This document shows, piece after piece, positions 1 to 64,000 of a DNA stretch of 64,000 bases. The stretch spans positions 124,001 through 188,000 of the forward strand of contig CAIYUN010000017.1 of assembly GCA_903929355.1 (NCBI GenBank), in the 5' to 3' direction. The DNA is from an uncultured Opitutaceae bacterium. GTDB taxonomy: Bacteria; Verrucomicrobiota; Verrucomicrobiia; Opitutales; Opitutaceae. The notes beneath the pieces were generated by a model, which worked only from the letters and a program-made list of their open reading frames with translations, had not been told where the DNA came from and searched no databases. How positions within the stretch are numbered: the first letter of the stretch is position 1; each line of letters opens with the position of its first letter. Position numbers and translations under genes: made by a program.

Positions 1-1
1 G

Positions 2-901
2 CTCCGCCAGGCGCGCCGCCTCCCCGCCGACCTCACGATCGTCCACAACGAGGTGCCGCACTGGGCCGGCACGCATCTGCTCGCCGACGGTCGCCGGGTG
101 GCTGCGGACATGGAGGACTGGCATTCGGAGGACTTGCTGCCCGGGGAGCGCGCCGGCCGGCCGCTCGCCCGGATTCGCGCGACCGAGCGGGCGCTGTTGC
201 ACCGGGCGTCCTACGTCTCCACCACCTCGCACGCGCTCGCCGTCGCGCTGCAGGCCCGCCATGGCGGCCGGTCGCCCCTGGTCTTCAGCAACGCCTTCCC
301 GCTTCAGCCCGACCCGCGGCGCGGTCCGCCCGGCGAGCCGCCGGCTTTTTTTTGGTTTTCGCAGACACTCGGGCCCGGCCGCGGCCTGGAGCTCTTTCTC
401 GCCGCGTGGCGATTGACGCGCGAGCCGAGCCGTCTCGTGCTGCTCGGCTCGCCGCGCGCCGGCTATGTCGAGGAACTGCGGGCGCGGCTCCCGTCGGAGC
501 GGCAAGGGCGGGTGGAACTGCTGCCGCTGGTCCCGCCGGACGGGCTGGCGTCAATCATCGCGCGCCATGACCTTGGGCTCGCGCTGGAGCAGCCGTTTAT
601 CCTTAATCGCGACCTCACCATCACGAACAAGATCCTCCAGTATCTCAACGCCGGCCTCGCCGTGGTGGCCAGCGACACCGCCGGCCAGCGCGAGGTGCTC
701 GCCGGCGCGCCGGAGGCCGGAGTGCTCGTGGAACTGGCGGAGACGACCCAGCTGGCCGGCCGGCTGGACGGGCTGCTGGCCGACCGGGGGGCGCTCGCCG
801 CGCGCTCGCGGGCGGCGCGGCGGCTGGCCGAGGACCAATACTGCTGGGAACATGAGGCCCCGCGCCTGCTCAACGCCGTGACCACCGCGCTGGTGGCCTG
901 A
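2..901 (+). CDS. glycosyltransferase, GT4-like (5' end outside window)
   Basis: The frame is open from the first complete codon at base 2, so the gene begins upstream; 299 residues are visible. The C-terminal half resembles the nucleotide-sugar-binding Rossmann domain of GT-B enzymes: a segment with LLGSPRAG, then NKILQYLNAGLAVVASDTAGQ, the usual place where family 4 enzymes bind the sugar-nucleotide diphosphate. The visible N-terminal part contains NEVPHW and ADMEDWHSED, consistent with an acceptor domain. It lies 3 bp before a PIG-L deacetylase in a co-directional polysaccharide operon. It probably adds one sugar to a lipid-linked surface glycan in the cytoplasm; donor and acceptor cannot be told from sequence. 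Confidence 0.75.
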   Translation, partial: LRQARRLPADLTIVHNEVPHWAGTHLLADGRRVAADMEDWHSEDLLPGERAGRPLARIRATERALLHRASYVSTTSHALAVALQARHGGRSPLVFSNAFPLQPDPRRGPPGEPPAFFWFSQTLGPGRGLELFLAAWRLTREPSRLVLLGSPRAGYVEELRARLPSERQGRVELLPLVPPDGLASIIARHDLGLALEQPFILNRDLTITNKILQYLNAGLAVVASDTAGQREVLAGAPEAGVLVELAETTQLAGRLDGLLADRGALAARSRAARRLAEDQYCWEHEAPRLLNAVTTALVA

Positions 902-904
902 CCC

Positions 905-1732
905 ATGACGCCGGAACCGACCCTCTTCGCCAGCCCCAGCCGAAATATCGGGGGCGAGCCCCGGGGGGCGGGCGTCAAACTCCGCCTACGGCGCGGCCTC
1001 CACGCCCTGCTTCGCGCGGCGCTCCGGCTGCGCAGCCAACCCTACCGGCCCGCTGCCGGCCCCGATCCGGTCACCCTGGTCATCGCCCCGCACCCCGATG
1101 ATGACGTGCTCGGTTGCGGGGGCTTGGTGGCGCGCAAGCGGCTCGATGGTCTCCGGATCCATGTCGTTTATCTCACCGATGGCGGTGCCTCGCACTGCGG
1201 GCATCCCGGCCTGACCCCGGCGAATCTGGTGCCACAGCGGCAGGCCGAGGCGCGGTCCGGCCTGCGGGTGCTGGGGGTGGACAGCGCCGAGACGACCTTT
1301 CTTGGCGTGGCCGACGGCACGCTTGACCACCTGGCGCCGGCGGCCGCGGCCGCGCTGGTGACGCGCCTGGCGGAGTTGCTGGATGGGGTCCGCCCCGATG
1401 AAATCCTCCTGCCCTGCCGGCGCGACGGCAGCAGCGAGCACGAGGCGGCGTTTCGCCTGGTGCGCCGGGCGGCGGACGCCACGGGACGGAGGTTCCGGTG
1501 GCTCGAGTATCCGGTGTGGGCCTGGTGGAGCCCGCGCCTGCTGGCGCGGGTGCTGCTGACCAGCCGGCGGGTCTGGCGCCGGGAGTTCGCCGGCTATGTG
1601 CCGGTCAAGCGCGAGGCGCTGACCAGGCACCGTTCGCAATTGGAGCCGACCCCGCCGTGGACGCGGCCGGTCCTGTCGCCCGCCTTTGTCGCATTTTTTC
1701 TCCAACCGGTGGAATACTTTTTCGAGTCATGA
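905..1732 (+). CDS. PIG-L/LmbE-family deacetylase
   Basis: The 275-residue protein carries the family's zinc-site motif as APHPDDDVLGCGG at about residues 60-72 (canonical AHPDDE), followed by HVVYLTDGG and, later, DGSSEHEAAF, which fits the second metal-binding His region. Known members remove N-acetyl groups from GlcNAc-containing lipids, mycothiol precursors or antibiotics. Placed between glycosyltransferases, it most likely deacetylates an N-acetyl-amino sugar of the polysaccharide or its lipid-linked intermediate. The ATG at 905 is 3 bp after the previous stop, and its own stop overlaps the next start (ATGA). About 55 residues precede the core fold and contain no obvious signal peptide, so a cytoplasmic enzyme is inferred. 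Confidence 0.85.
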   Translation: MTPEPTLFASPSRNIGGEPRGAGVKLRLRRGLHALLRAALRLRSQPYRPAAGPDPVTLVIAPHPDDDVLGCGGLVARKRLDGLRIHVVYLTDGGASHCGHPGLTPANLVPQRQAEARSGLRVLGVDSAETTFLGVADGTLDHLAPAAAAALVTRLAELLDGVRPDEILLPCRRDGSSEHEAAFRLVRRAADATGRRFRWLEYPVWAWWSPRLLARVLLTSRRVWRREFAGYVPVKREALTRHRSQLEPTPPWTRPVLSPAFVAFFLQPVEYFFES

Positions 1733-3051
1733 AGCTCCCCCGCGTCCTCATCGTCTCCCCCCACTGGCCGCCGGTCAACGCGCCGGACATGCAGCGCGCG
1801 CGGCTGGCCCTGACCCATCTGCGCGGGCACGGCTGGGAACCGGTCGTACTGGCCGTGGAGCCGGCGATGGTGGAGGGTGCGGTGCTGGACCCGTTGCTGG
1901 AGGAGAGCTACCCGGCCGATGTGCGGGTGGTGCGGGTGCGCGGGATCCCGGTGCGGTTCACCCGTTGGGCCGGCGTGGGCGCGCTCTGGTGGCGGTGCGG
2001 GGGGGCGGTGCGCCGGGCCGGTGACGCCCTGCTGGCCGAAGGCGGCTTCGGGCTGGTGTTTTTCAGCACCACGCAGTTCGACGCGTTCGCCCTGGGCCCG
2101 CGCTGGCGGGCGCGATTCGGCGTGCCCTATGTCCTGGATTACCAGGACCCGTGGATCAACGATTACTACCGTCGCACGGGCACCCCGCCGCCGGGCGGCT
2201 GGCTGAAATTCAACCTCAGCCAGTGGTTGGCGAGAAGGCGCGAGCCGGCCGCCGTGCGCGGGGCGGCCGCCATCATCGCGGTATCCGACGCTTACGGGAA
2301 AGGTCTGGCCCGCACCTACCCGTGGTTCGACGCGCGCACCGTCAAACTCCTGCCCTTCGGTGCCGCCGACTCGGATTTCGCGGTCGCGGCCCGGCCCCGG
2401 CCGGCGAAGCCGCTGGTGGATTTTGACGATGGAAACTTCTACCACATCTACGCCGGCCGTTGCGGGCCCGACATGTCGTTCTCGATGTCGGTGATTTTCC
2501 GGGCCTTCAAGTTCTACCTGCAATCGCACCCGGCCGAGGCCGCGCGGGTGAGGTTTCACTTCATTGGCACCGACTACGCGCCGCCGCCGCTCGGCCGGGA
2601 GTGGGCGATGCCGATCGCGCGCGCCGAGGGCATCGAAAACCATGTGCGCGAGCACTGCTACCGCGTGCCGTATTTTGACGCCCTGCACTACCTGCAAAAG
2701 GCGGACGCCTTGCTGGCGGTGGGTTCCAACGACCCGACCTACAGCGCCTCGAAGATCTTCCCCTACATCCTGGCGCGCCGTCCCATGCTGGTGGTGTTTC
2801 ATGAGCAAAGCCCGGTGCTGGCCTTTGCCCGTCAGGCCGGGGTGGGAATGCGGCTGAGCTTCAGCGGTCCGGGGGACATCAACCATCTGGCCGCCGAGGT
2901 GCACCGCCACTGGTTTGTGGACGGCGGAAGAAATCGGTATGCGCCGTTTGACGCGGCGGCCTTTGCGCCGTTCACCGCCTCGAACCTCACCGCCCGGCTG
3001 GCGAAGATCTTTGACGGCGCGGCCGCGACCCGCGAGGGAGGGGGCCGATGA
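1729..3051 (+). CDS. glycosyltransferase, GT4-like, 440 aa
   Basis: The frame is open further upstream, but the ATG at 1729 overlaps the preceding stop (ATGA) and gives a protein starting MKLPRVLIVSPHWPPVN, the typical first beta strand and glycine-poor loop of WbuB-like GT4 enzymes. DYQDPW near residue 140 and the later SASKIFPYILARRPMLVV segment match the N-domain acceptor region and the C-domain donor region of the GT-B fold. The stop overlaps the next start. It is a cytoplasmic glycosyltransferase of the surface-polysaccharide operon; substrate unknown. Confidence 0.8.
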   Translation: MKLPRVLIVSPHWPPVNAPDMQRARLALTHLRGHGWEPVVLAVEPAMVEGAVLDPLLEESYPADVRVVRVRGIPVRFTRWAGVGALWWRCGGAVRRAGDALLAEGGFGLVFFSTTQFDAFALGPRWRARFGVPYVLDYQDPWINDYYRRTGTPPPGGWLKFNLSQWLARRREPAAVRGAAAIIAVSDAYGKGLARTYPWFDARTVKLLPFGAADSDFAVAARPRPAKPLVDFDDGNFYHIYAGRCGPDMSFSMSVIFRAFKFYLQSHPAEAARVRFHFIGTDYAPPPLGREWAMPIARAEGIENHVREHCYRVPYFDALHYLQKADALLAVGSNDPTYSASKIFPYILARRPMLVVFHEQSPVLAFARQAGVGMRLSFSGPGDINHLAAEVHRHWFVDGGRNRYAPFDAAAFAPFTASNLTARLAKIFDGAAATREGGGR

Positions 3052-4487
3052 GCCAACCGCCCGGAGTCAGCCCCCCGGCCGTACCGGTGTCCGAGAACCA
3101 GCGGCGCAGCCACCAGCTGTTTCGCCTCGGGCTCGGCGCGGCCCTGGCGACCGCCGCCTATTATGTCATCAAGAATGACATTGCCGATCCGCTGCATCTC
3201 TACCTGGGTCTGGTGATCGTGGGGCTGGCATTTCTGCCCGCCCTGCGGTGGGCGCGTGAGGGCAATTTCCAGTTCCCGGTTTTTGAGGTCTTCATGCTCA
3301 CCATGGTGACCACCTACGCGTTGCCGCTGCTCAACGGCCACTCGCAATTAAGCCTGTATGACTCCGGCACGATCTCCACGGCGGGGCTGTTGGTCATCGT
3401 CCACCAAATCGCCGCCTTGGTGACCTATTATTCGACCCCGGCCCGGCCCGGCCGGGGCGGATTCTGGACCGAGGAGCTGATCTCGACGCATTCGTTGCGT
3501 TTCCTGCGCGGCGGCGTGGTGCTGTGCACCGTCTACACCTATGTCAGCCAGTTCACCGGACTGATCCCCAATGATCTGGCCGGGGTGCTGCGCGCGGTGC
3601 TCTTCGGGGTGGGCATTGTGAGCAGCTTCGTGCTGGCCCGCATGTGGGGCCAGGGGATCCTGGCCCGGGGTGACAAGGTGATGCTCGCCGTGCTGATGTT
3701 TGCGCAGATCTACATGAGTTTGTCGTCGCTCGTCATGATCTCCGGCATGTCCACGCTGCTCCTGGCCGTGCTGGGGTACATTTCGGGCGGCCGCAAGGTC
3801 CCCTTGCTCCTGCTGGTGCCCGCCCTGCTCCTGTTTGCGGTGCTGCACAACGGCAAGTCGGCCATGCGCCTGCGCTATTGGAGCGAGGACAAGGGTGGCC
3901 AGGAACAGGTGACTTTCACCGACCTGCCCGCCTTTTACTCGGAGTGGGTGTCGGCCGGCCTGGCGGGGGGAGGTGAGCAGACCACGACCACGAGCAAGAT
4001 CATCGACCGCGCCTCGCTCTTCCACATCGTCTGCCTGGTCGTCAGCCGCACCCCCGATCCGCTCGACTACCTCTACGGCCAGACTTACACCTACATTCCC
4101 GGCCAGTTTGTGCCGCGCTTTTTCTGGCCCGACAAACCGGTCGGCCATATCGCCACCAACGTGATCGGAATGCACTACGGCATGATTGATCAGGAAAGCA
4201 CGCTCAAGACCACCATCGCCATCGGCCTGCTCGCGGAGGCTTATGCCAATTTCGGCCTCCTCGGCGGCATCTTCATCGGCGCCTTCATGGGGTTTTTCCT
4301 GCGCAAAACCACCGGGCTGGCCGCGAACAGCCCGATGCTCTCGCCCGGCGGCCTGCTGTTGGTCGTGCTCATGGCCTGGTCGTTCCAGACCGAATTCACG
4401 CTCAGCATCTGGCTTTCCTCGCTCTTCCAGGCCCTCGTCGCCGTGGTCGTGCTCCCGCTGGCGCTCCGGCGCCTGCTGGGCGGCTGA
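3048..4487 (+). CDS. Wzy-like oligosaccharide repeat-unit polymerase
   Basis: This 479-residue polytopic membrane protein has about ten to twelve hydrophobic segments and a long polar loop between about residues 275 and 355 (SEDKGGQEQV to FFWPDKP). That topology, and the loop ending in a GQFVPRFFWPDKP-like segment, are typical of O-antigen/EPS repeat-unit polymerases, which join undecaprenyl-PP-linked repeats at the periplasmic face. It starts in ATGA overlap with the glycosyltransferase before it. Sequence conservation in this class is low, so the call rests on topology and context. A second polymerase/ligase candidate lies at 9659-11182, so one may polymerise and the other ligate. Confidence 0.65.
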   Translation: MSQPPGVSPPAVPVSENQRRSHQLFRLGLGAALATAAYYVIKNDIADPLHLYLGLVIVGLAFLPALRWAREGNFQFPVFEVFMLTMVTTYALPLLNGHSQLSLYDSGTISTAGLLVIVHQIAALVTYYSTPARPGRGGFWTEELISTHSLRFLRGGVVLCTVYTYVSQFTGLIPNDLAGVLRAVLFGVGIVSSFVLARMWGQGILARGDKVMLAVLMFAQIYMSLSSLVMISGMSTLLLAVLGYISGGRKVPLLLLVPALLLFAVLHNGKSAMRLRYWSEDKGGQEQVTFTDLPAFYSEWVSAGLAGGGEQTTTTSKIIDRASLFHIVCLVVSRTPDPLDYLYGQTYTYIPGQFVPRFFWPDKPVGHIATNVIGMHYGMIDQESTLKTTIAIGLLAEAYANFGLLGGIFIGAFMGFFLRKTTGLAANSPMLSPGGLLLVVLMAWSFQTEFTLSIWLSSLFQALVAVVVLPLALRRLLGG

Positions 4488-4514
4488 AGACCGGCCCTCC
4501 CCCACATCCCGCCT

Positions 4515-5681
4515 GTGCGTCTTGCGATCGTCATTTCCCACCCCACCCAGTATTACAGCCCGTGGTTCACCTGGCTGGCCACGCACACCCCGGTCGAGCT
4601 CCGGGTGTTTTACCTTTGGGACTTCGGGGTGCGCGCGCAAACGGACCGCCAGTTTGGGGCCGCGTTCGCGTGGGATCGCGACCTCCTCGCGGGCCATGCC
4701 CATGAGTTTGTCCCCAACCGCGCCCGCGATCCGGGCACCCATCATTTCAACGGGCTCGACAACCCTGGTCTCCCGGCCCGACTCCGCGCCTGGTCGCCCG
4801 AAGCCGTGCTCGTGTTCGGCTACAACTACCGCACCCAGTTGGGGCTGGTGCTCCGGCGGCCCGCGCCGCTCCTCTTCCGGGGGGACTCGCACCTGCTCGG
4901 CCGCCCCGCCCCGCGGGGACCCAAGCGCTGGCTGCTCGGCCGCCTCTTCGCGCGTTTTGCCGCGATCACCTATGTCGGCGCGGCCAACCGCGATTACTTC
5001 CGCGCCTATGGCGTGCCCGACGCCCGGCTCCATTTCGTGCCCCATTGCGTGGACGCCGCCCATTTTGTCGCGACCCCGGCCGCGCGGGCCGCCGCCGCCG
5101 CGCTGCGCGGGCAGCTTGGGCTGGGCCAACGCCGGGTGGTCCTGTTCGCCGGCAAACTGGTCCCGGCCAAGCAGCCCCGCGAACTCCTGGCTGCTTTTCA
5201 GGCCCTCGCGCCGGCCGACGCCGCCCTGGTCTTTGTCGGCAGCGGGGAGGAGCTGCCCGCCCTCGAGGCCGCGGCCGCCGCGTGCCCCGCCTGCTGCGTG
5301 CGCTTTCTGCCCTTCGCGAACCAAAGCGAGATGCCCGCACGTTATCTCCTGGCCGACCTGTTCGTTTTGCCCTCGCGGGGTCTTTACGAAACCTGGGGGC
5401 TGGCCGTCAACGAGGCCATGCACCTGGGCGTGCCGTGCCTGGTCAGCGACCGCGTTGGCTGCCAGCGTGACCTCGTGACCGAGGGGGAGACCGGCTGGGT
5501 CTTTCGCGCCGACGACCCCGCGCAGCTCCGCGAAAAGCTCGCGGACGCGCTCGCCGCCGATCTGGCCCCGTTCCGCCCGCGCGTGGCCGCGCGCATCGCC
5601 GGCTACACCTATGCCGCCGCAGCCACGGGTCTGCTGGCCGCGGTCAGGAGTGCCGTGCCCGGCCGGCCGGCGGTGGGCTGA
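4515..5681 (+). CDS. glycosyltransferase, GT4
   Basis: The 388-residue protein starts at GTG 4515 (MRLAIVISHPTQYYSPWF), 27 bp after the previous stop; no better start exists. The C-terminal domain has VVLFAGKLVPAKQP, then VFVGSGEELP and FVLPSRGLYETWGLAVNEAM. The last contains the E-x7-E-type motif (ETWGLAVNE) of GT4 retaining enzymes that contacts the donor ribose/phosphate. The N-terminal ISHPTQYYSP is common in GT4 proteins of exopolysaccharide clusters. It acts in the cytoplasm on the lipid-linked acceptor; the sugar is unknown. Confidence 0.85.
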   Translation: MRLAIVISHPTQYYSPWFTWLATHTPVELRVFYLWDFGVRAQTDRQFGAAFAWDRDLLAGHAHEFVPNRARDPGTHHFNGLDNPGLPARLRAWSPEAVLVFGYNYRTQLGLVLRRPAPLLFRGDSHLLGRPAPRGPKRWLLGRLFARFAAITYVGAANRDYFRAYGVPDARLHFVPHCVDAAHFVATPAARAAAAALRGQLGLGQRRVVLFAGKLVPAKQPRELLAAFQALAPADAALVFVGSGEELPALEAAAAACPACCVRFLPFANQSEMPARYLLADLFVLPSRGLYETWGLAVNEAMHLGVPCLVSDRVGCQRDLVTEGETGWVFRADDPAQLREKLADALAADLAPFRPRVAARIAGYTYAAAATGLLAAVRSAVPGRPAVG

Positions 5682-5708
5682 GCGGCCCAGGCCCCATTTC
5701 CATCTCGC

Positions 5709-6863
5709 ATGAAAATCACCATTGTCATGGGCTTTTTTCTCCCCGTACCCGCGCTGGCCGGAGGCGCGACGGAGAAAATCTGGCTGCGGCTGGCCGGGCT
5801 GATGACCGCCGCCGGCCACGACGTGACGGTCGTCTCCCGCCGCTGGCCTGGTCTGCCGGATCACGAGACGTCGGGCCGGCTCACCCACCTGCGCCTGCCC
5901 GGGATGGGCCACACGCGCTCTCTGCCCTGCAATCTCATGCTGGACTTGCTCTGGGGCCTGCGCGTGGCGCGGGCGTTGCCGCCCGGCGACATCGTCGTGT
6001 GCAACACCGTCTCGCTCCCGGCCTGGCTGCGGCGGGTGAAACCGGCCGCCGGCCGGGTGGCGGTCGTGCTCGGCCGCATGCCCAAGGGCCAGAACCGCGT
6101 CTATGGGAACGTGGACCTGGTGCTGGCCACCAGCGAGGCGGTGGCCACCAAGGCCCGCGCTGAAAATCCACGCCTGGCCGACCGCATCCTGGTTTTCCCC
6201 AATCCGATCGACTGGCCGCTGCATGCCGGGGCCGCCGCGCAGGCCGCCGCCGGCGGGACGCTGACGATCGGTTATGTCGGCCGCATCCACCCCGAGAAGG
6301 GCCTCGAGCAACTGCTGGACGCCGCCGTCGCGCTGGTCGCGCGCCCGGGGTTGCCGCCATGGCGGCTGGTCCTCACCGGTCCGGTCTCCGTGGCCCAAGG
6401 CGGCGGAGGCGAGGCCTACCGGGACGCGCTGGTCGCCCGCTATGCCCAGTCGTTGGGCAGTCGGGTGACGTTTGAGGCGCCCGTGTTTGATGCCGGCCTT
6501 CTGGCCCGTCGTTATGGGGAGCTCGATATTTTCTGCTATCCGAGCCTGGCTGCGCAGGGTGAGGGCCTGAGCATCGCCCCCATCGAGGCGATGGCGGCCG
6601 GGGCGGTCCCGGTCGTCTCCCGGCTGGACTGCTATCGTGACCTCCTCGTCCCGGGCGAAAACGGCTGCCAGTTTGATCAGACCCGCCCGGAGGCCACCGC
6701 GGAGCTGGCCGAAATCCTCGCCGGCCTGCTCGCCGACCCCGCCCGCCGTCACGCGCTCGCCCGGCGGGCGCAGGCCACCGCGCGCCACCATGACTACGCC
6801 GCCACCGCGGACCTGTTGCTGGGCGCGTTTGCGGCGTTGACCAAACCCCGCGCCGCCCGCTAA
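5709..6863 (+). CDS. glycosyltransferase, GT4
   Basis: The 384-residue protein opens with MKITIVMGFFLPVPALAGGATEK, the first strand plus Gly-rich acceptor loop of GT4 enzymes. The donor domain has TIGYVGRIHPEKGLEQLLDA and, near residue 270, DIFCYPSLAAQGEGLSIAPIEAMAAG, the E-x7-E motif with a two-residue variation. The ATG is 27 bp after the upstream gene. It is one of several GT4 genes in this operon, so the repeat unit is probably at least a penta- to heptasaccharide if each adds one residue. Confidence 0.85.
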   Translation: MKITIVMGFFLPVPALAGGATEKIWLRLAGLMTAAGHDVTVVSRRWPGLPDHETSGRLTHLRLPGMGHTRSLPCNLMLDLLWGLRVARALPPGDIVVCNTVSLPAWLRRVKPAAGRVAVVLGRMPKGQNRVYGNVDLVLATSEAVATKARAENPRLADRILVFPNPIDWPLHAGAAAQAAAGGTLTIGYVGRIHPEKGLEQLLDAAVALVARPGLPPWRLVLTGPVSVAQGGGGEAYRDALVARYAQSLGSRVTFEAPVFDAGLLARRYGELDIFCYPSLAAQGEGLSIAPIEAMAAGAVPVVSRLDCYRDLLVPGENGCQFDQTRPEATAELAEILAGLLADPARRHALARRAQATARHHDYAATADLLLGAFAALTKPRAAR

Positions 6864-6871
6864 ACCCGCCC

Positions 6872-7438
6872 GTGCCCGATTCGACTCCGCCCTTTCTTGC
6901 CCAAGGCTGCGTTACGCCGTATCCGCGTGGCGAGGTGTTGCGCCGCTGGCTCTGGGCGCTCGTGCAGGCGACAGTTTTCCGGTGGAGCCCCCGTCCGTGC
7001 CACGCCTGGCGCGCGCGGTTGCTGGTTTGGTTCGGCGCCACCATTCCCGAGCCCGGCCAGGTGGTGGTGTTTCCCACCGTCCAAGTGCTGCACCCGTGGC
7101 AGCTCACGCTCGAACCCCGCGCCATGCTCGGCCGGCAGGTGATCGTTTACAACCCCGCCCGCGTCACGCTCGCGTATGGCGCGAATGTCAGCCAGCGCAC
7201 CCACTTGTGCGCGGGCACGCATGACTACACGCGCTGGGCCATGCCGCTCGACGCCCGCCCCATTGTGATCGGCCGCAACGCCTGGGTGGCCGCCGAGGTC
7301 TTCATCGGTCCCGGGGTGACCGTGGGCGAGCTCAGCGTGATCGGGGCGCGCTCGGTCGTCCTGAAAGACCAGCCCGCGCGCATGGTCTGCGCCGGCCATC
7401 CTTGCCGACCCCTGAAAATCCGTCCGGAGCCGGTATGA
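6872..7438 (+). CDS. WcaF-like O-acetyltransferase (left-handed beta helix)
   Basis: The 188-residue protein starts at GTG 6872. Hexapeptide-repeat character begins near residue 65, with GANVSQRTHLCAGTHDYT holding the His of WcaF/NodL-type acetyltransferases, then IVIGRNAWVAAEVFIGPGV and VTVGELSVIGARSVV turns, and a closing AGHPCRPLK cap. Such enzymes transfer acetyl from acetyl-CoA to a sugar hydroxyl during colanic-acid-type polysaccharide synthesis. The stop overlaps the start of the membrane acyltransferase that follows, so two different O-acylation steps seem to be encoded side by side. Confidence 0.85.
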   Translation: MPDSTPPFLAQGCVTPYPRGEVLRRWLWALVQATVFRWSPRPCHAWRARLLVWFGATIPEPGQVVVFPTVQVLHPWQLTLEPRAMLGRQVIVYNPARVTLAYGANVSQRTHLCAGTHDYTRWAMPLDARPIVIGRNAWVAAEVFIGPGVTVGELSVIGARSVVLKDQPARMVCAGHPCRPLKIRPEPV

Positions 7439-8538
7439 TCGAGGTCCCCCCGACCCCGGAGCCGGCCGGGCCGGCCCGGCCGGCGATGGCCGCCCCGCTG
7501 CTGCTCTGGCAGCTTGATGCCGTCCGGGGCGCGGCCGCGTGCTACATCGCCTGCGCGCATTTGTTCCGCGACCAGTTGGGCGGGAGGGTTCCCGTCCTGG
7601 GGTGGCTGCTGGGCTTTGGCCAGGAGGCGGTGATCGCGTTTTTTCTGCTGTCCGGCTTTGTGATCCATTGGTCGGTGGCGCACAAACCCGGCCTGCGTTT
7701 TGGCGCGTATCTGCGCGCCCGAGCGGTGCGCATCTATCCCCTGTTTGTGCTCACGCTCGTGGTGGCGGCGCTGGTGGCCCGCGGCCAGGCCCCGCCGGAC
7801 CCCCGCACCTCGTGGCCCACGTTCCTGGGCAATCTGCTCATGCTGCAGGACGCCGGGTTCGTCAAACCGGGGGTCTGGGTCGAGACGTATGCCGGCACGC
7901 TCGCGCTGTGGTCGCTGTCCTACGAGTGGTGGTTTTACATGATGTATTTTCCGCTCAGCACCCGGCTGCGACCGGGGGCGCAGGCCCGGGTGGTGGCGGC
8001 GATTTCGCTCAGCCAGGCGGTGATTTACCTGGTGTGGCCCAACCAGGCCTCGCGGTTCCTGTTTTATTTCTGCATTTGGTGGGCCGGTGTCGAGTTTGCC
8101 CGCGCCAAGCTCGCCCGGCGGGCGCCCGACCGGCGGATGCTGGCCGTTCCGGTCGGCGCCATCGCCCTCGTGGCGTTGCTGTTGGGCGTCGGGGTCTGGC
8201 GCCAGCACACCGCCGGCATTCCCCTGGCCTTGGGCACCCATCCGGTCTTGGAATTGCGGCACTTTGTGGCGGCACTGGTCATCATCGGCGTGGCCCTCCT
8301 CTGGCGGCGCGCCAGCTGGGTTGGATTCCGGCCGCTGTTCGGCGGTTTCGTCTGGATCGCGCCGTGGTCCTACGCCCTCTATCTGCTGCATGAGCCGCTG
8401 GGGGTGCATGCCCGCTGGCTCGACGCGGTCTCCAACCCGCTGCTCCGGGCGGGGTTCGGCGCCCTCCTCGTCTTTGGGATGGCGTGGCTGGCGGAGCGGT
8501 GGTTCCAACGCTGGTGTCGTCGCGTATTTCTTCCGTGA
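7435..8538 (+). CDS. membrane acyltransferase family 3 (OafA/YrhL type)
   Basis: The ATG at 7435 overlaps the previous stop; an upstream TTG in the same frame is less likely. The 367-residue protein has about ten transmembrane segments. The family signature is near the N-terminus: LDAVRGAAACYIACAHLF (R and H of the catalytic region), then AFFLLSGFVIHW, and YLRARAVRIYPLF with the conserved R-x10-type basic patch. Members move acyl groups (acetyl, succinyl) across the inner membrane onto O-antigen or exopolysaccharide sugars. It likely decorates the periplasmic glycan. The stop overlaps the following GTG start (GTGA). Confidence 0.9.
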   Translation: MIEVPPTPEPAGPARPAMAAPLLLWQLDAVRGAAACYIACAHLFRDQLGGRVPVLGWLLGFGQEAVIAFFLLSGFVIHWSVAHKPGLRFGAYLRARAVRIYPLFVLTLVVAALVARGQAPPDPRTSWPTFLGNLLMLQDAGFVKPGVWVETYAGTLALWSLSYEWWFYMMYFPLSTRLRPGAQARVVAAISLSQAVIYLVWPNQASRFLFYFCIWWAGVEFARAKLARRAPDRRMLAVPVGAIALVALLLGVGVWRQHTAGIPLALGTHPVLELRHFVAALVIIGVALLWRRASWVGFRPLFGGFVWIAPWSYALYLLHEPLGVHARWLDAVSNPLLRAGFGALLVFGMAWLAERWFQRWCRRVFLP

Positions 8539-9662
8539 AAATCGCCCAAATCGTTTCCAGCCTTGAAGCCCGGCATGGCGGGCCGTCGCGTTCCGTGCGC
8601 GGCCTTTCGGCTGCGCTGGCCGCCGCCGGGCATGACGTCGAGCTGCTCACCACGGTGCCCGGCGGCGCCCCGGTGGAAGCTCCCGCACCCAACTTTTCCG
8701 TCCACTCCTTTCCGCGCCAGTGGCCGGCCAGCCTCACCCCGTCGGGCCCGTTGCGGGCCCATCTGCGGGCGACGCCGTTCGCCGTGGTCCACCATCACGG
8801 TCTCTGGCTGCGCCCGCTGCACTACGCGCACCAGGCGACCCTCGGCTCCGGCGGACCGCTGGTCATCTCGCCCCGCGGCATGATGTCCCCCTGGGCTTGG
8901 CGGCATCACCGCTGGAAGAAATCGCTCGCTGACCGTTTCGTTCATCCCGGCGCGCTCGCCGCCGCCCGGGGCTGGCATGCGACCAGCGCGGCCGAAGCCG
9001 ACGACATCCGCCGCCTGGGGTTCACGCAGCCGGTGTGTGTCGCGCCCAACGGGGTCGCGGCGCCGGCCGCCGTCGACGTGGCCGCCGCCCGGGAGTTTTG
9101 GCGGAAGCACTGTCCCGACCTTTCCGGCCGGCCGGCGGCGCTCTTTTACTCGCGCTTTCACCCGATGAAGCGGGTGATCGAGATGATCGACCTGTGGCTC
9201 GACTGTGCGCCCGCCGGCTGGTTGTTGCTCCTCGTCGGCATTCCGGAGCGATATACCGTTCAGGCACTCCGGTCCTACGTGTACCGGGCGGGCGGCGAGG
9301 AACGCGTGGCGGTGTTCGACGGCACCGACCGGCCGCCGCCCTATGCGGTGGCCGAGCTGCTGCTGCTGCCCTCGCACTCGGAGAACTTTGGCCTGGTGGT
9401 CGCCGAGGCCCTCAGCCACGGGCTGCCGGTTCTGGCCACCGACACCACGCCGTGGCAGGCCCTCGACACCCATGGGGCCGGTCGCTGCGTGCCGTGGTCG
9501 GACTTCGGCCCCGTGCTGACCGCGTTGCTCGGCGAGGGCCCCGACGGCCTAAGGAACCGCGCCGCCGCCGCCCGAGAACTGGCGAGGGCGGAGTTTGCCT
9601 GGGATAAGTCGGCCGCCACCCTGGCCGCGTTTTACGAGGGGCTCTGCGCCCGCCCGGCATGA
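8535..9662 (+). CDS. glycosyltransferase, GT4
   Basis: GTG at 8535 overlaps the previous stop and gives a 375-residue protein starting VKIAQIVSSLEARHGGPSRS, the canonical GT4 N-terminal strand and donor/acceptor loop. An in-frame ATG at 8484 lies deep in the preceding gene and is less plausible. ISPRGMMSPWAW and the C-terminal LLLLPSHSENFGLVVAEALSHG (E-x7-E motif) are clear. It ends in a 4-bp overlap with the ligase-type gene. Cytoplasmic; sugar unknown. Confidence 0.85.
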   Translation: MKIAQIVSSLEARHGGPSRSVRGLSAALAAAGHDVELLTTVPGGAPVEAPAPNFSVHSFPRQWPASLTPSGPLRAHLRATPFAVVHHHGLWLRPLHYAHQATLGSGGPLVISPRGMMSPWAWRHHRWKKSLADRFVHPGALAAARGWHATSAAEADDIRRLGFTQPVCVAPNGVAAPAAVDVAAAREFWRKHCPDLSGRPAALFYSRFHPMKRVIEMIDLWLDCAPAGWLLLLVGIPERYTVQALRSYVYRAGGEERVAVFDGTDRPPPYAVAELLLLPSHSENFGLVVAEALSHGLPVLATDTTPWQALDTHGAGRCVPWSDFGPVLTALLGEGPDGLRNRAAAARELARAEFAWDKSAATLAAFYEGLCARPA

Positions 9663-11182
9663 CGGGAGCCCCAGACACCCCCTCGTCCCCGGCCGGCCGC
9701 CCCCGGCCGGCCGCTCCGGCGGCTGTGGTGATCGAGCGCGGCCTCAGGTTCGCCTGGCGACGGCTCGAAGTGCTTGTGCTCATCCATGTCGGGTGCATGG
9801 GGCTGTTCTCGAGCTGGGCTTTTGGTGGCAACATCTGGTGGGCGCGCGACTGGCTCACCCTCTGGGGCGGCCTGGGGCTTCCCCTCGCGGCGCTGGCCCT
9901 GTCCCAACCCGGCGTCCGCGGCAGCGAGGTGCGCCAGCGGGCCTGGGTGTTCCTCCCCTGGGTGTTGGCCGGGGCGCTGGTGGTGGTGGGATGTCTCAAC
10001 CCCAGTTTCGTGCGCCGGACCATGGACGGGCAGGCGGTGCTCATCCATCTCGGGGAGGCCCATCCCTGGCTGCCAAGCACGGTCAGTCCGTCCGTCTCGC
10101 TGGCGCGGTGGGCTTTTGCCGGCGGCGCCTGGCTGGCCGCCTGCAACCTCTGGCTGGTGGTGCGCCGCCGGCGCGCGCTGCGGCTGCTCCTGGCGGCCGC
10201 CGCGGTCAACACCCTGGTGCTGGCGGTCTTTGGCACGCTCCAAAAGTTGCTGGTGCCGGCCAGCAAGAACGCCGACGGGTTTTACAGCGGATTCTATTTT
10301 GGCTCGGCGGTGTCGCCGCAGGAACGGTTCTTCTCCACCTTCATTTACAACAACCATTGGGGTGCGTTCATGGTCCTGTTTCTGGCGGTGGGGTTTGGCC
10401 TGCTCTTTTACTTTGCCGCCCGGCGACCGCACGGACGGGACCAGTGGCACACGCCCGTGCCCGCGACCCTGGCTGCGGGGTTTTTCATCGCCCTCAGCGC
10501 GCCGATGAGCGCCTCGCGCTCGGCCACCGCGCTGGCGGGGCTGGTGATCGCGGTGGCGACCGGGGTGGCATTGAGGCGGATCACCGCGGCCCGCCGGAAA
10601 CAAGGCCGCCCGGTCGCGGCCCGGCTGGCGGCGGTGTGCCTGGTCGTGCTCGCGGTCACCGCCGCCGGGGGCTGGCTGGCCCGCGCCTCGATTGAGCAAC
10701 GCGCGCGCGACACCCGCGAGTCTTTCGGCCAGGAAGGCGGCCCGCTCGAAGGCCGGCTGGCGCTTTACCGCGACACGTGGAGCCTGGCCATGCGGAAACC
10801 CTGGTTCGGCTGGGGCCTTGGCAGTTTTGGCACCGCGTTTCAGCTGGTCCGCCCGCGTCCGGTCGCGTTGAACCGGCAATATGAGCAAAGCTACGTTGAG
10901 GCTCACTCCGACTGGCTTCAGGCGGTGGCGGAAAACGGCCTCATCGGCACCGGCTTGCTCCTCGGTCTGGCGGGCCTGCCGCTGCTCTGGCTGCCATGGC
11001 CCGCGCTGCGCCACCCGCTGGTGGCCTGGCCGCTGCTGGGCTGCGCCCTGGTCGCGCTCTATGCGTGGGTGGAGTTTCCCTTTGCCAATGGCGCGGTGCT
11101 GATCGGGTTCTGGACGGTGTATTTTGCCGCGCTGCGCTACGCCACGCTCCAACAACGCGCCGAGGCCGGCGCGGACGACTGA
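9659..11182 (+). CDS. O-antigen ligase / polymerase family membrane protein (Wzy_C)
   Basis: The 507-residue polytopic protein has about eleven membrane segments. A large periplasmic loop around residues 350-420 contains the Wzy_C-type sequence RDTWSLAMRKPWFGWGLGSF and, near residue 415, EAHSDWLQAVAENGLIG. The His in AHSDW is the usual conserved residue of O-antigen ligases and related polymerases. It may attach finished glycan to lipid A core or another acceptor, or polymerise it. A second, structurally different polymerase candidate (3048-4487) is in the same operon. The ATG overlaps the previous stop. Confidence 0.85.
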   Translation: MTGAPDTPSSPAGRPRPAAPAAVVIERGLRFAWRRLEVLVLIHVGCMGLFSSWAFGGNIWWARDWLTLWGGLGLPLAALALSQPGVRGSEVRQRAWVFLPWVLAGALVVVGCLNPSFVRRTMDGQAVLIHLGEAHPWLPSTVSPSVSLARWAFAGGAWLAACNLWLVVRRRRALRLLLAAAAVNTLVLAVFGTLQKLLVPASKNADGFYSGFYFGSAVSPQERFFSTFIYNNHWGAFMVLFLAVGFGLLFYFAARRPHGRDQWHTPVPATLAAGFFIALSAPMSASRSATALAGLVIAVATGVALRRITAARRKQGRPVAARLAAVCLVVLAVTAAGGWLARASIEQRARDTRESFGQEGGPLEGRLALYRDTWSLAMRKPWFGWGLGSFGTAFQLVRPRPVALNRQYEQSYVEAHSDWLQAVAENGLIGTGLLLGLAGLPLLWLPWPALRHPLVAWPLLGCALVALYAWVEFPFANGAVLIGFWTVYFAALRYATLQQRAEAGADD

Positions 11183-11183
11183 G

Positions 11184-11999
11184 ATGTTCTCCACCGTCAT
11201 CCTCACCCTCAACGAGGAGCAAAATCTCCCCGGCTGCCTCGCCAGTCTCGCCGGCTGCGACGACGTGGTCGTGCTCGACTCCGGCTCGACCGACGAAACC
11301 GCCGCGCTGGCCCGCGCGGCCGGGGCTCGGGTCTTCACTCACCGCTTTGAGAACTTTGCCCAGCAACGCAACCACGCCCAGCGCGCCATCCCTTTCCGCC
11401 ACGCGTGGGTGTTTCACCTCGACGCCGACGAGCGGATGACCGCCGGGCTGGCCGCGGAGGCCCGGGCCACCCTCGCCGGGCCGGCGGCGGCCGGCCTCGA
11501 CGGCTACTTTGTGGCGCCCAAGATGCTCTGGGCCGGCCACTGGATCCCCCGCTGCACCGACTATCCCGCCTGGCAGGCCCGTTTGGTGCGGGCCCCCCAG
11601 TTTGAGTTCATCGAGGTCGGCCATGGCCAGCGCGAGGCCCCCACCATGCGCCTCGGCCACCTGCAGGCCAGCTACCTGCATGAGCTCGCCGCGGGCGGAG
11701 ACTCCGCCTGGCTCGAGAAACACCGCCGCTACGCCCGCGCCGAAGCGCTCCGTTTCCTGCAGCACCCGGCGGGGGTGCCGTGGGGGGATTTTTTGTCTAC
11801 AGACAAACTGCGCCGTCGCCGGGCCTTGAAGCGCCTGAGTTACGAGCTGCCCGGGCGACCCGTGCTGCGCTTTCTTTACCAGTATGGCTGGCGGCGCGGC
11901 TTTCTCGACGGCGCGGCCGGCCTCCACTACTGTCGGCTGCTCGCCCGCTACGAGGGCTTTGCCGCCGCCGAGATCCGGCGCCTGCGCCGGGCCGCATGA
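11184..11999 (+). CDS. glycosyltransferase family 2 (WaaE/KdtX-like)
   Basis: The ATG at 11184, one base after the previous stop, is chosen over an upstream in-frame start inside the neighbour. The 271-residue protein starts MFSTVILTLNEEQNLPGCL, the GT-A nucleotide-binding strand, with VVLDSGSTDET (first Asp motif) and FHLDADER (D-x-D metal-binding motif) near residues 35 and 78. Length and the NEEQNLPGCL start match the LPS core beta-1,4-glucosyltransferase WaaE group. This inverting enzyme works in the cytoplasm. It is the only family 2 enzyme in the cluster and ends in ATGA overlap with a GT4 gene. Confidence 0.88.
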   Translation: MFSTVILTLNEEQNLPGCLASLAGCDDVVVLDSGSTDETAALARAAGARVFTHRFENFAQQRNHAQRAIPFRHAWVFHLDADERMTAGLAAEARATLAGPAAAGLDGYFVAPKMLWAGHWIPRCTDYPAWQARLVRAPQFEFIEVGHGQREAPTMRLGHLQASYLHELAAGGDSAWLEKHRRYARAEALRFLQHPAGVPWGDFLSTDKLRRRRALKRLSYELPGRPVLRFLYQYGWRRGFLDGAAGLHYCRLLARYEGFAAAEIRRLRRAA

Positions 12000-13246
12000 A
12001 CCGGGTGGTCTTTCTCAACCGCTTTTGCTGGCCCGAGGAGCCCGCGACTGCGCAACTGCTCACGGACCTGACCGAGGCCTTGGCCGCCGGGGGTCGCCGG
12101 GTGCGCGTGCTGGCCAGCCATCCCGGCACCGCCGGCCTGCCGGCCCGTGAGACCCACCAGGGGGTCGAGCTTTGCCGCGTGCGCAGCCCGCGCGCCGGCG
12201 GCAGGGGCAAGGTTGCCAAGGCGTTCAACTGGGCGGCGTTTGCGCTGGCGGCCCTCTGGCGCGTGGCGTGCGACACCCGGCGGGGGGACATCATGGTGTT
12301 GCTCACGGACCCGCCGTTGCTGGCCGTCGTGGCCGCGCCGCTGGCCCGGGCGCGCGGGGCGCGCGTGGTGCACTGGGTGCAGGACATCTACCCCGAGCTG
12401 CCGATGGCGTTGGGCGCGCGCGGTCTCGGCTGGCTGCGCGCGCCCCGCGACCGGGCCTGGCGGCGGGCCGACGCCTGCGTCACTCCCGGCGGGGACATGG
12501 CCGTGTTCGTCTGCACCCGCGGGGCGTCGGCGACAAAAATTCATGTCATCCCGAACTGGGCTCCGTCCGGAGTGGCCCCGGCCGATGGGGCGCAAACAGC
12601 CGCGCAGCGCCGGGCCTGGGGGGTGGAGGATAAACTGGTCGTCGCCTACTCCGGCAACCTCGGCCGGGTCCACGACCTGGAACCGGTGATCGGTCTGGCC
12701 GCGGCGCTGCAAGCCGACCGCGATTTTGTCTTCCTGTTCATCGGCGACGGCGCGCAGCGTCCGCGGCTGGAGGAGCTCGCCCGCACCCTGGCTCTCCCCA
12801 ACGTCCGCTTCCTGCCCGCCGTGCCGCGGGCCGGCCTCGCGGCGGGTTTGGCCGCCGCCGACGTCCATCTGGTGACCCTGCGCGCCGGCTGCGCGCAGTT
12901 GGTCCTGCCCAGCAAACTCGCGGGTGCGGCGGCGTCGGGCCGGCCGGTGCTGTTCATCGGTCCGCCGGACTGCGAGCCGGCCCGGATGGTGACGGGGGCC
13001 GCGCTGGGCGCGGCGTTCGACCGCGCGGCGACCGCAGCCATGGCGGACACCCTGCGCGCCTGGCGCGACGCGCCCGGAGACCGGGCCACGCTGGGCCGCG
13101 CGGCCCGGGCGTTTGCCACCCGGGAAGCCGGCCTCGCCGGGGCGGTCGCCCGTTGGCGCGAACTGCTGGCGACGTTGGACCAACCACCCGGCGAAGGCGC
13201 TTGCCGCCCCGCCGGAGGCCCGGCACCCTTGGCCCCACCACGATGA
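11996..13246 (+). CDS. glycosyltransferase, GT4 (WcaI/WbuB-like)
   Basis: ATG 11996 overlaps the previous stop; the 416-residue protein starts MNRVVFLNRFCWPEEPATAQL, the WcaI/WbuB-type N-terminus (FxRFxxPexxATAQLLtdL). Other matching points are HWVQDIYPELP near residue 125, VVAYSGNLGRVHDLEPVI opening the donor domain, and VLPSKLAGAAASGRPVLFIG. Relatives add fucose, GlcNAc or similar sugars to undecaprenyl-PP-linked acceptors. Its end overlaps the initiating sugar transferase. Confidence 0.87.
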   Translation: MNRVVFLNRFCWPEEPATAQLLTDLTEALAAGGRRVRVLASHPGTAGLPARETHQGVELCRVRSPRAGGRGKVAKAFNWAAFALAALWRVACDTRRGDIMVLLTDPPLLAVVAAPLARARGARVVHWVQDIYPELPMALGARGLGWLRAPRDRAWRRADACVTPGGDMAVFVCTRGASATKIHVIPNWAPSGVAPADGAQTAAQRRAWGVEDKLVVAYSGNLGRVHDLEPVIGLAAALQADRDFVFLFIGDGAQRPRLEELARTLALPNVRFLPAVPRAGLAAGLAAADVHLVTLRAGCAQLVLPSKLAGAAASGRPVLFIGPPDCEPARMVTGAALGAAFDRAATAAMADTLRAWRDAPGDRATLGRAARAFATREAGLAGAVARWRELLATLDQPPGEGACRPAGGPAPLAPPR

Positions 13247-14613
13247 AACGCTCGCTGTCCACCGCCGTCAGCCTGTTTCTGCTCGACGCGCTCGCCGTGC
13301 TGGTCGTGTTCAATCTGATTGGTTGGGCCCGCCTGCATCATGTGGCGGACGCGACGCATTTCGTCGGACTCCCGCTCGTCGGACCCTTCGCGCTGATGGT
13401 CACGGGATTTTACCTGATCGACGGCTACCGGCGGCGCACCGACATGCTGAGCCTCGATTACGCCAGTGAGCATCTCATCTCACTGTTTGCCGTGATGCTG
13501 GCGGCCATGCTGCTGACCTTCGTCTTTCTGCCGGAGGGCTACACGCTGCAACAAAGCCGCATTGTGGTGATGGTGAGCTTTCTGGTCCTGATGCCGGCCA
13601 CGTTGGTCTACCGGCGGGCATTGTACACCGCGCGGCTCCGCGAGCGCAGGGTGGGCTCCCTGGTTTATGTGGGTGACGCCACGCACTGCGTCGCGTTTGC
13701 CGCCGAATGCACCCGCCTGGGCCTGGCGCAGCCCGTGATCTACGCGTCCATCTCCGGCATCACCGTCCCGCCTTTTCCCGGCCTTGCGCTGGTGACGTTC
13801 GAGGAGGTGCTCGGGCAGATCGAGTCCGGGCGGCTGGAGGTCGAGGCCTTGGTGTTGCGCGAGTCGAATCGCGAGCTGAGCGCGGAGCTTTCGCAACGGC
13901 TCACCCAGCTTTATTTCCGGGGCGTGCCGACTTACACCCTGGAGCTGTTTCATCAGGTCTACTGGCGGAAGATTCCGCTCTACCGGCTCAACCAAACATG
14001 GTTGTTCCAGGAGGGCTTTCAGATCGCGCGCGAGCCGGTGTTTGAGCGGATGAAGCGGCTGAGCGACATCGTGCTCGCGGGGGTCGGCCTGCTGCTCGCC
14101 TCGCCCGTGCTCGCGGCCGCCGCGCTGGGCATCTGGCTCGAGGACCGCGGCCCGGTGTTTTTCCGGCAGACGCGCATCGGGCGGAACCACGTGCCTTTCC
14201 AGATCCTCAAGCTGCGCTCCATGCGGGTCAACGCGGGTGGCGACCGCTACACCCAGGTGGATGACCGGCGCATCACCCGTGTCGGACGGCTCCTGCGCGC
14301 CAGCCGGCTCGATGAGTTCCCCCAGCTCATCAACGTCCTGCGCGGCGAGATGAGCATGATCGGTCCACGGGCCGAGTGGGATGTGCTGGTGCGCGACTAC
14401 GAGGCGGAGATCCCCTGCTACCATTTCCGGCACCTGGTGAAACCCGGCATCACGGGCTGGGCGCAGGTCAGCTACCCCTACGGGGCCAACATGGAGGACA
14501 CGCTCCGCAAGCTCGAATACGACCTCTACTACATCCGACACTTCTCCTTTCTGCTGGACGCCGCCATCGTGCTGAAAACGATTCACATCATGATCTTCGG
14601 CAAGGGCCGGTGA
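13243..14613 (+). CDS. polyprenyl-phosphate sugar phosphotransferase (initiating enzyme)
   Basis: The 456-residue protein has four N-terminal membrane helices (residues 1-115) and a middle CoA-binding-like domain. Its bacterial sugar transferase domain runs from about residue 265: MKRLSDIVLAGVGLLL (re-entrant helix), FFRQTRIGRN, FQILKLRSM, SRLDEFPQLINVLRGEMS, IGPRAE and KPGITGWAQV. These are all hallmark motifs of WcaJ/WbaP-type enzymes, with the catalytic DE pair in LDEFPQ. It moves a sugar-1-phosphate onto undecaprenyl phosphate, the first step of glycan assembly. Being the last gene of the 14-kb operon is notable. No flippase, Wza or Wzc gene is in the window, so export parts must lie upstream or elsewhere. 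Confidence 0.93.
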   Translation: MKRSLSTAVSLFLLDALAVLVVFNLIGWARLHHVADATHFVGLPLVGPFALMVTGFYLIDGYRRRTDMLSLDYASEHLISLFAVMLAAMLLTFVFLPEGYTLQQSRIVVMVSFLVLMPATLVYRRALYTARLRERRVGSLVYVGDATHCVAFAAECTRLGLAQPVIYASISGITVPPFPGLALVTFEEVLGQIESGRLEVEALVLRESNRELSAELSQRLTQLYFRGVPTYTLELFHQVYWRKIPLYRLNQTWLFQEGFQIAREPVFERMKRLSDIVLAGVGLLLASPVLAAAALGIWLEDRGPVFFRQTRIGRNHVPFQILKLRSMRVNAGGDRYTQVDDRRITRVGRLLRASRLDEFPQLINVLRGEMSMIGPRAEWDVLVRDYEAEIPCYHFRHLVKPGITGWAQVSYPYGANMEDTLRKLEYDLYYIRHFSFLLDAAIVLKTIHIMIFGKGR

Positions 14614-14635
14614 GCCAAAAAAACTCAGCATGGTG

Positions 14636-14955
14636 ACACAAGAGCACAGAGGGCGGACACAGAGTTCACAGAGAAAAGCACTTGCGCAATCAGGATACAA
14701 GCCTGAGGCCCTTCGGTCCTTAGCCACTATCTCATCTGTGTTTCAACTCCGACCACTTCCCCTCCCTCCGATCCTACTGCCGCAACTCCACGTTTTGACT
14801 CTGTGCCCTCGGCTCGTCCCTCCGTGCTTTCCGTGTCGAGATTCGGGCGGCTTCGCCATTCTGTTCCTTTCCGTCCTCCGTTTTCTCTGTTCCCTCCTGT
14901 AAAAACTCTTCTGCCGTTCCCAACGTGTCCATCCGTGATATCCGTGGTTAAATCC
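14636..14955. repeat. foldback locus 1: inverted arrays of 9-nt CACAGAG words
   Basis: The 350-bp gap 14614-14963 holds no gene. Bases 14636-14676 are a plus-strand array of CACAGAG words. From 14796 to about 14945 the same words recur on the minus strand. The core at 14799-14826 is identical over 28 nt to 18793-18820 and matches the reverse complement of 25580-25607 at 26 of 28 positions. The 122-bp spacer has no ORF. The right arm runs to within a few bases of the start codon at 14964, so it would be in that gene's 5' leader if transcription starts upstream. Confidence 0.8.
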
Positions 14956-14963
14956 TTTTTGCC

Positions 14964-16355
14964 ATGAAAACCTACGACTTCCTCGTGCTCGGCGGCGGCA
15001 GCGCCGGGTTCAACGCCGCCCGGGCCGCCGCCGATCTCGGTCTCCGCACGGCCATCGTGGATGGGGCGCGGGATCTCGGCGGTCTCTGCATCCTGCGCGG
15101 TTGCATGCCGTCGAAGACGCTCATTTACATGGCCGAGGTCCTGCACCTCGCACGGAAAGGGAAAACCTTTGGGTTGAAAATTCCCTCCGCCCGCGCGGAC
15201 ATGAAGGCGATCCACGCGCGGAAGAAAAAAATCATCGCCGATTTCGCCGGTTACCGGGTGGATGCGCTCACGGCGGGAAAATTTGAGCTCATCCGGGCGC
15301 ACGCCCGCTTCCTCGACCCGCACACGGTGGCGTTGTCCAACGGGAAAAAGATTTCCGCCCGGCACATCCTGATTGGGACGGGATCAAAGGTCAGTGTCCC
15401 GCCGGTGCCGGGCCTGGCGGACACGCCCTTCTGGACGAGCGACGACGTGCTCGACCTCGATTTCATACCCAAGAGCGTGATTGTGCTGGGGGGTGGCATC
15501 GTGGCGTGCGAGCTCTCGCAGTTTCTCCACCGCGTGGGGGCCCGCGTCACGCTGGTGCAACGCAGCCCCAACATCCTGCGCGACCACTCCGAGGACGCCT
15601 CCGAGGTCGTGCAGCGCGCCTTCGTGGAGGAGGGGATCGAAGTGTTTGCCGGCACGAAGATTGAGCAGGTCTCCGGCGACGCCCGCGGCGTCAGCGTGAC
15701 TTTTATCCATGACGGCCGGAAAATCACCCGCCGCGCCGCCCATCTCTTCAACGCCCTCGGTCGCGAGCCCAACACCGCGTCTTTGGACCTCGCCGCCGCC
15801 GGCGTACGGGCGGGACCCAACGGCCAGATCATCATCAATCGCTGGCAACAGACCAGCGTCCCGCACATCTACGCCGCCGGGGATTGCTCGGGTCCGGCCG
15901 AGATCGTCCATATCGCCATCGCCCAGGGCGTGCTGGCGGCGAACCACGCGGCGTGCGTCCCAAAACTCAAGCCGGTGGACTACTCGTTGCTGCTGAATGT
16001 CGTGTTCACCGACCCGGCGCTCGCGACCATCGGCCGCCTGGAACGGGACCTGGACGAAGCCGGGGTGAAATACCTCTGCGCCAGCTACCCGTTCAATGAC
16101 CACGGCAAGTCCATCCTGATGGACGCGAACCATGGCTACGTCAAAATTCTCGCCGAGCCGAAGCGGGGCCGCATCCTCGGCGCGGAAATTGTGGGGCCCG
16201 ATGCCGGGGAGCTGATTCATTGCTTCAGCGGCCCCCTCGCCATGCGTGCGACGGTTTTCGATCTGCTCCGTGCTCCCTGGTATCATCCGACGTTGGCCGA
16301 GATCATCACCTACCCGCTGGAGGAGCTCGCCGGTCGGATCGCGGGGCGGAAATAG
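14964..16355 (+). CDS. FAD-dependent pyridine nucleotide-disulfide oxidoreductase (Lpd/MerA-like)
   Basis: This 463-residue class I flavoprotein has FLVLGGGSAGFNAARAA (FAD GxGxxG variant) at the N-terminus, then LGGLCILRGCMPSK with the redox-active C-x4-C pair near residue 45. It also has VIVLGGGIVACELSQFL (NAD(P)-binding), IYAAGDCSG (second FAD motif) and a C-terminal WYHPTLAEII with the His-Glu pair of the dimer-interface active site. All catalytic residues of dihydrolipoyl dehydrogenase and mercuric reductase are therefore present, but there is no MerA heavy-metal domain and no adjacent 2-oxoacid dehydrogenase gene. It transfers electrons between NAD(P)H and a disulfide or dithiol; the substrate is uncertain. 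The gene is flanked upstream by a foldback repeat locus. Confidence 0.85.
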   Translation: MKTYDFLVLGGGSAGFNAARAAADLGLRTAIVDGARDLGGLCILRGCMPSKTLIYMAEVLHLARKGKTFGLKIPSARADMKAIHARKKKIIADFAGYRVDALTAGKFELIRAHARFLDPHTVALSNGKKISARHILIGTGSKVSVPPVPGLADTPFWTSDDVLDLDFIPKSVIVLGGGIVACELSQFLHRVGARVTLVQRSPNILRDHSEDASEVVQRAFVEEGIEVFAGTKIEQVSGDARGVSVTFIHDGRKITRRAAHLFNALGREPNTASLDLAAAGVRAGPNGQIIINRWQQTSVPHIYAAGDCSGPAEIVHIAIAQGVLAANHAACVPKLKPVDYSLLLNVVFTDPALATIGRLERDLDEAGVKYLCASYPFNDHGKSILMDANHGYVKILAEPKRGRILGAEIVGPDAGELIHCFSGPLAMRATVFDLLRAPWYHPTLAEIITYPLEELAGRIAGRK

Positions 16356-16481
16356 GCCCCGGCGGGGGCGGTGGCGCCGCCCCGCCTCCCGGCCGCTGCA
16401 TTGTCGGTTGTCTTTTTGGTGACAATGTCCGGATTCATCGCGTAGAAAGCCGCTCCGACCCAGCCATCTCCCGTCCCCTCC

Positions 16482-16772
16482 ATGCCCGTTCCCGCTGACC
16501 TAAACATCGACCATGTCGCCCACCTCGCGCGCCTCGCGCTCACGCCGGAGGAGAAGACGCGGTTTGTCCGCCAGATCGGCGATGTGATCGCCCATATCGA
16601 GCAGCTCAAACAGGTGGACGTGACCGGGATTGAGCCGACCGCCCATGCGTTTCCCGTCGCCAACGTCTGGGCCGAGGATATCGCGCAGCCGGGGCTGCCC
16701 GTCGAACTCGCCCTCCGGAACGCCCCCGCCCAACGCGACCACATGATCGTGGTCCCCAAGGTCGTCGAATGA
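16482..16772 (+). CDS. gatC: Asp-tRNA(Asn)/Glu-tRNA(Gln) amidotransferase subunit C
   Basis: The 96-residue protein has the standard GatC layout: IDHVAHLARLALTPEEKTRF at the N-terminus, a helix IGDVIAHIEQLKQVDV, then GIEPTAHAFP and the acidic/Arg tail. GatC is the small belt-like subunit that holds GatA and GatB together. The complex amidates mischarged Glu-tRNA(Gln) and/or Asp-tRNA(Asn). It is first of the gatC-gatA-gatB series, 102 bp before gatA. Confidence 0.95.
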   Translation: MPVPADLNIDHVAHLARLALTPEEKTRFVRQIGDVIAHIEQLKQVDVTGIEPTAHAFPVANVWAEDIAQPGLPVELALRNAPAQRDHMIVVPKVVE

Positions 16773-16819
16773 GGCCGGGCTGTTGCTCGCCGGGGTGCCA
16801 GCAGTGACCTGCTTCTGGC

Positions 16820-16857
16820 TCCTTCCATCCTGACTCCTCCTATCCTGACTCCTTCCC
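16820..16857. repeat. 15-nt tandem array between gatC and gatA
   Basis: Two and a half copies of a 15-nt pyrimidine-rich unit ending ATCCTGAC occupy the gatC-gatA spacer (units at 16820-16834, 16835-16849 and a partial at 16850-16857). The second unit differs from the first at two positions. It is a local tandem duplication or another low-complexity word array; no function is evident. Confidence 0.6.
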
Positions 16858-16874
16858 TTCACGTTTCATCCCGC

Positions 16875-18338
16875 ATGTCCGTTGAACTCCACTACCAGAC
16901 CCTCGTTGAACTCGCCACCCTGCTCGACACCGGGCGGCTCTCCTCGGTCGAGCTGACCGCGGCGATCATCGCGCGCACCAAGGCCGTGGATGCGCGCGTG
17001 CGGGCATTCAACTCCTTCGACGAGGCCGACGCGCTGGCGCAGGCGGCCGCGTCCGACGCCCGCCGCGCGGCGGGGCAGGGTCGGGGGCCGCTTGAGGGCA
17101 TTCCCGTGGGGTTCAAGGACGTGATCTCCGTCGCCGGCCAGCCGCTCACCGCCTCCAGCAAAATGCTGGCGAACTTTGTGTCCCCGTACGATGCGACCGT
17201 CACCACGCGGTTGAAAAACGCGGGCGCGGTGTGCTGGGGCCGGCTGAACCTGGACGAGTTTGCGATGGGCTCCTCGACGGAGAACTCCGCGTTTCAGCCG
17301 ACCCGCAATCCGTGGGACCTCACGCGCGTGCCGGGCGGCTCCTCGGGGGGCAGCGCCGCCGCGCTGGCGGCGGGCGAGGCGGTGGTCACGCTTGGCTCCG
17401 ACACCGGCGGGTCCATCCGCCAGCCGGCCGCGCTCTGCGGGGTCGTCGGCCTCAAACCCACCTACGGCCTGGTCTCTCGCTACGGCCTGATCGCGTTTGC
17501 CTCCTCGCTGGACCAGATCGGGCCCTTCGCGCGCACCGTCGAGGACGCGGCCATCCTCCTTGGGGCGCTGGCCGGCCACGACGAGCGCGACTCGACCTCG
17601 GTCAAGGTCGAGCTCCCCGACTACCGCGCCGGCTTGGGCCGACGCCAGGCCCCGTGGCGGCTGGGCATCCCGAAGGAGTATTTCGGTGCGGGACTCGATC
17701 CCGAGGTGGCCGCCGCGGTGGAGAAGGCGATCGCTTATTACCGGGGGATGGGGTGCGAGATCAAGGAGGTCTCCCTCCCGCACACCGAGTATGGCGTGGG
17801 CGTCTATTACATCATCGCCACGGCCGAGTGCTCCTCGAACCTGGCGCGCTACGACGGCATCCGCTACGGCCACCGCGCCCAGGACGCGCACGACGCGGTG
17901 GACATTTATTTCAAGTCGCGCGCGGAGGGTTTTGGCGCCGAGGTGAAGCGCCGCATCATTCTCGGCACCTATGTGCTCTCCAGCGGCTACTACGACGCCT
18001 ATTACCTCCGCGCGCAAAAAGTCCGCACCCTGATCCGCCAGGATTTTCTCAACGCCTACCAGGAGGTCGACGCGCTGCTCACGCCGACCTCGCCCACGCC
18101 CGCCTTCAAGGCCGGGGAGAAGGCCGACCCACTGGCCATGTATCTGTGCGACGTGTACACCATCGGGGTGAACCTGGCCGGTCTGCCCGCCCTCAGCGTG
18201 CCGTGCGGCTTCAGCTCGGGCGGCCTGCCCATCGGGTTGCAACTGATCGGCCAGCCCTTCCGGGAGGCCCAGCTCCTCGCCATCGCCCACGCCTACGAGC
18301 AGGCCCACGACTGGCATCAAAAACATCCAAGCCTTTGA
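16875..18338 (+). CDS. gatA: Asp-tRNA(Asn)/Glu-tRNA(Gln) amidotransferase subunit A
   Basis: This is a 487-residue amidase-signature enzyme of normal GatA length. The Ser-cisSer-Lys catalytic triad is visible: Lys in [10 protein letters not shown] (about 78), and the two Ser residues in [14 protein letters not shown] and [13 protein letters not shown] (about 150-180). Downstream [20 protein letters not shown] and [16 protein letters not shown] are GatA-specific. It releases ammonia from glutamine or asparagine and channels it to GatB. A CACAGAG repeat arm begins directly at its stop codon and separates it from gatB. Confidence 0.97.
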
Positions 18339-18364
18339 GACACAGAGGGCACAGAGCACAAACC

Positions 18365-18369
18365 GGAGG
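18365..18369 (+). promoter_or_regulatory. Shine-Dalgarno supplied by the repeat arm
   Basis: GGAGG inside the left repeat arm lies 8 nt before the ATG at 18378, an ideal spacing. The repeat words themselves (GGAGGGCACGGAG) therefore form the ribosome-binding site of the enclosed gene. This fixes the start choice and ties the gene to the array. Confidence 0.7.
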
Positions 18370-18377
18370 GCACGGAG

Positions 18378-18755
18378 ATGAATGAGGAGATAAACCAACT
18401 GACCGAACAGGTGATTGGCGCGGCCATCGAGGTTCATCGCGACCTCGGGCCGGGGTTGCTGGAATCGGCCTACCAACGGGCGTTGGCTCATGAGCTGCGT
18501 TTGCGTGCCGTGCCCTTTGAGGAGCAAAAATTCTGCCCGGTAAAATATAAGGATTTGCTGATCGATGACGCTTACCGGCTCGATTTTCTCATCAATGGGT
18601 TGGTCGTGGTGGAGCTTAAAACGGTGGACGCCCTGCTCGACGTCCATGAGGCTCAAGTCCTGACCTACCTTAAATTCACCGGATGCCACGTCGGCCTGTT
18701 GCTCAACTTTCGCTCCACCATCCTCACCCGCGGCCTGCGCCGCCTTGCATTGTGA
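18378..18755 (+). CDS. GxxExxY protein, PD-(D/E)xK nuclease-like fold
   Basis: The 125-residue protein has the name-giving motif as G26-LL-E29-SA-Y32, preceded by IGAAIEVHRDLGPG. The nuclease-like half has LDFLINGLVVVELK, giving D69 and E79-x-K81, the D-x(n)-E-x-K arrangement of the PD-(D/E)xK superfamily to which Pfam assigns this family. No biological function is established for the family. Codon use and GC are lower than in the adjoining gat genes. It sits between gatA and gatB, flanked on both sides by inverted CACRGAG arrays, with its RBS inside the left one. It is not needed for amidotransferase function, so it looks like an insertion. Confidence 0.9.
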   Translation: MNEEINQLTEQVIGAAIEVHRDLGPGLLESAYQRALAHELRLRAVPFEEQKFCPVKYKDLLIDDAYRLDFLINGLVVVELKTVDALLDVHEAQVLTYLKFTGCHVGLLLNFRSTILTRGLRRLAL

Positions 18756-18784
18756 TATTCTTGCTGAACTTCACCTCAATTTCA

Positions 18785-18850
18785 TTTCCTCCCTCTGTGC
18801 CCTCGGCTCGTCCCTCCGTGCCCTCTGTGTCCCCAATTTCCGTGATCTCT
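18785..18850 (-). repeat. right arm of the gatA-gatB foldback cassette
   Basis: Read on the minus strand, this arm consists of CACRGAG words with period about 9. Bases 18793-18820 are identical over 28 nt to 14799-14826, in the same orientation. It pairs with the left arm at 18339-18377 and ends a few bases before the gatB start, so it lies in the gatB leader. Confidence 0.8.
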
Positions 18851-18855
18851 TCCCC

Positions 18856-20313
18856 ATGAACTACGAAGCCGTCATTGGTCTGGAGGTCCATGTCCAGGTC
18901 CGGACCAACTCCAAGATGTTTACCCGCGTGGCCGCGGGTTACGGGTTCGAGCCCAACACGCTCACCGATCCGGTGGTCCTCGCGCTGCCTGGCACGCTGC
19001 CGGTGTTGAACAAGGCGGCGCTCGACGCGATCATCAAGACGGGGCTCATGCTCGGCTGCCAGATCGCGCCGGTCTGCAAGTGGGACCGCAAAAACTACTT
19101 TTACCCCGATTCGCCGAAAAACTACCAGATCTCCCAATACGACCAGCCGGTCTGCCTCGGGGGCTTCGTGGAGATCGAGCTCCCGGGCCCCGCCCGCAAT
19201 GTCATGGGCGAGCACAAGAAAATCCCACTCACCCGCATCCATCTCGAGGAAGACGTGGGCAAGCTCAACCACGGCGCGTCCGACTCGCTCATCGACTTCA
19301 ACCGCGCCGGCACCCCCCTGATGGAGATCGTCTCCGAGCCGGCCATGCGCACGGCCGAGGAGGCCTTTGCCTACCTGACCTCGCTCCGGCAGACCATCAT
19401 TTACGGCGGCATTTCCGACTGCGACATGGAGAAGGGGCAGCTCCGCTGTGACGCCAACATCTCCATCCGTCCGGTCGGCGAAACGAAGCTCGGGACCAAG
19501 GTGGAGCTGAAGAACCTGAACTCCATCTCATTTGTCCGCGACGGCATCGCCCACGAGATCAAACGCCAGCTCGCTGTCGTCGCGGCCGGCGGCACCCTCG
19601 TGCAGGAGACGCGCGACTACGACGGCCAGACGGGTGCATCGCAGTCGCTCCGCTCAAAGGAGATGGCCCACGACTACCGCTATTTCCCCGACCCCGACCT
19701 CATGCCGGTGAAGGTGGACGAGGCCTGGAAGGCCCGACTCCGCGCCGAATGCCCCGAGCTGCCCTTCGACCGGCAACGGCGTTTCCTCGCCGACTACGCG
19801 GTGCCCTACACCATCACCTCGGTGCTGGTGCCCGACCAGGAGTTGTCCCAATATTTTGAAGAGACCGCAAAACTGGCCGGTCCCGGTCGTGCTCAGGCGG
19901 TCGGCAACTGGATCGTCAACGACCTGCTCCGCGAGCTGGGGGCGGCGGGTCTTCCGCTGGCCGCCTCCAAGGTGCGACCGGCGCAGGTGGCGGCGCTGGT
20001 GCAGTTGGTGGAGGCGGGCACCGTACTGAACCAAGGCGCGAAGGAGATTTTCACCGAGATGTTTGCCACCGGCGAGCCGCCTGAGGTGATCGCCGACCGG
20101 CGGGGCCTGCGCGCTGTACCCACCGATGCCGGCGAGCTGGAGCAATGGTGCCGCGACGCCATCGCGGCCAGCCCCAAGGCGCTAGCCGAGTTTAAGGCCG
20201 GCAAAGAGAGCGCGATCAACGCCTTCAAGGGTCCGGTGATGAAGGCCGCCAAGGGGAAGGCCAACCCGAAGCTCGTGGACGAGGCCCTGCGCCGCCTGCT
20301 GGCGGCGATGTGA
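18856..20313 (+). CDS. gatB: Asp-tRNA(Asn)/Glu-tRNA(Gln) amidotransferase subunit B
   Basis: ATG 18856 gives a 485-residue protein of normal length starting MNYEAVIGLEVHVQVRTNSK, the canonical GatB N-terminus; the longer open frame upstream is repeat sequence. Kinase-domain landmarks include YPDSPKNYQISQYDQP, EEDVGKLNH, FNRAGTPLMEIVSEP, CDANISIRP and KVELKNLNS. The C-terminal YqeY-like tail domain (about residues 330-485) ends PKLVDEALRRLL. GatB phosphorylates the mischarged aminoacyl-tRNA with ATP and amidates it. The gene is detached from gatA by the 517-bp cassette region. Confidence 0.97.
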   Translation: MNYEAVIGLEVHVQVRTNSKMFTRVAAGYGFEPNTLTDPVVLALPGTLPVLNKAALDAIIKTGLMLGCQIAPVCKWDRKNYFYPDSPKNYQISQYDQPVCLGGFVEIELPGPARNVMGEHKKIPLTRIHLEEDVGKLNHGASDSLIDFNRAGTPLMEIVSEPAMRTAEEAFAYLTSLRQTIIYGGISDCDMEKGQLRCDANISIRPVGETKLGTKVELKNLNSISFVRDGIAHEIKRQLAVVAAGGTLVQETRDYDGQTGASQSLRSKEMAHDYRYFPDPDLMPVKVDEAWKARLRAECPELPFDRQRRFLADYAVPYTITSVLVPDQELSQYFEETAKLAGPGRAQAVGNWIVNDLLRELGAAGLPLAASKVRPAQVAALVQLVEAGTVLNQGAKEIFTEMFATGEPPEVIADRRGLRAVPTDAGELEQWCRDAIAASPKALAEFKAGKESAINAFKGPVMKAAKGKANPKLVDEALRRLLAAM

Positions 20314-20337
20314 GGCCGGCTCGGGTCCACGCGGTAA

Positions 20338-20361
20338 GTAGCGCAGGCATCCCTGCCTGCC
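20338..20361 (+). repeat. GTAG-headed REP-like hairpin, copy 1
   Basis: GTAG at 20338-20341 is followed by a short palindrome (GCAGGC...GCCTGC around a 6-nt loop). The GTAG head plus hairpin is the layout of REP elements moved by REP-associated tyrosine transposases. Related but different copies lie at 25454-25475, 30275-30300 and 39952-39976. No such transposase gene is in the window. Confidence 0.55.
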
Positions 20362-20429
20362 TCCGTTCGTCATGGGGCAAAGCCTGCGCCGCGTTGCCAG
20401 CAGCGCTGTGCTTTCACTGTCCGCCACCA

Positions 20430-20452
20430 TAAAAACCCGCAGTCAATGCGGG
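20430..20452 (-). terminator. Rho-independent terminator of the minus-strand secreted-protein gene
   Basis: Read on the minus strand, CCCGCA and TGCGGG form a perfect 6-bp stem around a 5-nt loop, followed at once by TTTTTA. It lies about 80 bp beyond the stop at 20535, in the right direction for that gene. Confidence 0.7.
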
Positions 20453-20534
20453 AATATCATGGTGACTGGTTCGGTGCCACCGGGGGGGGGTGACCACCGC
20501 GACCACCCTTCGGCCTTCCCCCGCGACCCGACCG

Positions 20535-21725
20535 TCACGTCCCTTTGCCCGGTTCGTGACCGGGGCGGATGGGAGCAGTGTGCGTGCTCACATAAGTGTC
20601 ATAGGTTTCGTTGAGGCCCGCGTTGATGGCGGTCTGCGTCTGGCTGATGTCGCGCATCAGCTTGAGCCGGTATCCGTCCAGCTCGCCCATGATCGGATGC
20701 GGGATGCCGTCATCGCCATTCGGTCGCGCGTTCGTCAACGCGTTCAAGACCTCGTTCAAGGCGTCAACTGCGGCCACCACCGGGGGGTTGGTGAACCGGC
20801 CGGCGGGATTTCGGTCCAGGGCCGGCGGCAGCCCGGCGAGCCGGATGGGCGGGTCTTCGGGCGACATGACCCCGCCGGTCAGGGCATCGTTGGCGGGATA
20901 CTTCTGGATATAGGAGAGGGCCGCCGCCAGATCGGACCGCGCCAGTTCGCACGTCGCGAGCGCCTGGTCCCGGCGGGGGGGAGCCACGGCCAGTTCGTCG
21001 AGATCGCTGGACGCAGGCAGGCGAAGCGCCGATTCAGTCTGTTCCAGCGCGCGCCGGGCGAGTTCGAGACGTTTGGTCATGGACAGGCTGCCGGAGTAGA
21101 AGGCGGTGGCGTTGGCGGGCGGACCCAGAGGTGTGATGGTGCGGGTACCCAACCCGGCTCCATCTGCGGGGCCGGTGGTGGCAATGGCGTGGTTCATGCC
21201 CGCGATCACATCGGAGGCCGCGCGGTCGATGCTGGTGACGAGCCGGCTGCGAAAGCCGTCCGCGTCCCCACCGGGCGTGCGTTGCAGGGCGCTGAGCGCG
21301 GTGTGCAGCGACTTCAGCACGGTCCGCAGACTGGGGAGGCGGAAACTCGCGGGCGGATCGAAGCCGGCAATCCGGGCACTGAGGGCGTCGATTGCAGGCG
21401 AAGGGCTGGTGGGGAGCAGGTTCATCTCCGGGTGGCTTTGGCGGGAGGCGAGCCAATCAGTCAGGATTGACACCGCCTGATCCAAATCGGCACGGGAAAT
21501 TTCAACGTATCCGCCCTTGTTTTCGGGTGTGGCAACCCGCATGGCATTGACGGCCTGGGTGAGGGCGAGTTTGGCGGCGGCGAGAGGTGAGGGGGCGGCG
21601 GCGGGTTCCACCTTGGTCGGCGGGCTGCCGACCGTTGCTGATGTAACCTGGCCATCGGTGAAAGCCGCCATGATAGACCAAAGAAAGACTGCCGGAAAAA
21701 CCAGATGGAGGCGGGGCGGTTTCAT
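20535..21725 (-). CDS. secreted protein of unknown function, 396 aa
   Basis: The start is set at 21725 because it gives a good signal peptide (MKPPRLHLVFPAVFLWSIMAAFTDG, cleavage near residue 25). A longer open frame runs on through the divergent pyc gene and is spurious. The mature protein is Ala/Leu/Ser/Pro-rich and probably all-helical, with evenly spaced helices and PPAxFRLPSL-type turns. No Cys pairs, metal motifs or membrane spans were seen and no family was recognised. Three segments beginning near residues 45, 215 and 320 share a helix-Pro-rich-loop pattern, so weak internal repetition is possible. It is transcribed away from pyc and has its own terminator. Confidence 0.7.
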   Translation of the reverse strand: MKPPRLHLVFPAVFLWSIMAAFTDGQVTSATVGSPPTKVEPAAAPSPLAAAKLALTQAVNAMRVATPENKGGYVEISRADLDQAVSILTDWLASRQSHPEMNLLPTSPSPAIDALSARIAGFDPPASFRLPSLRTVLKSLHTALSALQRTPGGDADGFRSRLVTSIDRAASDVIAGMNHAIATTGPADGAGLGTRTITPLGPPANATAFYSGSLSMTKRLELARRALEQTESALRLPASSDLDELAVAPPRRDQALATCELARSDLAAALSYIQKYPANDALTGGVMSPEDPPIRLAGLPPALDRNPAGRFTNPPVVAAVDALNEVLNALTNARPNGDDGIPHPIMGELDGYRLKLMRDISQTQTAINAGLNETYDTYVSTHTAPIRPGHEPGKGT

Positions 21726-21872
21726 GCTTGGGATCCAAACCAAGGCTGGTAAGGCTTGGCAACCAGATTGGAGGCGCCCAGACCCAACCGAAGACGCGCC
21801 GGGTCGTGCCCAAAAGATTGACGCGGCCGGTTCGCGGACCTTGCATCGCCGGCGCCTCCACCCAAACCCCTG

Positions 21873-24800
21873 ATGAAAAAACTGCTCGCCGCCAACCGCG
21901 GCGAAATCGCCATCCGCATCTTTCGCGCCGCCACCGAGCTCGGGCTCCGGACCGTGGCCCTTTACGCGCAGGAGGACCGCCTCGGCATGCACCGGTTCAA
22001 GGCCGACGAGGCCTACCCGGTGGGCCAGGGGCTGGGCCCGGTCGCCGCGTATCTCGACATTCCGGGCATTGTGGGCCTCGCCCAGGAACACGGCGTGGAG
22101 CTCGTTCATCCCGGCTACGGCTTTCTCTCCGAAAACGCGAATTTCGCCCGCGCCTGCGTCGAGGCGGGGCTCACCTTTGTCGGCCCGCGGCCCGAGCTGC
22201 TTGAAATGATGGGCGACAAGACCGCGGCCCGCGCCCTGGCCCAACGGCTCAAAATCCCGGTGCTCCCCGGCACCGAGCAGGCGATCAGCGACCGCGACGA
22301 GGCGCTCAAGGCGGCGAAGGCCATCGGCTTTCCCCTCATCATCAAGGCCGCGTTTGGCGGCGGCGGCCGCGGCATGCGCGTCGTGACCAAGGCGGCGGAC
22401 CTCGCGCATCTGCTGGACGAGGCGCAGGGCGAGGCGGGCCGCGCCTTTGGCAACCCGGCCGTGTTTCTGGAAAAATACATCCCGCGCGCCAAGCACCTCG
22501 AGGTGCAGATCCTGGGCGACCAGCATGGCAACGTCATCCATCTCCACGAGCGTGACTGCTCGGTGCAGCGCCGCCACCAGAAGGTCGTTGAAGTCGCGCC
22601 CAGCTTCGGCCTCCCCGAGGGCGTGGTCGCCGAGTTGTGCGAGGCCGCCGCCCGTCTCGCGCGCGAGATTCGCTACGACAATGCCGGCACGGTCGAGTTT
22701 CTCTACGACCTTGACCGCCACGAGTGGTTCTTCATCGAGATGAACCCCCGCATCCAGGTCGAGCACACCGTCACCGAGGTGATCACCGGCCTCGACCTCG
22801 TGCGGGCGCAAATCCTCATCGCCCAGGGCCATGCCCTCCATTCGCCCGAGGTCGGCCTGCCGCACCAGGCGGACATCCCGCGCAACGGCTACGCGATCCA
22901 GTGCCGCATCACGACCGAGGATCCGGAGAACAAGTTCATCCCCGACTACGGCCGCCTCATCGCCTACCGCTCCCCCGGCGGTTTCGGCGTCCGCCTCGAC
23001 GGAGGCATGGGCTACGCCGGCGCGGTCATCACCCCGTTTTACGACTCGCTGCTCGTGAAGTGCATCACCAGCGGCCAGACCTATGACATTGCGCTCAGCC
23101 GCGCCCGGCGGACGCTGGCCGAGTTCCGGATCCGTGGGGTCAAGACCAACATCCCCTTTTTGGAAAACGTCATCGCCCACCCGCAGTTTCGGGCGGGGGA
23201 GGCGACCACGACGCTGATTGACACCACGCCCGAGCTGTTCGCGTTCAAGCCCCGCCGCGACCGCGCGACCAAGCTGCTCAATTTCCTCGGCCACGTCATC
23301 GTCAACGGCAACCCCCATGCCAAGGGCTACCGGCCCGACCGGACCATGCCGGTTGCGCCGATTCCTGAGGCCAGTGGCCCGAGGGTGGGGCAAGTTGACG
23401 TGAAAGCGCCGGGCGCAGCCTCTGGACATTCCGCAATCCGAAATCCGAAATCCGCAATTCCACCAGGCACGCGGCAGCAGCTCTTCGCGCTCGGGCCGAA
23501 AAAGTTCGCCGAGTGGACGCTGGCCCAGCGCCGCCTGCTCATCACCGACACCACCTGGCGCGACGCCCACCAGTCGCTGCTGGCCACCCGCGTCCGCAGC
23601 TATGACATGCTGGCCTGCGCGGATGCGCTGGCGCGGCGCGTGCCGCAGCTTTTCTCACTGGAGATGTGGGGCGGCGCGACCTTCGACACCGCGATGCGCT
23701 TCCTCAATGAGGACCCGTGGGAGCGGCTGCGCCAGCTCCGCGCCCGCGTGCCGAACATTTGCTTCCAGATGCTGTTCCGCGGCGCCAACGCCGTCGGCTA
23801 CACCAACTATCCCGACCATGTGGTGGCCGGGTTCGTGCGGCACGCGGCCGCCGGGGGCATGGACATCTTCCGCGTCTTCGACTCGCTCAACTATCTGCCC
23901 AACCTCCGGGTCGCGATGGAGTCGGTCAACGCCACCCATGCGGTCTGCGAGGCCGCGATCTGCTACACGGGCGACATTCTCGATGAAAAGCGCGACAAGT
24001 TTTCGCTCAAGTATTACGTCCGGCTCGCGAAGGAACTGGAGAAAATGGGCGCGCATTTTCTCGCGATCAAGGACATGGCCGGCCTCTGCCGCCCCTATGC
24101 CGCCCAGAAGCTCGTGAAGGCCCTGAAGGAAGAGATTGGCCTGCCGGTGCATTTCCACACCCACGACACCAGCGGCACCGCCGCCGCCAGCGTACTCCGC
24201 GCCGCCGATGCCGGGGTGGACGTGGTGGACCTGGCGCTCGCGGCGATGAGCGGCAGCACCTCGCAGCCCAACCTCAACTCCATCGTCGCCGCGCTCCAGC
24301 ACACCCCGCGCGATCCCGGTCTCGATCTGCCCGCGCTCAACGAGTTTTCCGACTATTGGGAGGTCGTCCGCGGCTATTACGCACCCTTCGACACCGCGCC
24401 CAAAAGCGGCTCCGCCGAGGTCTATCTCCACGAGATGCCGGGCGGCCAGTACACCAACCTCCGGGAGCAGGCGGCGTCGCTCGGCGTCGCGCACCGCTGG
24501 CCCGAGATCGCGCGCGCCTATGCGGAGGTCAACCAGCTCTTCGGCGACATCGTGAAGGTCACCCCGTCGTCGAAGGTCGTAGGCGACATGGCGCTGTTTC
24601 TGTTCTCACGCGGCATCAAGGCCGCCGATGTCGTCAACCTTGAGCCCGGCTCGATGCCCTTTCCCGAGTCGGTCATCGACATGATGGCGGGCGGGCTCGG
24701 CTGGCCCGAGGGCGGCTGGCCCGAGCCGGTGTCGCTTGTCATCCTCGGCGCAAAACGCCACGCCGAAGCCCGCGCCAAATACAAGGCGTCGCTGAAAAAG

Positions 24801-25421
24801 GTGGGGCGCGTTGTCCCCAACGCGCCTTCGTTCGACATCGATAAAGTCCGCACCGAGCTTTCCGACAAGCTCAAGCGTGCCGCCGGTGATGATGACCTCT
24901 ATTCGCACCTCATGTATCCGGCGGTTTTCGCCGACTTCTCGAAACACACGCAGGCTTACGGCGATGTGAGCGTGCTGCCCACGCCGGCGTTCTTCTACGG
25001 CCTCCGGCCGGGGGAGGAAATTTCAGTCGCAATTGAGGAAGGGAAGACCCTCATTGTGCGCCTCGTCTCCGTCGGCCCGCCCGACACGGACGGCCGCCGC
25101 CCCCTCAGCTACGAGCTCAATGGCATTGCGCGCGAGGCCTACATCCTCGATAAGAATGTCGCCCCCAAGACCCGGGCCCGTCCGAAGGCCGACCTGGCCG
25201 ACCCCACCCAAGTCGCGGCACCCATCCCCGGCCTGATCGCCGCGCTGGCGGTCTCCGTCGGCACCAAGGTCGCCAAGGGCGACAAGCTCCTGATGATGGA
25301 GGCGATGAAGATGCAGAACACCGTCTACGCCCCCTGCGACGGCGTGGTCGCCGAGCTGCACGTCGCGCTCAGCGACACGGTGGAGAGCAAGGATCTGCTG
25401 GTGAAGATCCGCCCGGCGTGA
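21873..25421 (+). CDS. pyc: pyruvate carboxylase
   Basis: The 1182-residue protein has the full single-chain pyruvate carboxylase order. The biotin carboxylase domain (1-470) starts KKLLAANRGEIAIRIFRAA and includes the ATP loop KAAFGGGGRGMRVV and FIEMNPRIQVEHTVTE. The carboxyltransferase domain (about 545-1090) has LLITDTTWRDAHQSLLATRV, the catalytic KDMAGL Lys and HFHTHDTSG metal ligands. The biotinyl domain has MMEAMKMQN with the biotinylated Lys at 1146. It makes oxaloacetate from pyruvate, bicarbonate and ATP. The linker between the first two domains (about residues 497-535) is unusually long and contains a translated 7-nt repeat array. It is divergent from the secreted-protein gene at 21725. 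Confidence 0.96.
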   Translation: MKKLLAANRGEIAIRIFRAATELGLRTVALYAQEDRLGMHRFKADEAYPVGQGLGPVAAYLDIPGIVGLAQEHGVELVHPGYGFLSENANFARACVEAGLTFVGPRPELLEMMGDKTAARALAQRLKIPVLPGTEQAISDRDEALKAAKAIGFPLIIKAAFGGGGRGMRVVTKAADLAHLLDEAQGEAGRAFGNPAVFLEKYIPRAKHLEVQILGDQHGNVIHLHERDCSVQRRHQKVVEVAPSFGLPEGVVAELCEAAARLAREIRYDNAGTVEFLYDLDRHEWFFIEMNPRIQVEHTVTEVITGLDLVRAQILIAQGHALHSPEVGLPHQADIPRNGYAIQCRITTEDPENKFIPDYGRLIAYRSPGGFGVRLDGGMGYAGAVITPFYDSLLVKCITSGQTYDIALSRARRTLAEFRIRGVKTNIPFLENVIAHPQFRAGEATTTLIDTTPELFAFKPRRDRATKLLNFLGHVIVNGNPHAKGYRPDRTMPVAPIPEASGPRVGQVDVKAPGAASGHSAIRNPKSAIPPGTRQQLFALGPKKFAEWTLAQRRLLITDTTWRDAHQSLLATRVRSYDMLACADALARRVPQLFSLEMWGGATFDTAMRFLNEDPWERLRQLRARVPNICFQMLFRGANAVGYTNYPDHVVAGFVRHAAAGGMDIFRVFDSLNYLPNLRVAMESVNATHAVCEAAICYTGDILDEKRDKFSLKYYVRLAKELEKMGAHFLAIKDMAGLCRPYAAQKLVKALKEEIGLPVHFHTHDTSGTAAASVLRAADAGVDVVDLALAAMSGSTSQPNLNSIVAALQHTPRDPGLDLPALNEFSDYWEVVRGYYAPFDTAPKSGSAEVYLHEMPGGQYTNLREQAASLGVAHRWPEIARAYAEVNQLFGDIVKVTPSSKVVGDMALFLFSRGIKAADVVNLEPGSMPFPESVIDMMAGGLGWPEGGWPEPVSLVILGAKRHAEARAKYKASLKKVGRVVPNAPSFDIDKVRTELSDKLKRAAGDDDLYSHLMYPAVFADFSKHTQAYGDVSVLPTPAFFYGLRPGEEISVAIEEGKTLIVRLVSVGPPDTDGRRPLSYELNGIAREAYILDKNVAPKTRARPKADLADPTQVAAPIPGLIAALAVSVGTKVAKGDKLLMMEAMKMQNTVYAPCDGVVAELHVALSDTVESKDLLVKIRPA
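23429..23461 (-). repeat. 7-nt-period array translated within pyc
   Basis: On the minus strand the sequence is four successive 7-nt units of the form ATTKCGG. On the plus strand it is read as SAIRNPKSAI (residues 520-529 of pyruvate carboxylase). Similar 7-nt arrays are intergenic at 28849-28897 and 35606-35635. It keeps the frame and adds no stop, so it is tolerated as interdomain linker. Confidence 0.75.
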
Positions 25422-25437
25422 GGGTAAAACCCGGAGT

Positions 25438-25745
25438 TTTTTACAGGAGGTAACTACCGCCTTTGCCAAGGCTACGGCGCGACAAGGAGGAAACAGAGGA
25501 AGGAGGGGGAGTGTCCACGAATGACACGGATAGGGCACGAAAGAGGGAAGTGTTCGGAATTGGTTTGGGACACGGAGAACACGGAGGGCCGAGCCGAGGG
25601 CACGGAGACGATGGGGCATCGCATTGCGTTTCTGGGCTTTCACATCAGTGATCATCAGTGTTAATCATGGTTGAAGTTCTGTTCTCCGACCTCTGTGTCC
25701 TCTGGTTTTCCTCTGTGCGCTCTGTGTCTAAAATCCGATAGTTTC
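25438..25745. repeat. foldback locus 2 plus REP-like copy in the pyc downstream gap
   Basis: The 359-bp gap 25422-25780 has no credible gene. It starts with TTTTTTACAGGAGG, a repeat word also seen at 26608 and 32444. A minus-strand GTAG-type hairpin follows at 25454-25475, then plus-strand CACGGAG arrays at about 25482-25612 (core 25580-25607), a 75-bp spacer, and a minus-strand array at about 25683-25735. The two arms are inverted relative to each other. Confidence 0.75.
25454..25475 (-). repeat. GTAG-headed REP-like hairpin, copy 2
   Basis: On the minus strand GTAG is followed by CCTTGGCAAAGG, a 4-5-bp stem with a 4-nt loop. The layout matches the other three GTAG hairpins in the window. 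It is embedded in foldback locus 2. Confidence 0.5.
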
Positions 25746-25780
25746 GCTTCCGCGAGAAGCACAGACTGAAACATCCCACC

Positions 25781-26596
25781 GTGCCCACGCCCCCCGCCAA
25801 AATCACCGCCGGTACGGTCCGGTCCGACTTCAACGACCCGGTGGCCGTGGTGCATTATGCGCGGGCGGCGCATTTTCTCGGACTCTGGGAGTCTGAACGC
25901 GTCCTGATCGGGCGGTTTTTCCCCGACCTGACCGCGCACCTGCTCGAGGCTGGTTGTGGCGCGGGCCGGGTCACCCTCGGGCTCTGGGCGCTCGGCCACC
26001 GCCGGCTCACCGCCTTCGACTTCGCCGAGGAGCTGCTTGACCAGGCCCGCCACCTCGCGGCGGAGCGGGACGCGATCGGCATCAACTTCCTTCACGCCGA
26101 CGCGACCACCCTCGGTCAGTGTCACTTATTACGTGACACGGCCTTGGAGAACGCGTGGCGATCGGAGCCGGGGTTTGGCGGCGCGTTGTTTTTGTTCAAC
26201 GGCCTCATGCAGATCCCCGGGCGGGAGAACCGCCGGGCCGCTTTGCGCGAGCTCCATGCGGTGTGCGCGCCGGGCGCGCCGTTGCTGTTCACCACGCACG
26301 ACCGCGACCATTCGCCCACCGAGCGAGCGCTGTGGCGGCTGGAGGCTCTCCGCTGGGAGGCCGGCACGCAGGACCCGCGGCTGGTGGAGTTTGGCGACCG
26401 GTATTTCGAGGATGAGACTGGCCGCACCTTCATGCACCTGCCCGACCGCGCGGAGATCCTGGCCGACCTCGCCGCCACCGGCTGGACGCATGAGTTCGAC
26501 GCCCTCCGCCACGAAATCGCCCGCGAGTCGCGCGCGGTGCGGGAATTTTCCGACGAGTGCCGTTTTTGGGTGGCGCGCAAGCCCGCACGGGCTTGA
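25781..26596 (+). CDS. class I SAM-dependent methyltransferase
   Basis: The 271-residue protein uses a GTG start at 25781. The SAM-binding motif I is LLEAGCGAGRVTLGL (about 54-68), followed by LTAFDFAEELLDQAR (motif II acidic residue) and NFLHADATTL (motif III). ALFLFNGLMQIPGRENRR is typical of a group of uncharacterised methyltransferases; the substrate is unknown. Between motif III and this segment lies QCHLLRDTALENAWRSEP, about 20 residues encoded partly by a perfect 7-bp inverted repeat at 26119-26139, which looks like an in-frame insertion. No operon partner: both flanks are repeat loci. Confidence 0.85.
   Translation: MPTPPAKITAGTVRSDFNDPVAVVHYARAAHFLGLWESERVLIGRFFPDLTAHLLEAGCGAGRVTLGLWALGHRRLTAFDFAEELLDQARHLAAERDAIGINFLHADATTLGQCHLLRDTALENAWRSEPGFGGALFLFNGLMQIPGRENRRAALRELHAVCAPGAPLLFTTHDRDHSPTERALWRLEALRWEAGTQDPRLVEFGDRYFEDETGRTFMHLPDRAEILADLAATGWTHEFDALRHEIARESRAVREFSDECRFWVARKPARA
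26119..26139. repeat. 7-bp perfect inverted repeat inside the methyltransferase gene
   Basis: GTGTCAC and GTGACAC flank a 7-nt AT-rich loop (TTATTAC) in otherwise very GC-rich coding sequence. It would fold as a hairpin in mRNA. It falls in a loop of the predicted fold and its translation (CHLLRDTA) looks unlike its surroundings. Confidence 0.6.
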
Positions 26597-26607
26597 CCGC
26601 TTGGATG

Positions 26608-26838
26608 TTTTACAGGAGGAAACGGAGCAAACGGAGTGGGAAAGAGACAGAGGTTTAACCACGGATGAATACGGATGAACACGGATGGAGGAAAACGTGT
26701 CGTTCGCGTCCATTGTGTCCTGCGACGGAGTCTATGAAGCCAAACAAATACCTTTAACCACATATGCACACTGATTTACACTGATCAGAGCCTCGTTACC
26801 TTCCGGCTCTCTTCCACTCCGTTGCCTCCGTTCGCTCC
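26608..26838. repeat. foldback locus 3: inverted GGAGnAAAC arrays with ACGGAT words
   Basis: The 354-bp gap 26597-26950 has no credible gene. The left part begins with a 29-nt stretch (26608-26636) identical to 32444-32472, made of GGAGnAAAC 9-nt words. It then has three ACGGATG words with period 10 (about 26662-26693). The right part (26806-26838) is the inverted counterpart of 26615-26645 with roughly 80% identity. The spacer holds further ACACTGAT-type words. Confidence 0.75.
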
Positions 26839-26950
26839 GGTAAAAACAGGGTCTGGCATCACTGGTCCGGCTGGCGGTGCCCCTTCGGTGGGTCCGCGAA
26901 TCAACCCTTGCGGGGCGTGGTCCTCGCCGCGACGCTGACCGCGCCGCTCC

Positions 26951-28144
26951 ATGCAAAACGTCGTCATTGACCAGCCTTATGTGCCGATCCCGCCCAAGCA
27001 CGGGCGGTTCTGGCCGACGGTGCTGACGTGGTGCGCGCCGCGGCTGCTGCGGAAAAAATATGGCGTGGAAAAAGTCGAGTTTGTCCATGCGGAGCGGTTG
27101 CGGGCCTCCCTCCAGGCCGGCCACGGGGTCGCGCTCGCCGCCAACCATTGCCGCGACGAGGACCCGCTCGTGGCGGGACTGGTGGGGCGGGAGACGGGCG
27201 CGCCGCCGTTCATCATGGCGAGCTGGCATGTGTTCATGCAGGGCCGCCTGCTGGCCTTTCTCCTGCCCCGCGCCGGAGGCTTCAGCATCTACCGCGAGGG
27301 CATTGACCGGGCGGCGATCAACACGGCGATTGAGATTCTCGAACAGGCCGGCCGGCCCCTGCTGATTTTTCCCGAGGGCCATATCTCGCGCGCCAACGAT
27401 AGGCTCAACACCCTCATGGAGGGCGTGGCGCTCATGGCCCGTACCGCGGCCAAACGGCGCGCGAAGCTCAATCCGCCCGGCAAGGTGGTCGTGCATCCGC
27501 TGGCGATCCGCTACCGATTCCATGGCGATGTCGCGGCGGCCGTCACCTCGGTGCTGGACGAGATCGAGGCGCGGCTCTCCTGGCGGCCCAATCGGCACCT
27601 GCCGCTGCGAGAACGGATCGGCAAGGTCGGCGCGGCCCTGCTCACGCTCAAGGAGCTCGAGTACCTCGGCCGGCCACAGACCGGCACCATTGGCGAACGC
27701 CTGCAGGCACTGACCAACGCGATCCTCTCCCCGCTGGAGGACGAGTGGGCGGGCGGGCGGCATGACGACACAGTGGTGGGACGCGTGAAGCGGCTGCGCA
27801 GCGCCATCCTCCCCGACATGGTGAAGGGCGACCTTGATGAGGCCGAGCGCCAGCGGCGTTGGAAACACCTCGCCGACGCCTATCTGGCGCAGCAGCTCTT
27901 CCATTATCCGCCGGACTACCTCGACGCCAACCCCTCGCCCGAGCGTTTGCTGGAAACGGTGGAGCGGTTCGAGGAGGATCTGACCGACAAGGTGCGCGTG
28001 CATGGCTCCCGCTCGGCCACCGTCACGGTGGGCGAAGCCATCGAGGTGAATCCTGTCCGCGAAGGGCGCGGCGGGGCGGACCCCCTGCTGCAGGAGATCG
28101 AGCGGCAGTTGCAAACCATGCTGGGGCTGGCCGGCAGCGGCTGA
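26951..28144 (+). CDS. PlsC-like lysophospholipid acyltransferase
   Basis: The 397-residue protein has acyltransferase motif I as NHCRDED (H-x4-D, about 66-72), motif II around FSIYREG, motif III as LLIFPEGHIS (about 136-145) and motif IV as VVHPLAIRYR. These are the four blocks of glycerolipid acyltransferases. The roughly 200 residues after the core are a helical extension not found in minimal PlsC enzymes, so acceptor specificity is uncertain. It should act at the inner face of the cytoplasmic membrane. It is 6 bp upstream of a PAP2-related gene, suggesting a shared lipid pathway. Confidence 0.85.
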   Translation: MQNVVIDQPYVPIPPKHGRFWPTVLTWCAPRLLRKKYGVEKVEFVHAERLRASLQAGHGVALAANHCRDEDPLVAGLVGRETGAPPFIMASWHVFMQGRLLAFLLPRAGGFSIYREGIDRAAINTAIEILEQAGRPLLIFPEGHISRANDRLNTLMEGVALMARTAAKRRAKLNPPGKVVVHPLAIRYRFHGDVAAAVTSVLDEIEARLSWRPNRHLPLRERIGKVGAALLTLKELEYLGRPQTGTIGERLQALTNAILSPLEDEWAGGRHDDTVVGRVKRLRSAILPDMVKGDLDEAERQRRWKHLADAYLAQQLFHYPPDYLDANPSPERLLETVERFEEDLTDKVRVHGSRSATVTVGEAIEVNPVREGRGGADPLLQEIERQLQTMLGLAGSG

Positions 28145-28150
28145 GACGCA

Positions 28151-28840
28151 ATGAGCCCCCCGGTCAATTTTCTCCTCGCCGCCGCCACGCCCGGCCTGTG
28201 GGCGGCGCGCGTAGCCGTGATCGTGGTCGGGGTGGCCGGCTGGCACTGGTCGCAGGCGCGGCTGGCGCGGCGGGTCAATCCGACGGCGGCCGAGGGCGGC
28301 GGAATCCGCGACCACGTCCACGACCGGACGGCGGGGCTGCACCGGCGGTTGGTGGCCAACCCGCGGCAGGCCGATGCGCTGCTGCTGGTCAGTTCGCTGG
28401 TCATCGACCTGCTGGGGTTGGGCCTGATCGCGGAGGCGGTGTTTGGGCCGACCTTTGGGCCGTTTCTTGGGCTCATCCTGCTCTATGCGCTGCGGCAGGT
28501 GTGCCAGGTCTGCTGCGCGCTGCCGACCCCGCCCGGCATGATCTGGCGCAGTCCGGGCTTCCCCTCGCTGCTGGTGACCTATGGCACGGCGAACGACCTG
28601 TTTTTCTCCGGGCACACGGCGCTAGCGGTTTATGGCGCGGCGAGCCTGGCGGCGTTGGGGCCGTGGGGACTGGCGCTGGGTGTGGCGGTGGCCGTCTTTG
28701 AGGCGGCGGCTGTGCTGGTGTTGCGGGCGCACTACACGATGGACGTCTTCGCCGGCGCGATCGCGGCGCTCTATGCCCACCACCTTGCGCAAGAGATGGC
28801 CCCCACGGTGGATGGGTGGTTCGGGCGACTGGTGGGGTAG
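28151..28840 (+). CDS. PAP2-related / sphingomyelin-synthase-like membrane phosphotransferase
   Basis: The 229-residue protein has about six membrane spans. The C-terminal half has NDLFFSGHTALA (about 149-160) and RAHYTMDVFAG (about 191-201). These supply the H...H-x3-D catalytic triad of the PAP2_C/sphingomyelin synthase branch, which moves phosphate-containing head groups or hydrolyses them. The Lys/Arg motif of classic PAP2 phosphatases is not evident. It is probably co-transcribed with the PlsC-like gene 6 bp before it. Confidence 0.78.
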   Translation: MSPPVNFLLAAATPGLWAARVAVIVVGVAGWHWSQARLARRVNPTAAEGGGIRDHVHDRTAGLHRRLVANPRQADALLLVSSLVIDLLGLGLIAEAVFGPTFGPFLGLILLYALRQVCQVCCALPTPPGMIWRSPGFPSLLVTYGTANDLFFSGHTALAVYGAASLAALGPWGLALGVAVAVFEAAAVLVLRAHYTMDVFAGAIAALYAHHLAQEMAPTVDGWFGRLVG

Positions 28841-28848
28841 CCGGGAGA

Positions 28849-28897
28849 ATTTGGAATTTGGATTGCGGAGTGGGGAATGCGGATTGCGGAATTCAGA
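28849..28897 (+). repeat. 7-nt-period array
   Basis: Seven consecutive 7-nt units, most ending GGA (ATTTGGA, TTGCGGA, ATGCGGA types), start 8 bp after the PAP2 gene stop. It is the same family as the array translated in pyc. The rest of the gap to 29032 shows nothing recognised. Confidence 0.75.
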
Positions 28898-29032
28898 AAG
28901 ATTCCATCCGCGAATGGATCCGCCTCCATTGACTACGGCAGTCGAGGGGGCCGGCCGACCGTAAAGAAATACAGCCCGCCGAGAAAGAGTCTGCGGCGGG
29001 GTCGCCGGAGCTCCAGGGCGGAGCGTCCAGCT

Positions 29033-30232
29033 TCACGGCTTGACGATGGCGGCAGGCACCCGGGCCGCGCCGCCGGCCAGCTTGAAGACCTCGCTGCCCG
29101 CCAGCAGGAAACAGCCCGTGCCAAAATCGTCGAAGTCGGGCTTGTGGTCGTAGGTCACGGGCTGGCCCTCGGAGGGTTGTTTGCCGGTGCCCTGCACAAA
29201 GCCGAGGAATCCGTCGGCGGGATGGAGCGCCTCGGTGGCGAGCGCGTTCCAGGCCTTGGTGACCACCGGGAGGTATTCGTCGCGCGGAAGAACCTGATGG
29301 TTGAGGCCCCACGCCATCGCGAAGGTGAAGAGAGCGGTACCGCTGGTTTCCTTGCCGCCGAAATCGTCGGGGTCGGCGAGGCTGGGGTTCCAGAAGCCGT
29401 CGGCCCGCTGATTTTTTTTCAGGGCGGCCGCCATATCCTGGAGCATCTTGACATATTCACCGCGGTGCGGGGCATCGGCGGGAATCACGTCGAGGACCCG
29501 GGCCATCGCCGCCATGACCCAGCCGTTGCCGCGCGACCAGTAGGATTGCCTGCCGTTGGGCGTGACGTGCGGCGGCGCAAAATTCTTGTCGCGCCACCAC
29601 AGGCCGTCGGCCTGATTGTAGAACCCCTGCTGGTCCCGTGCGCTCACAAAGAGGTCATGCATTTTCTCAAAATATTTTGGGTCCTTCGTGATCGCGCCCA
29701 GCCGGGCGAAGACCGGCATGGCCATCTGGATGGCGTCCACCCAAGTCCAGTCGCCGGCGGTCGGCGAGGCCACCATCGCGTCAATGTTCGCCTTGATCGC
29801 GGCCAGCCGGACCGGCTGGGGATCAAGCTGATACAGGTCGAGGAAGGTCTGGCCGCAGCACTGGTTGTCCGCGTTGCCCCGTGCGCCGGCGCGCGGGCTC
29901 CATTTGTGGAACTCGCCCCATTGCACGGCGTAGTCGAGAAACTTCTTGTCGGGATCCACGCGGTAAAGCGCCATCAGCCCCTCATAATAGACACCCCGGG
30001 TCCATATGTTCGACGGGCGGTTGCCGACCGTGATTTTGCCGGGGTCGGGCCACGCTTTCATAAACCAGGCGTTGGCCAGGCGGGTTTTTTCCAGGACCTC
30101 GGCGGGCTTGGGCAGAACCGTGGACACGGTCGCGGCGGCGGTCGAAGCCTCGGGTGTGGCCGCGAACAATGGCAGAGCACCGCCCACGAGGGCGAGCAGC
30201 GGGACGAGGAGGAGGGGGCGGGGATTAAACAT
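29033..30232 (-). CDS. GH105/GH88 unsaturated uronyl hydrolase, secreted
   Basis: The start at 30232 gives a 399-residue protein with a signal peptide (FNPRPLLLVPLLALVGGALP, cleavage after LFA near 24). An in-frame ATG 13 codons upstream would spoil the signal. The (alpha/alpha)6 barrel is indicated by regular helices and the family segments SNIWTRGVYYEGLM (about 74-87), ADNQCCGQTFLDLY (121-134), WVDAIQMAMP (165-174, D167 a likely catalytic Asp) and YWSRGNGWV. Such enzymes hydrolyse the 4,5-unsaturated uronic acid left at oligosaccharide ends by polysaccharide lyases, e.g. rhamnogalacturonan or ulvan fragments. No lyase gene is adjacent; a GH106 gene lies a few kb away in the same orientation. 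Confidence 0.88.
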   Translation of the reverse strand: MFNPRPLLLVPLLALVGGALPLFAATPEASTAAATVSTVLPKPAEVLEKTRLANAWFMKAWPDPGKITVGNRPSNIWTRGVYYEGLMALYRVDPDKKFLDYAVQWGEFHKWSPRAGARGNADNQCCGQTFLDLYQLDPQPVRLAAIKANIDAMVASPTAGDWTWVDAIQMAMPVFARLGAITKDPKYFEKMHDLFVSARDQQGFYNQADGLWWRDKNFAPPHVTPNGRQSYWSRGNGWVMAAMARVLDVIPADAPHRGEYVKMLQDMAAALKKNQRADGFWNPSLADPDDFGGKETSGTALFTFAMAWGLNHQVLPRDEYLPVVTKAWNALATEALHPADGFLGFVQGTGKQPSEGQPVTYDHKPDFDDFGTGCFLLAGSEVFKLAGGAARVPAAIVKP

Positions 30233-30274
30233 GGCAGAGGGGAGGGGGCTGCAACGGATCGAGTCGGACAATAT

Positions 30275-30300
30275 GACGGCGCGGGAAGCCGCGCCGCTAC
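30275..30300 (-). repeat. GTAG-headed REP-like hairpin, copy 3
   Basis: On the minus strand GTAGCG is followed by GCGCGGC, a TTCC-type loop, and a matching arm. It lies about 40 bp upstream of the GH105/88 start, so it could influence that gene's leader. Confidence 0.55.
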
Positions 30301-30417
30301 GGCGAAGTGGAGTGAAATCGGCAACTTAATCGAGCCCGGCGAGCGTGCGCAAACCGGGGACGGATTGAAAGTGCAAATCAGTAGCGAGGAGAAATGAAAC
30401 GCCGAATTCGTGGTCGG

Positions 30418-30440
30418 TTCCTGGCGTCCTGGTTTCCCCC
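30418..30440 (+). repeat. dispersed 23-nt CCTGG-word repeat, copy a
   Basis: This 23-nt stretch matches the reverse complement of 39853-39875 with one mismatch. It is built of CCTGGC/TCCTGG words and lies between the GH105/88 start and the end of htpG. Confidence 0.6.
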
Positions 30441-30479
30441 TTTTAACTCCGCCTCTGTGCGCCCGGCCAGGCGGGACGC

Positions 30480-32324
<1,845 letters not shown>

Positions 32325-32397
32325 AAGGGAAAAAGGATGCGCAGGACCGCCACTTTAGCGAGCTTGGGAAAAAATCAAGCGGCGGAATCAAACTTTT

Positions 32398-32560
32398 CCG
32401 CGGATTACGCGGATCCATGCGGATGGATGAACGGGGAAGACTTTTTTACAGGAGGAAACGGAGCAAACGGAGGACGGAAGAGGTGGAGGGGCGGAAATTC
32501 TCGGAGGTTTGGCCCAGAGGTCACGGAGGCAAACGGGAGGGCACAGAGGACGGAACAAAT
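32398..32560 (+). repeat. CACGGAG/GGAGnAAAC word arrays upstream of htpG
   Basis: The 467-bp gap 32325-32791 has no credible gene. It contains GCGGAT words (about 32400-32425), the 29-nt repeat 32444-32472 identical to 26608-26636, and CACGGAGG/CACAGAGG words to about 32560. Unlike the other loci, no inverted partner was found nearby. The htpG promoter must lie in or next to this array; no CIRCE element was seen. Confidence 0.7.
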
Positions 32561-32684
32561 AGGTTATAACCAACTAATGAACAATAACCAACACTAATTA
32601 TGAACGGACAGGAATTTTCATCCAATCACGCCGGTGGGTACGGATGCGGAAAGAACTTTGACTGTCAGGGATAGGGTGTTGATC

Positions 32685-32734
32685 GCGATGTCCCTGGCGC
32701 TCTAGCGTTGCTCAAAACGCGCCGGGGACGTCGC
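32685..32734. terminator. long hairpin downstream of the GH106 gene
   Basis: Bases 32685-32700 and 32719-32734 can pair over 16 positions, 14 Watson-Crick and 2 G-U when transcribed from the plus strand, around an 18-nt loop. It lies about 60 bp beyond the GH106 stop at 32792 on the minus strand. No strong T-run follows on either strand, so it may be a processing or mRNA-stabilising structure or a REP-like element rather than a true terminator. Confidence 0.45.
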
Positions 32735-32791
32735 GTTTCACCTCGGACACAGGCTCGTGCAACTGCCTGGGATCGGACCGTATCATCCCGG

Positions 32792-35539
32792 TCACTGCTT
32801 TGCCGGGTCGAACGCTTGCAGCGGGGTGAGCGTCACGGGGCCAAGGAGACCGCACGGTTGGAGCGCCCAGTTGGAGGCGTCGAAGGGCTGGTAGGTGATG
32901 TCCACGAAGTTGATCTCATAGAAATTCTTCCACGGCACCTTGCGCCGGTCGAGGTCGCGGATGCGGTTGGCCGCCGTGCTCGTCACCTCCAGGGCGAGCG
33001 TGTTCCTGCCGGGTTTCAAATACGCCCCGATCCGGGTGCGGAAGGGGAGGGACCAGAGGAGATCCACCTCCTTGCCGTTGACGAACACCCGCGCGGTCTC
33101 GCGCACGTCGCCAAGGTCGAGCCGCCAGTCGTCGGCGTTGGCGCCATCAGGCAGGGTGAACTCGGTCTCGTAGCGCGCGGTGCCTCCGAAGCGCTCGGCC
33201 TCGCCGCCCTGCGCGGTCCAGGACTTGAGCTCGCGCGTGGTGAACGCCGGCGGCAGCACCGGGCCACCCGCTGTGAACGTCACGTGCCACCCGCTTGCGA
33301 CCGGGATCGGCACCCCGGCGTCGTGCCAGTAGCTCGGGCCGGACGCCTTGACCGTGCGGTCGGTGAAGGTGCGGACGAAGATGGATTCGCCGGGCTGGAG
33401 CTGGAGATAGACGCTTTTTCCCGACGCACCGCTGGCATATTCTTCCACCCGCAGTTTGGCTTCACTGATATGACCGCTACGGGCATCCATGAGAATCGCT
33501 GATGTCGGTTTGATCCATATACCTTCCCAAAGATTTACCCATTCACCAATTGTCTTGGCCGATTGATTGGCAAAAAAGTAAATCTTTCCGTCGGCCATCT
33601 GACGGCTGATGGTTCCTAGCTCGGAACCTGCCCAGTTTAGACTAAAGAAAAAATGGCCCTGCGAATATGGTGGTGGAATTAGCGAGACGGTGCCGTTGCC
33701 GACTTTCGCTGTGGAGCCGGCAAATTTTATAGAGGAAAGTTCTGCTTTGAGGCGTGCTCGCCGTTCTGCGAGCGAACCAAAACCAGGCACGTCAGTTGGC
33801 AGCTGATCCATGAATATAATGTTCGCACCGCCTTCAGCGAGAACAAGCAGTTGATGCAGTGTTTCGACCGGCATGTGTTCCGTTTTCGGTACGATGATGT
33901 GGCCGAAGTGACCACCCGGACCACTGAGTCCCCTCCCAGCTTGTTCATTCTTAATTTGGAAAAGTTGCGCGTCTGAGATCAGATCGAACGGGAGGCCCTT
34001 TGCAGCGAACTCAGTCATGAGCTTCCCGCACGGCGTGTCTGGCAGCCAGCTCGCGTGAACCGTAAGTTGGTTCATCAGTCCGTCGGGATTGTGCCAGAGA
34101 TCATCAATCGGCCAATAAATGAGAACGTCATTGTCCGGCTTCCCCGCCTGCAGCAGCGACTGGCAGCGGGCGAGGTAAGCGTTGAGGCCGTCGCCAATGT
34201 CACGCCAGAGCGGGTTGCGGGGGTTGGCCTGCGTCGAGGCGTAGAACACCCAGCCGGGCCAGGGGGCGTCGGCTGGCGAATAGGCGTTGCCGTGGAAAAA
34301 AATATGGTTGATGCCGGCGAGAAAGAGCGCGTCGGCCTCGGGCTTCATCTCGGACGGCGCTTCGCGGAAATGCTCGCGCAGCCAGGTGAAGGTCTCCGAC
34401 GAGGCCAGCGGGTGGCCGGCGACGTGCGCGGCGGACGAGGCGAAACGGTTGATGATGGATGGGTGGGCGGTGCGCCCGGGGGCGGGGTCGAAGTCGCCGG
34501 GGTCGCGGCGGAAACCGGGGATGGGAAACTCGTGCGAGCCGAAGATCTCCGTCTCGGGGATGTCGGCGTTGGCGTAGAGGTCGAGCAGGTTAGCGGGGGC
34601 ACCGTGGGACTGGTTGCGGGCGATCCAGCCGTGGTCGTGCGACCACTGCACCCACGTGTGGAGGTAGTCGAGGTGGAGCTGCGCAAGCGTGGCGCGATAG
34701 TCGCCCTTGATGCGGGCGAGGGTGTCAAGGTCCATCGTCTTCACGTCGGCGGCATTGGGGGTCAGCAGCTCGGCGGCGTATTTTTGGATGTCGTAGCCGT
34801 GCATCTTCCGAAACGTCTCCTCAAACTTCGGCGTCCAGCTCGCGTCGTAATACTCGAATGAGTCGTGAAACTGGCTGCGGATCAGCTCCCGGGGAAAGGT
34901 GGTGAAGGCGGCGTCAAAGCGCCCCAGATAGCGGGTGATCGCGGCGGGTGAATAAGGGTCGAGCACGAGGCCGGCGTCGCCCGGAGCGGCGCGCTTCACC
35001 ATCTGCCGGGTGGGCTCGCCGACAATTCGGTCATTCTTGAGCACGGCCTTGGTGTTGGCGTCAGCCTCTGCGACCCATGGGCCGCCAAACGGCCAGCCGG
35101 TGCCGGTCGCCATGTCCACACCGAGGCCGAGGCGCTTAGCCTCGCGACCGGTATATTCGAGCATCTCCATGTATTTCGGAGAGAGGAAATCAATGAATCG
35201 GTCCTCGTAGCCCTTGGCACCGTAGATGGGCGTGATCTCGACCCCCCCGAAGCCGGCGGCGGCGATGGCCTCGAGCTGGGCGGTGAGGTTGGCCTTGTCC
35301 ACCGCGCTGCCCGGCCACCACCACCGGGTCCACGGCTTGGCGGTTTGGGTGATTGCCGGCCAGACGAGGTCGGAATTTGCCTTACGCGCGGGTGCGGCGG
35401 AATCGGCGGCGTGAAGCGCAGCAATGATCGTCAACGCGAGACCCAAGGCCAAGGCGCGGAAGCCGAATGGAGAAAGACGACGGGTGGAGTTCAACGGGCA
35501 AGATGAGTGTTGGCAGCCGCTAACCATTGCGGCAAGCAT
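32792..35539 (-). CDS. GH106 alpha-L-rhamnosidase family protein, secreted
   Basis: The 915-residue protein starts at ATG 35539, with a signal peptide whose hydrophobic core is about residues 28-45 (RALALGLALTIIAALHA). The GH106 N-terminal domain is recognisable: KPWTRWWWPGSAVDKANL, FGGVEITPIYG, GVDMATGTGWPFGGPWV, SFEYYDASWTPKFEE. The C-terminal galactose-binding-like beta-sandwich begins with FTTRELKSWTAQ and contains ETARVFVNGKEVDLLW. The family removes terminal rhamnose from pectin (RG-I, RG-II) and related glycans. Bases about 33.41-34.14 kb, coding the middle of the protein, have clearly lower GC than both flanks although the frame is intact, suggesting recombination with a diverged homologue. 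Confidence 0.88.
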   Translation of the reverse strand: MLAAMVSGCQHSSCPLNSTRRLSPFGFRALALGLALTIIAALHAADSAAPARKANSDLVWPAITQTAKPWTRWWWPGSAVDKANLTAQLEAIAAAGFGGVEITPIYGAKGYEDRFIDFLSPKYMEMLEYTGREAKRLGLGVDMATGTGWPFGGPWVAEADANTKAVLKNDRIVGEPTRQMVKRAAPGDAGLVLDPYSPAAITRYLGRFDAAFTTFPRELIRSQFHDSFEYYDASWTPKFEETFRKMHGYDIQKYAAELLTPNAADVKTMDLDTLARIKGDYRATLAQLHLDYLHTWVQWSHDHGWIARNQSHGAPANLLDLYANADIPETEIFGSHEFPIPGFRRDPGDFDPAPGRTAHPSIINRFASSAAHVAGHPLASSETFTWLREHFREAPSEMKPEADALFLAGINHIFFHGNAYSPADAPWPGWVFYASTQANPRNPLWRDIGDGLNAYLARCQSLLQAGKPDNDVLIYWPIDDLWHNPDGLMNQLTVHASWLPDTPCGKLMTEFAAKGLPFDLISDAQLFQIKNEQAGRGLSGPGGHFGHIIVPKTEHMPVETLHQLLVLAEGGANIIFMDQLPTDVPGFGSLAERRARLKAELSSIKFAGSTAKVGNGTVSLIPPPYSQGHFFFSLNWAGSELGTISRQMADGKIYFFANQSAKTIGEWVNLWEGIWIKPTSAILMDARSGHISEAKLRVEEYASGASGKSVYLQLQPGESIFVRTFTDRTVKASGPSYWHDAGVPIPVASGWHVTFTAGGPVLPPAFTTRELKSWTAQGGEAERFGGTARYETEFTLPDGANADDWRLDLGDVRETARVFVNGKEVDLLWSLPFRTRIGAYLKPGRNTLALEVTSTAANRIRDLDRRKVPWKNFYEINFVDITYQPFDASNWALQPCGLLGPVTLTPLQAFDPAKQ

Positions 35540-35605
35540 TGCTTATTGCCGACAAAACCCTGACCTTTTGGCCGCAATTCTCTGACCTGTGAGCTAGATT
35601 TGCTT

Positions 35606-35635
35606 CCGAACAATCCGCACACCAAATTCCGCAAT
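35606..35635 (-). repeat. 7-nt-period array upstream of fumA
   Basis: Read on the minus strand this is ATTGCGG, AATTTGG, TGTGCGG and a 9-nt variant, the same family as at 23429 and 28849. It ends 12 bp before the fumA start codon and therefore occupies the place of the ribosome-binding site; no good Shine-Dalgarno is visible for fumA. Confidence 0.65.
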
Positions 35636-35647
35636 ACGCATTTATTA

Positions 35648-37285
35648 ATGTCCGCCCCCGCATTTTACTATCAGGATCCCCTCCCGCTCGGCGAGGACAC
35701 CACCGAATATCGCCTCCTCTCCAAGGAGGGCGTGTCCACGACGACGTTTGAAGGTCGCGAGATCCTGAGAGTAGCGCCATCGGTGCTCACGTTCCTGGCC
35801 CGCCAGGCGTTTCGTGACAGCGCGTTTCTTCTTCGCACCAAGCATCTGCAGCAGGTGGCGGCCATCCTCGACGACCCGGAGGCCAGCGCTAACGACCGCT
35901 ACGTCGCCCTCACCCTGCTTAAGAACGCCGAGATCGCGGCCGAGGGCATCCTGCCCATGTGCCAGGACACCGGCACGGCGGCGATCTTTGGGAAAAAAGG
36001 CCAGCAGGTCTGGACCGGCGCGAACGACGCGGAGGCCTTGGCGCGCGGGGTCTACGAGTGCTTCACGCAGGAAAACCTCCGCTACTCACAGGTCACCCCG
36101 CTGGACATGTGGCGCGAGACCAACACCGGCACCAACCTGCCGGCGCAAATCGACGTGTTCGCCACCGAGGGGTCGAAGTATGAGTTCCTGTTTGTCGCCA
36201 AGGGTGGCGGCTCGGCGAACAAGCTGCTGTTTTTCCAGGAGACGAAGGCGCTGCTCAATCCGAAGAGCTTCGAGCAGTTCGTCATCGACAAGCTGCCGTT
36301 GCTGGGCACCAGCGCGTGCCCGCCGTATCACCTGGTGTTGGTCGTCGGCGGCACCAGCGCGGAGGCGTGCATGAAGACGCTCAAGCTCGCCACGACCAAG
36401 TATCTCGACGCCCTGCCCACCACGGGCAACGAGCACGGCCGGGCATTCCGCGACCTGGCGATGGAGGCGCGGGTGATGGAGCTGGCCCGGGCGACCGGGA
36501 TCGGCGCGCAGTTTGGGGGTAAATATTTCGCGCTCGACGCCCGGGTTGTCCGCCTGGCCCGCCATGGCGCGAGCTGCCCGGTGGGCATGGGCGTGTCGTG
36601 CAGCGCCGACCGCAACATCAAGGCGAAGATCACGGCGGAGGGCATTTTTCTCGAGCAACTGGAGCCCAACCCCGGGCGGTTCATCCCCGCCGCGCAGCGG
36701 ACGCTGAAGGACACCCAGATCGTCAAGATCGACCTCACCCGGCCGATGGCGGAGATCCGCGCCGAGCTCTCGCGTTATCCCGTGACGACCCGGTTGGCGC
36801 TGACCGGCCCGCTGATCGTCGCCCGCGACAGCGCGCACGCGAAGCTGAAGGAGAGGGTGGACGCCGGCCGGGGCCTGCCGGACTATTTCAAGGACCATGC
36901 GGTCTATTATGCGGGACCGGCGAAAACACCGGCAGGTTACGCATCGGGCAGCTTTGGCCCGACCACGGCCGGCCGGATGGACAGCTATGTGGAGCTCTTC
37001 CAGTCGCTCGGCGGTTCGATGGTGATGCTGGCCAAGGGCAACCGCAGCCAGGCCGTGGTGGATTCGTGCCAGAAGCACGGCGGCTTTCACCTCGGCAGCA
37101 TCGGTGGCCCGGCGGCGATCCTGGCCAAGGAGAACATCAAAAAGGTGGAGGTGCTGGAATACGCCGAGCTCGGCATGGAGGCGGTGTGGCGGATCGAGGT
37201 GGAGAATTTTCCCGCCTTCATCATGATCGACGACAAGGGCAACGATTTCTTCCGCAACACCTGCGGCCTCTGCACGCCCCATTGA
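35648..37285 (+). CDS. fumA: class I fumarate hydratase, [4Fe-4S]
   Basis: ATG 35648 ([21 protein letters not shown]) gives 545 residues, the usual length for FumA/FumB-type enzymes. Three Cys residues fall exactly at 105 ([11 protein letters not shown]), 224 (GTSACPPYH) and 318 (MGVSCSADR), the positions of the cluster ligands in E. coli FumA. The C-terminal beta-type domain has [15 protein letters not shown] and [10 protein letters not shown]. It interconverts fumarate and malate in the TCA cycle using an oxygen-labile cluster. An upstream in-frame start at 35600 is disfavoured because it would translate the repeat array. It is followed 13 bp later by a membrane-protein gene. Confidence 0.95.
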
Positions 37286-37298
37286 GCGACGACCGGTG

Positions 37299-39293
37299 AT
37301 GACCAACCAAGGCCAATTGCGGTCGGAGCTTTTGCTGGTGACCGTGCTGGGTGCGGTGGGAATTTTTGTGCTGCCGTGGCACTGGCCGGTGCACCAGGAA
37401 CCGAACACCTCCGTCTCCTACATCTATGGATTCAACAATCTGGTGGCCTGGCTTGCCGTGGCCCTTCTGTTGGGCCTGGTGCTGATCGTGCGTTGGCGGG
37501 ACCGCCGTCGGCGCGGTCAAAGCCACGACGAGGCGGCTTTGAGGGGGCTGCTCGTTCGGGAAAACGCCGAAATTCCACGCAAGGTTTCAGGCCTCGCCGT
37601 GTCTGTCGCCATCGTCTTCGCGGTTGGTTCGGTGGTCATCTGGTATCGCCTGCTGCCGGTGTCCTGGTTTGCGGAGATGGGTTACTTCGTGCCCCGGCTC
37701 CAAATGATGGCGCGGGGAATGCGCCCCCATGAGGACTTCCAGTTCATGTATGGGCCGGGGATGCTCTATCCCGCCTATTGGCTGAGCGCCGGGACGGGTC
37801 TTTCCCTTGAGGCCGCCTATTGCGCGGTCTTGGCGGGGGCCTGGGTGGGGGGGATTTATCTGCTGGCCTACATCATCAATTCACTCGGGATCAGGGGATC
37901 CAAGACGAGGGTGTTTTGGTGCGCTCTGCTGCCCATCCTGCTGCTCGACGAATGGGCGTTGGGCATCCAATACACCCCGCTCCGCTTTGTCTGCGCCCCG
38001 GCCTCGTTGTTCCTGCTCAACCGGATTCACCGGGGGGCGATGACGCGGGATACCTTCACCCGGCGGGTGGCCCCACTGACCGTGCTGCTCGCTTTTCTTT
38101 TGCCCCTGGCCAATTTCGCGTGGTCGCCGGAGATGGGCATGGTCGCCTGGGCGGCGTTCATCATCTATTTCATGGTCCAGAGGCGCGACCAGCCGGCGCG
38201 GGCGCTGAGCGGAGCCTTGGCGGCCATGGCCTCACTGCCGGCCGCGTGGATTCTTTTCGGAGGCACCTATGTTCGCGGGCTGCTGGCCAGCGGCAACGGG
38301 GCCATCAATTTCCCGATCTATCCCACCGCCCATGTGGTGATGCTCCTGGTCGCGGCGGGGTGGCTGATGCCTTTGTTGGCAGTGATTGCCTGGTCGGGTC
38401 TCCGCCAGCCGGGAAAAGAAACTCCCTTGGCCGCATCCTTGGTGGTCATGCTCGGTCTGCTGATCCCGGTGGCGCTGGGCCGCTGCGATGGCGGCCATGT
38501 CTATTACAATGGATTGGGGATCTTTGTTCTGCTCCTCGCGATGGCGATGACCGTCCTTGGCGGCTGGCGCCAGCGGGTGATTTTCACCATGGTGCTGGTG
38601 GTCTTCGGTCTGGGTGGATCGTTCAGCCTGTGGCGCGAATACCGGCATGAAGTGATCGATTCGCTTCGCCACCAGATGGGCCGGCCACCCCTGGCAGCAG
38701 GGCAGGACGGCCTGTCGAATCTTCAGAAACTGGAGTTTGACCTTGGTTTTTCCGGAAAGGTGCTCAGCAGTCTTTTCCTCCTTGATTTGGATCACCGGCA
38801 GAGTGTGCCCCCGCCGCCGTTTGACCTTGGGTCGGCGGGCTCACCGGCGGCCGTGCTGGCGAGGGGCAAGGAGCTGGCCTATGGTTCGGATTTGCGCGAG
38901 TTGCTGGCCTACCGGCAAATCGGCACCCCGCTGGGCTCGACCGAGGAGATTGACCGATTTCTCAAGATCACGGGCCGGCAAAGCGGTGAATATTATGCCG
39001 AGCCGCTGATGAGCGCGTCGAGCCTCCCCAGAAAACTTCATGATCTGGCGGCCATGGATGTAATCATGGTGCCCGGATATTACATGGTGGCGCCGGGCCG
39101 GCCGCCCAGCCCGGAGGAGGAAAGGCGGAATATGTCCCATTTCCTTTCATCGCTATTGCTGTTTCCCGTCAAACTCCCGGAAGCGAAACATCCACCCTTC
39201 GTGCCGAGCCAGATGATCGTGGCAAAGATCACCAGTGATTATGTCGAAGTGGGAAGATTTCGAGATTTCATCATTTACCGGCGGAAGAGCTGA
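37299..39293 (+). CDS. polytopic membrane protein, GT-C-like
   Basis: This protein of about 664 residues has some eleven transmembrane helices in the first 440 residues and a roughly 200-residue C-terminal soluble domain, probably periplasmic. After the third helix it reads GMRPHEDFQFMYGPGMLY, similar to the first-loop Asp motif of GT-C glycosyltransferases, which use polyprenyl-phosphate sugars. No closer family was recognised. ATG 37299 is preferred over the overlapping GTG at 37296. GC is somewhat lower than in fumA before it. It may modify a surface glycan, but there is no supporting neighbour. Confidence 0.6.
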   Translation: MTNQGQLRSELLLVTVLGAVGIFVLPWHWPVHQEPNTSVSYIYGFNNLVAWLAVALLLGLVLIVRWRDRRRRGQSHDEAALRGLLVRENAEIPRKVSGLAVSVAIVFAVGSVVIWYRLLPVSWFAEMGYFVPRLQMMARGMRPHEDFQFMYGPGMLYPAYWLSAGTGLSLEAAYCAVLAGAWVGGIYLLAYIINSLGIRGSKTRVFWCALLPILLLDEWALGIQYTPLRFVCAPASLFLLNRIHRGAMTRDTFTRRVAPLTVLLAFLLPLANFAWSPEMGMVAWAAFIIYFMVQRRDQPARALSGALAAMASLPAAWILFGGTYVRGLLASGNGAINFPIYPTAHVVMLLVAAGWLMPLLAVIAWSGLRQPGKETPLAASLVVMLGLLIPVALGRCDGGHVYYNGLGIFVLLLAMAMTVLGGWRQRVIFTMVLVVFGLGGSFSLWREYRHEVIDSLRHQMGRPPLAAGQDGLSNLQKLEFDLGFSGKVLSSLFLLDLDHRQSVPPPPFDLGSAGSPAAVLARGKELAYGSDLRELLAYRQIGTPLGSTEEIDRFLKITGRQSGEYYAEPLMSASSLPRKLHDLAAMDVIMVPGYYMVAPGRPPSPEEERRNMSHFLSSLLLFPVKLPEAKHPPFVPSQMIVAKITSDYVEVGRFRDFIIYRRKS

Positions 39294-39325
39294 AGCCGTT
39301 GACGCGAACGGAAGCTCCACCCCCG

Positions 39326-39826
39326 ATGTCCCGCCCGCAAATAACCACCGCCAAGCGGGTTTCATACGCCCTCGGATACATCGGGCTGGGCCTGGTCGGC
39401 CTCGCGGCCGACGAGCTGGAGGCCGTTGCGGGCGAGGACCGGCTCTCCCTTCCGGTCCAGCTCGCCTTCATCGAGCTCCACCTGGAGGCCAAAAACTGGG
39501 ATCTGCTGGTGGCGGTGGCCCAGAGGGTGGCGCGGGCCGACCCGGGGCAGGAGCGGGCGTGGATCGGCTGGGCCTACGGGCTGCGGTGCCTTGAGCGGGT
39601 GGGGGAGGCGCGGGCGGTGCTGCGGGTGGGGGACGGCCATCACGCCAAAACGTGCGCCCTGCTCCACTACAACCTTGCCTGCTACGAGTGCCTGCTGGGC
39701 GATCTGCCGGTGGCCCGGGCGAGGTTCCGCCGGGCGTGCGCGCTCGGCGGGGGTAATTTCAAGGCCATGGCGCTGGACGACCCGGACCTGACGGCGCTGT
39801 GGGACGAGATCGCGGCGATGGGGTGA
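39326..39826 (+). CDS. small TPR-like protein
   Basis: The 166-residue protein is helical with at least two tetratricopeptide-like pairs: AWIGWAYGLRCLERVGEARAVL and LLHYNLACYECLLGDLPVAR, the second with the TPR consensus (LxxxLAxxxxxxGxxxxAR). The N-terminal part is less regular. ATG 39326 is chosen over a TTG at 39299. TPR proteins mediate protein contacts; the partner is unknown. It is 32 bp after the membrane-protein gene and may be co-transcribed. Confidence 0.7.
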   Translation: MSRPQITTAKRVSYALGYIGLGLVGLAADELEAVAGEDRLSLPVQLAFIELHLEAKNWDLLVAVAQRVARADPGQERAWIGWAYGLRCLERVGEARAVLRVGDGHHAKTCALLHYNLACYECLLGDLPVARARFRRACALGGGNFKAMALDDPDLTALWDEIAAMG

Positions 39827-39852
39827 GGGCGGAGAACGGACGCAGAGTTTAC

Positions 39853-39875
39853 GGGGGAAACCAGGAAGCCAGGAA
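39853..39875 (-). repeat. dispersed 23-nt CCTGG-word repeat, copy b
   Basis: Reverse complement of 30418-30440 with one mismatch. A related CTGGCTTCATGGCTTCC stretch in opposite orientation lies at about 40023-40045, so this too may be an inverted pair. Confidence 0.6.
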
Positions 39876-39951
39876 CGGATCAAGCATTCGGCGTTTTTGG
39901 TAAAGGCTCAGTTTGCTTGTTTGGGTAGGGAAGTCACTCCGTGGCGTCCGC

Positions 39952-39976
39952 GGACGGCTCGGAGAGCCGCCCCTAC
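39952..39976 (-). repeat. GTAG-headed REP-like hairpin, copy 4
   Basis: On the minus strand GTAGGG is followed by CGGCTC, a 3-nt TCC loop and GAGCCG. It is the best hairpin of the four GTAG elements and lies in the 242-bp gap between convergent genes, where it could also help terminate transcription. Confidence 0.6.
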
Positions 39977-40068
39977 CGTTGAGGTGTCAGAGCCGAACTG
40001 AGCCACACCGGCGTTTCATTTCTCCTGGCTTCATGGCTTCCTCCTTCAAACTGGGACGAGATCGTCCC

Positions 40069-41904
40069 TCATGGCGGGCCGCTGGGGGCCGCGGGGTTCG
40101 GTGGCAACGGCGGAAACTCGCCGCGGTTGGCGGCGGCGACAATCGTCGGATCCAGTTTCACCACCGCGCGATCATACGTCAGGAGGCCGTTGATTTCCTG
40201 CTCCACGTCGGTCAGCTGGGTGTAGATGAAGGCGCTCACGCCCAGATCCTCTCCGAGGTGGTGGGCCGCCTTCAGCAGATTTTGGTAGTGCTGGGTCGCC
40301 TGCCAGCTGCTGTCGAGCACGCTGCCGTAGCCAAACGTGCTCTGGTTCCAGCGATGGCCGGGGACGTTCATCGTGACCCCGCCGAACTCGCCGTTGACGG
40401 CCGCCCGCTTTTCCTCCGGCTGGGGCGTGCCCGGACCGGGGTAGGCGTGGACGTCGTAGAGGTCCCCCACCTTCTTGTCCGTCCACCCGCTGGCGTTGTT
40501 GACCAGGCGGGTGGGGTCGAGCTCCTTGGTCAGCGCGACGATCTTTTCGGTGTCATGCTGGCCCCAGCCCTCATTGAAGGTGGTCCAGACGACGATGGAC
40601 GGGCTGTTGTAGAATTCGGCGAGAAGGTGACGCCATTCCGTCTCGAATTGCTGCGTCGCCGTGGCGGAGAGGGTGCCGTCGCGGGCCGCAAACATCTGGG
40701 GCATGTCCTGCCAGACGAGCACGCCCAGTTTGTCCGTCCAGTAATACCAGCGGGCGGGCTCGACCTTGGCGTGCTTGCGAATCGTGTTAAAGCCCAGCTT
40801 CTTGGTCATTTCGATGTCGGACCGCAGCGCCTCGTCGGTGGGCGCGGTGTAGATGCCATCGGGCCAGTAGCCCTGGTCCAGCGGCCCGGTTTGGAACAGG
40901 AACTGGTTGTTCAGGAAAATCCGCGTGCGCCCCTGACTGTCCTTGCCGAGGCTGATCTTGCGCATCGCGGCATAGCTTCCCACCCGGTCCACCGGCTGCC
41001 CGTTCTGGATCAGCTCGACGGTCAGGTCGTAGAGGTGCGGGTCCGCCGGCGACCAGAGGTGCGGGTTGGCGAGGGCGAGCGTCATCTCCACGCCCGCGGT
41101 GCCATGGGCCCGGGCGACAACTTTGCCGGCGTCGGTCGCGGTCACCTCCACCTCGGTGCTCGCACCGGCCTCCACCGTCAGCCCGAGGGTCTGGTGATCC
41201 ACGTCGGGCGTGATTTTCAGGGCCGAAATATGCCGCACCGGCACGGTCTCCAACCACACCGTCTGCCAGATGCCTGACGCGGCGGTGTAGAAAATCCCGC
41301 CCGGTTTCACGCGTTGTTTTCCCAGCACCTGAGCGTCCGCCACATCGCTGCGCACGGGATTCCAGGCGGACACGACCAACTCATTGGCCCCCGCCCGCAG
41401 GCTGTCCGTAACGTCAAAATCAAAGCCGTCATAGCCGCCCCGGTGGGCGCCAACCGGCTGGCCGTTGACCAGCACGGTTGAGTCCCAATTGACCGCGCCG
41501 AAATGCAGGAGCACCCGCCGGCCGGGCTCACCGGCGGGCACGGTGAAGGAGCGTCGATACCAGAGCCGCTGGTTCGGCACACTGGGCCGGCCCACGCCCG
41601 ACAACGCCGATTCGTAGGGGAAGGGCACGAGAATGGTCGCGTCAAAGCTGGCCGGCGGGACCGTGGAGTCGGCCGCCGTGAGGCCGTAATCCCAAAGCCC
41701 GTTAAGATTCTGCCATTGCGGGCGCGTCATCTGGGGGCGTGGATACTCGACCAGCGCGTTGGCCGGCGACACCTGCGCGGCCCAGGCCGTCATCAAGTGA
41801 CCTTCCACGGGCTTCCAGGTCTGGGCCGGGGCGGGTGCAACAATCGCCAACGCCAAAAAGAAGGCCAATCCGCCGCTGTTCCGCAGAGCAAAGAGAAGTT
41901 TCAT
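40069..41904 (-). CDS. GH2 family glycoside hydrolase, secreted
   Basis: The 611-residue protein has a signal peptide (LLFALRNSGGLAFFLALAIV, cleavage after APAQ near 28). Three domains follow in the GH2 order: a sugar-binding jelly roll (about 45-215, with NLNGLWDYGL and LLHFGAVNWDSTVLVNG), an immunoglobulin-like domain (about 215-310) and a TIM barrel. The acid/base Glu is in TTFNEGWGQ (about 444) and the nucleophile Glu fits NGEFGG (about 506). It is shorter than LacZ, like the beta-glucuronidase/galactosidase subgroup of Bacteroidota and Verrucomicrobiota. The linkage cleaved is uncertain. It is convergent with the TPR gene and about 0.25 kb from the glucuronate genes, which are transcribed away from it. 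Confidence 0.88.
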   Translation of the reverse strand: MKLLFALRNSGGLAFFLALAIVAPAPAQTWKPVEGHLMTAWAAQVSPANALVEYPRPQMTRPQWQNLNGLWDYGLTAADSTVPPASFDATILVPFPYESALSGVGRPSVPNQRLWYRRSFTVPAGEPGRRVLLHFGAVNWDSTVLVNGQPVGAHRGGYDGFDFDVTDSLRAGANELVVSAWNPVRSDVADAQVLGKQRVKPGGIFYTAASGIWQTVWLETVPVRHISALKITPDVDHQTLGLTVEAGASTEVEVTATDAGKVVARAHGTAGVEMTLALANPHLWSPADPHLYDLTVELIQNGQPVDRVGSYAAMRKISLGKDSQGRTRIFLNNQFLFQTGPLDQGYWPDGIYTAPTDEALRSDIEMTKKLGFNTIRKHAKVEPARWYYWTDKLGVLVWQDMPQMFAARDGTLSATATQQFETEWRHLLAEFYNSPSIVVWTTFNEGWGQHDTEKIVALTKELDPTRLVNNASGWTDKKVGDLYDVHAYPGPGTPQPEEKRAAVNGEFGGVTMNVPGHRWNQSTFGYGSVLDSSWQATQHYQNLLKAAHHLGEDLGVSAFIYTQLTDVEQEINGLLTYDRAVVKLDPTIVAAANRGEFPPLPPNPAAPSGPP

Positions 41905-42151
41905 GAGGATGGGGTTTTGGATTTAGTTGTTCGCCGCCGTCTTGACGCCTGGGGCGTTGGACGGAAAACCGGTGAGATCAATCGGGCTCTGAACCCCGAG
42001 AGTCGAGCCCGTTCGCGCTCCTTCCTTGCCCTTTGCCCGCGCCATAATCCCGATTGACCCGGAATCGAATCTTTGGCTTTGATCGCTTCATGCGCGTGGA
42101 CCCCGCCTTAATCCTTTCGGCCCCTTAGGTCTGCTCCGCCCAACCCCTCCC

Positions 42152-42325
42152 ATGGACTACACCGTTTGGATCGTCGCTATCGTTTGTTATACGACTTACA
42201 AAATCTTCGAGCTGCGACGTTGCCCGCGCCCCTACGAAGAGTTGAAGACGTTGAATGAGCTGCGTGAGAAAGGGGTGATCACCCAGGGAGAGTTCGACAA
42301 AAGGAAGAACGAGTTGTTGGGTTGA
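42152..42325 (+). CDS. SHOCT-domain mini-protein, 57 aa
   Basis: This short gene starts MDYTVWIVAIVCYTTYKIFE, a single membrane helix (about 5-19). It ends with LKTLNELREKGVITQGEFDKRKNELLG, an exact fit in pattern to the SHOCT motif (L..L..L...G.IT..EF...K..LL). SHOCT helices are found at the ends of many small membrane proteins and probably mediate oligomerisation. The gap on its upstream side shows nothing else. It is co-oriented with, and 88 bp before, the GH115 gene. Confidence 0.85.
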   Translation: MDYTVWIVAIVCYTTYKIFELRRCPRPYEELKTLNELREKGVITQGEFDKRKNELLG

Positions 42326-42413
42326 GTCGGTCAATGGGTGTGGCCGGAAAATGCGCTCTGGTCAGGCCGGTCCTTTTCCGGTCTGCTGCCGCCCAACCCC
42401 GCCGCCGCCGACC

Positions 42414-45386
42414 ATGTTTCACCCCCTTGGATTGAGTCCGTCACAAGCTGATTTTTGTCAGGCGAGGCGTTTTCGCCTGCTGCTGGTGCTTGCGCTCGGA
42501 TGCATGGTCTGGCCGGCGGAGAGTTCGGCCCTCGGCCAGCCGCAGTATGTGGACGATACCCCCACGCCGGGCAGCTTTGCGCTGGCGCAGGGCGGTCAGG
42601 CGGCCTCCGTCGAGGCGGACCCGGCGGACTGGCCGGGCGTGACCCGCGCGGCGGAGGACTTGCGCGCGGACCTCACTCGTGTCACCGGCCTCACCCCGGG
42701 CCGGACGCGGACCGCCCACACCCTGATTGTCGGCACCATCGGCCGGAGCCCCGTGATCGACGGCCTGATCCGCGCGGGGAAAATCGACGCCGGCGCGATC
42801 ACCGGCCGATGGGAGTCGTTCCTGCTCCAGACCGTGGCCAACCCGCTGCCCGGGGTCGACCAGGCCCTCGTAATCGCCGGTAGCGACAAGCGCGGGACCA
42901 TTTACGGGATCTACGACCTGTCGGAAGAGATGGGGGTGTCGCCCTGGTATTGGTGGTCGGACGTGCCCACCCGGCACCGGGACGCGCTCTTCGTGCGGGC
43001 GGGCCGGCAGGAGCAGGGGGAGCCGGGCGTGAAATACCGTGGCATTTTCCTGAACGACGAGCTGCCGGACCTGAGCGACTGGGTCCGGAACAAATACGGG
43101 AACGCCCCGGGCTTCCCCGCCGCGGCGAACTACGGCCACGAATTCTACGCGAGGCTGTTCGAGGTCATCCTGCGCATGAAGGGCAACTACCTCTGGCCCG
43201 CGATGTGGCACAACGCCTTCAACGAGGACGACACCGAGAACCCCCGCCTCGCCGACCTCTACGGCATCGTCATGGGCACCTCGCACCAGGAGCCGATGCT
43301 CCGGGCGCAGGGGGAGTGGGACCGCCTGCCCGTGGCGCAACGAGGCGGCAACTGGAACTGGGCCAATGTCGCCCAGCGGCCGGTGCTCACCCAGTTCTGG
43401 CGCGACGGCGTCCGCCGGAACAAGGACTACGAGAACATCTACACCGTGGGGCTGCGGGCCGAAAATGACAGCGGCGCCGAGACCGGCCTGGCCGCAACCG
43501 AGGAGATTGTGGGCCTGCAGCGGAAGATTCTGGCGGAGGAGGTCAATCCGGATGTGACCAAGGTGCCCCAGCTGTGGTGCCTCTACAAGGAGGTGATGAG
43601 CTACTACGCGCAGGGGCTGCACCCGCCCGACGACATCACGCTCCTGTGGGCGGAGGACAACTGGGGCAACGTGCGCCGCCTGCCGACCGCCGCGGAGCGC
43701 ACGCGCGCGGGCGGCGCCGGCATCTACTACCACCTCGACTACCATGGCGGGCCGCGCAACTACCAATGGCTCAACAGCACGCCCATCGCCCACGTCTGGG
43801 ACCAGATGGCATTGGCGAAGCAATACGGGGCCGACCGCATCTGGATCGTGAACGTCGGCCACTTCAAGGGGCAGGAGTTCCCGATGGAGTATTTCCTGAG
43901 CCTGGGCTGGAACCCGGCGCGCTGGACGAGCGAGAACCTCGGCGAATACACCCGGCTCTGGGCGGCGCGCGAGTTCGGGCCCGGGCAGGCGGGCGAAATC
44001 GCGGACTTGGTGGCGAAATACACCAAATACAACGGCCGCCGCAAACCGGAGCTGCTGGAACCGGGCACCTACAGCCAGACCAGCTACCATGAGGCGGAAA
44101 CGGTGATCGACAACTTTGCCGCCCTCATCACCCGGGCCGAGGCGGTCAGCGCCCGGTTGCCGGCCGACGCCCGCTACGCTTTTTACCAACTGGTGCTTTT
44201 CCCCATCAAGGCCGCCGCGCAAGTCAACGAGATGTATGTGGCCGCCGGGCGCAACGCCCTGTTTGTGAAGCAGGGCCGGGCCAGCGCCAACGACGAAGCC
44301 GCGCACACCCAGGCAATGTTCCAGGCAGATCGGCAGCTCATGGCCGATTACAACAACACTTTTGCGGGCGGCAAGTGGCAGGGTTTCATGGACCAAAAGC
44401 ACATCGGCTACACGATGTGGAACGAGCCCCTGCGGGAGACCGCGCCGCGGGTCACGACCGTCACGGTGCCGGCCGAGGCCTCGATGGGCGTCGCCGTCGA
44501 GGGTTCAGACGCAGCGTGGCCGGGCGCGGCGGGCGAGGCGGTCCTGCCGGCCTTTGACTCCCTCAACCAGCCCAGCCACTATATCGACGTGTTCGACAAG
44601 GGGCAGGCTCCGCTCGCCTTCGCCGTCACCACCAGCGATCCTTGGATCATCATTCCCTCCGGTGGCACCACCCCAAAGGATCTGCGCCTGCCGGTGGGCA
44701 TTGACTGGAACCGGGCCCCCAAGGGCGCGGCCAGCGGCACCGTCGCGATCACCGGAGCGGGCGGCACGGTCAGCGTCAGGGTGAACATCCTCAACCTCCC
44801 CGGCATCACGCGGGACACCCTGGAGGGATTCGCCGAAGGCGAGGGCGGCGTGGCCATCGAGCCGGAGCACTTCACCCGCAACACCGCCGCCGGCGCCGCG
44901 CGCTGGGACCGCATTGAGGATTACGGCCGGACCCTTTCCGGGATGCGGGCGGACGCGCCGGTGGACGTGGCCGGGCTCACCCCCGGGCCGGGGGCGCCCT
45001 GCCTGGAATACCAGATGTATCTGACCACGGTCGGGCCGGCCACCGCGACCCTGATGCTTTCGCCGGCCTTGAACATCGCGCCGGACCGCGCGGTGCGGAT
45101 CGCCGTCGCCTTCGACCAGGAGGCACCGCAGGTCGTCACCATCGTGCCCCAGGGCTACAACGTCGCCAACGGCAACGCCGACTGGGAGGAGTCGGTCCGC
45201 GACAGTGCGCGGCTCGCGAGCACGGCGCACACCATCACCACCGCCGGCTATCACACCCTCAAGGTGTGGATGGTTGATCCCGCGGTGGTGATCCAGAAAA
45301 TTGTGGTGGACCTGGGCGGCGTAAAGCCCAGCTATCTCGGACCGCCGGAGAGCTATCATCATTCCGCTCCGCCGCCCCCTCCATGA
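42414..45386 (+). CDS. GH115 alpha-1,2-glucuronidase, secreted
   Basis: ATG 42414 is used; 990 residues follow with a hydrophobic signal segment FRLLLVLALGCMVW at about 20-34. GH115 markers run through the protein: VIAGSDKRGTIYGIYDLSEEMGVSPWYWW, KYRGIFLNDE, KGNYLWPAMWHNAFNEDD, GIVMGTSHQEPM, YTVGLRAENDSGAE, LLWAEDNWGNVRRLP and HLDYHGGPRNYQWLNS. These are separately listed blocks, not one stretch. Family members release 4-O-methyl-glucuronic acid or glucuronic acid from glucuronoxylan, internally or terminally. The C-terminal third is a beta-rich domain with no catalytic motif. Its stop overlaps the MFS transporter start, so release and uptake of the uronate are translationally coupled. Confidence 0.92.
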   Translation: MFHPLGLSPSQADFCQARRFRLLLVLALGCMVWPAESSALGQPQYVDDTPTPGSFALAQGGQAASVEADPADWPGVTRAAEDLRADLTRVTGLTPGRTRTAHTLIVGTIGRSPVIDGLIRAGKIDAGAITGRWESFLLQTVANPLPGVDQALVIAGSDKRGTIYGIYDLSEEMGVSPWYWWSDVPTRHRDALFVRAGRQEQGEPGVKYRGIFLNDELPDLSDWVRNKYGNAPGFPAAANYGHEFYARLFEVILRMKGNYLWPAMWHNAFNEDDTENPRLADLYGIVMGTSHQEPMLRAQGEWDRLPVAQRGGNWNWANVAQRPVLTQFWRDGVRRNKDYENIYTVGLRAENDSGAETGLAATEEIVGLQRKILAEEVNPDVTKVPQLWCLYKEVMSYYAQGLHPPDDITLLWAEDNWGNVRRLPTAAERTRAGGAGIYYHLDYHGGPRNYQWLNSTPIAHVWDQMALAKQYGADRIWIVNVGHFKGQEFPMEYFLSLGWNPARWTSENLGEYTRLWAAREFGPGQAGEIADLVAKYTKYNGRRKPELLEPGTYSQTSYHEAETVIDNFAALITRAEAVSARLPADARYAFYQLVLFPIKAAAQVNEMYVAAGRNALFVKQGRASANDEAAHTQAMFQADRQLMADYNNTFAGGKWQGFMDQKHIGYTMWNEPLRETAPRVTTVTVPAEASMGVAVEGSDAAWPGAAGEAVLPAFDSLNQPSHYIDVFDKGQAPLAFAVTTSDPWIIIPSGGTTPKDLRLPVGIDWNRAPKGAASGTVAITGAGGTVSVRVNILNLPGITRDTLEGFAEGEGGVAIEPEHFTRNTAAGAARWDRIEDYGRTLSGMRADAPVDVAGLTPGPGAPCLEYQMYLTTVGPATATLMLSPALNIAPDRAVRIAVAFDQEAPQVVTIVPQGYNVANGNADWEESVRDSARLASTAHTITTAGYHTLKVWMVDPAVVIQKIVVDLGGVKPSYLGPPESYHHSAPPPPP

Positions 45387-46714
45387 CGTCCGCACCCCCG
45401 AAGCCCGAGCCGGGCGAAAAGGTTTTCCGCAACTTCCGCTGGTTCATCTGCGCGTTGTTGTTTGTGGGCACGACCATCAATTACATGGACCGCCAGATTC
45501 TGGCGCTGCTCAAGCCCCAGCTCGACCACGACCTGGGCTGGACTGACCAGCAGTATGGTGCGGTCAACTCGGTCTTTCAGTTCACCTATGCATTCAGCTA
45601 CGTGGTCTTCGGTTGGTTGATTGACCGTTATGGCGTCAAGCTGGGCTACGCCATCTCCATGGTCGGTTGGAGCCTGGCTTCGGCCGGGCATGCGCTCGCC
45701 GGCAGCGTGCGGGGTTTCATGGCGGGGCGGTTTGCGCTCGGCGCTTCCGAGGGGGGCAATTTTCCAGCCTGCATCAAGGCCGTCACCCTCTGGTTTCCTC
45801 CGGGCGAGCGGGCGTTCGCGGCCAGTCTGTTCAACTCGGGGGCCAACATCGGCCCGGTGCTCGCCCCGCTGATCGTGCCGGCGCTGGCCGGTGCCTATGG
45901 CTGGCAGGCCCCGTTTCTCGTGGTCGGCGCCGCCGGCCTGATCTGGTTGATCTTCTGGCTCTGGTTATACGACGCGCCGGAGCAGAGCCCCCGCGTCGCC
46001 CCCGCCGAGCTCGCCCACATCGGCAGCGGCAGCAACGCCCAAAGCGACGCCCCCGGCCGGGTGCGCTGGCTGGGATTGTTCACCCACCGCCAGACGTGGG
46101 CGATCATCTGGGCCAAGCTGCTGACCGACCCGATCAACTGGTTTTTCCTGATCTGGCTGCCCGACCTGTTCAAGTCCACCCGCCACCTCGACCTCAAGGG
46201 CAGCAAGCAGTACCTCATGGCCATTTACGCCCTCGCGGTGGTGGGCAGCATCTTTGGCGGATGGTTTTCCGGCCGACTGATCAAGGCCGGTTGGTCGGTG
46301 ACGCGGGCCCGCAAGACCACCCTGTTGATTTGCGCGATGTGCGCGGTGCCCATCGCGTTCTCCCTCAGTTTTGAGAACAATTGGGTGCTGGTGGGCATTA
46401 TCGGCCTGTATCTGGCCGCGCACCAGGCCTGGTCCGCCACCCTTTACGCCGTCACTTCGGACCTGTTTCCCAAACGGGCGGTCGCGGCCATGTCGGGTAT
46501 CGGTGGGATGGCGGGTTCGGCCAGCGGGATCGTTTTCCCGATCTTTGTCGGCTGGCTGCTCGACCGGTACAACGTCACGGCTGGGGGCAAGACGGCGGGT
46601 TACACGTTGATCATGGGGATTTGCAGCGGGGCCTATCTCGTGGCCTTTGCCGTCAATCACCTCCTCGCGCCCCGCTTCGAACAGACCGATCTGGAATCGC
46701 CCACTTCCCCATGA
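45383..46714 (+). CDS. MFS transporter, hexuronate (ExuT-like, ACS family)
   Basis: The 443-residue protein has 12 predicted helices. The first reads FVGTTINYMDRQILALL, the ACS-family signature (INYxDR). GWLIDRYGVKLGYAI is the MFS loop 2-3 motif, and GASEGGNFPACIKAVTLWFP matches hexuronate/galactonate proton symporters. It overlaps the GH115 stop by 4 bp and precedes uxuA, which together argue for glucuronate/galacturonate import. uxuA is separated by a foldback repeat locus. Confidence 0.9.
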   Translation: MTSAPPKPEPGEKVFRNFRWFICALLFVGTTINYMDRQILALLKPQLDHDLGWTDQQYGAVNSVFQFTYAFSYVVFGWLIDRYGVKLGYAISMVGWSLASAGHALAGSVRGFMAGRFALGASEGGNFPACIKAVTLWFPPGERAFAASLFNSGANIGPVLAPLIVPALAGAYGWQAPFLVVGAAGLIWLIFWLWLYDAPEQSPRVAPAELAHIGSGSNAQSDAPGRVRWLGLFTHRQTWAIIWAKLLTDPINWFFLIWLPDLFKSTRHLDLKGSKQYLMAIYALAVVGSIFGGWFSGRLIKAGWSVTRARKTTLLICAMCAVPIAFSLSFENNWVLVGIIGLYLAAHQAWSATLYAVTSDLFPKRAVAAMSGIGGMAGSASGIVFPIFVGWLLDRYNVTAGGKTAGYTLIMGICSGAYLVAFAVNHLLAPRFEQTDLESPTSP

Positions 46715-46732
46715 ACCCAGATTCAGCAGTTG

Positions 46733-46895
46733 GTCACGGAGACCACAGAGGTAAAACCCGAGGTCACAGAGAAATGCATCGAACGGCGGGAAGGGTTTGG
46801 TGTCACCCACCGGGTGGGATGGTTGCAGCCGCTCTGGACTGTTTAAGTGGTTTGCACAGTGAACTCTGTGTCTGCACTCTGTGGTCTCTGTGCAA
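46733..46895. repeat. foldback locus 4: inverted CACAGAG arrays between the transporter and uxuA
   Basis: A plus-strand array of nnCACRGAG words (46733-46775) and a minus-strand array (46859-46895) flank an 83-bp spacer without an ORF. The right arm ends 20 bp before the uxuA start. As transcribed from the transporter side, the two arms could pair into a long imperfect hairpin in the intergenic mRNA. Confidence 0.8.
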
Positions 46896-46915
46896 CCCAT
46901 CGGCGTTTTATTAGG

Positions 46916-47992
46916 ATGAAACTCGGACTCGGCCTTTACCGGCACATGCTCACCCGCGAAAACTTCCGGTTCGCCCGGCAGGCCGGGTGCACCCACATTG
47001 TCGCGCACCTCGTGGACTATTTCCACCAGGGGCCGGGCAACGAGGACAAGGAGAACCAGCCCACCGGCGGCCGGCAGGGCTGGGGCCTCGCCGGCGATCC
47101 CGACCGGCTCTGGACCGTCGGCGAATTGCGGGCGATCAAGGCGGACCTGAACGCCGAGGGCCTGGAACTCGCGGCGATCGAGAACTTCGACCCCGCGCAC
47201 TGGCACGATGTGCTGCTCGACGGGCCGAAGAAGGCGCTCCACCTCGAGAACATCAAAACCATCATCCGCCGCGTCGGCGAGGCGGGCATCCCGGTGATCG
47301 GCTACAATTTTTCCATTGCGGGCGTCGCCGCGCGGGTGAAGGGGCCGTTTGCGCGCGGGCACGCGGAGTCGGTCGGCATGGACGGCGGGGACGACACGCC
47401 GCTGCCCAACGGCATGGTTTGGAACATGGTTTACGACCCGAAGGCGCCGCCCGGCGTCGTCCCGTCGGCCACACCGGAGCAGCTCTGGAGCCGCCTCCAG
47501 GAATTTCTCGACGCCGTCCTGCCGGTGGCCGAGGAGGCGGGCGTGACCCTGGCGGCGCATCCCGACGACCCGCCCACGCCGACGCTCCGCGGCCAGCCGC
47601 GGCTGGTCTACCAGCCCCGGCTTTACCAAAAGCTGCTCGACCTGCATCCCAGCCCGCGGAATGCCTTGGAATTCTGTCTCGGCAGCATCGCGGAGATGAC
47701 CGAGGGCGACGTCTACACCGCGACGGAGGAATACAGCCGGCAGGGCAAGCTGGCCTACATCCATTTCCGCAATGTCCGGGGCAAGGTGCCGACCTACCAG
47801 GAGGCATTTGTGGACGACGGCGACGTGGACTTGATCAGGGTGCTGAGGATTCTGAAGAAGAACCGCTACGATGGCGTGCTGATCCCCGACCACACCCCGC
47901 AGATGAGCTGTGCGGCCCCGTGGCATGCGGGCATGGCCCACGCACTCGGCTACCTCCGTGCGGCGCTCCAAGTCATCGAGGAAGGGCGGTGA
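46916..47992 (+). CDS. uxuA: mannonate dehydratase
   Basis: ATG 46916 gives 358 residues, the length of short-type UxuA. KLGLGLYRHMLTRENFRFAR starts the TIM barrel; VIGYNFSIAGV, GMDGGDDTPLPNGMVWNM and LAAHPDDPP (metal-binding His-Asp) are characteristic. It converts D-mannonate to 2-keto-3-deoxygluconate, step three of glucuronate catabolism. Isomerase (uxaC), mannonate oxidoreductase (uxuB) and KDG kinase genes are not in the window. The region before the start is repeat sequence. Confidence 0.93.
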   Translation: MKLGLGLYRHMLTRENFRFARQAGCTHIVAHLVDYFHQGPGNEDKENQPTGGRQGWGLAGDPDRLWTVGELRAIKADLNAEGLELAAIENFDPAHWHDVLLDGPKKALHLENIKTIIRRVGEAGIPVIGYNFSIAGVAARVKGPFARGHAESVGMDGGDDTPLPNGMVWNMVYDPKAPPGVVPSATPEQLWSRLQEFLDAVLPVAEEAGVTLAAHPDDPPTPTLRGQPRLVYQPRLYQKLLDLHPSPRNALEFCLGSIAEMTEGDVYTATEEYSRQGKLAYIHFRNVRGKVPTYQEAFVDDGDVDLIRVLRILKKNRYDGVLIPDHTPQMSCAAPWHAGMAHALGYLRAALQVIEEGR

Positions 47993-48040
47993 GCGGAGGC
48001 GGCTCGAACGCGATTTGGCCTTGGGGCCGACGCTTGATGC

Positions 48041-48139
48041 CGGAGCTGCGTATCGGTATTCCGCCGGAAATGGGTCGAACCTGCAGCGAGGACTCCGCAG
48101 CTCCATTTCCGAAAGTCGGTTCCGAGTTGGAATGCCGAC
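48041..48139 (+). promoter_or_regulatory. candidate structured leader ahead of the porin operon
   Basis: The 303-bp gap 47993-48295 has no gene. It contains two alternative perfect stems that share two bases: 48042-48050 with 48096-48104 (9 bp, GGAGCTGCG) and 48066-48073 with 48103-48110 (8 bp, GGAAATGG). A third hairpin lies at 48115-48139 (GTCGG and TTCC pairing with GGAA and CCGAC). Mutually exclusive stems before an operon start suggest a regulatory leader, but no known riboswitch class was recognised. It could also be a dispersed repeat. Confidence 0.35.
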
Positions 48140-48295
48140 CCGCCGCCGCTCCAGACCGGAAAGGCACCGTGCTGTTTGGGTTGCAGGTCGGTTTACTGGA
48201 TGAATAAGACCGACTACCTCCCGATGCGCATGCTTGCTTAAAGCGGGGGCTGCTGCTTTCCTTCCTTCGATCATCTCGTTCTGTTCAATCCAACC

Positions 48296-49642
48296 ATGAA
48301 ACCCCCTCGAATTCACCTCCCGTCGTCGGCTTGGGCGGTCCTGTGGCTGGTGCTGGCACCGGGGCTGGCCGCGGCCGCCGGCGGGTTGGACCAACAGGTT
48401 GAGACGCTGATCGAACAAAACCGCCGGCTCCTGGAGCAGGTGCAGGCGCAACAACAGCAAATTGACGAACTGCGGGCCCGGGTCACCCAGGTGGACCGGG
48501 CAGACGAGCAACGCGACCAGAAGATCAACGACCTGCGGGCGGGCGCCAGCGGTGCCACGTCGGACTCACCGGCGCCGGTCCTGCGGTCGGACCGGTCGGA
48601 GGTTCGGATCAGCGGTCTCACCAGTTTCACCTTTGCGAAGTCAGGTGGACTGGGGGTGGCGCCGAATTCGGGGTTCCGGGTGGACGAGGCCCGGCTATAT
48701 TTTGAGACCCCGGTGGCCAAGGATACCTACCTGTTCGGTGGGATGGACCTGGTGACCCGGGAAGACACCGCTCCGGCGTTTGAGCTGGGGGAGTTTTACC
48801 TCGATTTTGAAAACGTCTCGGGCCGGGCGGGTGGTCCGGACCGGCTGGTCAACGTGCGCGCCGGGCACCTCGACATCCCGTTTGGCGAGGAATACATCGT
48901 GCGCGACCCGCTGGACAACCCGCTGGTGACCCACTCGGTCGGCGACTTCTGGGGCCGGGACTACGGGGTCGAAATCTACGGCGCGTCCGAGCTGGTGCGC
49001 TATGTGGTCGCGGTGCAAAACGGCGGCGACCAATTGAATGACTTCAACAGCGACAAGGCGGTGACGGCGCGCCTGTCGCTCAGCCCCGCGCCGTGGGCCC
49101 GCGTGAGCGCGAGCGCCATGCGCACCGGCGCGCTGGATGCCGGTAATGATTTTCTGTCGGGACTGTGGATGGGCAACGGGTTCTTCCGGTCCATCGGGGC
49201 ACCGGCGACGACCACCACATTTGGGGCCGAACTCGGCGAGCTCGACGCGGCCGCATTCTGGACGGGCGGCAGTCTCAAGGCGGCCTTCGGGGGGGCGCGG
49301 TACCAGGACAACGACACGTCCGCCGACAACACCCGGCATCTCACCTACGAGTACCTGGAGGCGGTCCAGTCGCTGACGCCGGAGTTTTACGGCGCGGTGC
49401 GGGTGAGCGAACTGCGCGCGCCGGGCGGCTACCCGCTGGTGGGGCTGGGGGATTTCAAGACGTATTTTCTCACCGGCCCGCCGACCACCCGGCTCCGGCG
49501 GCTGAGCCTTGGGTTGGGGTACCGGTTCAACGCGTCGCTGATCTGGAAACTGGAATATGCCATTGAGGATGGTGAGCTGGCAACGGGAGCCCCGCGCGAT
49601 CATGAGAACCTGCTGATTACCGAGATTGCCGCCAAATTCTGA
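48296..49642 (+). CDS. outer-membrane porin with N-terminal coiled coil (OprP/OprO-like)
   Basis: The 448-residue protein has a signal peptide (cleavage after AAAAG near 29). A periplasmic coiled coil follows at residues 32-80 (QQVETLIEQNRRLLEQVQ with regular Leu/Gln heptads). Then comes a beta-barrel of alternating polar and hydrophobic strands ending LLITEIAAKF, with a terminal Phe as in most outer-membrane proteins. SEVRISGLTSFTFAKSG and FRVDEARLYFETPVAKDTYL resemble phosphate-selective porins. It starts an operon with a cupredoxin (5-bp gap) and a sensor kinase. Confidence 0.8.
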   Translation: MKPPRIHLPSSAWAVLWLVLAPGLAAAAGGLDQQVETLIEQNRRLLEQVQAQQQQIDELRARVTQVDRADEQRDQKINDLRAGASGATSDSPAPVLRSDRSEVRISGLTSFTFAKSGGLGVAPNSGFRVDEARLYFETPVAKDTYLFGGMDLVTREDTAPAFELGEFYLDFENVSGRAGGPDRLVNVRAGHLDIPFGEEYIVRDPLDNPLVTHSVGDFWGRDYGVEIYGASELVRYVVAVQNGGDQLNDFNSDKAVTARLSLSPAPWARVSASAMRTGALDAGNDFLSGLWMGNGFFRSIGAPATTTTFGAELGELDAAAFWTGGSLKAAFGGARYQDNDTSADNTRHLTYEYLEAVQSLTPEFYGAVRVSELRAPGGYPLVGLGDFKTYFLTGPPTTRLRRLSLGLGYRFNASLIWKLEYAIEDGELATGAPRDHENLLITEIAAKF

Positions 49643-49647
49643 CATCC

Positions 49648-50343
49648 ATGATCTCCGTCCGTTACGGTCCGCTTCTTCCTGCCCTGGTGCTCCTGGGCTT
49701 GACCTGCCGGCCGGTGCCGGCCGGCACCATCACCGGCACGGTCTCGGCCAAGGCACCCGAGCCCCCCGCGCCCGATGGCCCCTCCGGCAGCGACCCCTAC
49801 GCAAGCCGACGGTACAAGTTTGTCGAGAGGATTGACTACGACAAGCTCACCGACTTCGTCGTCAACATTGAGGGGAGCGTCGTGGCACCCCCCAAGCCGA
49901 CCACGGCGACGATCGTGCAGCGGGACGCGACCTTTTCCCCCCATGTCCTGCCCATCGTTTACGGCACCACCGTTCGCTGGCCCAACGAGGACGACATCTA
50001 CCATAACGTTTTTTCGATGACCGACGCGGAGACTTTTGACCTCGGATTCTACAAGAAGACGGCGGAACCCCCGACGACGTACTTTGGCAAACTCGGGCGG
50101 GTGGACGTGTTTTGCGCGATCCACACCAACATGCACTGCATTATCCTGGTGCTGCCGAACCCCTATTTCGCGATGGCGGATGCGAAACGCCGTTATGTCA
50201 TCAAGGATGTGCCGGCCGGTAGCTACCGGATCCGTGCCTGGCACGAACGGGTGCCGGGCCAGGTCAAGGATGTGGTCGTGACGACGACCGGGGTGACGCA
50301 GGTGGATTTCACTCTCGGAGTCGCCGAACTGCCCAAGCCCTGA
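49648..50343 (+). CDS. periplasmic cupredoxin-domain protein
   Basis: This 231-residue protein has a signal peptide (cleavage near 25). The central domain has type 1 copper ligands: H119 in DIYHNVFS and C156-x2-H159-x2-M162 in FCAIHTNMHC. PHVLPIVYGTTVRWPNEDD is the preceding strand pair, as in methylamine-utilisation-type cupredoxins. The C-terminal 50 residues (YVIKDVPAGSYRIRAWHE) look like a carboxypeptidase-regulatory-like beta sandwich. It is a likely periplasmic electron carrier. Genes for a porin (upstream) and a sensor kinase (3 bp downstream) are co-transcribed. Confidence 0.85.
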   Translation: MISVRYGPLLPALVLLGLTCRPVPAGTITGTVSAKAPEPPAPDGPSGSDPYASRRYKFVERIDYDKLTDFVVNIEGSVVAPPKPTTATIVQRDATFSPHVLPIVYGTTVRWPNEDDIYHNVFSMTDAETFDLGFYKKTAEPPTTYFGKLGRVDVFCAIHTNMHCIILVLPNPYFAMADAKRRYVIKDVPAGSYRIRAWHERVPGQVKDVVVTTTGVTQVDFTLGVAELPKP

Positions 50344-50346
50344 CCC

Positions 50347-52590
50347 ATGCCGCCCAGTCGCCCCAAGTTCCGCCTGAGCGTGCAGGCCAAGGTGCTGCTG
50401 GTCGTGATCAGCGTGCTCGTGCTGTTGCCCGCCCTGCTGGTCTGGATCGTGGACCGCCACACCAGCCGGCTGGTGCAGGATCAGGCCCGGCAGCAGCTCG
50501 CCACCTCCGCGGTGTTTCTGCAGAAATCGGTGGAACTGCGCGCCCACAGCTATTTGGACAGCTACCGCAACAAGGTGCTCGAGCCAAGCTTCAAAGCGGC
50601 GGTGTCGCTGCAGGACGCGGCGACGATGAACGATTACCTGCGCCGGATGCTGACGCTGCAAGGCGACGAGGGCGTCGCGCTGTTGTTCTATTACACCAAG
50701 GACGAAATGTTTGCGAGCACGCGGCAGGATGACGCGCCTGCGCCGGACAGTTTTGCGCGGGCGGCTGCCCCGCTCGTGGGCGCGGCCTTTCACGACGTGG
50801 AGTTCAATGCGCAAATCAGCCTTTCGGGCCGAGTCTACACGGTGGTGGCGCTCCCGGTCAGCCTGCGGGAGGGCGGGCCGGTACTCGGCGTATTCGCGGC
50901 CTTCATCCCGGTGGGGAAGACGGCGCTAAATGAGCTGAAAAACCTCACCGATGCCGAGATTGTGCTGATCGCCGGTGACGAGGCGCTCGATTCAACGCTG
51001 CCAGCCGGCATCGCCACCGGCTGGCTGAGGACGCTCCCGCCGGCCGATGCCGCCCCGGGAGAAGATGCGGCGCCGGTGCTGGTGGGCGGGGTGCATTACC
51101 TCGCCCGCACGGTGGTCGAGCCGGGCACGGCCGCCCGCGGGCCTCGCTACCTGCTGCTATCCTCGTATGAGGAGAGCGTGAGATCGCTGGCGGACACCCG
51201 GCAGACGTTGGTGCTCGTCAGCGTCGGGGGCATCCTGCTCAGCACGCTGGTGGTCTGGTTTTTTGTCAGCCGGATCACGCAGCCGCTGCGCGAACTGCGG
51301 GATAACGCGGAGGCGATCGGGCGCGGTGATTTTTCCCGGCGCATCGAACGCTTTCCGGCCGATGAATGCGGCGACCTCGCCGTGGCCTTCAATGGCATGA
51401 CGGCCAGTCTCCAAAGCTCGCGGACCCAATTGGAGAAGACGGTCGAAACGCTGAAGGGCACGCAGGTGCAGTTGATCCAGAGCGAGAAACTGTCCGCCGT
51501 GGGACAGTTTGTCGCCGGGGTGGCGCACGAGCTGAACAATCCGCTGACGGCCGTCATCGGTTTCGCCGATTTGCTCGAGCAAACGGTGACCGACAGCAAG
51601 ATTCGCGGGCATCTCAGCCGGATTTCCAGCGCGGCCCACCGATGCCACAAGATTGTCCACAGCCTCCTGAGTTTTGCCCGCCAACATCAGCCCGAGCGCC
51701 GGCTGGTGCACGTGAACGCGCTGGTGGAGGAAGTGCTGGAGATCATGGCTTACGACCTGCGCACCACTAACATCAAGGTCGTCCGCGAATTCGCCCCGGG
51801 GTTGCCCCCGCTCATGGCCGACCCACATCAGCTGCAGCAGGTGTTCATCAACATCCTCGGCAACGCCCGGCAGGCGCTCCAGTCCGCCCGGCAGGACGGC
51901 ATGATTGTGGTCCGGCTGGTGGTGGCGGGCGGGGTGCTGCGGGTGGAGTTTGAGGACAACGGTCCCGGGATCCGGCCGGAGAACCTCGCCAAGATTTTTG
52001 ACCCTTTCTTCACCACCAAACCGGTCGGAAAGGGCACGGGCCTCGGCCTGAGCCTTTCGTATGGGATTATCCAGGAACACGGGGGCCGGATCTTCGCGCG
52101 CAGCGAGTTCGGCCGGGGGGCGAACTTCATCATCGAACTGCCCGTGGCGGTGACCGATCTCCCTTCCGCCCTGCGGCGCGACTCGTCGGCCCCTTTTCTT
52201 GCCCCGCCCGTGATCGCTGGCACGGCCGTGCTGCTCATTGACGACGAGGAGAGCATACTGGCGCTGGGTCGCGAGGTGCTGGAGGGCGCGGGCTACACGG
52301 TGGAGTCCGTGGGCAGCGGCGAACTGGCCTTGACGGCGCTGGGCCGGCGCGGATTTGACGTGATCGTGTGCGATTGGAAGATGCCGGGAATGAGCGGGAT
52401 CCAGCTGTACGAACACCTGGCCGCCAACGATGCGGCTGCCGCCGGTCGGATGATCTTCATGACCGGCGATGTAATCAACGAGCGGTTTGAGGAATTCCTG
52501 CGCCGGCACGGGCGGACCTGCCTGAACAAGCCCTTTGACATCGGGCATTTCCGCGCCGCAGTCGCCAGCGTCGTGGGCCGGATCTCCTGA
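50347..52590 (+). CDS. hybrid sensor histidine kinase with C-terminal receiver
   Basis: The 747-residue protein has two membrane helices (about 13-35 and 285-305) enclosing a roughly 250-residue periplasmic sensor domain, dCACHE-like in size. HAMP follows (about 306-360), then a short coiled coil and the HisKA H-box VGQFVAGVAHELNNPLTAVI. The ATPase has N-box NILGNARQAL, DNGPGI and GKGTGLGLSLSYGI. A receiver at 620-745 has DD acidic pocket LLIDDEES, phospho-Asp in VCDWKMPGMSG and Lys in LNKPF. No DNA-binding domain is present, so signalling probably goes to a separate regulator or ends within the protein. Operon context suggests it senses a redox-related or copper-related cue. Confidence 0.93.
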   Translation: MPPSRPKFRLSVQAKVLLVVISVLVLLPALLVWIVDRHTSRLVQDQARQQLATSAVFLQKSVELRAHSYLDSYRNKVLEPSFKAAVSLQDAATMNDYLRRMLTLQGDEGVALLFYYTKDEMFASTRQDDAPAPDSFARAAAPLVGAAFHDVEFNAQISLSGRVYTVVALPVSLREGGPVLGVFAAFIPVGKTALNELKNLTDAEIVLIAGDEALDSTLPAGIATGWLRTLPPADAAPGEDAAPVLVGGVHYLARTVVEPGTAARGPRYLLLSSYEESVRSLADTRQTLVLVSVGGILLSTLVVWFFVSRITQPLRELRDNAEAIGRGDFSRRIERFPADECGDLAVAFNGMTASLQSSRTQLEKTVETLKGTQVQLIQSEKLSAVGQFVAGVAHELNNPLTAVIGFADLLEQTVTDSKIRGHLSRISSAAHRCHKIVHSLLSFARQHQPERRLVHVNALVEEVLEIMAYDLRTTNIKVVREFAPGLPPLMADPHQLQQVFINILGNARQALQSARQDGMIVVRLVVAGGVLRVEFEDNGPGIRPENLAKIFDPFFTTKPVGKGTGLGLSLSYGIIQEHGGRIFARSEFGRGANFIIELPVAVTDLPSALRRDSSAPFLAPPVIAGTAVLLIDDEESILALGREVLEGAGYTVESVGSGELALTALGRRGFDVIVCDWKMPGMSGIQLYEHLAANDAAAAGRMIFMTGDVINERFEEFLRRHGRTCLNKPFDIGHFRAAVASVVGRIS

Positions 52591-52691
52591 TCCGCACGCC
52601 GACCACTACTTTGCGCTGGAGCGGCGGCGACCCCGACTCCGGGTATTGTCCGAAACTGCCGCAGCTCCAGATGGGAGAGGCGACGCTGGCC

Positions 52692-54941
52692 TCAGGCCTT
52701 CGGCGCCGGCGGTTGGAAGTACCCCCGGACCTTGGCCGGGGCGACATCGCCGACGTGGTAGTTGTGGCAGAGCAGGCAGCTCGTGCCGGCCCCGTGCTCC
52801 GTGTGGCATTGCGCGCAGACGGCCTGGTTGAGGGGTTGAAAGCTGCTCGTGAATTTGGCGGGATCGAGGTTGTCCTTGTAGGCTGCGGTGTAGGTGGTCC
52901 CGGCGGCGGCCTTGAACTGATGGCAGGTCTGACAGCCCTTTTCATCCAGCAGGCTGAAATGGGTGCCGTGCGAGAACTTCGTGAAGGTGTGGATCTGGGG
53001 TTCCGGAGCCGCGGCATGCCAGTTGACGAGCACGGCGGCGGCCCCGTCGGACGCGGCGTCCACACTGTGGCATTTGGTGCAGGTGCTGGCGGTGGCAATG
53101 GCGGTGAAAAGGGCGCGGGACTCGGGCGCCGTGCCCCCGGCGGTGAGATCCAGCCACGCCGCCAGGAAGGCGTCGCCATGGCCCGAGGGACGGTAGCGCA
53201 GGGTGAAGTCGGCGGGCGAAACATGCCAGCCACCGGCGCTCGCCCACTTCTCCGGTGCGAGGGGCTCCGGCGCCTTGGGGGCGGCCGGGGTGGTCGGAGC
53301 GGCCGGGGTCGGCCCGCCGAGGAGATCGTCGCCGCCGAGCAAATCGCCGGCTGCCACCGGCTTGGCGGGGGCCGCGGCAGTCTTGGGCGTGTCGCCGCCG
53401 AGCAGGTCGTCACCGCCGAGCAGATCGTTGCCGGCCGCCTTGGCCGGGACGGAGGACGGGGGTGGGCTCGGCTGGCTCACCGCGACCGGGACGGGCGGGG
53501 CCGGCGGTGGCGCGACCGCCCGGCCCGCGCGGTGGGCGGCGACCTCGGCCAGGAGATCGGGCCACCAACCGGCTTGGGTGAAGGCCTGCGCGCTTTCCGG
53601 CGGGAGCTGGCCGAGCGCCGTCACCGGCACGCCGGTGCCAAGGCGTTTTTGCAGGGCGGAGTGCCCGTTGGTGATCAGGTCGGCGATGAGCTCCTTGACG
53701 GCCCAGGCCAGGTCGCTGGCGGCGGCGAGGGTTTCGGGTTTGGCCCCGGCCAGGTTGGTCAGGTCGGTGCCTTGGAGGGTGGCGAGGGCGGCGGCGGCCT
53801 TGGGATCCGTACCGAGCAACTGTCGCATGAAGGGGGTGAGATCGCCGTCGGCGTCGGCCGGCCAGCCGCCTATGCCGGTGGTCTTCGCGTCGAGGGATTT
53901 CTTGTCGAGGCCCGGGATGCCCAGGATGGCGAGGCCCTTGGTCCCGGGCTTGGTGATGCCGTCAAGGTGGCAGGCCGCGCAGGTGACCGCGAAACTCTTG
54001 ACGAGCATCAGCCGGTTGTCCGTGCCGGTGGTGTGGCAGTCGTTGCACTGCGTGGGCGGAGTCTGGCCCTGTTTGGCTGCGGCGGGAAAATAACCGGCGA
54101 TATGCGCCTGGTGGTCAAATTCGATGCGGGTGCGGCGGGAATACGGAAACGCGCCAAACTCGGGATGGCCCGAGCCAAAGCCCGCGAACTGGACCGAATG
54201 GCAGACCTGGCAACTGGCGTCGGCAAGATTTTTGAGGTTGGCCTCGCTGCCGTGGTGCTCCTGATGGCAGGTGCCGCACGCCAGACCCGCCGCGTCACCG
54301 ACGGGATGCCCGGGGGTGGGGCCGGGGATGCCCGCGGCGACCGAAACTTTTTTGGTCAGCGCGGCGAGCGCGACGGGGGCGAGGCTGTGGGGCTGCTCGG
54401 CCTGCGGACCGAAGTTGTGGCATTTCAGGCACAGCTGCGAGTCGACGTGCCCGCTGGGGGACGTGAAGGCACCGGCCAGCCAGCCCTTGGCCCCAAGTTG
54501 CGCGGCGGTGTGGCAAAGATCGCAGTTGGCCGCGCTGGAGGCATGCGCGGCGGTCAGCGGTCCGGGGTTGAACGTCCGGTCCCGGTTGTTGAGGCCAAGG
54601 GCGAGCAGCACGCCCCCGAGCGTGAGGGCGGAGACCAGAAAAACGGCCTGGCCGCGACGGGCGCGCACGCTGCGACGCGGCGTACACGGCGGAATCGTGC
54701 GGCAGCAGGATCCATCCGGCCGGGGGCCGTCGGGGCATTTGCCGCCGCGCGCGTCGGTGCGGGTGCAGAACCAGCGGGCACCCTCCTTGCGCGGCTTGCA
54801 TTCGGTGGTGGCGCGACAGGTGCCCTTGGGATCAGGCCCCAGCGGGCAGGCGTCGCCGCAGTCCTTGCGCCCGCAGACCCAGTTCTGGTTGGGGCGCTCA
54901 TAGCGGCTGCCTTTGAAATCGAAGGGCTGGAGGCGTTTCAT
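52692..54941 (-). CDS. decahaem c-type cytochrome with cytoplasmic Cys-rich N-terminus
   Basis: The 749-residue protein has ten CxxCH haem sites: 140, 171, 222, 244, 299, 321, then 621, 670, 709 and 722. One membrane helix lies at about 97-117. Ahead of it, residues 23-86 hold ten Cys in two copies of a C-P-x-G-P-x-P-x-G-x-C...C-x-P-R motif (starting near 32 and 69). By the positive-inside rule this part should be cytoplasmic. Six haems form the first periplasmic block and four the second. Between them are about 290 haem-free residues ending in a Pro/Ala-rich linker with DLLGGDDLLGG-type repeats (505-543). It is last in a four-gene redox operon and convergent with the sensor-kinase operon. 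Confidence 0.9.
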   Translation of the reverse strand: MKRLQPFDFKGSRYERPNQNWVCGRKDCGDACPLGPDPKGTCRATTECKPRKEGARWFCTRTDARGGKCPDGPRPDGSCCRTIPPCTPRRSVRARRGQAVFLVSALTLGGVLLALGLNNRDRTFNPGPLTAAHASSAANCDLCHTAAQLGAKGWLAGAFTSPSGHVDSQLCLKCHNFGPQAEQPHSLAPVALAALTKKVSVAAGIPGPTPGHPVGDAAGLACGTCHQEHHGSEANLKNLADASCQVCHSVQFAGFGSGHPEFGAFPYSRRTRIEFDHQAHIAGYFPAAAKQGQTPPTQCNDCHTTGTDNRLMLVKSFAVTCAACHLDGITKPGTKGLAILGIPGLDKKSLDAKTTGIGGWPADADGDLTPFMRQLLGTDPKAAAALATLQGTDLTNLAGAKPETLAAASDLAWAVKELIADLITNGHSALQKRLGTGVPVTALGQLPPESAQAFTQAGWWPDLLAEVAAHRAGRAVAPPPAPPVPVAVSQPSPPPSSVPAKAAGNDLLGGDDLLGGDTPKTAAAPAKPVAAGDLLGGDDLLGGPTPAAPTTPAAPKAPEPLAPEKWASAGGWHVSPADFTLRYRPSGHGDAFLAAWLDLTAGGTAPESRALFTAIATASTCTKCHSVDAASDGAAAVLVNWHAAAPEPQIHTFTKFSHGTHFSLLDEKGCQTCHQFKAAAGTTYTAAYKDNLDPAKFTSSFQPLNQAVCAQCHTEHGAGTSCLLCHNYHVGDVAPAKVRGYFQPPAPKA

Positions 54942-54947
54942 GGCGGT

Positions 54948-55784
54948 TCAGCGGAAGCCTCCGGCATAGGTGAACGCGATCAGGCCGTGGACCGCACCCA
55001 GGATGAGCAGGCTGGCGGTGAGCGGGATATGGACAAAAAGCCAGTATTTCAGCAGGCCCTGGCCCGCCAGTTGGAAGTCGAGATTGTCCTTGGCCTCGAC
55101 GCAGTCCACGAGTTCGGCGAGGATGGCGTGCTCCCGCTCGTTGGTGTAGCGCTTGAGCAGACGGAGGTCGGTGAGCACCCCCTTCAGCGGCGACTCCAGC
55201 CCGAGCACATGGCGCAGGCGGCTGCGCGGCCGGGCAAAATACGGCTGGAGCCGGGTGGCGTAGAAGTCGGCGATGGTGGTGGATTTGGTCTCCTCCACGC
55301 TTTTGACCACGATGGCCTCGGCCTCCCGCTGGAGCTGGGCGCGGAGAGCGGGGATGCGCTCGAACATCACGTTCTCGCCGTGGAGGGTGAGCCGGAAGGC
55401 CATCACCCGCGAGAAGACCAGACCAAACACGCCGCTGGCCGCCACCAGCCCGAAGACGACGGCCAGGGTGATGTTGAAGACCCCGGAAGGCGGCCGAAAG
55501 CCGACGTGCAGCAGGAAAAGCAGGATCGAGAACCAGCCCACATAGACATGGATCTGGGTCCAGGTGGCGGCCCGCAGCAGCGGGATGAAGGGGAGTTTCT
55601 TGCGGGCATTGAACAAGGCCAGTCCGAGACAAACCGCCAGGAGCGCCAGCCCGGTGAAAAGCGAGGTGGGCTGCAGGACGGTGTCGGCGCGGCGCACCCA
55701 GCCCCAGGCCGCGGCACCGGCGGCCACGAGCACGAGGGTGTTGAGGAGGCGGCGGCGGGCGAAGCGCATCAGCGTTGCAGCCAT
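54948..55784 (-). CDS. membrane protein with four candidate haem-b histidines
   Basis: The 278-residue protein has about five membrane helices: 13-30, 41-60, 74-97, 102-125 and 247-275. Helix 3 carries H79 and H93 (spacing 14) and helix 5 carries H252 and H266 (spacing 14). This is the two-plus-two pattern that binds two stacked b haems in cytochrome b561 and ferric-reductase-like bundles. A charged soluble loop of about 120 residues (126-246) lies between helices 4 and 5. No known family was recognised with certainty. Its start overlaps the Fe-S gene by 16 bp and its stop is 6 bp before the decahaem gene, so it is probably the quinone- or electron-transferring membrane subunit. Confidence 0.75.
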   Translation of the reverse strand: MAATLMRFARRRLLNTLVLVAAGAAAWGWVRRADTVLQPTSLFTGLALLAVCLGLALFNARKKLPFIPLLRAATWTQIHVYVGWFSILLFLLHVGFRPPSGVFNITLAVVFGLVAASGVFGLVFSRVMAFRLTLHGENVMFERIPALRAQLQREAEAIVVKSVEETKSTTIADFYATRLQPYFARPRSRLRHVLGLESPLKGVLTDLRLLKRYTNEREHAILAELVDCVEAKDNLDFQLAGQGLLKYWLFVHIPLTASLLILGAVHGLIAFTYAGGFR

Positions 55785-57532
55785 TGGGCCAGTTGGTCGG
55801 TCTCCTGCATGTTCAGCCGGGTGAGCGCGTCATGCGGACAGGCCCGCACGCAGGCGGGCCCGGTCACCTGCTCAAGGCAGAGATCGCATTTGGCCGCCTT
55901 GTTCACCGGTTTCTTCTCCTGGTCGAGGATGAGCTCGCCGCGGTCGTCGCGGATTTCCACCATCTGGATGTTATTGTAGGGGCAGCTGTTCGCGCAGGTG
56001 GAGCAGCCGATGCAGGTGGTGTCGTTGATGACCACCTGGCCGCCGGTGGCGTCGCGTGAGATCGCGCCCGTGGGGCAGCCGATCATGCAGACGGGGTCGA
56101 GGCAGTGCATGCAGGCGTTGGCCACCATGTAATGACCCAGCTGGGGGCCATGGCGGATGAAACGGGGATTGTTGTCGTGGGCGGCCGCGCAGGCCCGCAC
56201 GCAGTCGTCGCAGCGCGTGCAGCGGTTCAGGTCGATCAGCATGGTGGCGCGGCCGTTGATGAAGCGGTTGTCCACCAGGAACTCGATGAAATCGGTCGGG
56301 ATCTTGCCGTGCACCTGGTCGAGCGGCGAGACCAGCGTCGTGTTCCCCTGCAGGGGCGGGATCGGCGGGGGCATCTCGGCCGCCGGGATCTTCGGCATGA
56401 TGTATTGTTCCACCACGGACGTGGGCACCACCAGCACGTCCACGTAGCCGAGGGCGCGCAGGGTGTAGCGGAGGGGGGTGCTCTCCTTCGTCCGCCAGTT
56501 GTGGGCGATCTCCCGGAGGCCGAACATCTGGCCGCGGGCAAGGTAGAGCGCGGTGCGCTCGCCGTTGTTGTATTTCTGGCTGAGGCGCGCGAAACCGGCG
56601 CGGATGAGGATCAGCCCGTTGGCATACTGGCCCTCCTCGGCGATGACCGGCTCGCCGCGCAGCCGGGCGACAGGGTCGGTGTCGCGGTTCTTCTTGTAAT
56701 CGGTCTGCCAGTCGAACGCCCCATAGGTCTCGAAGCGTGTCTGGTCGGCGACGATCTTCAGCTCGGCCGGGGAGAGATCCTTGAAATAGGGGGTCTCGCG
56801 CAGATGGTTTTCGAGGGAGTATTTCCGGTAGTTTTCGTCGACGAACTGCTTGATCTCCGGCGCGCGGAGGCGCAGCTCGCGCAGGCCCTGCCAGCGGATT
56901 TCCAGCAGCTCGCTGCCCTCGGCGGCGATGATCGTGGCGGTGCGGGGCGTGCGGCCGAGCGCGGCGATCTCGCCGAAAAAGACGCCGGCCTGAAGGGTGG
57001 CGGTCCCGCCCTTGAGGACCGCCGGCACGTCGTGAAGGAACACCGCAGTGCCCGGGGTCTGAAAGGGGGACTGGGTCCGGCCAAAGGGGCCCCGGGATTC
57101 GACGCCGCCGCGCGCGGCCGTTTTGGCGGACTGATAACGGCTCACGTCGCGCATCTCGGGCTGGGCCGGGTTGCCCCAGAGCTGGCCGAGGGTCTCGAGC
57201 AGGCCTTTCTTGCGCGTCTCCCGCCGGCCCAGCAAAGCGGCGGGGATCGCGTTCTTGCCCAGCGTGACCGTGACCGAGCCCCGCAGGATGAAAAATGCCG
57301 AGTTGCCGTAGTCGCCCTCGCGCACGATCACCTCGCCCTTGCGGAAAACCCGCAGACTGGTGTCATTGAGCAAAATGTCCCGCAGCGGGGTGCTCTTGGG
57401 AAACTGGCTGGCGTCAATCCGGCTGAACGGTGGGATGGCGAGCAGGCGGTCCACCGCCGCCGCATCCATCTTGTCGTCAAACGGCACATCCCAGCGCTGC
57501 GGGCGCGAGATGGTCGCGGTGATTTCAGCCAT
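55769..57532 (-). CDS. cyclic-nucleotide-binding domain / four-[4Fe-4S] ferredoxin fusion
   Basis: The 587-residue protein joins two cNMP-binding-type domains to a polyferredoxin. Domain 1 (about 50-215) has FRKGEVIVREGDYGNSAFFILRG and GVFFGEIAALGRTPRTATI, interrupted by about 70 residues. Domain 2 (about 245-385) has a degenerate EEGQYANGLILIRAG. The C-terminus has 16 Cys in four clusters: 438/441/444/448, 474/477/482/486, 507/510/513/517 and 549/552/561/565, as in NrfC/DmsB-type electron-transfer subunits. There is no signal peptide or Tat motif, so it is cytoplasmic. The nucleotide domains could gate electron flow or detect cAMP/cGMP, but the second lacks a clear phosphate-binding Arg. Confidence 0.9.
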   Translation of the reverse strand: MAEITATISRPQRWDVPFDDKMDAAAVDRLLAIPPFSRIDASQFPKSTPLRDILLNDTSLRVFRKGEVIVREGDYGNSAFFILRGSVTVTLGKNAIPAALLGRRETRKKGLLETLGQLWGNPAQPEMRDVSRYQSAKTAARGGVESRGPFGRTQSPFQTPGTAVFLHDVPAVLKGGTATLQAGVFFGEIAALGRTPRTATIIAAEGSELLEIRWQGLRELRLRAPEIKQFVDENYRKYSLENHLRETPYFKDLSPAELKIVADQTRFETYGAFDWQTDYKKNRDTDPVARLRGEPVIAEEGQYANGLILIRAGFARLSQKYNNGERTALYLARGQMFGLREIAHNWRTKESTPLRYTLRALGYVDVLVVPTSVVEQYIMPKIPAAEMPPPIPPLQGNTTLVSPLDQVHGKIPTDFIEFLVDNRFINGRATMLIDLNRCTRCDDCVRACAAAHDNNPRFIRHGPQLGHYMVANACMHCLDPVCMIGCPTGAISRDATGGQVVINDTTCIGCSTCANSCPYNNIQMVEIRDDRGELILDQEKKPVNKAAKCDLCLEQVTGPACVRACPHDALTRLNMQETDQLAQWLQR

Positions 57533-57587
57533 GGTGGGAGGTCGGAGATTTCAAGGGGGGCCGGCCGGGCGGGCCCCCGGCGGCCGT

Positions 57588-58583
57588 TCAGGGGGCCGGA
57601 GTGTACGGGGTGCCTTGGTTGGCGGTTGGGATGAGGGGGTCGAGCGCCGCCAGATCCGCACCCTTGTAGGTGTCGCTCATCTTCTGCCCGAGCGCCGAGA
57701 TGGTCTTCACCCCCGCGAGGATGTCGTCCTTGTTGGTGATCTTGAGGCCGGCGCCATCGGCGGCGGCGGCGGGCTTGGGGGCGGCGGCGATGACGGCGAG
57801 GACATCGGTCTTGGCGGCGCCGTCGGGCAGCGCGTCGGCGATCTTCTGCAGCTCGGCCTTGCCGGACACGATGCGGACGTTCATGCCTTTCACGAAATTG
57901 CCCTTTTCCACGGCATTGGCGATGCCCCGCAGGCTGTATTCCAGGTCAACCACGCGACCGATCAGATAAAGCAGGCGTTTGCGCTCGGGGGTGTCCTCCG
58001 TGTTGGTCTTGCCGCTCAGGAAATGGTGGCGCACCTCGCCCTGGGTCCAGGAGACCAGCTCCAGGGCGCTGCCGACCTGGTGTCCGCCGGTGTTCACAAG
58101 CTTCTCGTTCGGGACCGTGTGGCACTGAAAACAGTTGGAGGCCAGTTTGTAGATGTTGCCGGGCGAGATGAAGCCGAGTTTTTCGGCGTCGGCAATATGG
58201 TTGGGGTTGTTCTTGTCGTTGTGCACCTTCACCCAGTCCACGGACGCGCCATGACAGAGCTCGCACGAAACGCCGGCGATGGCCTTGGCTGCGCCGGCCG
58301 GCCCCATCGAGGTGTAGTGGCATTGCACGCAGGTGCTCTCGGTTTTGATGTTGGCGATGCCGAGCTTGCCGGCGATATCCTTGGCCTCCGGCCGCCGGTG
58401 CAACTCGTCAAAGGTCTTGAAATGGTGCATCTCCTGCCAGGCGGCGGCCTCCAGTTTGTGGCAGGCGGCGCACGCGTCGGGGCCGCTGATCTTTGACGGA
58501 TCCGACTGCGCGGCCGCCGGATGCGCGCCGAGGGCGGCGAGGAGTAGGGGAAGGGCAAGACGGGTCGGGAAAAAGCGTGGCAT
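57588..58583 (-). CDS. tetrahaem cytochrome c554-like protein
   Basis: ATG 58583 gives 331 residues with a signal peptide (PRFFPTRLALPLLLAALGA, cleavage after AAAQ near 26). Four CxxCH sites lie at 38, 85, 107 and 151, in the spacing of the cytochrome c554/c' family (DACAACHKLEAAAWQEM, STCVQCHYTSMGP, VSCELCHGAS). Extra His residues (H53, H54, H62, H121, H129) could be distal ligands. The C-terminal 150 residues are helical and haem-free. It is the first gene of the redox operon, so it is probably the periplasmic carrier. In nitrifiers this fold accepts electrons from hydroxylamine oxidation; no such enzyme is here. Confidence 0.88.
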   Translation of the reverse strand: MPRFFPTRLALPLLLAALGAHPAAAQSDPSKISGPDACAACHKLEAAAWQEMHHFKTFDELHRRPEAKDIAGKLGIANIKTESTCVQCHYTSMGPAGAAKAIAGVSCELCHGASVDWVKVHNDKNNPNHIADAEKLGFISPGNIYKLASNCFQCHTVPNEKLVNTGGHQVGSALELVSWTQGEVRHHFLSGKTNTEDTPERKRLLYLIGRVVDLEYSLRGIANAVEKGNFVKGMNVRIVSGKAELQKIADALPDGAAKTDVLAVIAAAPKPAAAADGAGLKITNKDDILAGVKTISALGQKMSDTYKGADLAALDPLIPTANQGTPYTPAP

Positions 58584-58802
58584 GGGAGGGTGGGTTGTGG
58601 CCGGAATGAATGGTCGAATCAGCGTCGGAAAGGCAATAGCTATGTTTGGTTTTTTGACGGGAATTCGGACCGGAGAAAAATGGCCGGCGCGACCGGTGGT
58701 CCGGTCCGTCGGACGGTCGCATGCCGGGGCCGAGGCCGGCTCCAGGCTCATCCCGGGTGGTTTTCACTTGTGCTCCGCCCCAACTGTTCAATCAATTCCC
58801 CC

Positions 58803-60071
58803 ATGCTCATCCTCGTCCTCGAACTCGTCGGTGCCGTCATCCTCGCCTTGGTTGCCGGCCAGCTGGCCGCCCTGGTCTGGGGCGAGCTGCGGTTGCTGCG
58901 GGCGCAGACCCTGGCCGAGGGCGTCAACCGCGACTTGTTGATGGTGCGCCTGCAGGACGCGCGCCGCACCCTGCGCAAGGTCGAGGAGAGCGGCAGCCCG
59001 TGGAATGGCATCCGCAAATTTTCCGTTTCCAGGAAAGTGCCCGAGACCAGCGACGCCACCTCGTTCTATCTCGTGCCGCACGACAAGAAGGCTCTGCCGG
59101 CGTTCAAGCCCGGCCAGTATCTCACCTTTGAGCTGGAGGTGCCGAACCAGAAAAAGAAGGTCATCCGCTGCTACAGCCTGAGCGACTGCGCCCGGCCGGA
59201 TTTCTACCGGGTCACCATCAAGCGCTGTCCGCCCGCCAAGCCGGAACACCCGGCCGGGGTCGCCTCCAATTTTTTCCACGACACCATCCACGAGGGCGCC
59301 ATCCTGGATGTGAAGGCGCCGGGCGGCCACTTTTACCTCGACACGTCCAAGCAGTCTCCGGTGGTCCTGATCTCCGGCGGGGTCGGCATCACCCCCTGCG
59401 TGAGCATGCTCAACGAGATCATCGAGAGCGGCGTGAAACGCGAGATCTGGTGGTTCTATGGGGTGCGTCATGGCGCCGAGCACATCATGAAGGATCACGT
59501 CGCCGCGCTGGCGGAAAAGCATGACAACATCCGGCTCCACGTCTGCTATTCCAACCCGGTCGCGGCCGATGCGTTGGGCAAGGACTACCAGCACCACGGT
59601 CGCGTGAGCGTGGAACTTTTCAAGGAGCTGCTGCCCTCAAACAACTTCGATTTCTACATGTGCGGCCCGGGTCCGATGATGGAGACCGTGACCAAGGGGC
59701 TCGCCGCCTGGGGCGTGCCCGACGAACGCGTGCATTACGAGGCGTTCGGACCCGCGAGCGTGAAGAAGGCCGCCCCGGCCGCCGTGGTGGCGGCCGACGC
59801 GGCCGACGCGGCCGCCAAACCCAAGATCACCTTTGGCAAGAGCGGCAAGACTGCGGTCTGGGACGGCACGGCCGGCAATCTGCTTGAGCTCGCCACGGCC
59901 AACGGCGTGGCGATCGCGTCAGGTTGCTGTGCCGGCCAGTGCGGCACCTGCCTCACCGCGATCCGCAGCGGCAACGTGACCTACGCGAACGAGCCCGGCA
60001 GCAAACCCGAGCCGGGATCCTGTCTCGCCTGCGTTGCGCTGCCGCAGGGCGACGTGGTGCTCGAGGCCTGA
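58803..60071 (+). CDS. membrane-anchored FAD/NAD(P)H:[2Fe-2S] reductase
   Basis: The 422-residue protein starts at ATG 58803 with one membrane helix (2-28), then a short helical stalk. The ferredoxin-reductase domain has RCYSLSD (122-128, FAD), ISGGVGITP (190-198, NAD(P)) and YMCGPGPMME (285-294). An Ala-rich linker (320-340) leads to a plant-type [2Fe-2S] domain with C375, C380, C383 and C407 or C410. The order FNR-then-ferredoxin matches Hcr-type reductases; NqrF has the reverse order. It is divergent from the cytochrome operon (219-bp shared upstream region) and could feed it electrons from NAD(P)H. Confidence 0.9.
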   Translation: MLILVLELVGAVILALVAGQLAALVWGELRLLRAQTLAEGVNRDLLMVRLQDARRTLRKVEESGSPWNGIRKFSVSRKVPETSDATSFYLVPHDKKALPAFKPGQYLTFELEVPNQKKKVIRCYSLSDCARPDFYRVTIKRCPPAKPEHPAGVASNFFHDTIHEGAILDVKAPGGHFYLDTSKQSPVVLISGGVGITPCVSMLNEIIESGVKREIWWFYGVRHGAEHIMKDHVAALAEKHDNIRLHVCYSNPVAADALGKDYQHHGRVSVELFKELLPSNNFDFYMCGPGPMMETVTKGLAAWGVPDERVHYEAFGPASVKKAAPAAVVAADAADAAAKPKITFGKSGKTAVWDGTAGNLLELATANGVAIASGCCAGQCGTCLTAIRSGNVTYANEPGSKPEPGSCLACVALPQGDVVLEA

Positions 60072-60198
60072 GCGCGTCGTGGGATCGGGCTTGCGGGCGG
60101 CCCTCACGGCAAAACTTCCGCAATTTCACTTTTTAAAATTTCGCAAATAAATTAAAATTAAAGCGTGCCACCGGAGAAAATTTCCCTGACAGTGTTGC

Positions 60199-60261
60199 AT
60201 GGCCACCAAAAAACCCGCCAAGAAAACGGCGAAGAAACCTGCCTCCAAGGGCAAGAAATAA
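60199..60261 (+). CDS. 20-residue Lys-rich mini-ORF (or small structured RNA)
   Basis: The ORF encodes MATKKPAKKTAKKPASKGKK, half lysine, like the tail of histone-H1-like bacterial proteins. It is preceded by a very AT-rich stretch (about 60125-60165) in this GC-rich genome, a good promoter candidate. Its stop codon lies in the 5' arm of a hairpin with a TTCG loop at 60258-60273, and a strong terminator follows 12 bp later. This compact transcription unit suggests a real product, either a peptide or an RNA. A weak Shine-Dalgarno (GGAGAA at about 60172) is too far from the ATG. Confidence 0.5.
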   Translation: MATKKPAKKTAKKPASKGKK

Positions 60262-60273
60262 CCTTCGGGTTAT
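60258..60273 (+). ncRNA. UUCG-tetraloop hairpin over the mini-ORF stop codon
   Basis: ATAACC and GGTTAT form a 6-bp stem closed by C-G around TTCG, the very stable cUUCGg tetraloop. The UAA stop codon is inside the 5' arm. Listed as a structural RNA element of a short transcript, not as a named RNA family. Confidence 0.55.
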
Positions 60274-60285
60274 CTGTCAGCTTCA

Positions 60286-60314
60286 AGCGCCGACCGCAGG
60301 GTCGGCGCTTTTTT
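60286..60314 (+). terminator. strong Rho-independent terminator
   Basis: AGCGCCGACC and GGTCGGCGCT form a perfect 10-bp stem around a 4-nt GCAG loop, followed by a run of T. It ends the mini-ORF transcript about 140 nt after its probable promoter. The following gap to 60483 shows nothing else. Confidence 0.92.
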
Positions 60315-60483
60315 CTGCCCATTTTCAGAGGAGAAAGCGGCTGGGCGCATCTCCGTTTCTTGCCACCCGCGGTGGGCCGGGCGCTCTGCGCGCGGCGGGA
60401 TCGAGGTGGGGCGCCACCGCCGGCGCGCGCCGTCCGTGAGCCTGCCAGCACCTGAGGTGCGTTCGTGAAATTCGTGCCGGGCT

Positions 60484-60702
60484 TTATGGCTGGCGCGAGA
60501 TCATGCGCAGATAAAGCGTCTCAACCTTCTTCCGCGCCCACGGGGTCCGGCGGAGAAACTGCAGGCTCGATTTGACGCTGGGGTCGTGCGTGAAGCACCG
60601 GATCGAAACCTCGCGGCCCATCTCCTCCCAGCCCAGCTGCGCGACGAGCGCGGTCAGAATGGCCTCGAGGGTGAGCCCGTGCAGCGGATCGTTGGAAGGC
60701 AT
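60484..60702 (-). CDS. DUF2132 (VF530-like) protein
   Basis: The 72-residue protein starts [19 protein letters not shown] and has [15 protein letters not shown], then [18 protein letters not shown] and KVETLYL. All are signature blocks of the DUF2132/VF530 family, a small conserved DNA-binding-like helical protein of unknown role. ATG 60702 is the only start giving the conserved N-terminus. It is divergent from yqeY across a foldback repeat. Confidence 0.9.
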
Positions 60703-60727
60703 GAAGGAAAGGATGGGACTTGATTTG

Positions 60728-60851
60728 AACAGAAGGCAACGAAGGGAACGAAGAGATTCAACCTGTCCGGCGATCAAGGGTCTGGGCGAACGCATGGAAC
60801 CGGGACGGTTGGAGCGGAGAGGTCGCTTCGTTTCCTTCGTTGGCTTCTGTT
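60728..60851. repeat. foldback locus 5: inverted AACGAAGG arrays
   Basis: Bases 60728-60753 and the reverse complement of 60826-60851 agree at 24 of 26 positions, the best-matched pair of arms in the window. The words are AACGAAGG-like with period 9. The 72-bp spacer has no ORF. The locus lies between the divergent DUF2132 and YqeY starts. Confidence 0.85.
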
Positions 60852-60904
60852 CCAAAGTTTGCTGGCTCGACACCGGCGGAGGGTTCGCGCAGGGTGGCCG
60901 CCCC

Positions 60905-61354
60905 ATGCCCACGATCTACGAAACCCTCCGCGCCGACATCATCACCGCCGTGAAGGCCCGCGATACGGTTGCATCCACCAGCCTGCGCAGCGGCGACGCC
61001 GCGATTCAGCGCGCCTCAATGGATCAGGCCAAGCCGATCGACGACGCCCTCGCGCTCGCGACCCTCCGCAAGGTGGTCAAAAATCTGACGGACGCGAAGG
61101 CCGAGTTTGAAAAGGCCGGCCGCGCCGATCTCGCCGCCGCCAACGCCGCCGAGCTCAAGCTGCTGGAGAAATATCTCCCCGCCGGCCTCGACGCCGCGAA
61201 ACTGGAGGTCATCGTGACCGAGGCCATCAAGACCACCGGCGCGACTTCAAAGAAAGAGATGGGCAAGGTGATTGGCGCGCTCAAGCAGCACCCCGACGCC
61301 GGGCTGATGGACTTCGGCGCCGTCAGCAAGCTGGTACAGTCAAAGCTGCCGTAA
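60905..61354 (+). CDS. GatB/YqeY domain protein
   Basis: The 149-residue protein is a stand-alone YqeY: it starts [21 protein letters not shown] and continues [36 protein letters not shown], and [31 protein letters not shown]. The fold is the same as the C-terminal tail of GatB and is thought to contact tRNA. The usual LR-x-GDA-x-N-like block appears as [11 protein letters not shown], where many homologues have LRMLxxAI. ATG 60905 is chosen; the open frame upstream is repeat sequence. Confidence 0.9.
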
Positions 61355-61400
61355 GCTCGCCGTTGCCTGAACACAGCCGGACTTCCCTTGAAGACAACCG

Positions 61401-61721
61401 ATGTGCTTCCCACGAAAATTTAAGAAGCGGCTGGAGCTCAAGTCCACGGATGTCGTGTTGCCAAACGAAGTTTGGGTCACCTATTCTGTCTGCGGCTGTG
61501 ACCCGGATGCTTGCGGCTGGGAGGGTTGGATTTTGGAATCCGCAGCCAAAAAGAGCGGCAAGAAGAAGCAGCAATTATATGTCCTTGGGGATAATTGCCC
61601 CCAATGCGGCAAGAACCTTTTCAGGACAGCAGCCACGCTCAGATTCACGGTGTCCAAAAACCAGGTTCCGGATTTGGTGCCAGGAGTTGATTACAGGGTT
61701 GCAAGAGCCAAGTATATCTGA
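61401..61721 (+). CDS. small Cys-containing protein of unknown function
   Basis: The 106-residue protein has CGCDPDAC in the first half and CPQCGK in the second, together a possible zinc ribbon. Near the start it reads MCFPRKFKKRLELKS. It resembles no family I recognise. GC is near 50%, well under the roughly two-thirds typical here, with AT-ending codons, which suggests recent acquisition. It starts 46 bp after yqeY, and the short gap before rho shows no terminator. Confidence 0.6.
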   Translation: MCFPRKFKKRLELKSTDVVLPNEVWVTYSVCGCDPDACGWEGWILESAAKKSGKKKQQLYVLGDNCPQCGKNLFRTAATLRFTVSKNQVPDLVPGVDYRVARAKYI

Positions 61722-61802
61722 CGCGTGTCGGATGGCGTCAGCATCGCCCTCCTTTCAAGTTTCACCCATTGATTTGAACGCGGGGGGTAGATAGAATTAT
61801 TT

Positions 61803-63110
61803 TCACCGGGCGATCAGCTTAAGAAACTCCGCGTTGGTCTTGGTCTTCGACAGACGGGCGATCATGGTCTCGGTGGCCTCCTCGATTTTCTGCTGCACCA
61901 GCGCGCGGCGGAAAAAGTGGATACCCTCGAGGGTCTTCGCGTCGATCAGCAGCTCCTCCTTGCGGGTGCCGGACGAGGCGATGTTGATCGCGGGCCACAG
62001 GCGCATCTCGGCGGCCTTGCGGTCGAGCACCAGCTCCATGTTGCCCGTGCCCTTGAACTCCTGGAAGATCACCTGGTCCATCAGGCTGCCCGTGTCCACC
62101 AGCACGCTGGCGACGATGGTGAGGCTGCCGCCCTCCTCCGTGTTGCGGGCGGCGGCGAAGAGCTGACGCGGGCGCTCGAGCGCGCGCACGTCGAGGCCGC
62201 CCGAGCCGGTGCGGCCGGAGTTTTTCTGCGCGTTGTGCGCGCGGGCGAGCCGGGTGAGCGAGTCGAGAAAGAGCACGACGTGCTGGCCGGCCTCGACCAG
62301 CCGCTTGGCATGTTCGATGCACACGTCGGCCACGCGGATGTGGTTGTCCACGTCCTCGTCGTTGGACGAGGCCCAGACCTCGGCGGCGGGGACGCTGCGC
62401 TTGAAGTCGGTGACCTCCTCGGGGCGCTCGTCCACGAGCAGGATCATGACATGGCACTCCGGGTGGTTTTGCAGGACGCCGAGAGCCATGTCGCGCAGGA
62501 GGGTGGTCTTGCCGGTGCGGGGCGGGGCGACGATCAGGCCGCGGGTGCCCTTGCCGATGGGACAGAAGAGATCGACGGCGCGCGTGGTGAGCCGGCCGTC
62601 CTTGAGCTCCATCTTCCACTGTTTGTCGGGCGACACGGCGGTGAACTTGATGAAGTCGGGCCGGGCCTTGCGCGCCTCGATGCTGAGGCCGTCCACGGAC
62701 TCGATGAACTTCATCTTGGGGTTGGGAAACTTTCCCTCGGCGGGCCAGGCGGTGCCGCTGATGACGCTGCCCTGTTTCAGGTGGAAGCGGCGGATGAGCT
62801 CCTTGGGGACAAAGGTGTCGGTGACGCGGCGCTTGCCATACCGCGCCAGGTCGAGGAGCTCGCCGTCGCCGCGTTTCGAGTCAATGTCGAGGACGCCCGA
62901 GACCTTGACGGTGTTTTCCGGCGGGCGCTCGACCACGGCGGGGGTGGCCGCCGGCACGGGCAGGGCGGGAGTGGGGGCGGGGGCCTCCGCCACGGCCACC
63001 GCGGCGACCGGGGCCGGGCCACCCTCGCGGGCATCGGGCGCGGCGGGAGGAACGGCGGATTCGGATGACGGCGCGGAAGCGACCGGGGATTTAGCTGGAT
63101 GATGGGCCAT
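61803..63110 (-). CDS. rho: transcription termination factor Rho
   Basis: The start at 63110 (MAHHPAKSPVASAPSSES) gives 435 residues. A low-complexity Ala/Pro-rich N-terminus (1-75), common in this phylum, precedes the RNA-binding domain (GVLDIDSKRGDGELLDL, DTFVPKELIRRFHLKQG). The ATPase core has the P-loop GLIVAPPRTGKTTLLRDMA, Walker B VMILLVDERPEEVTD, the Q-loop and R-loop regions (DSLTRLARAHN, GSLTIVASVLVDTGS), and ends LIAR. It is an RNA-dependent helicase that releases RNA polymerase. It is divergent from acs. Confidence 0.97.
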   Translation of the reverse strand: MAHHPAKSPVASAPSSESAVPPAAPDAREGGPAPVAAVAVAEAPAPTPALPVPAATPAVVERPPENTVKVSGVLDIDSKRGDGELLDLARYGKRRVTDTFVPKELIRRFHLKQGSVISGTAWPAEGKFPNPKMKFIESVDGLSIEARKARPDFIKFTAVSPDKQWKMELKDGRLTTRAVDLFCPIGKGTRGLIVAPPRTGKTTLLRDMALGVLQNHPECHVMILLVDERPEEVTDFKRSVPAAEVWASSNDEDVDNHIRVADVCIEHAKRLVEAGQHVVLFLDSLTRLARAHNAQKNSGRTGSGGLDVRALERPRQLFAAARNTEEGGSLTIVASVLVDTGSLMDQVIFQEFKGTGNMELVLDRKAAEMRLWPAINIASSGTRKEELLIDAKTLEGIHFFRRALVQQKIEEATETMIARLSKTKTNAEFLKLIAR

Positions 63111-63233
63111 GAAGGAGGAAAAAGCTGAAACAGGGGGTGGAAGGTTCTTGCGCTTGACGCTGATTGTCCGGGCGGGGATAAGAAACCACACGCGCTAGCT
63201 CTGCGCGATTTCCATCCCCAAACAGACAACAAC

Positions 63234-64000
63234 GTGACGAACCAGACGATTACCTCAGTATCCCGGGAACACCGGAAATTCAGGCCTTCGGCCGAGTTTC
63301 AACGCCAAGCGAACCTTGGGAGTTATGCCGCCTATAAAAGGCTTTATGCGGAATCTGTCAACACCCCAGAAAAATTTTGGGGCCGGCAGGCCAAAGCGCT
63401 CCTGACCTGGCAAAAACCCTTCAAGAAGGTGCTCAAGTGGAAACTGCCGCACGCGCAGTGGTTTCTCGGCGGTCGGCTCAACGTCGCCGCGAACTGCCTC
63501 GACCGCCACCTCGGCACCGCGCGCGAAAACAAGGCCGCGATCATTTTTGAGGGCGAGCCGGGCGAGGTCCGCACGATCACCTACAAGCAGCTCCACCGCG
63601 AGGTCTGCCAGCTGGCCAACGCCCTCACGGCGCTCGGCCTGGCCAAGGGCGACCGCGCCGCGATTTACCTGCCGATGGTGCCGGAGGCCGCCGTCGCCAT
63701 GCTCGCGTGTGCGCGGCTGGGGGTGATCCACACGGTTATTTTTGGCGGTTTCTCCAGCGAGGCGATCAAGGACCGGGTCAACGACTGCCAGGCCAAGGTC
63801 GTCATCACCGCCGACGGCGGCTGGCGGCGGGGCAAGATCATCGAGCTGAAGGCCAACGTGGACCGCGCCCTCCCGGGCACGCCGACCGTGCAGCATGTGA
63901 TCGTGCTCAAGCGCACCGGGCAGCCGGTGGCGTTTTCCGAGGGCCGCGACCGCTGGTGGCACGACCTGATGGCCGGCCAGTCCGCCGAGCACAAGGCTCC
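63234..64000 (+). CDS. acs: acetyl-CoA synthetase (3' end outside window)
   Basis: The frame from GTG 63234 is open to the window edge; 255 residues are visible. It begins VTNQTITSVSREHRKFRPSA, then SYAAYKRLYAESVNTPEKFW, the AcsN domain, followed by KWKLPHAQWFLGGRLNVAANCLDRH, RTITYKQLHREVCQLANAL and VIFGGFSSEAIKDRV. The order and spacing fit AMP-forming acetyl-CoA synthetase, which makes acetyl-CoA from acetate, ATP and CoA. The AMP-binding P-loop lies beyond the end. GTG is the only reasonable start; no clear Shine-Dalgarno is seen. Confidence 0.93.
   Translation, partial: MTNQTITSVSREHRKFRPSAEFQRQANLGSYAAYKRLYAESVNTPEKFWGRQAKALLTWQKPFKKVLKWKLPHAQWFLGGRLNVAANCLDRHLGTARENKAAIIFEGEPGEVRTITYKQLHREVCQLANALTALGLAKGDRAAIYLPMVPEAAVAMLACARLGVIHTVIFGGFSSEAIKDRVNDCQAKVVITADGGWRRGKIIELKANVDRALPGTPTVQHVIVLKRTGQPVAFSEGRDRWWHDLMAGQSAEHKA

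Follow-up and report, generated by a model that had tools for sequence, protein, structure and literature searches.

Between gatA and gatB of an uncultured Opitutaceae bacterium lies a small gene enclosed by inverted arrays of a short repeat. What does this gene encode, do similar arrays accompany its relatives, and how is it related to the gene-less foldbacks found in the same genome? The stretch of DNA analysed here, referred to as the window, is 64,000 nt long. The initial annotation of the window proposed that the protein belongs to the GxxExxY family, that it may act on the flanking arrays and that the other foldback loci may be empty or decayed versions of the same unit.

A GxxExxY gene with inverted arms in the gat operon

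The locus comprises the following features.

16482-16772, plus strand: gatC of the host operon (TIGR00135)
16875-18338, plus strand: gatA of the host operon (TIGR00132)
18339-18377, plus strand: left arm, four units, CACAGAG-GG-CACAGAG-CACAA-ACCGGAG-GG-CACGGAG, spacing 2-5-2, 0 mismatches to the four-unit pattern; units start at 18341 (CACAGAG), 18350 (CACAGAG), 18362 (ACCGGAG) and 18371 (CACGGAG)
18378-18755, plus strand: GxxExxY gene, PD-(D/E)xK nuclease-like, 125 aa (TIGR04256, PF13366)
18793-18829, minus strand: right arm, CACAGAG-GG-CACGGAG-GGACG-AGCCGAG-GG-CACAGAG, spacing 2-5-2, 0 mismatches to the four-unit pattern
18856-20313, plus strand: gatB of the host operon (NF004012, TIGR00133)

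Profiles identified the neighbouring products as GatC, GatA and GatB, which bore out the annotated position of the gene between gatA and gatB. The TGA stop codon of gatA abuts the left arm. Inverted arms had been reported on both sides of the gene and were recovered as two paired stretches of 44 nt (18334-18377 and 18793-18836), which are 75% complementary and include two perfect 12-nt pieces. The further claim that the arms fill the gatA-gatB junction held for the left side but not for the right, where there are gaps on either flank of the array, 37 nt from the stop codon to the array and 19-26 nt from the array to gatB. A Shine-Dalgarno sequence inside the left arm, as annotated, is plausible because the GGAGG of this arm lies 8 nt before the ATG. 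With up to two mismatches allowed, CACRGAGNNCACRGAG occurred 19 times in the window compared to 2.2 expected occurrences.

The window protein is a predicted PD-(D/E)xK nuclease

In profile searches, the product of the complete 125-codon ORF matched PF13366 (E 1.1e-40, 139 bits, cut-off 22) and TIGR04256, the GxxExxY family (140.8 bits, curated cut-off 35), and PDDEXK_3 was the sole domain in a Pfam scan. An alignment of 50 sequences, including that of the window, revealed that G26, E29, Y32, D69 and K81 are invariant, while E79 and a further QxxxY motif (Q93, Y97) are each at least 90% conserved. All six residues named in the initial annotation, G26, E29, Y32, D69, E79 and K81, are thus in place.

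The AlphaFold model of the protein (pLDDT 94.4, pTM 0.87) had SSO0001, which we take to be a Cas4, as its top structural match in Foldseek (E 0.004), and VIA-align also ranked SSO0001 first (Z 9.9, rmsd 3.5, 99 residues aligned). Ranked below it were restriction enzymes, Hjc, another Cas4, AddAB, AdnAB and lambda exonuclease, all with weak E-values or with Z below 8, a range graded as common by the tool; the lists also contained proteins other than DNA enzymes, namely tRNA-splicing endonucleases and human Rep15. A PDB sequence search with the family profile, taken up to an E-value of 10, returned no solved relative, and PADLOC gave weak Cas4 matches alone (E 0.0007 and 0.006). The model indicates that the window protein has a PD-(D/E)xK fold in which the catalytic D...ExK is present. 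It would share this fold with Cas4/RecB-type nucleases, together with the D, the ExK and the QxxxY, the last of which we liken to the motif of these enzymes; unlike them, it has only 125 aa. The GxxExxY family name occurs once in PMC8934634 and once in one other paper. Among papers accessible without subscription, we found no link between GxxExxY, PF13366 or TIGR04256 and repeats.

Inverted arrays flank GxxExxY genes in many phyla

We took 350 bp from either flank of the protein domain, reverse-complemented one of the two and aligned them locally. The sample consisted of 97 loci from the phylum of the window (mostly one per genome, the best family matches) and 78 of 80 named loci from many phyla; L132 and L155 were left out of the flank tests because their flanks are short. 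Matching inverted arms reached a score of 13, a threshold set after the first results were known, at 147 of the 175 loci and a score of 15 at 131, fractions that may not extend to distant family members since the loci are the best-scoring members and nearest relatives of the window protein. The 147 loci comprised 84/97 of the phylum set and 63/78 of the named set. Counting loci with either a score of 13 or an identical heptad class on both sides raised the number to 161/175; 14 of the 28 loci below the threshold were also without a heptad label.

The controls gave much lower values. At a score of 13, shuffled flanks were positive in 0.6% and 0.9% of cases and flanks taken 750-1100 or 1150-1500 bp away in 4/90 and 1/56 (together 5/146); for the phylum set, both of these controls used uncorrected positions for the contig-end loci L013, L021, L034 and L037. 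Other genes were positive in 3/37 cases in the window and in 10/235 in 340 kb of relatives (total 13/272), and these counts fell to 0/37 and 2/235 at a score of 15. Among the named loci, positives were found in 15 of 18 phyla, including Chloroflexota (12/12), Bacteroidota (14/19), Planctomycetota (7/9) and Pseudomonadota (6/6), with none in Ignavibacteriota (0/2), Fidelibacterota (0/1) and Methanobacteriota (0/1). The tabulation across phyla that the initial annotation had called for therefore came out on the side of an association: neither GxxExxY genes devoid of arrays nor arrays equally common beside unrelated genes, the two outcomes named as contrary, were the pattern in the samples tested. 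Eight array-rich genomes had 29 matches, of which 8 fragments were left out; 18 of the 21 loci tested reached a score of 13, and three of the 21 overlap with the 175. At L255, the GxxExxY gene sits in an array pair and reads through. The only viral contigs found with a GxxExxY relative, L183, L184 and L185 from IMG/VR, are all arrayed, with scores above 20.

The association was also apparent at the level of whole genomes. GxxExxY genes were detected in 228 of 387 genomes of the window's phylum, Verrucomicrobiota judging by the nearest named relatives, with at most the best 11 candidates scored in each, and exact three-unit CAC-type arrays in 160 of 387, compared to 7 for the reversed control pattern. 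Arrays were present in 147/228 genomes with a GxxExxY gene and in 13/159 without (odds ratio 20). Within the family of the source organism, the corresponding counts were 28/31 and 0/6, and in the rest of the order 10/18 and 0/8. Thirteen of the 160 array-bearing genomes had no detected GxxExxY gene. Many CAC-type arrays were seen in G142 (19 arrays), G313, G318, G115 and G293, in which GxxExxY was not detected; a CACGGATATCACGGATGACACTGAT family with short unique tips is common to G142 and G371 (L261-L263). The source genome has eight GxxExxY genes, seven of which have inverted arms close outside the gene. The repeated words at these seven loci are CACGGAG, CACRGAG, CACTAAT, AACGAAG, CGCAAAG (two loci) and ATCAGGAA.

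The arms are consistent with repeated sites and follow the protein lineage

The unit consists of inverted arms, each mostly of three or four 7-bp words with 2-bp spacers, around one GxxExxY gene; the window element has four words per arm. The word varies from locus to locus and is common to both arms of one locus, and left arms resemble themselves most when shifted by 9 nt. Identity between arms was 91% at positions that repeat within an arm and 69% at non-repeating positions (42 arms), values of which only the contrast counts because the arms were chosen by alignment. At 24 loci where each arm has three exact units, a set in which heptad agreement is partly fixed by the search pattern, spacers agreed between arms at 53% of positions versus 39% after re-pairing, so shared descent or conversion of the arms contributes too. 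Since the heptads are kept alike while the spacers drift, putative repeated binding sites fit these arms better than a selected long duplex.

We weighed these data against the possibility that the locus acts as RNA, like a 23S rRNA intervening sequence (IVS), with RNase III cutting the stem out of the gat mRNA, the protein being secondary and the stem hiding the start codon and tuning expression. The window transcript folds better than shuffled sequences (z -3.9), and strong folding of the single-stranded DNA was computed for four gene-less foldbacks (z -6.5 to -11.8). The flanking genes, taken as the longest open frames, are mostly co-directional (118/158 upstream, 124/164 downstream), and two relatives have S23p elements in their gatA-gatB junction. 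The IVS of Coxiella is known to be excised by RNase III (PMC4990558), and the 23S rRNA IVS resembles the window element in being a foldback, of about 430 nt here, around one small ORF where interruption is tolerated. The window element differs in that it lies between protein genes, encodes a nuclease fold rather than S23p and has heptad arms. The arm differences themselves favour sites in DNA over an RNA stem, as they had no excess of G-U over A-C (244 vs 240, 134 loci); an RNA stem as the selected object was disfavoured on this ground. The poor conservation of spacers between arms whose repeated positions are conserved also speaks against it, as does the lack of any Rfam match in 14000-27500 of the window. 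We therefore consider the RNA explanation distinctly improbable.

The nearest protein relative of a locus had the same heptad class in 72% of cases, compared to 45% after permutation (maximum 60%), across 141 loci and ignoring pairs more than 70% identical. For the ACNGGAT class, the nearest relative was of the same class in 9/9. In a FastTree phylogeny, many forks of which are weak, six heptad classes need 22 changes; the ACNGGAT class needs 2 versus a shuffled mean of 8.9, and seven labels need 46 versus a shuffled mean of 80. L122, L135, L168 and L185 were excluded from the tree and nearest-neighbour tests for lack of a clean frame. These results demonstrate that heptad class follows protein lineage. 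Co-inheritance of arms and gene suffices to account for the match, and a recognition code would do so too. Another arm type was observed at the GxxExxY loci L044, L059, L052, L084 and L087, with ACCACCCGCT plus CTAGAG or CTGGAGARAACARCCGAGT in place of clean heptads.

GxxExxY units have moved as gene plus arms

Comparison of L044 with L059 revealed 88% identity over 500 bp through the gene and arms between unrelated flanks. Likewise, the pairs L058/L102 and L128/L160 are similar in core and arms and unrelated beyond them. The GxxExxY unit thus moves or has moved.

The gatA-gatB junction was readable in 28 genomes, including the source; L192 and L193 were left out, and L019 was not treated as a gat junction, because these loci contain no gatB start. 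The junction holds a GxxExxY gene in 7 of the 28 and a four-helix-bundle gene in 2; by eye, it holds a gene-less foldback in 6, a single arm in 1 and nothing of the kind in 12. Three genomes of the same genus differ at this site. G388 carries the window lineage at 86% identity, and G390 a different GxxExxY lineage, at 53%, whose nearest relatives are at other sites. In G387, the junction is empty and similarity to the window stops at the outer edges of the arms, which indicates that the arms were gained or lost as one with the gene. Otherwise, the lineage to which the window copy belongs is found in synteny across several genera, at 70-91% identity, so this copy is an old resident. The whole insert at the gat junction measures about 430-590 bp, leaving room for one gene only.

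Target duplications were not evident at GxxExxY elements: for k = 5, 14/124 loci had one, compared to a re-paired mean of 9.7 and maximum of 17, in a test that is weak because the exact ends are uncertain, the tips may vary by lineage and old duplications decay. At the other foldbacks of the window, none of the relatives compared was collinear.

Gene-less foldbacks of the same architecture are dispersed in the source genome

The two-unit AAG/GAG-type pattern occurred 204 times in the source genome versus once for the reversed control. Allowing as many as two mismatches, we counted 84 four-unit arms with 2-5-2 spacing, of which 45 are exact and 5 lie in the window (control 0). Only the window element's own two arms have a GxxExxY gene within 2 kb; the remaining 82 of 84 are away from all eight such genes. 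Such arms were rare in the pieces of relatives, with a single one in 60 kb of G010 and none in either 114 kb of G388 or six others, so the four-unit expansion is seen in the source genome only. The window contains the following gene-less foldbacks.

14645-14895: gene-less foldback whose right side matches part of the right arm of the window element at 29/29 positions (14799-14827)
25571-25726: gene-less CACRGAG foldback, four-unit arm at 25571-25607
26608-26845: gene-less AACGGAG foldback with nested CACGGAT/CACTGAT arrays inside
39848-40049: gene-less foldback with CCAGGAA-type arms
46716-46915, plus strand: copy of a 199-bp family, CACRGAG four-unit arm, ATGAA duplicated at 46711-46715 and 46916-46920
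60724-60855: gene-less AACGAAG foldback, arm TTTGAACAGAAG-NN-AACGAAG-GG-AACGAAG

Gene-less foldbacks with the same arm architecture as the GxxExxY units are dispersed in the source genome, and one family was inserted with 5-bp duplications. This 199-bp family has at least 40 matches there (the best 40 of 94 candidates scored), of which 30 copies were collected as L305-L334. Its tips, CCTARATTCAGCAG and CTGCGCTTTTTAGG, lie outside CACAGAG arms. In the duplication test (30 loci, 27 tabled, 5 incomplete ones skipped), 8 of 22 full-length copies had exact 5-bp duplications, such as ATTAA, ATCAT, TTGAT, ATGAA and TTCAT, compared to 4% after re-pairing, and no other duplication length stood out. Judged by position only, none of 33 exact tip matches was an obvious gene-bearing copy; they were copies of the short family or lay at contig ends, as several did.

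Gene-bearing and gene-less elements of the source genome have the heptads CACRGAG and AACGAAG in common, and the arm of the foldback at 60724-60855, which belongs to a second gene-less family, recurs in the GxxExxY element L004. The match is a loose one: in G174, nearly all arrays listed are CACGGAT and the three GxxExxY loci carry other words. The view that the other foldbacks are empty or decayed versions of the gene-bearing unit is therefore supported in part. It agrees with the common arm architecture, the abundance in the source genome (82/84 arms) and the insertion of one family with duplications; it is at odds with the separate tips of the 199-bp family, the lack of duplications at GxxExxY elements and the 13/160 array-bearing genomes in which no GxxExxY gene was detected.

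Different heptad types are nested or adjacent at 26570-26880 of the window and at L362, L366 and L377, and some intergenic stretches thus look like mosaics of several insertion generations. One-sided arrays at 32457-32548 and near 32580 consist of AACGGAG, CACRGAG and, after these, CACTAAT-like words; no right arm matches them, and they look like remnants or a nested insertion.

The excess of gene-less arms over arms at GxxExxY genes, the agreement of heptads with protein lineage and the existence of nested foldbacks would each suit a homing-like process, in which arrays already spread by another agent serve as landing sites and the GxxExxY gene inserts at its recognition heptads. In that case, however, empty gatA-gatB junctions would be expected to keep their arrays, and those of 12/28 genomes, by eye, had none; the similarity of G387 to the window also stops at the outer arm edges. 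We regard homing as very improbable.

DDE enzymes commonly make 5-bp duplications. Since the tips of the 199-bp family are distinct and lie beyond the arms, another transposase could move this family, and GxxExxY might then be a passenger of foldbacks moved by a DDE-type transposase with other ends, or might have a host role in repair or defence, with the arms as expression or insulation elements. The distinct tips and 5-bp duplications, the lack of target duplications at GxxExxY elements and the vertical inheritance of the gat copy over several genera are all compatible with this account, as are S23 foldbacks with the same layout whose protein is not a nuclease (see below). It fits less well with a gat-junction insert of about 430-590 bp that has space for one gene only, with the strong tie of arrays to GxxExxY presence and of heptad class to protein lineage, and with the 33 tip matches among which, by position, no obvious gene-bearing copy was seen. 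On balance, the passenger account appears unlikely.

A second class of foldbacks carries four-helix-bundle genes

The four-helix-bundle genes at gatA-gatB in two relatives match TIGR02436, which is presumably the S23p family, and weakly match Avd; their arms are made of another repeat. TIGR02436 genes were found in 301 of 387 genomes, and inverted arms of other short repeats, including TAGTGGC, TAGGCAC and GAGCTT, were present at 21 of 30 TIGR02436 loci (null 0.3%, far control 1/30). The loci are as follows.

L199, 1074-1436: four-helix-bundle gene (S23-like, weakly Avd-like) with inverted arrays
L203, 2558-2920: the same
L216-L245: the same

The two classes of foldback have the same layout, with a small gene, inverted arrays and a common landing place, and differ in both repeats and protein. 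Among described elements, the relatives of this second class are the 23S rRNA IVS that carry S23p (PMC4990558).

Comparison with known mobile systems

REPIN-RAYT systems, as presented in PMC3116915, have a nuclease gene beside inverted repeats and many dispersed gene-less hairpin doublets in intergenic DNA, in several sequence flavours that are each tied to one protein. Like these, the GxxExxY gene is flanked by inverted repeats that are dispersed gene-less in the genome (84 arms, control 0). RAYT is a Y1 (HUH) tyrosine transposase, whereas the only Pfam domain of the window protein is PDDEXK_3; the arms are heptad arrays in place of single REP palindromes, and one gene-less family here has 5-bp duplications. 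The window system therefore works like REPIN-RAYT with an unrelated nuclease and lacks the Y1 domain that defines it.

Bacterial MITEs (PMC10969869) are matched by the 199-bp family, a short gene-less element with inverted arms that has 5-bp duplications and at least 40 matches, but not by the GxxExxY element. Unlike MITEs, the 199-bp family shares its arm architecture with a nuclease-gene element, and no DDE insertion sequence sharing its ends was found. No DDE transposase is present between the ends of the window element, which hold one gene with PDDEXK_3 only. Eukaryotic foldback (FB) elements also have inverted arms of short tandem subrepeats and occur in gene-bearing and gene-less forms; Tm1 is said to be one of them. 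Unlike the window element, they are Mutator-like and their arms are much longer.

A model for GxxExxY foldback elements

Our preferred reading, which we hold at somewhat better than even confidence, is that the window locus represents, in its gene-bearing form, a class of bacterial foldback elements whose nuclease would recognise its own heptads and move the element. The starting points are the observed unit, its association with GxxExxY genes, the co-variation of heptad and protein, and the evidence that units and one gene-less family moved in the past. From these, we infer that the GxxExxY protein would bind its element's heptads as repeated, inverted sites and would cut or nick at or beside them, perhaps on a DNA hairpin or cruciform; its fold is nearest to Cas4/RecB-type enzymes. 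Such cutting would drive the movement or conversion of the element, so that the element would be moved by the GxxExxY protein. The protein may also act in trans on gene-less foldbacks with matching heptads; by analogy with one RAYT gene behind many REPINs, one GxxExxY source copy might lie behind many gene-less foldbacks. The window copy may be a stable, vertically inherited source copy that is tolerated between gatA and gatB, and its left arm, which bears the Shine-Dalgarno sequence, may allow translation of the gene to be damped by its own protein or by the stem. The points against the model are the missing duplications at GxxExxY elements, the tips of the 199-bp family, the 13 array-bearing genomes without GxxExxY, the mismatch in G174 and the S23 foldbacks, which are nuclease-free.

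A broader form of the model, to which we give slightly less than even weight, is that GxxExxY proteins are the dedicated nucleases of ancient, pan-bacterial foldback elements with lineage-specific heptads and satellites moved in trans, and that the S23-like class competes with them for safe sites. Because the heptad is directly readable at each locus, a protein-DNA code would be testable locus by locus. If the model is true, a widespread protein family of unassigned role would gain a function and a testable DNA target, and a nuclease that is neither HUH nor DDE would join the proteins behind miniature bacterial elements. It would also account for short repeats scattered through the intergenic regions of these phyla and others.
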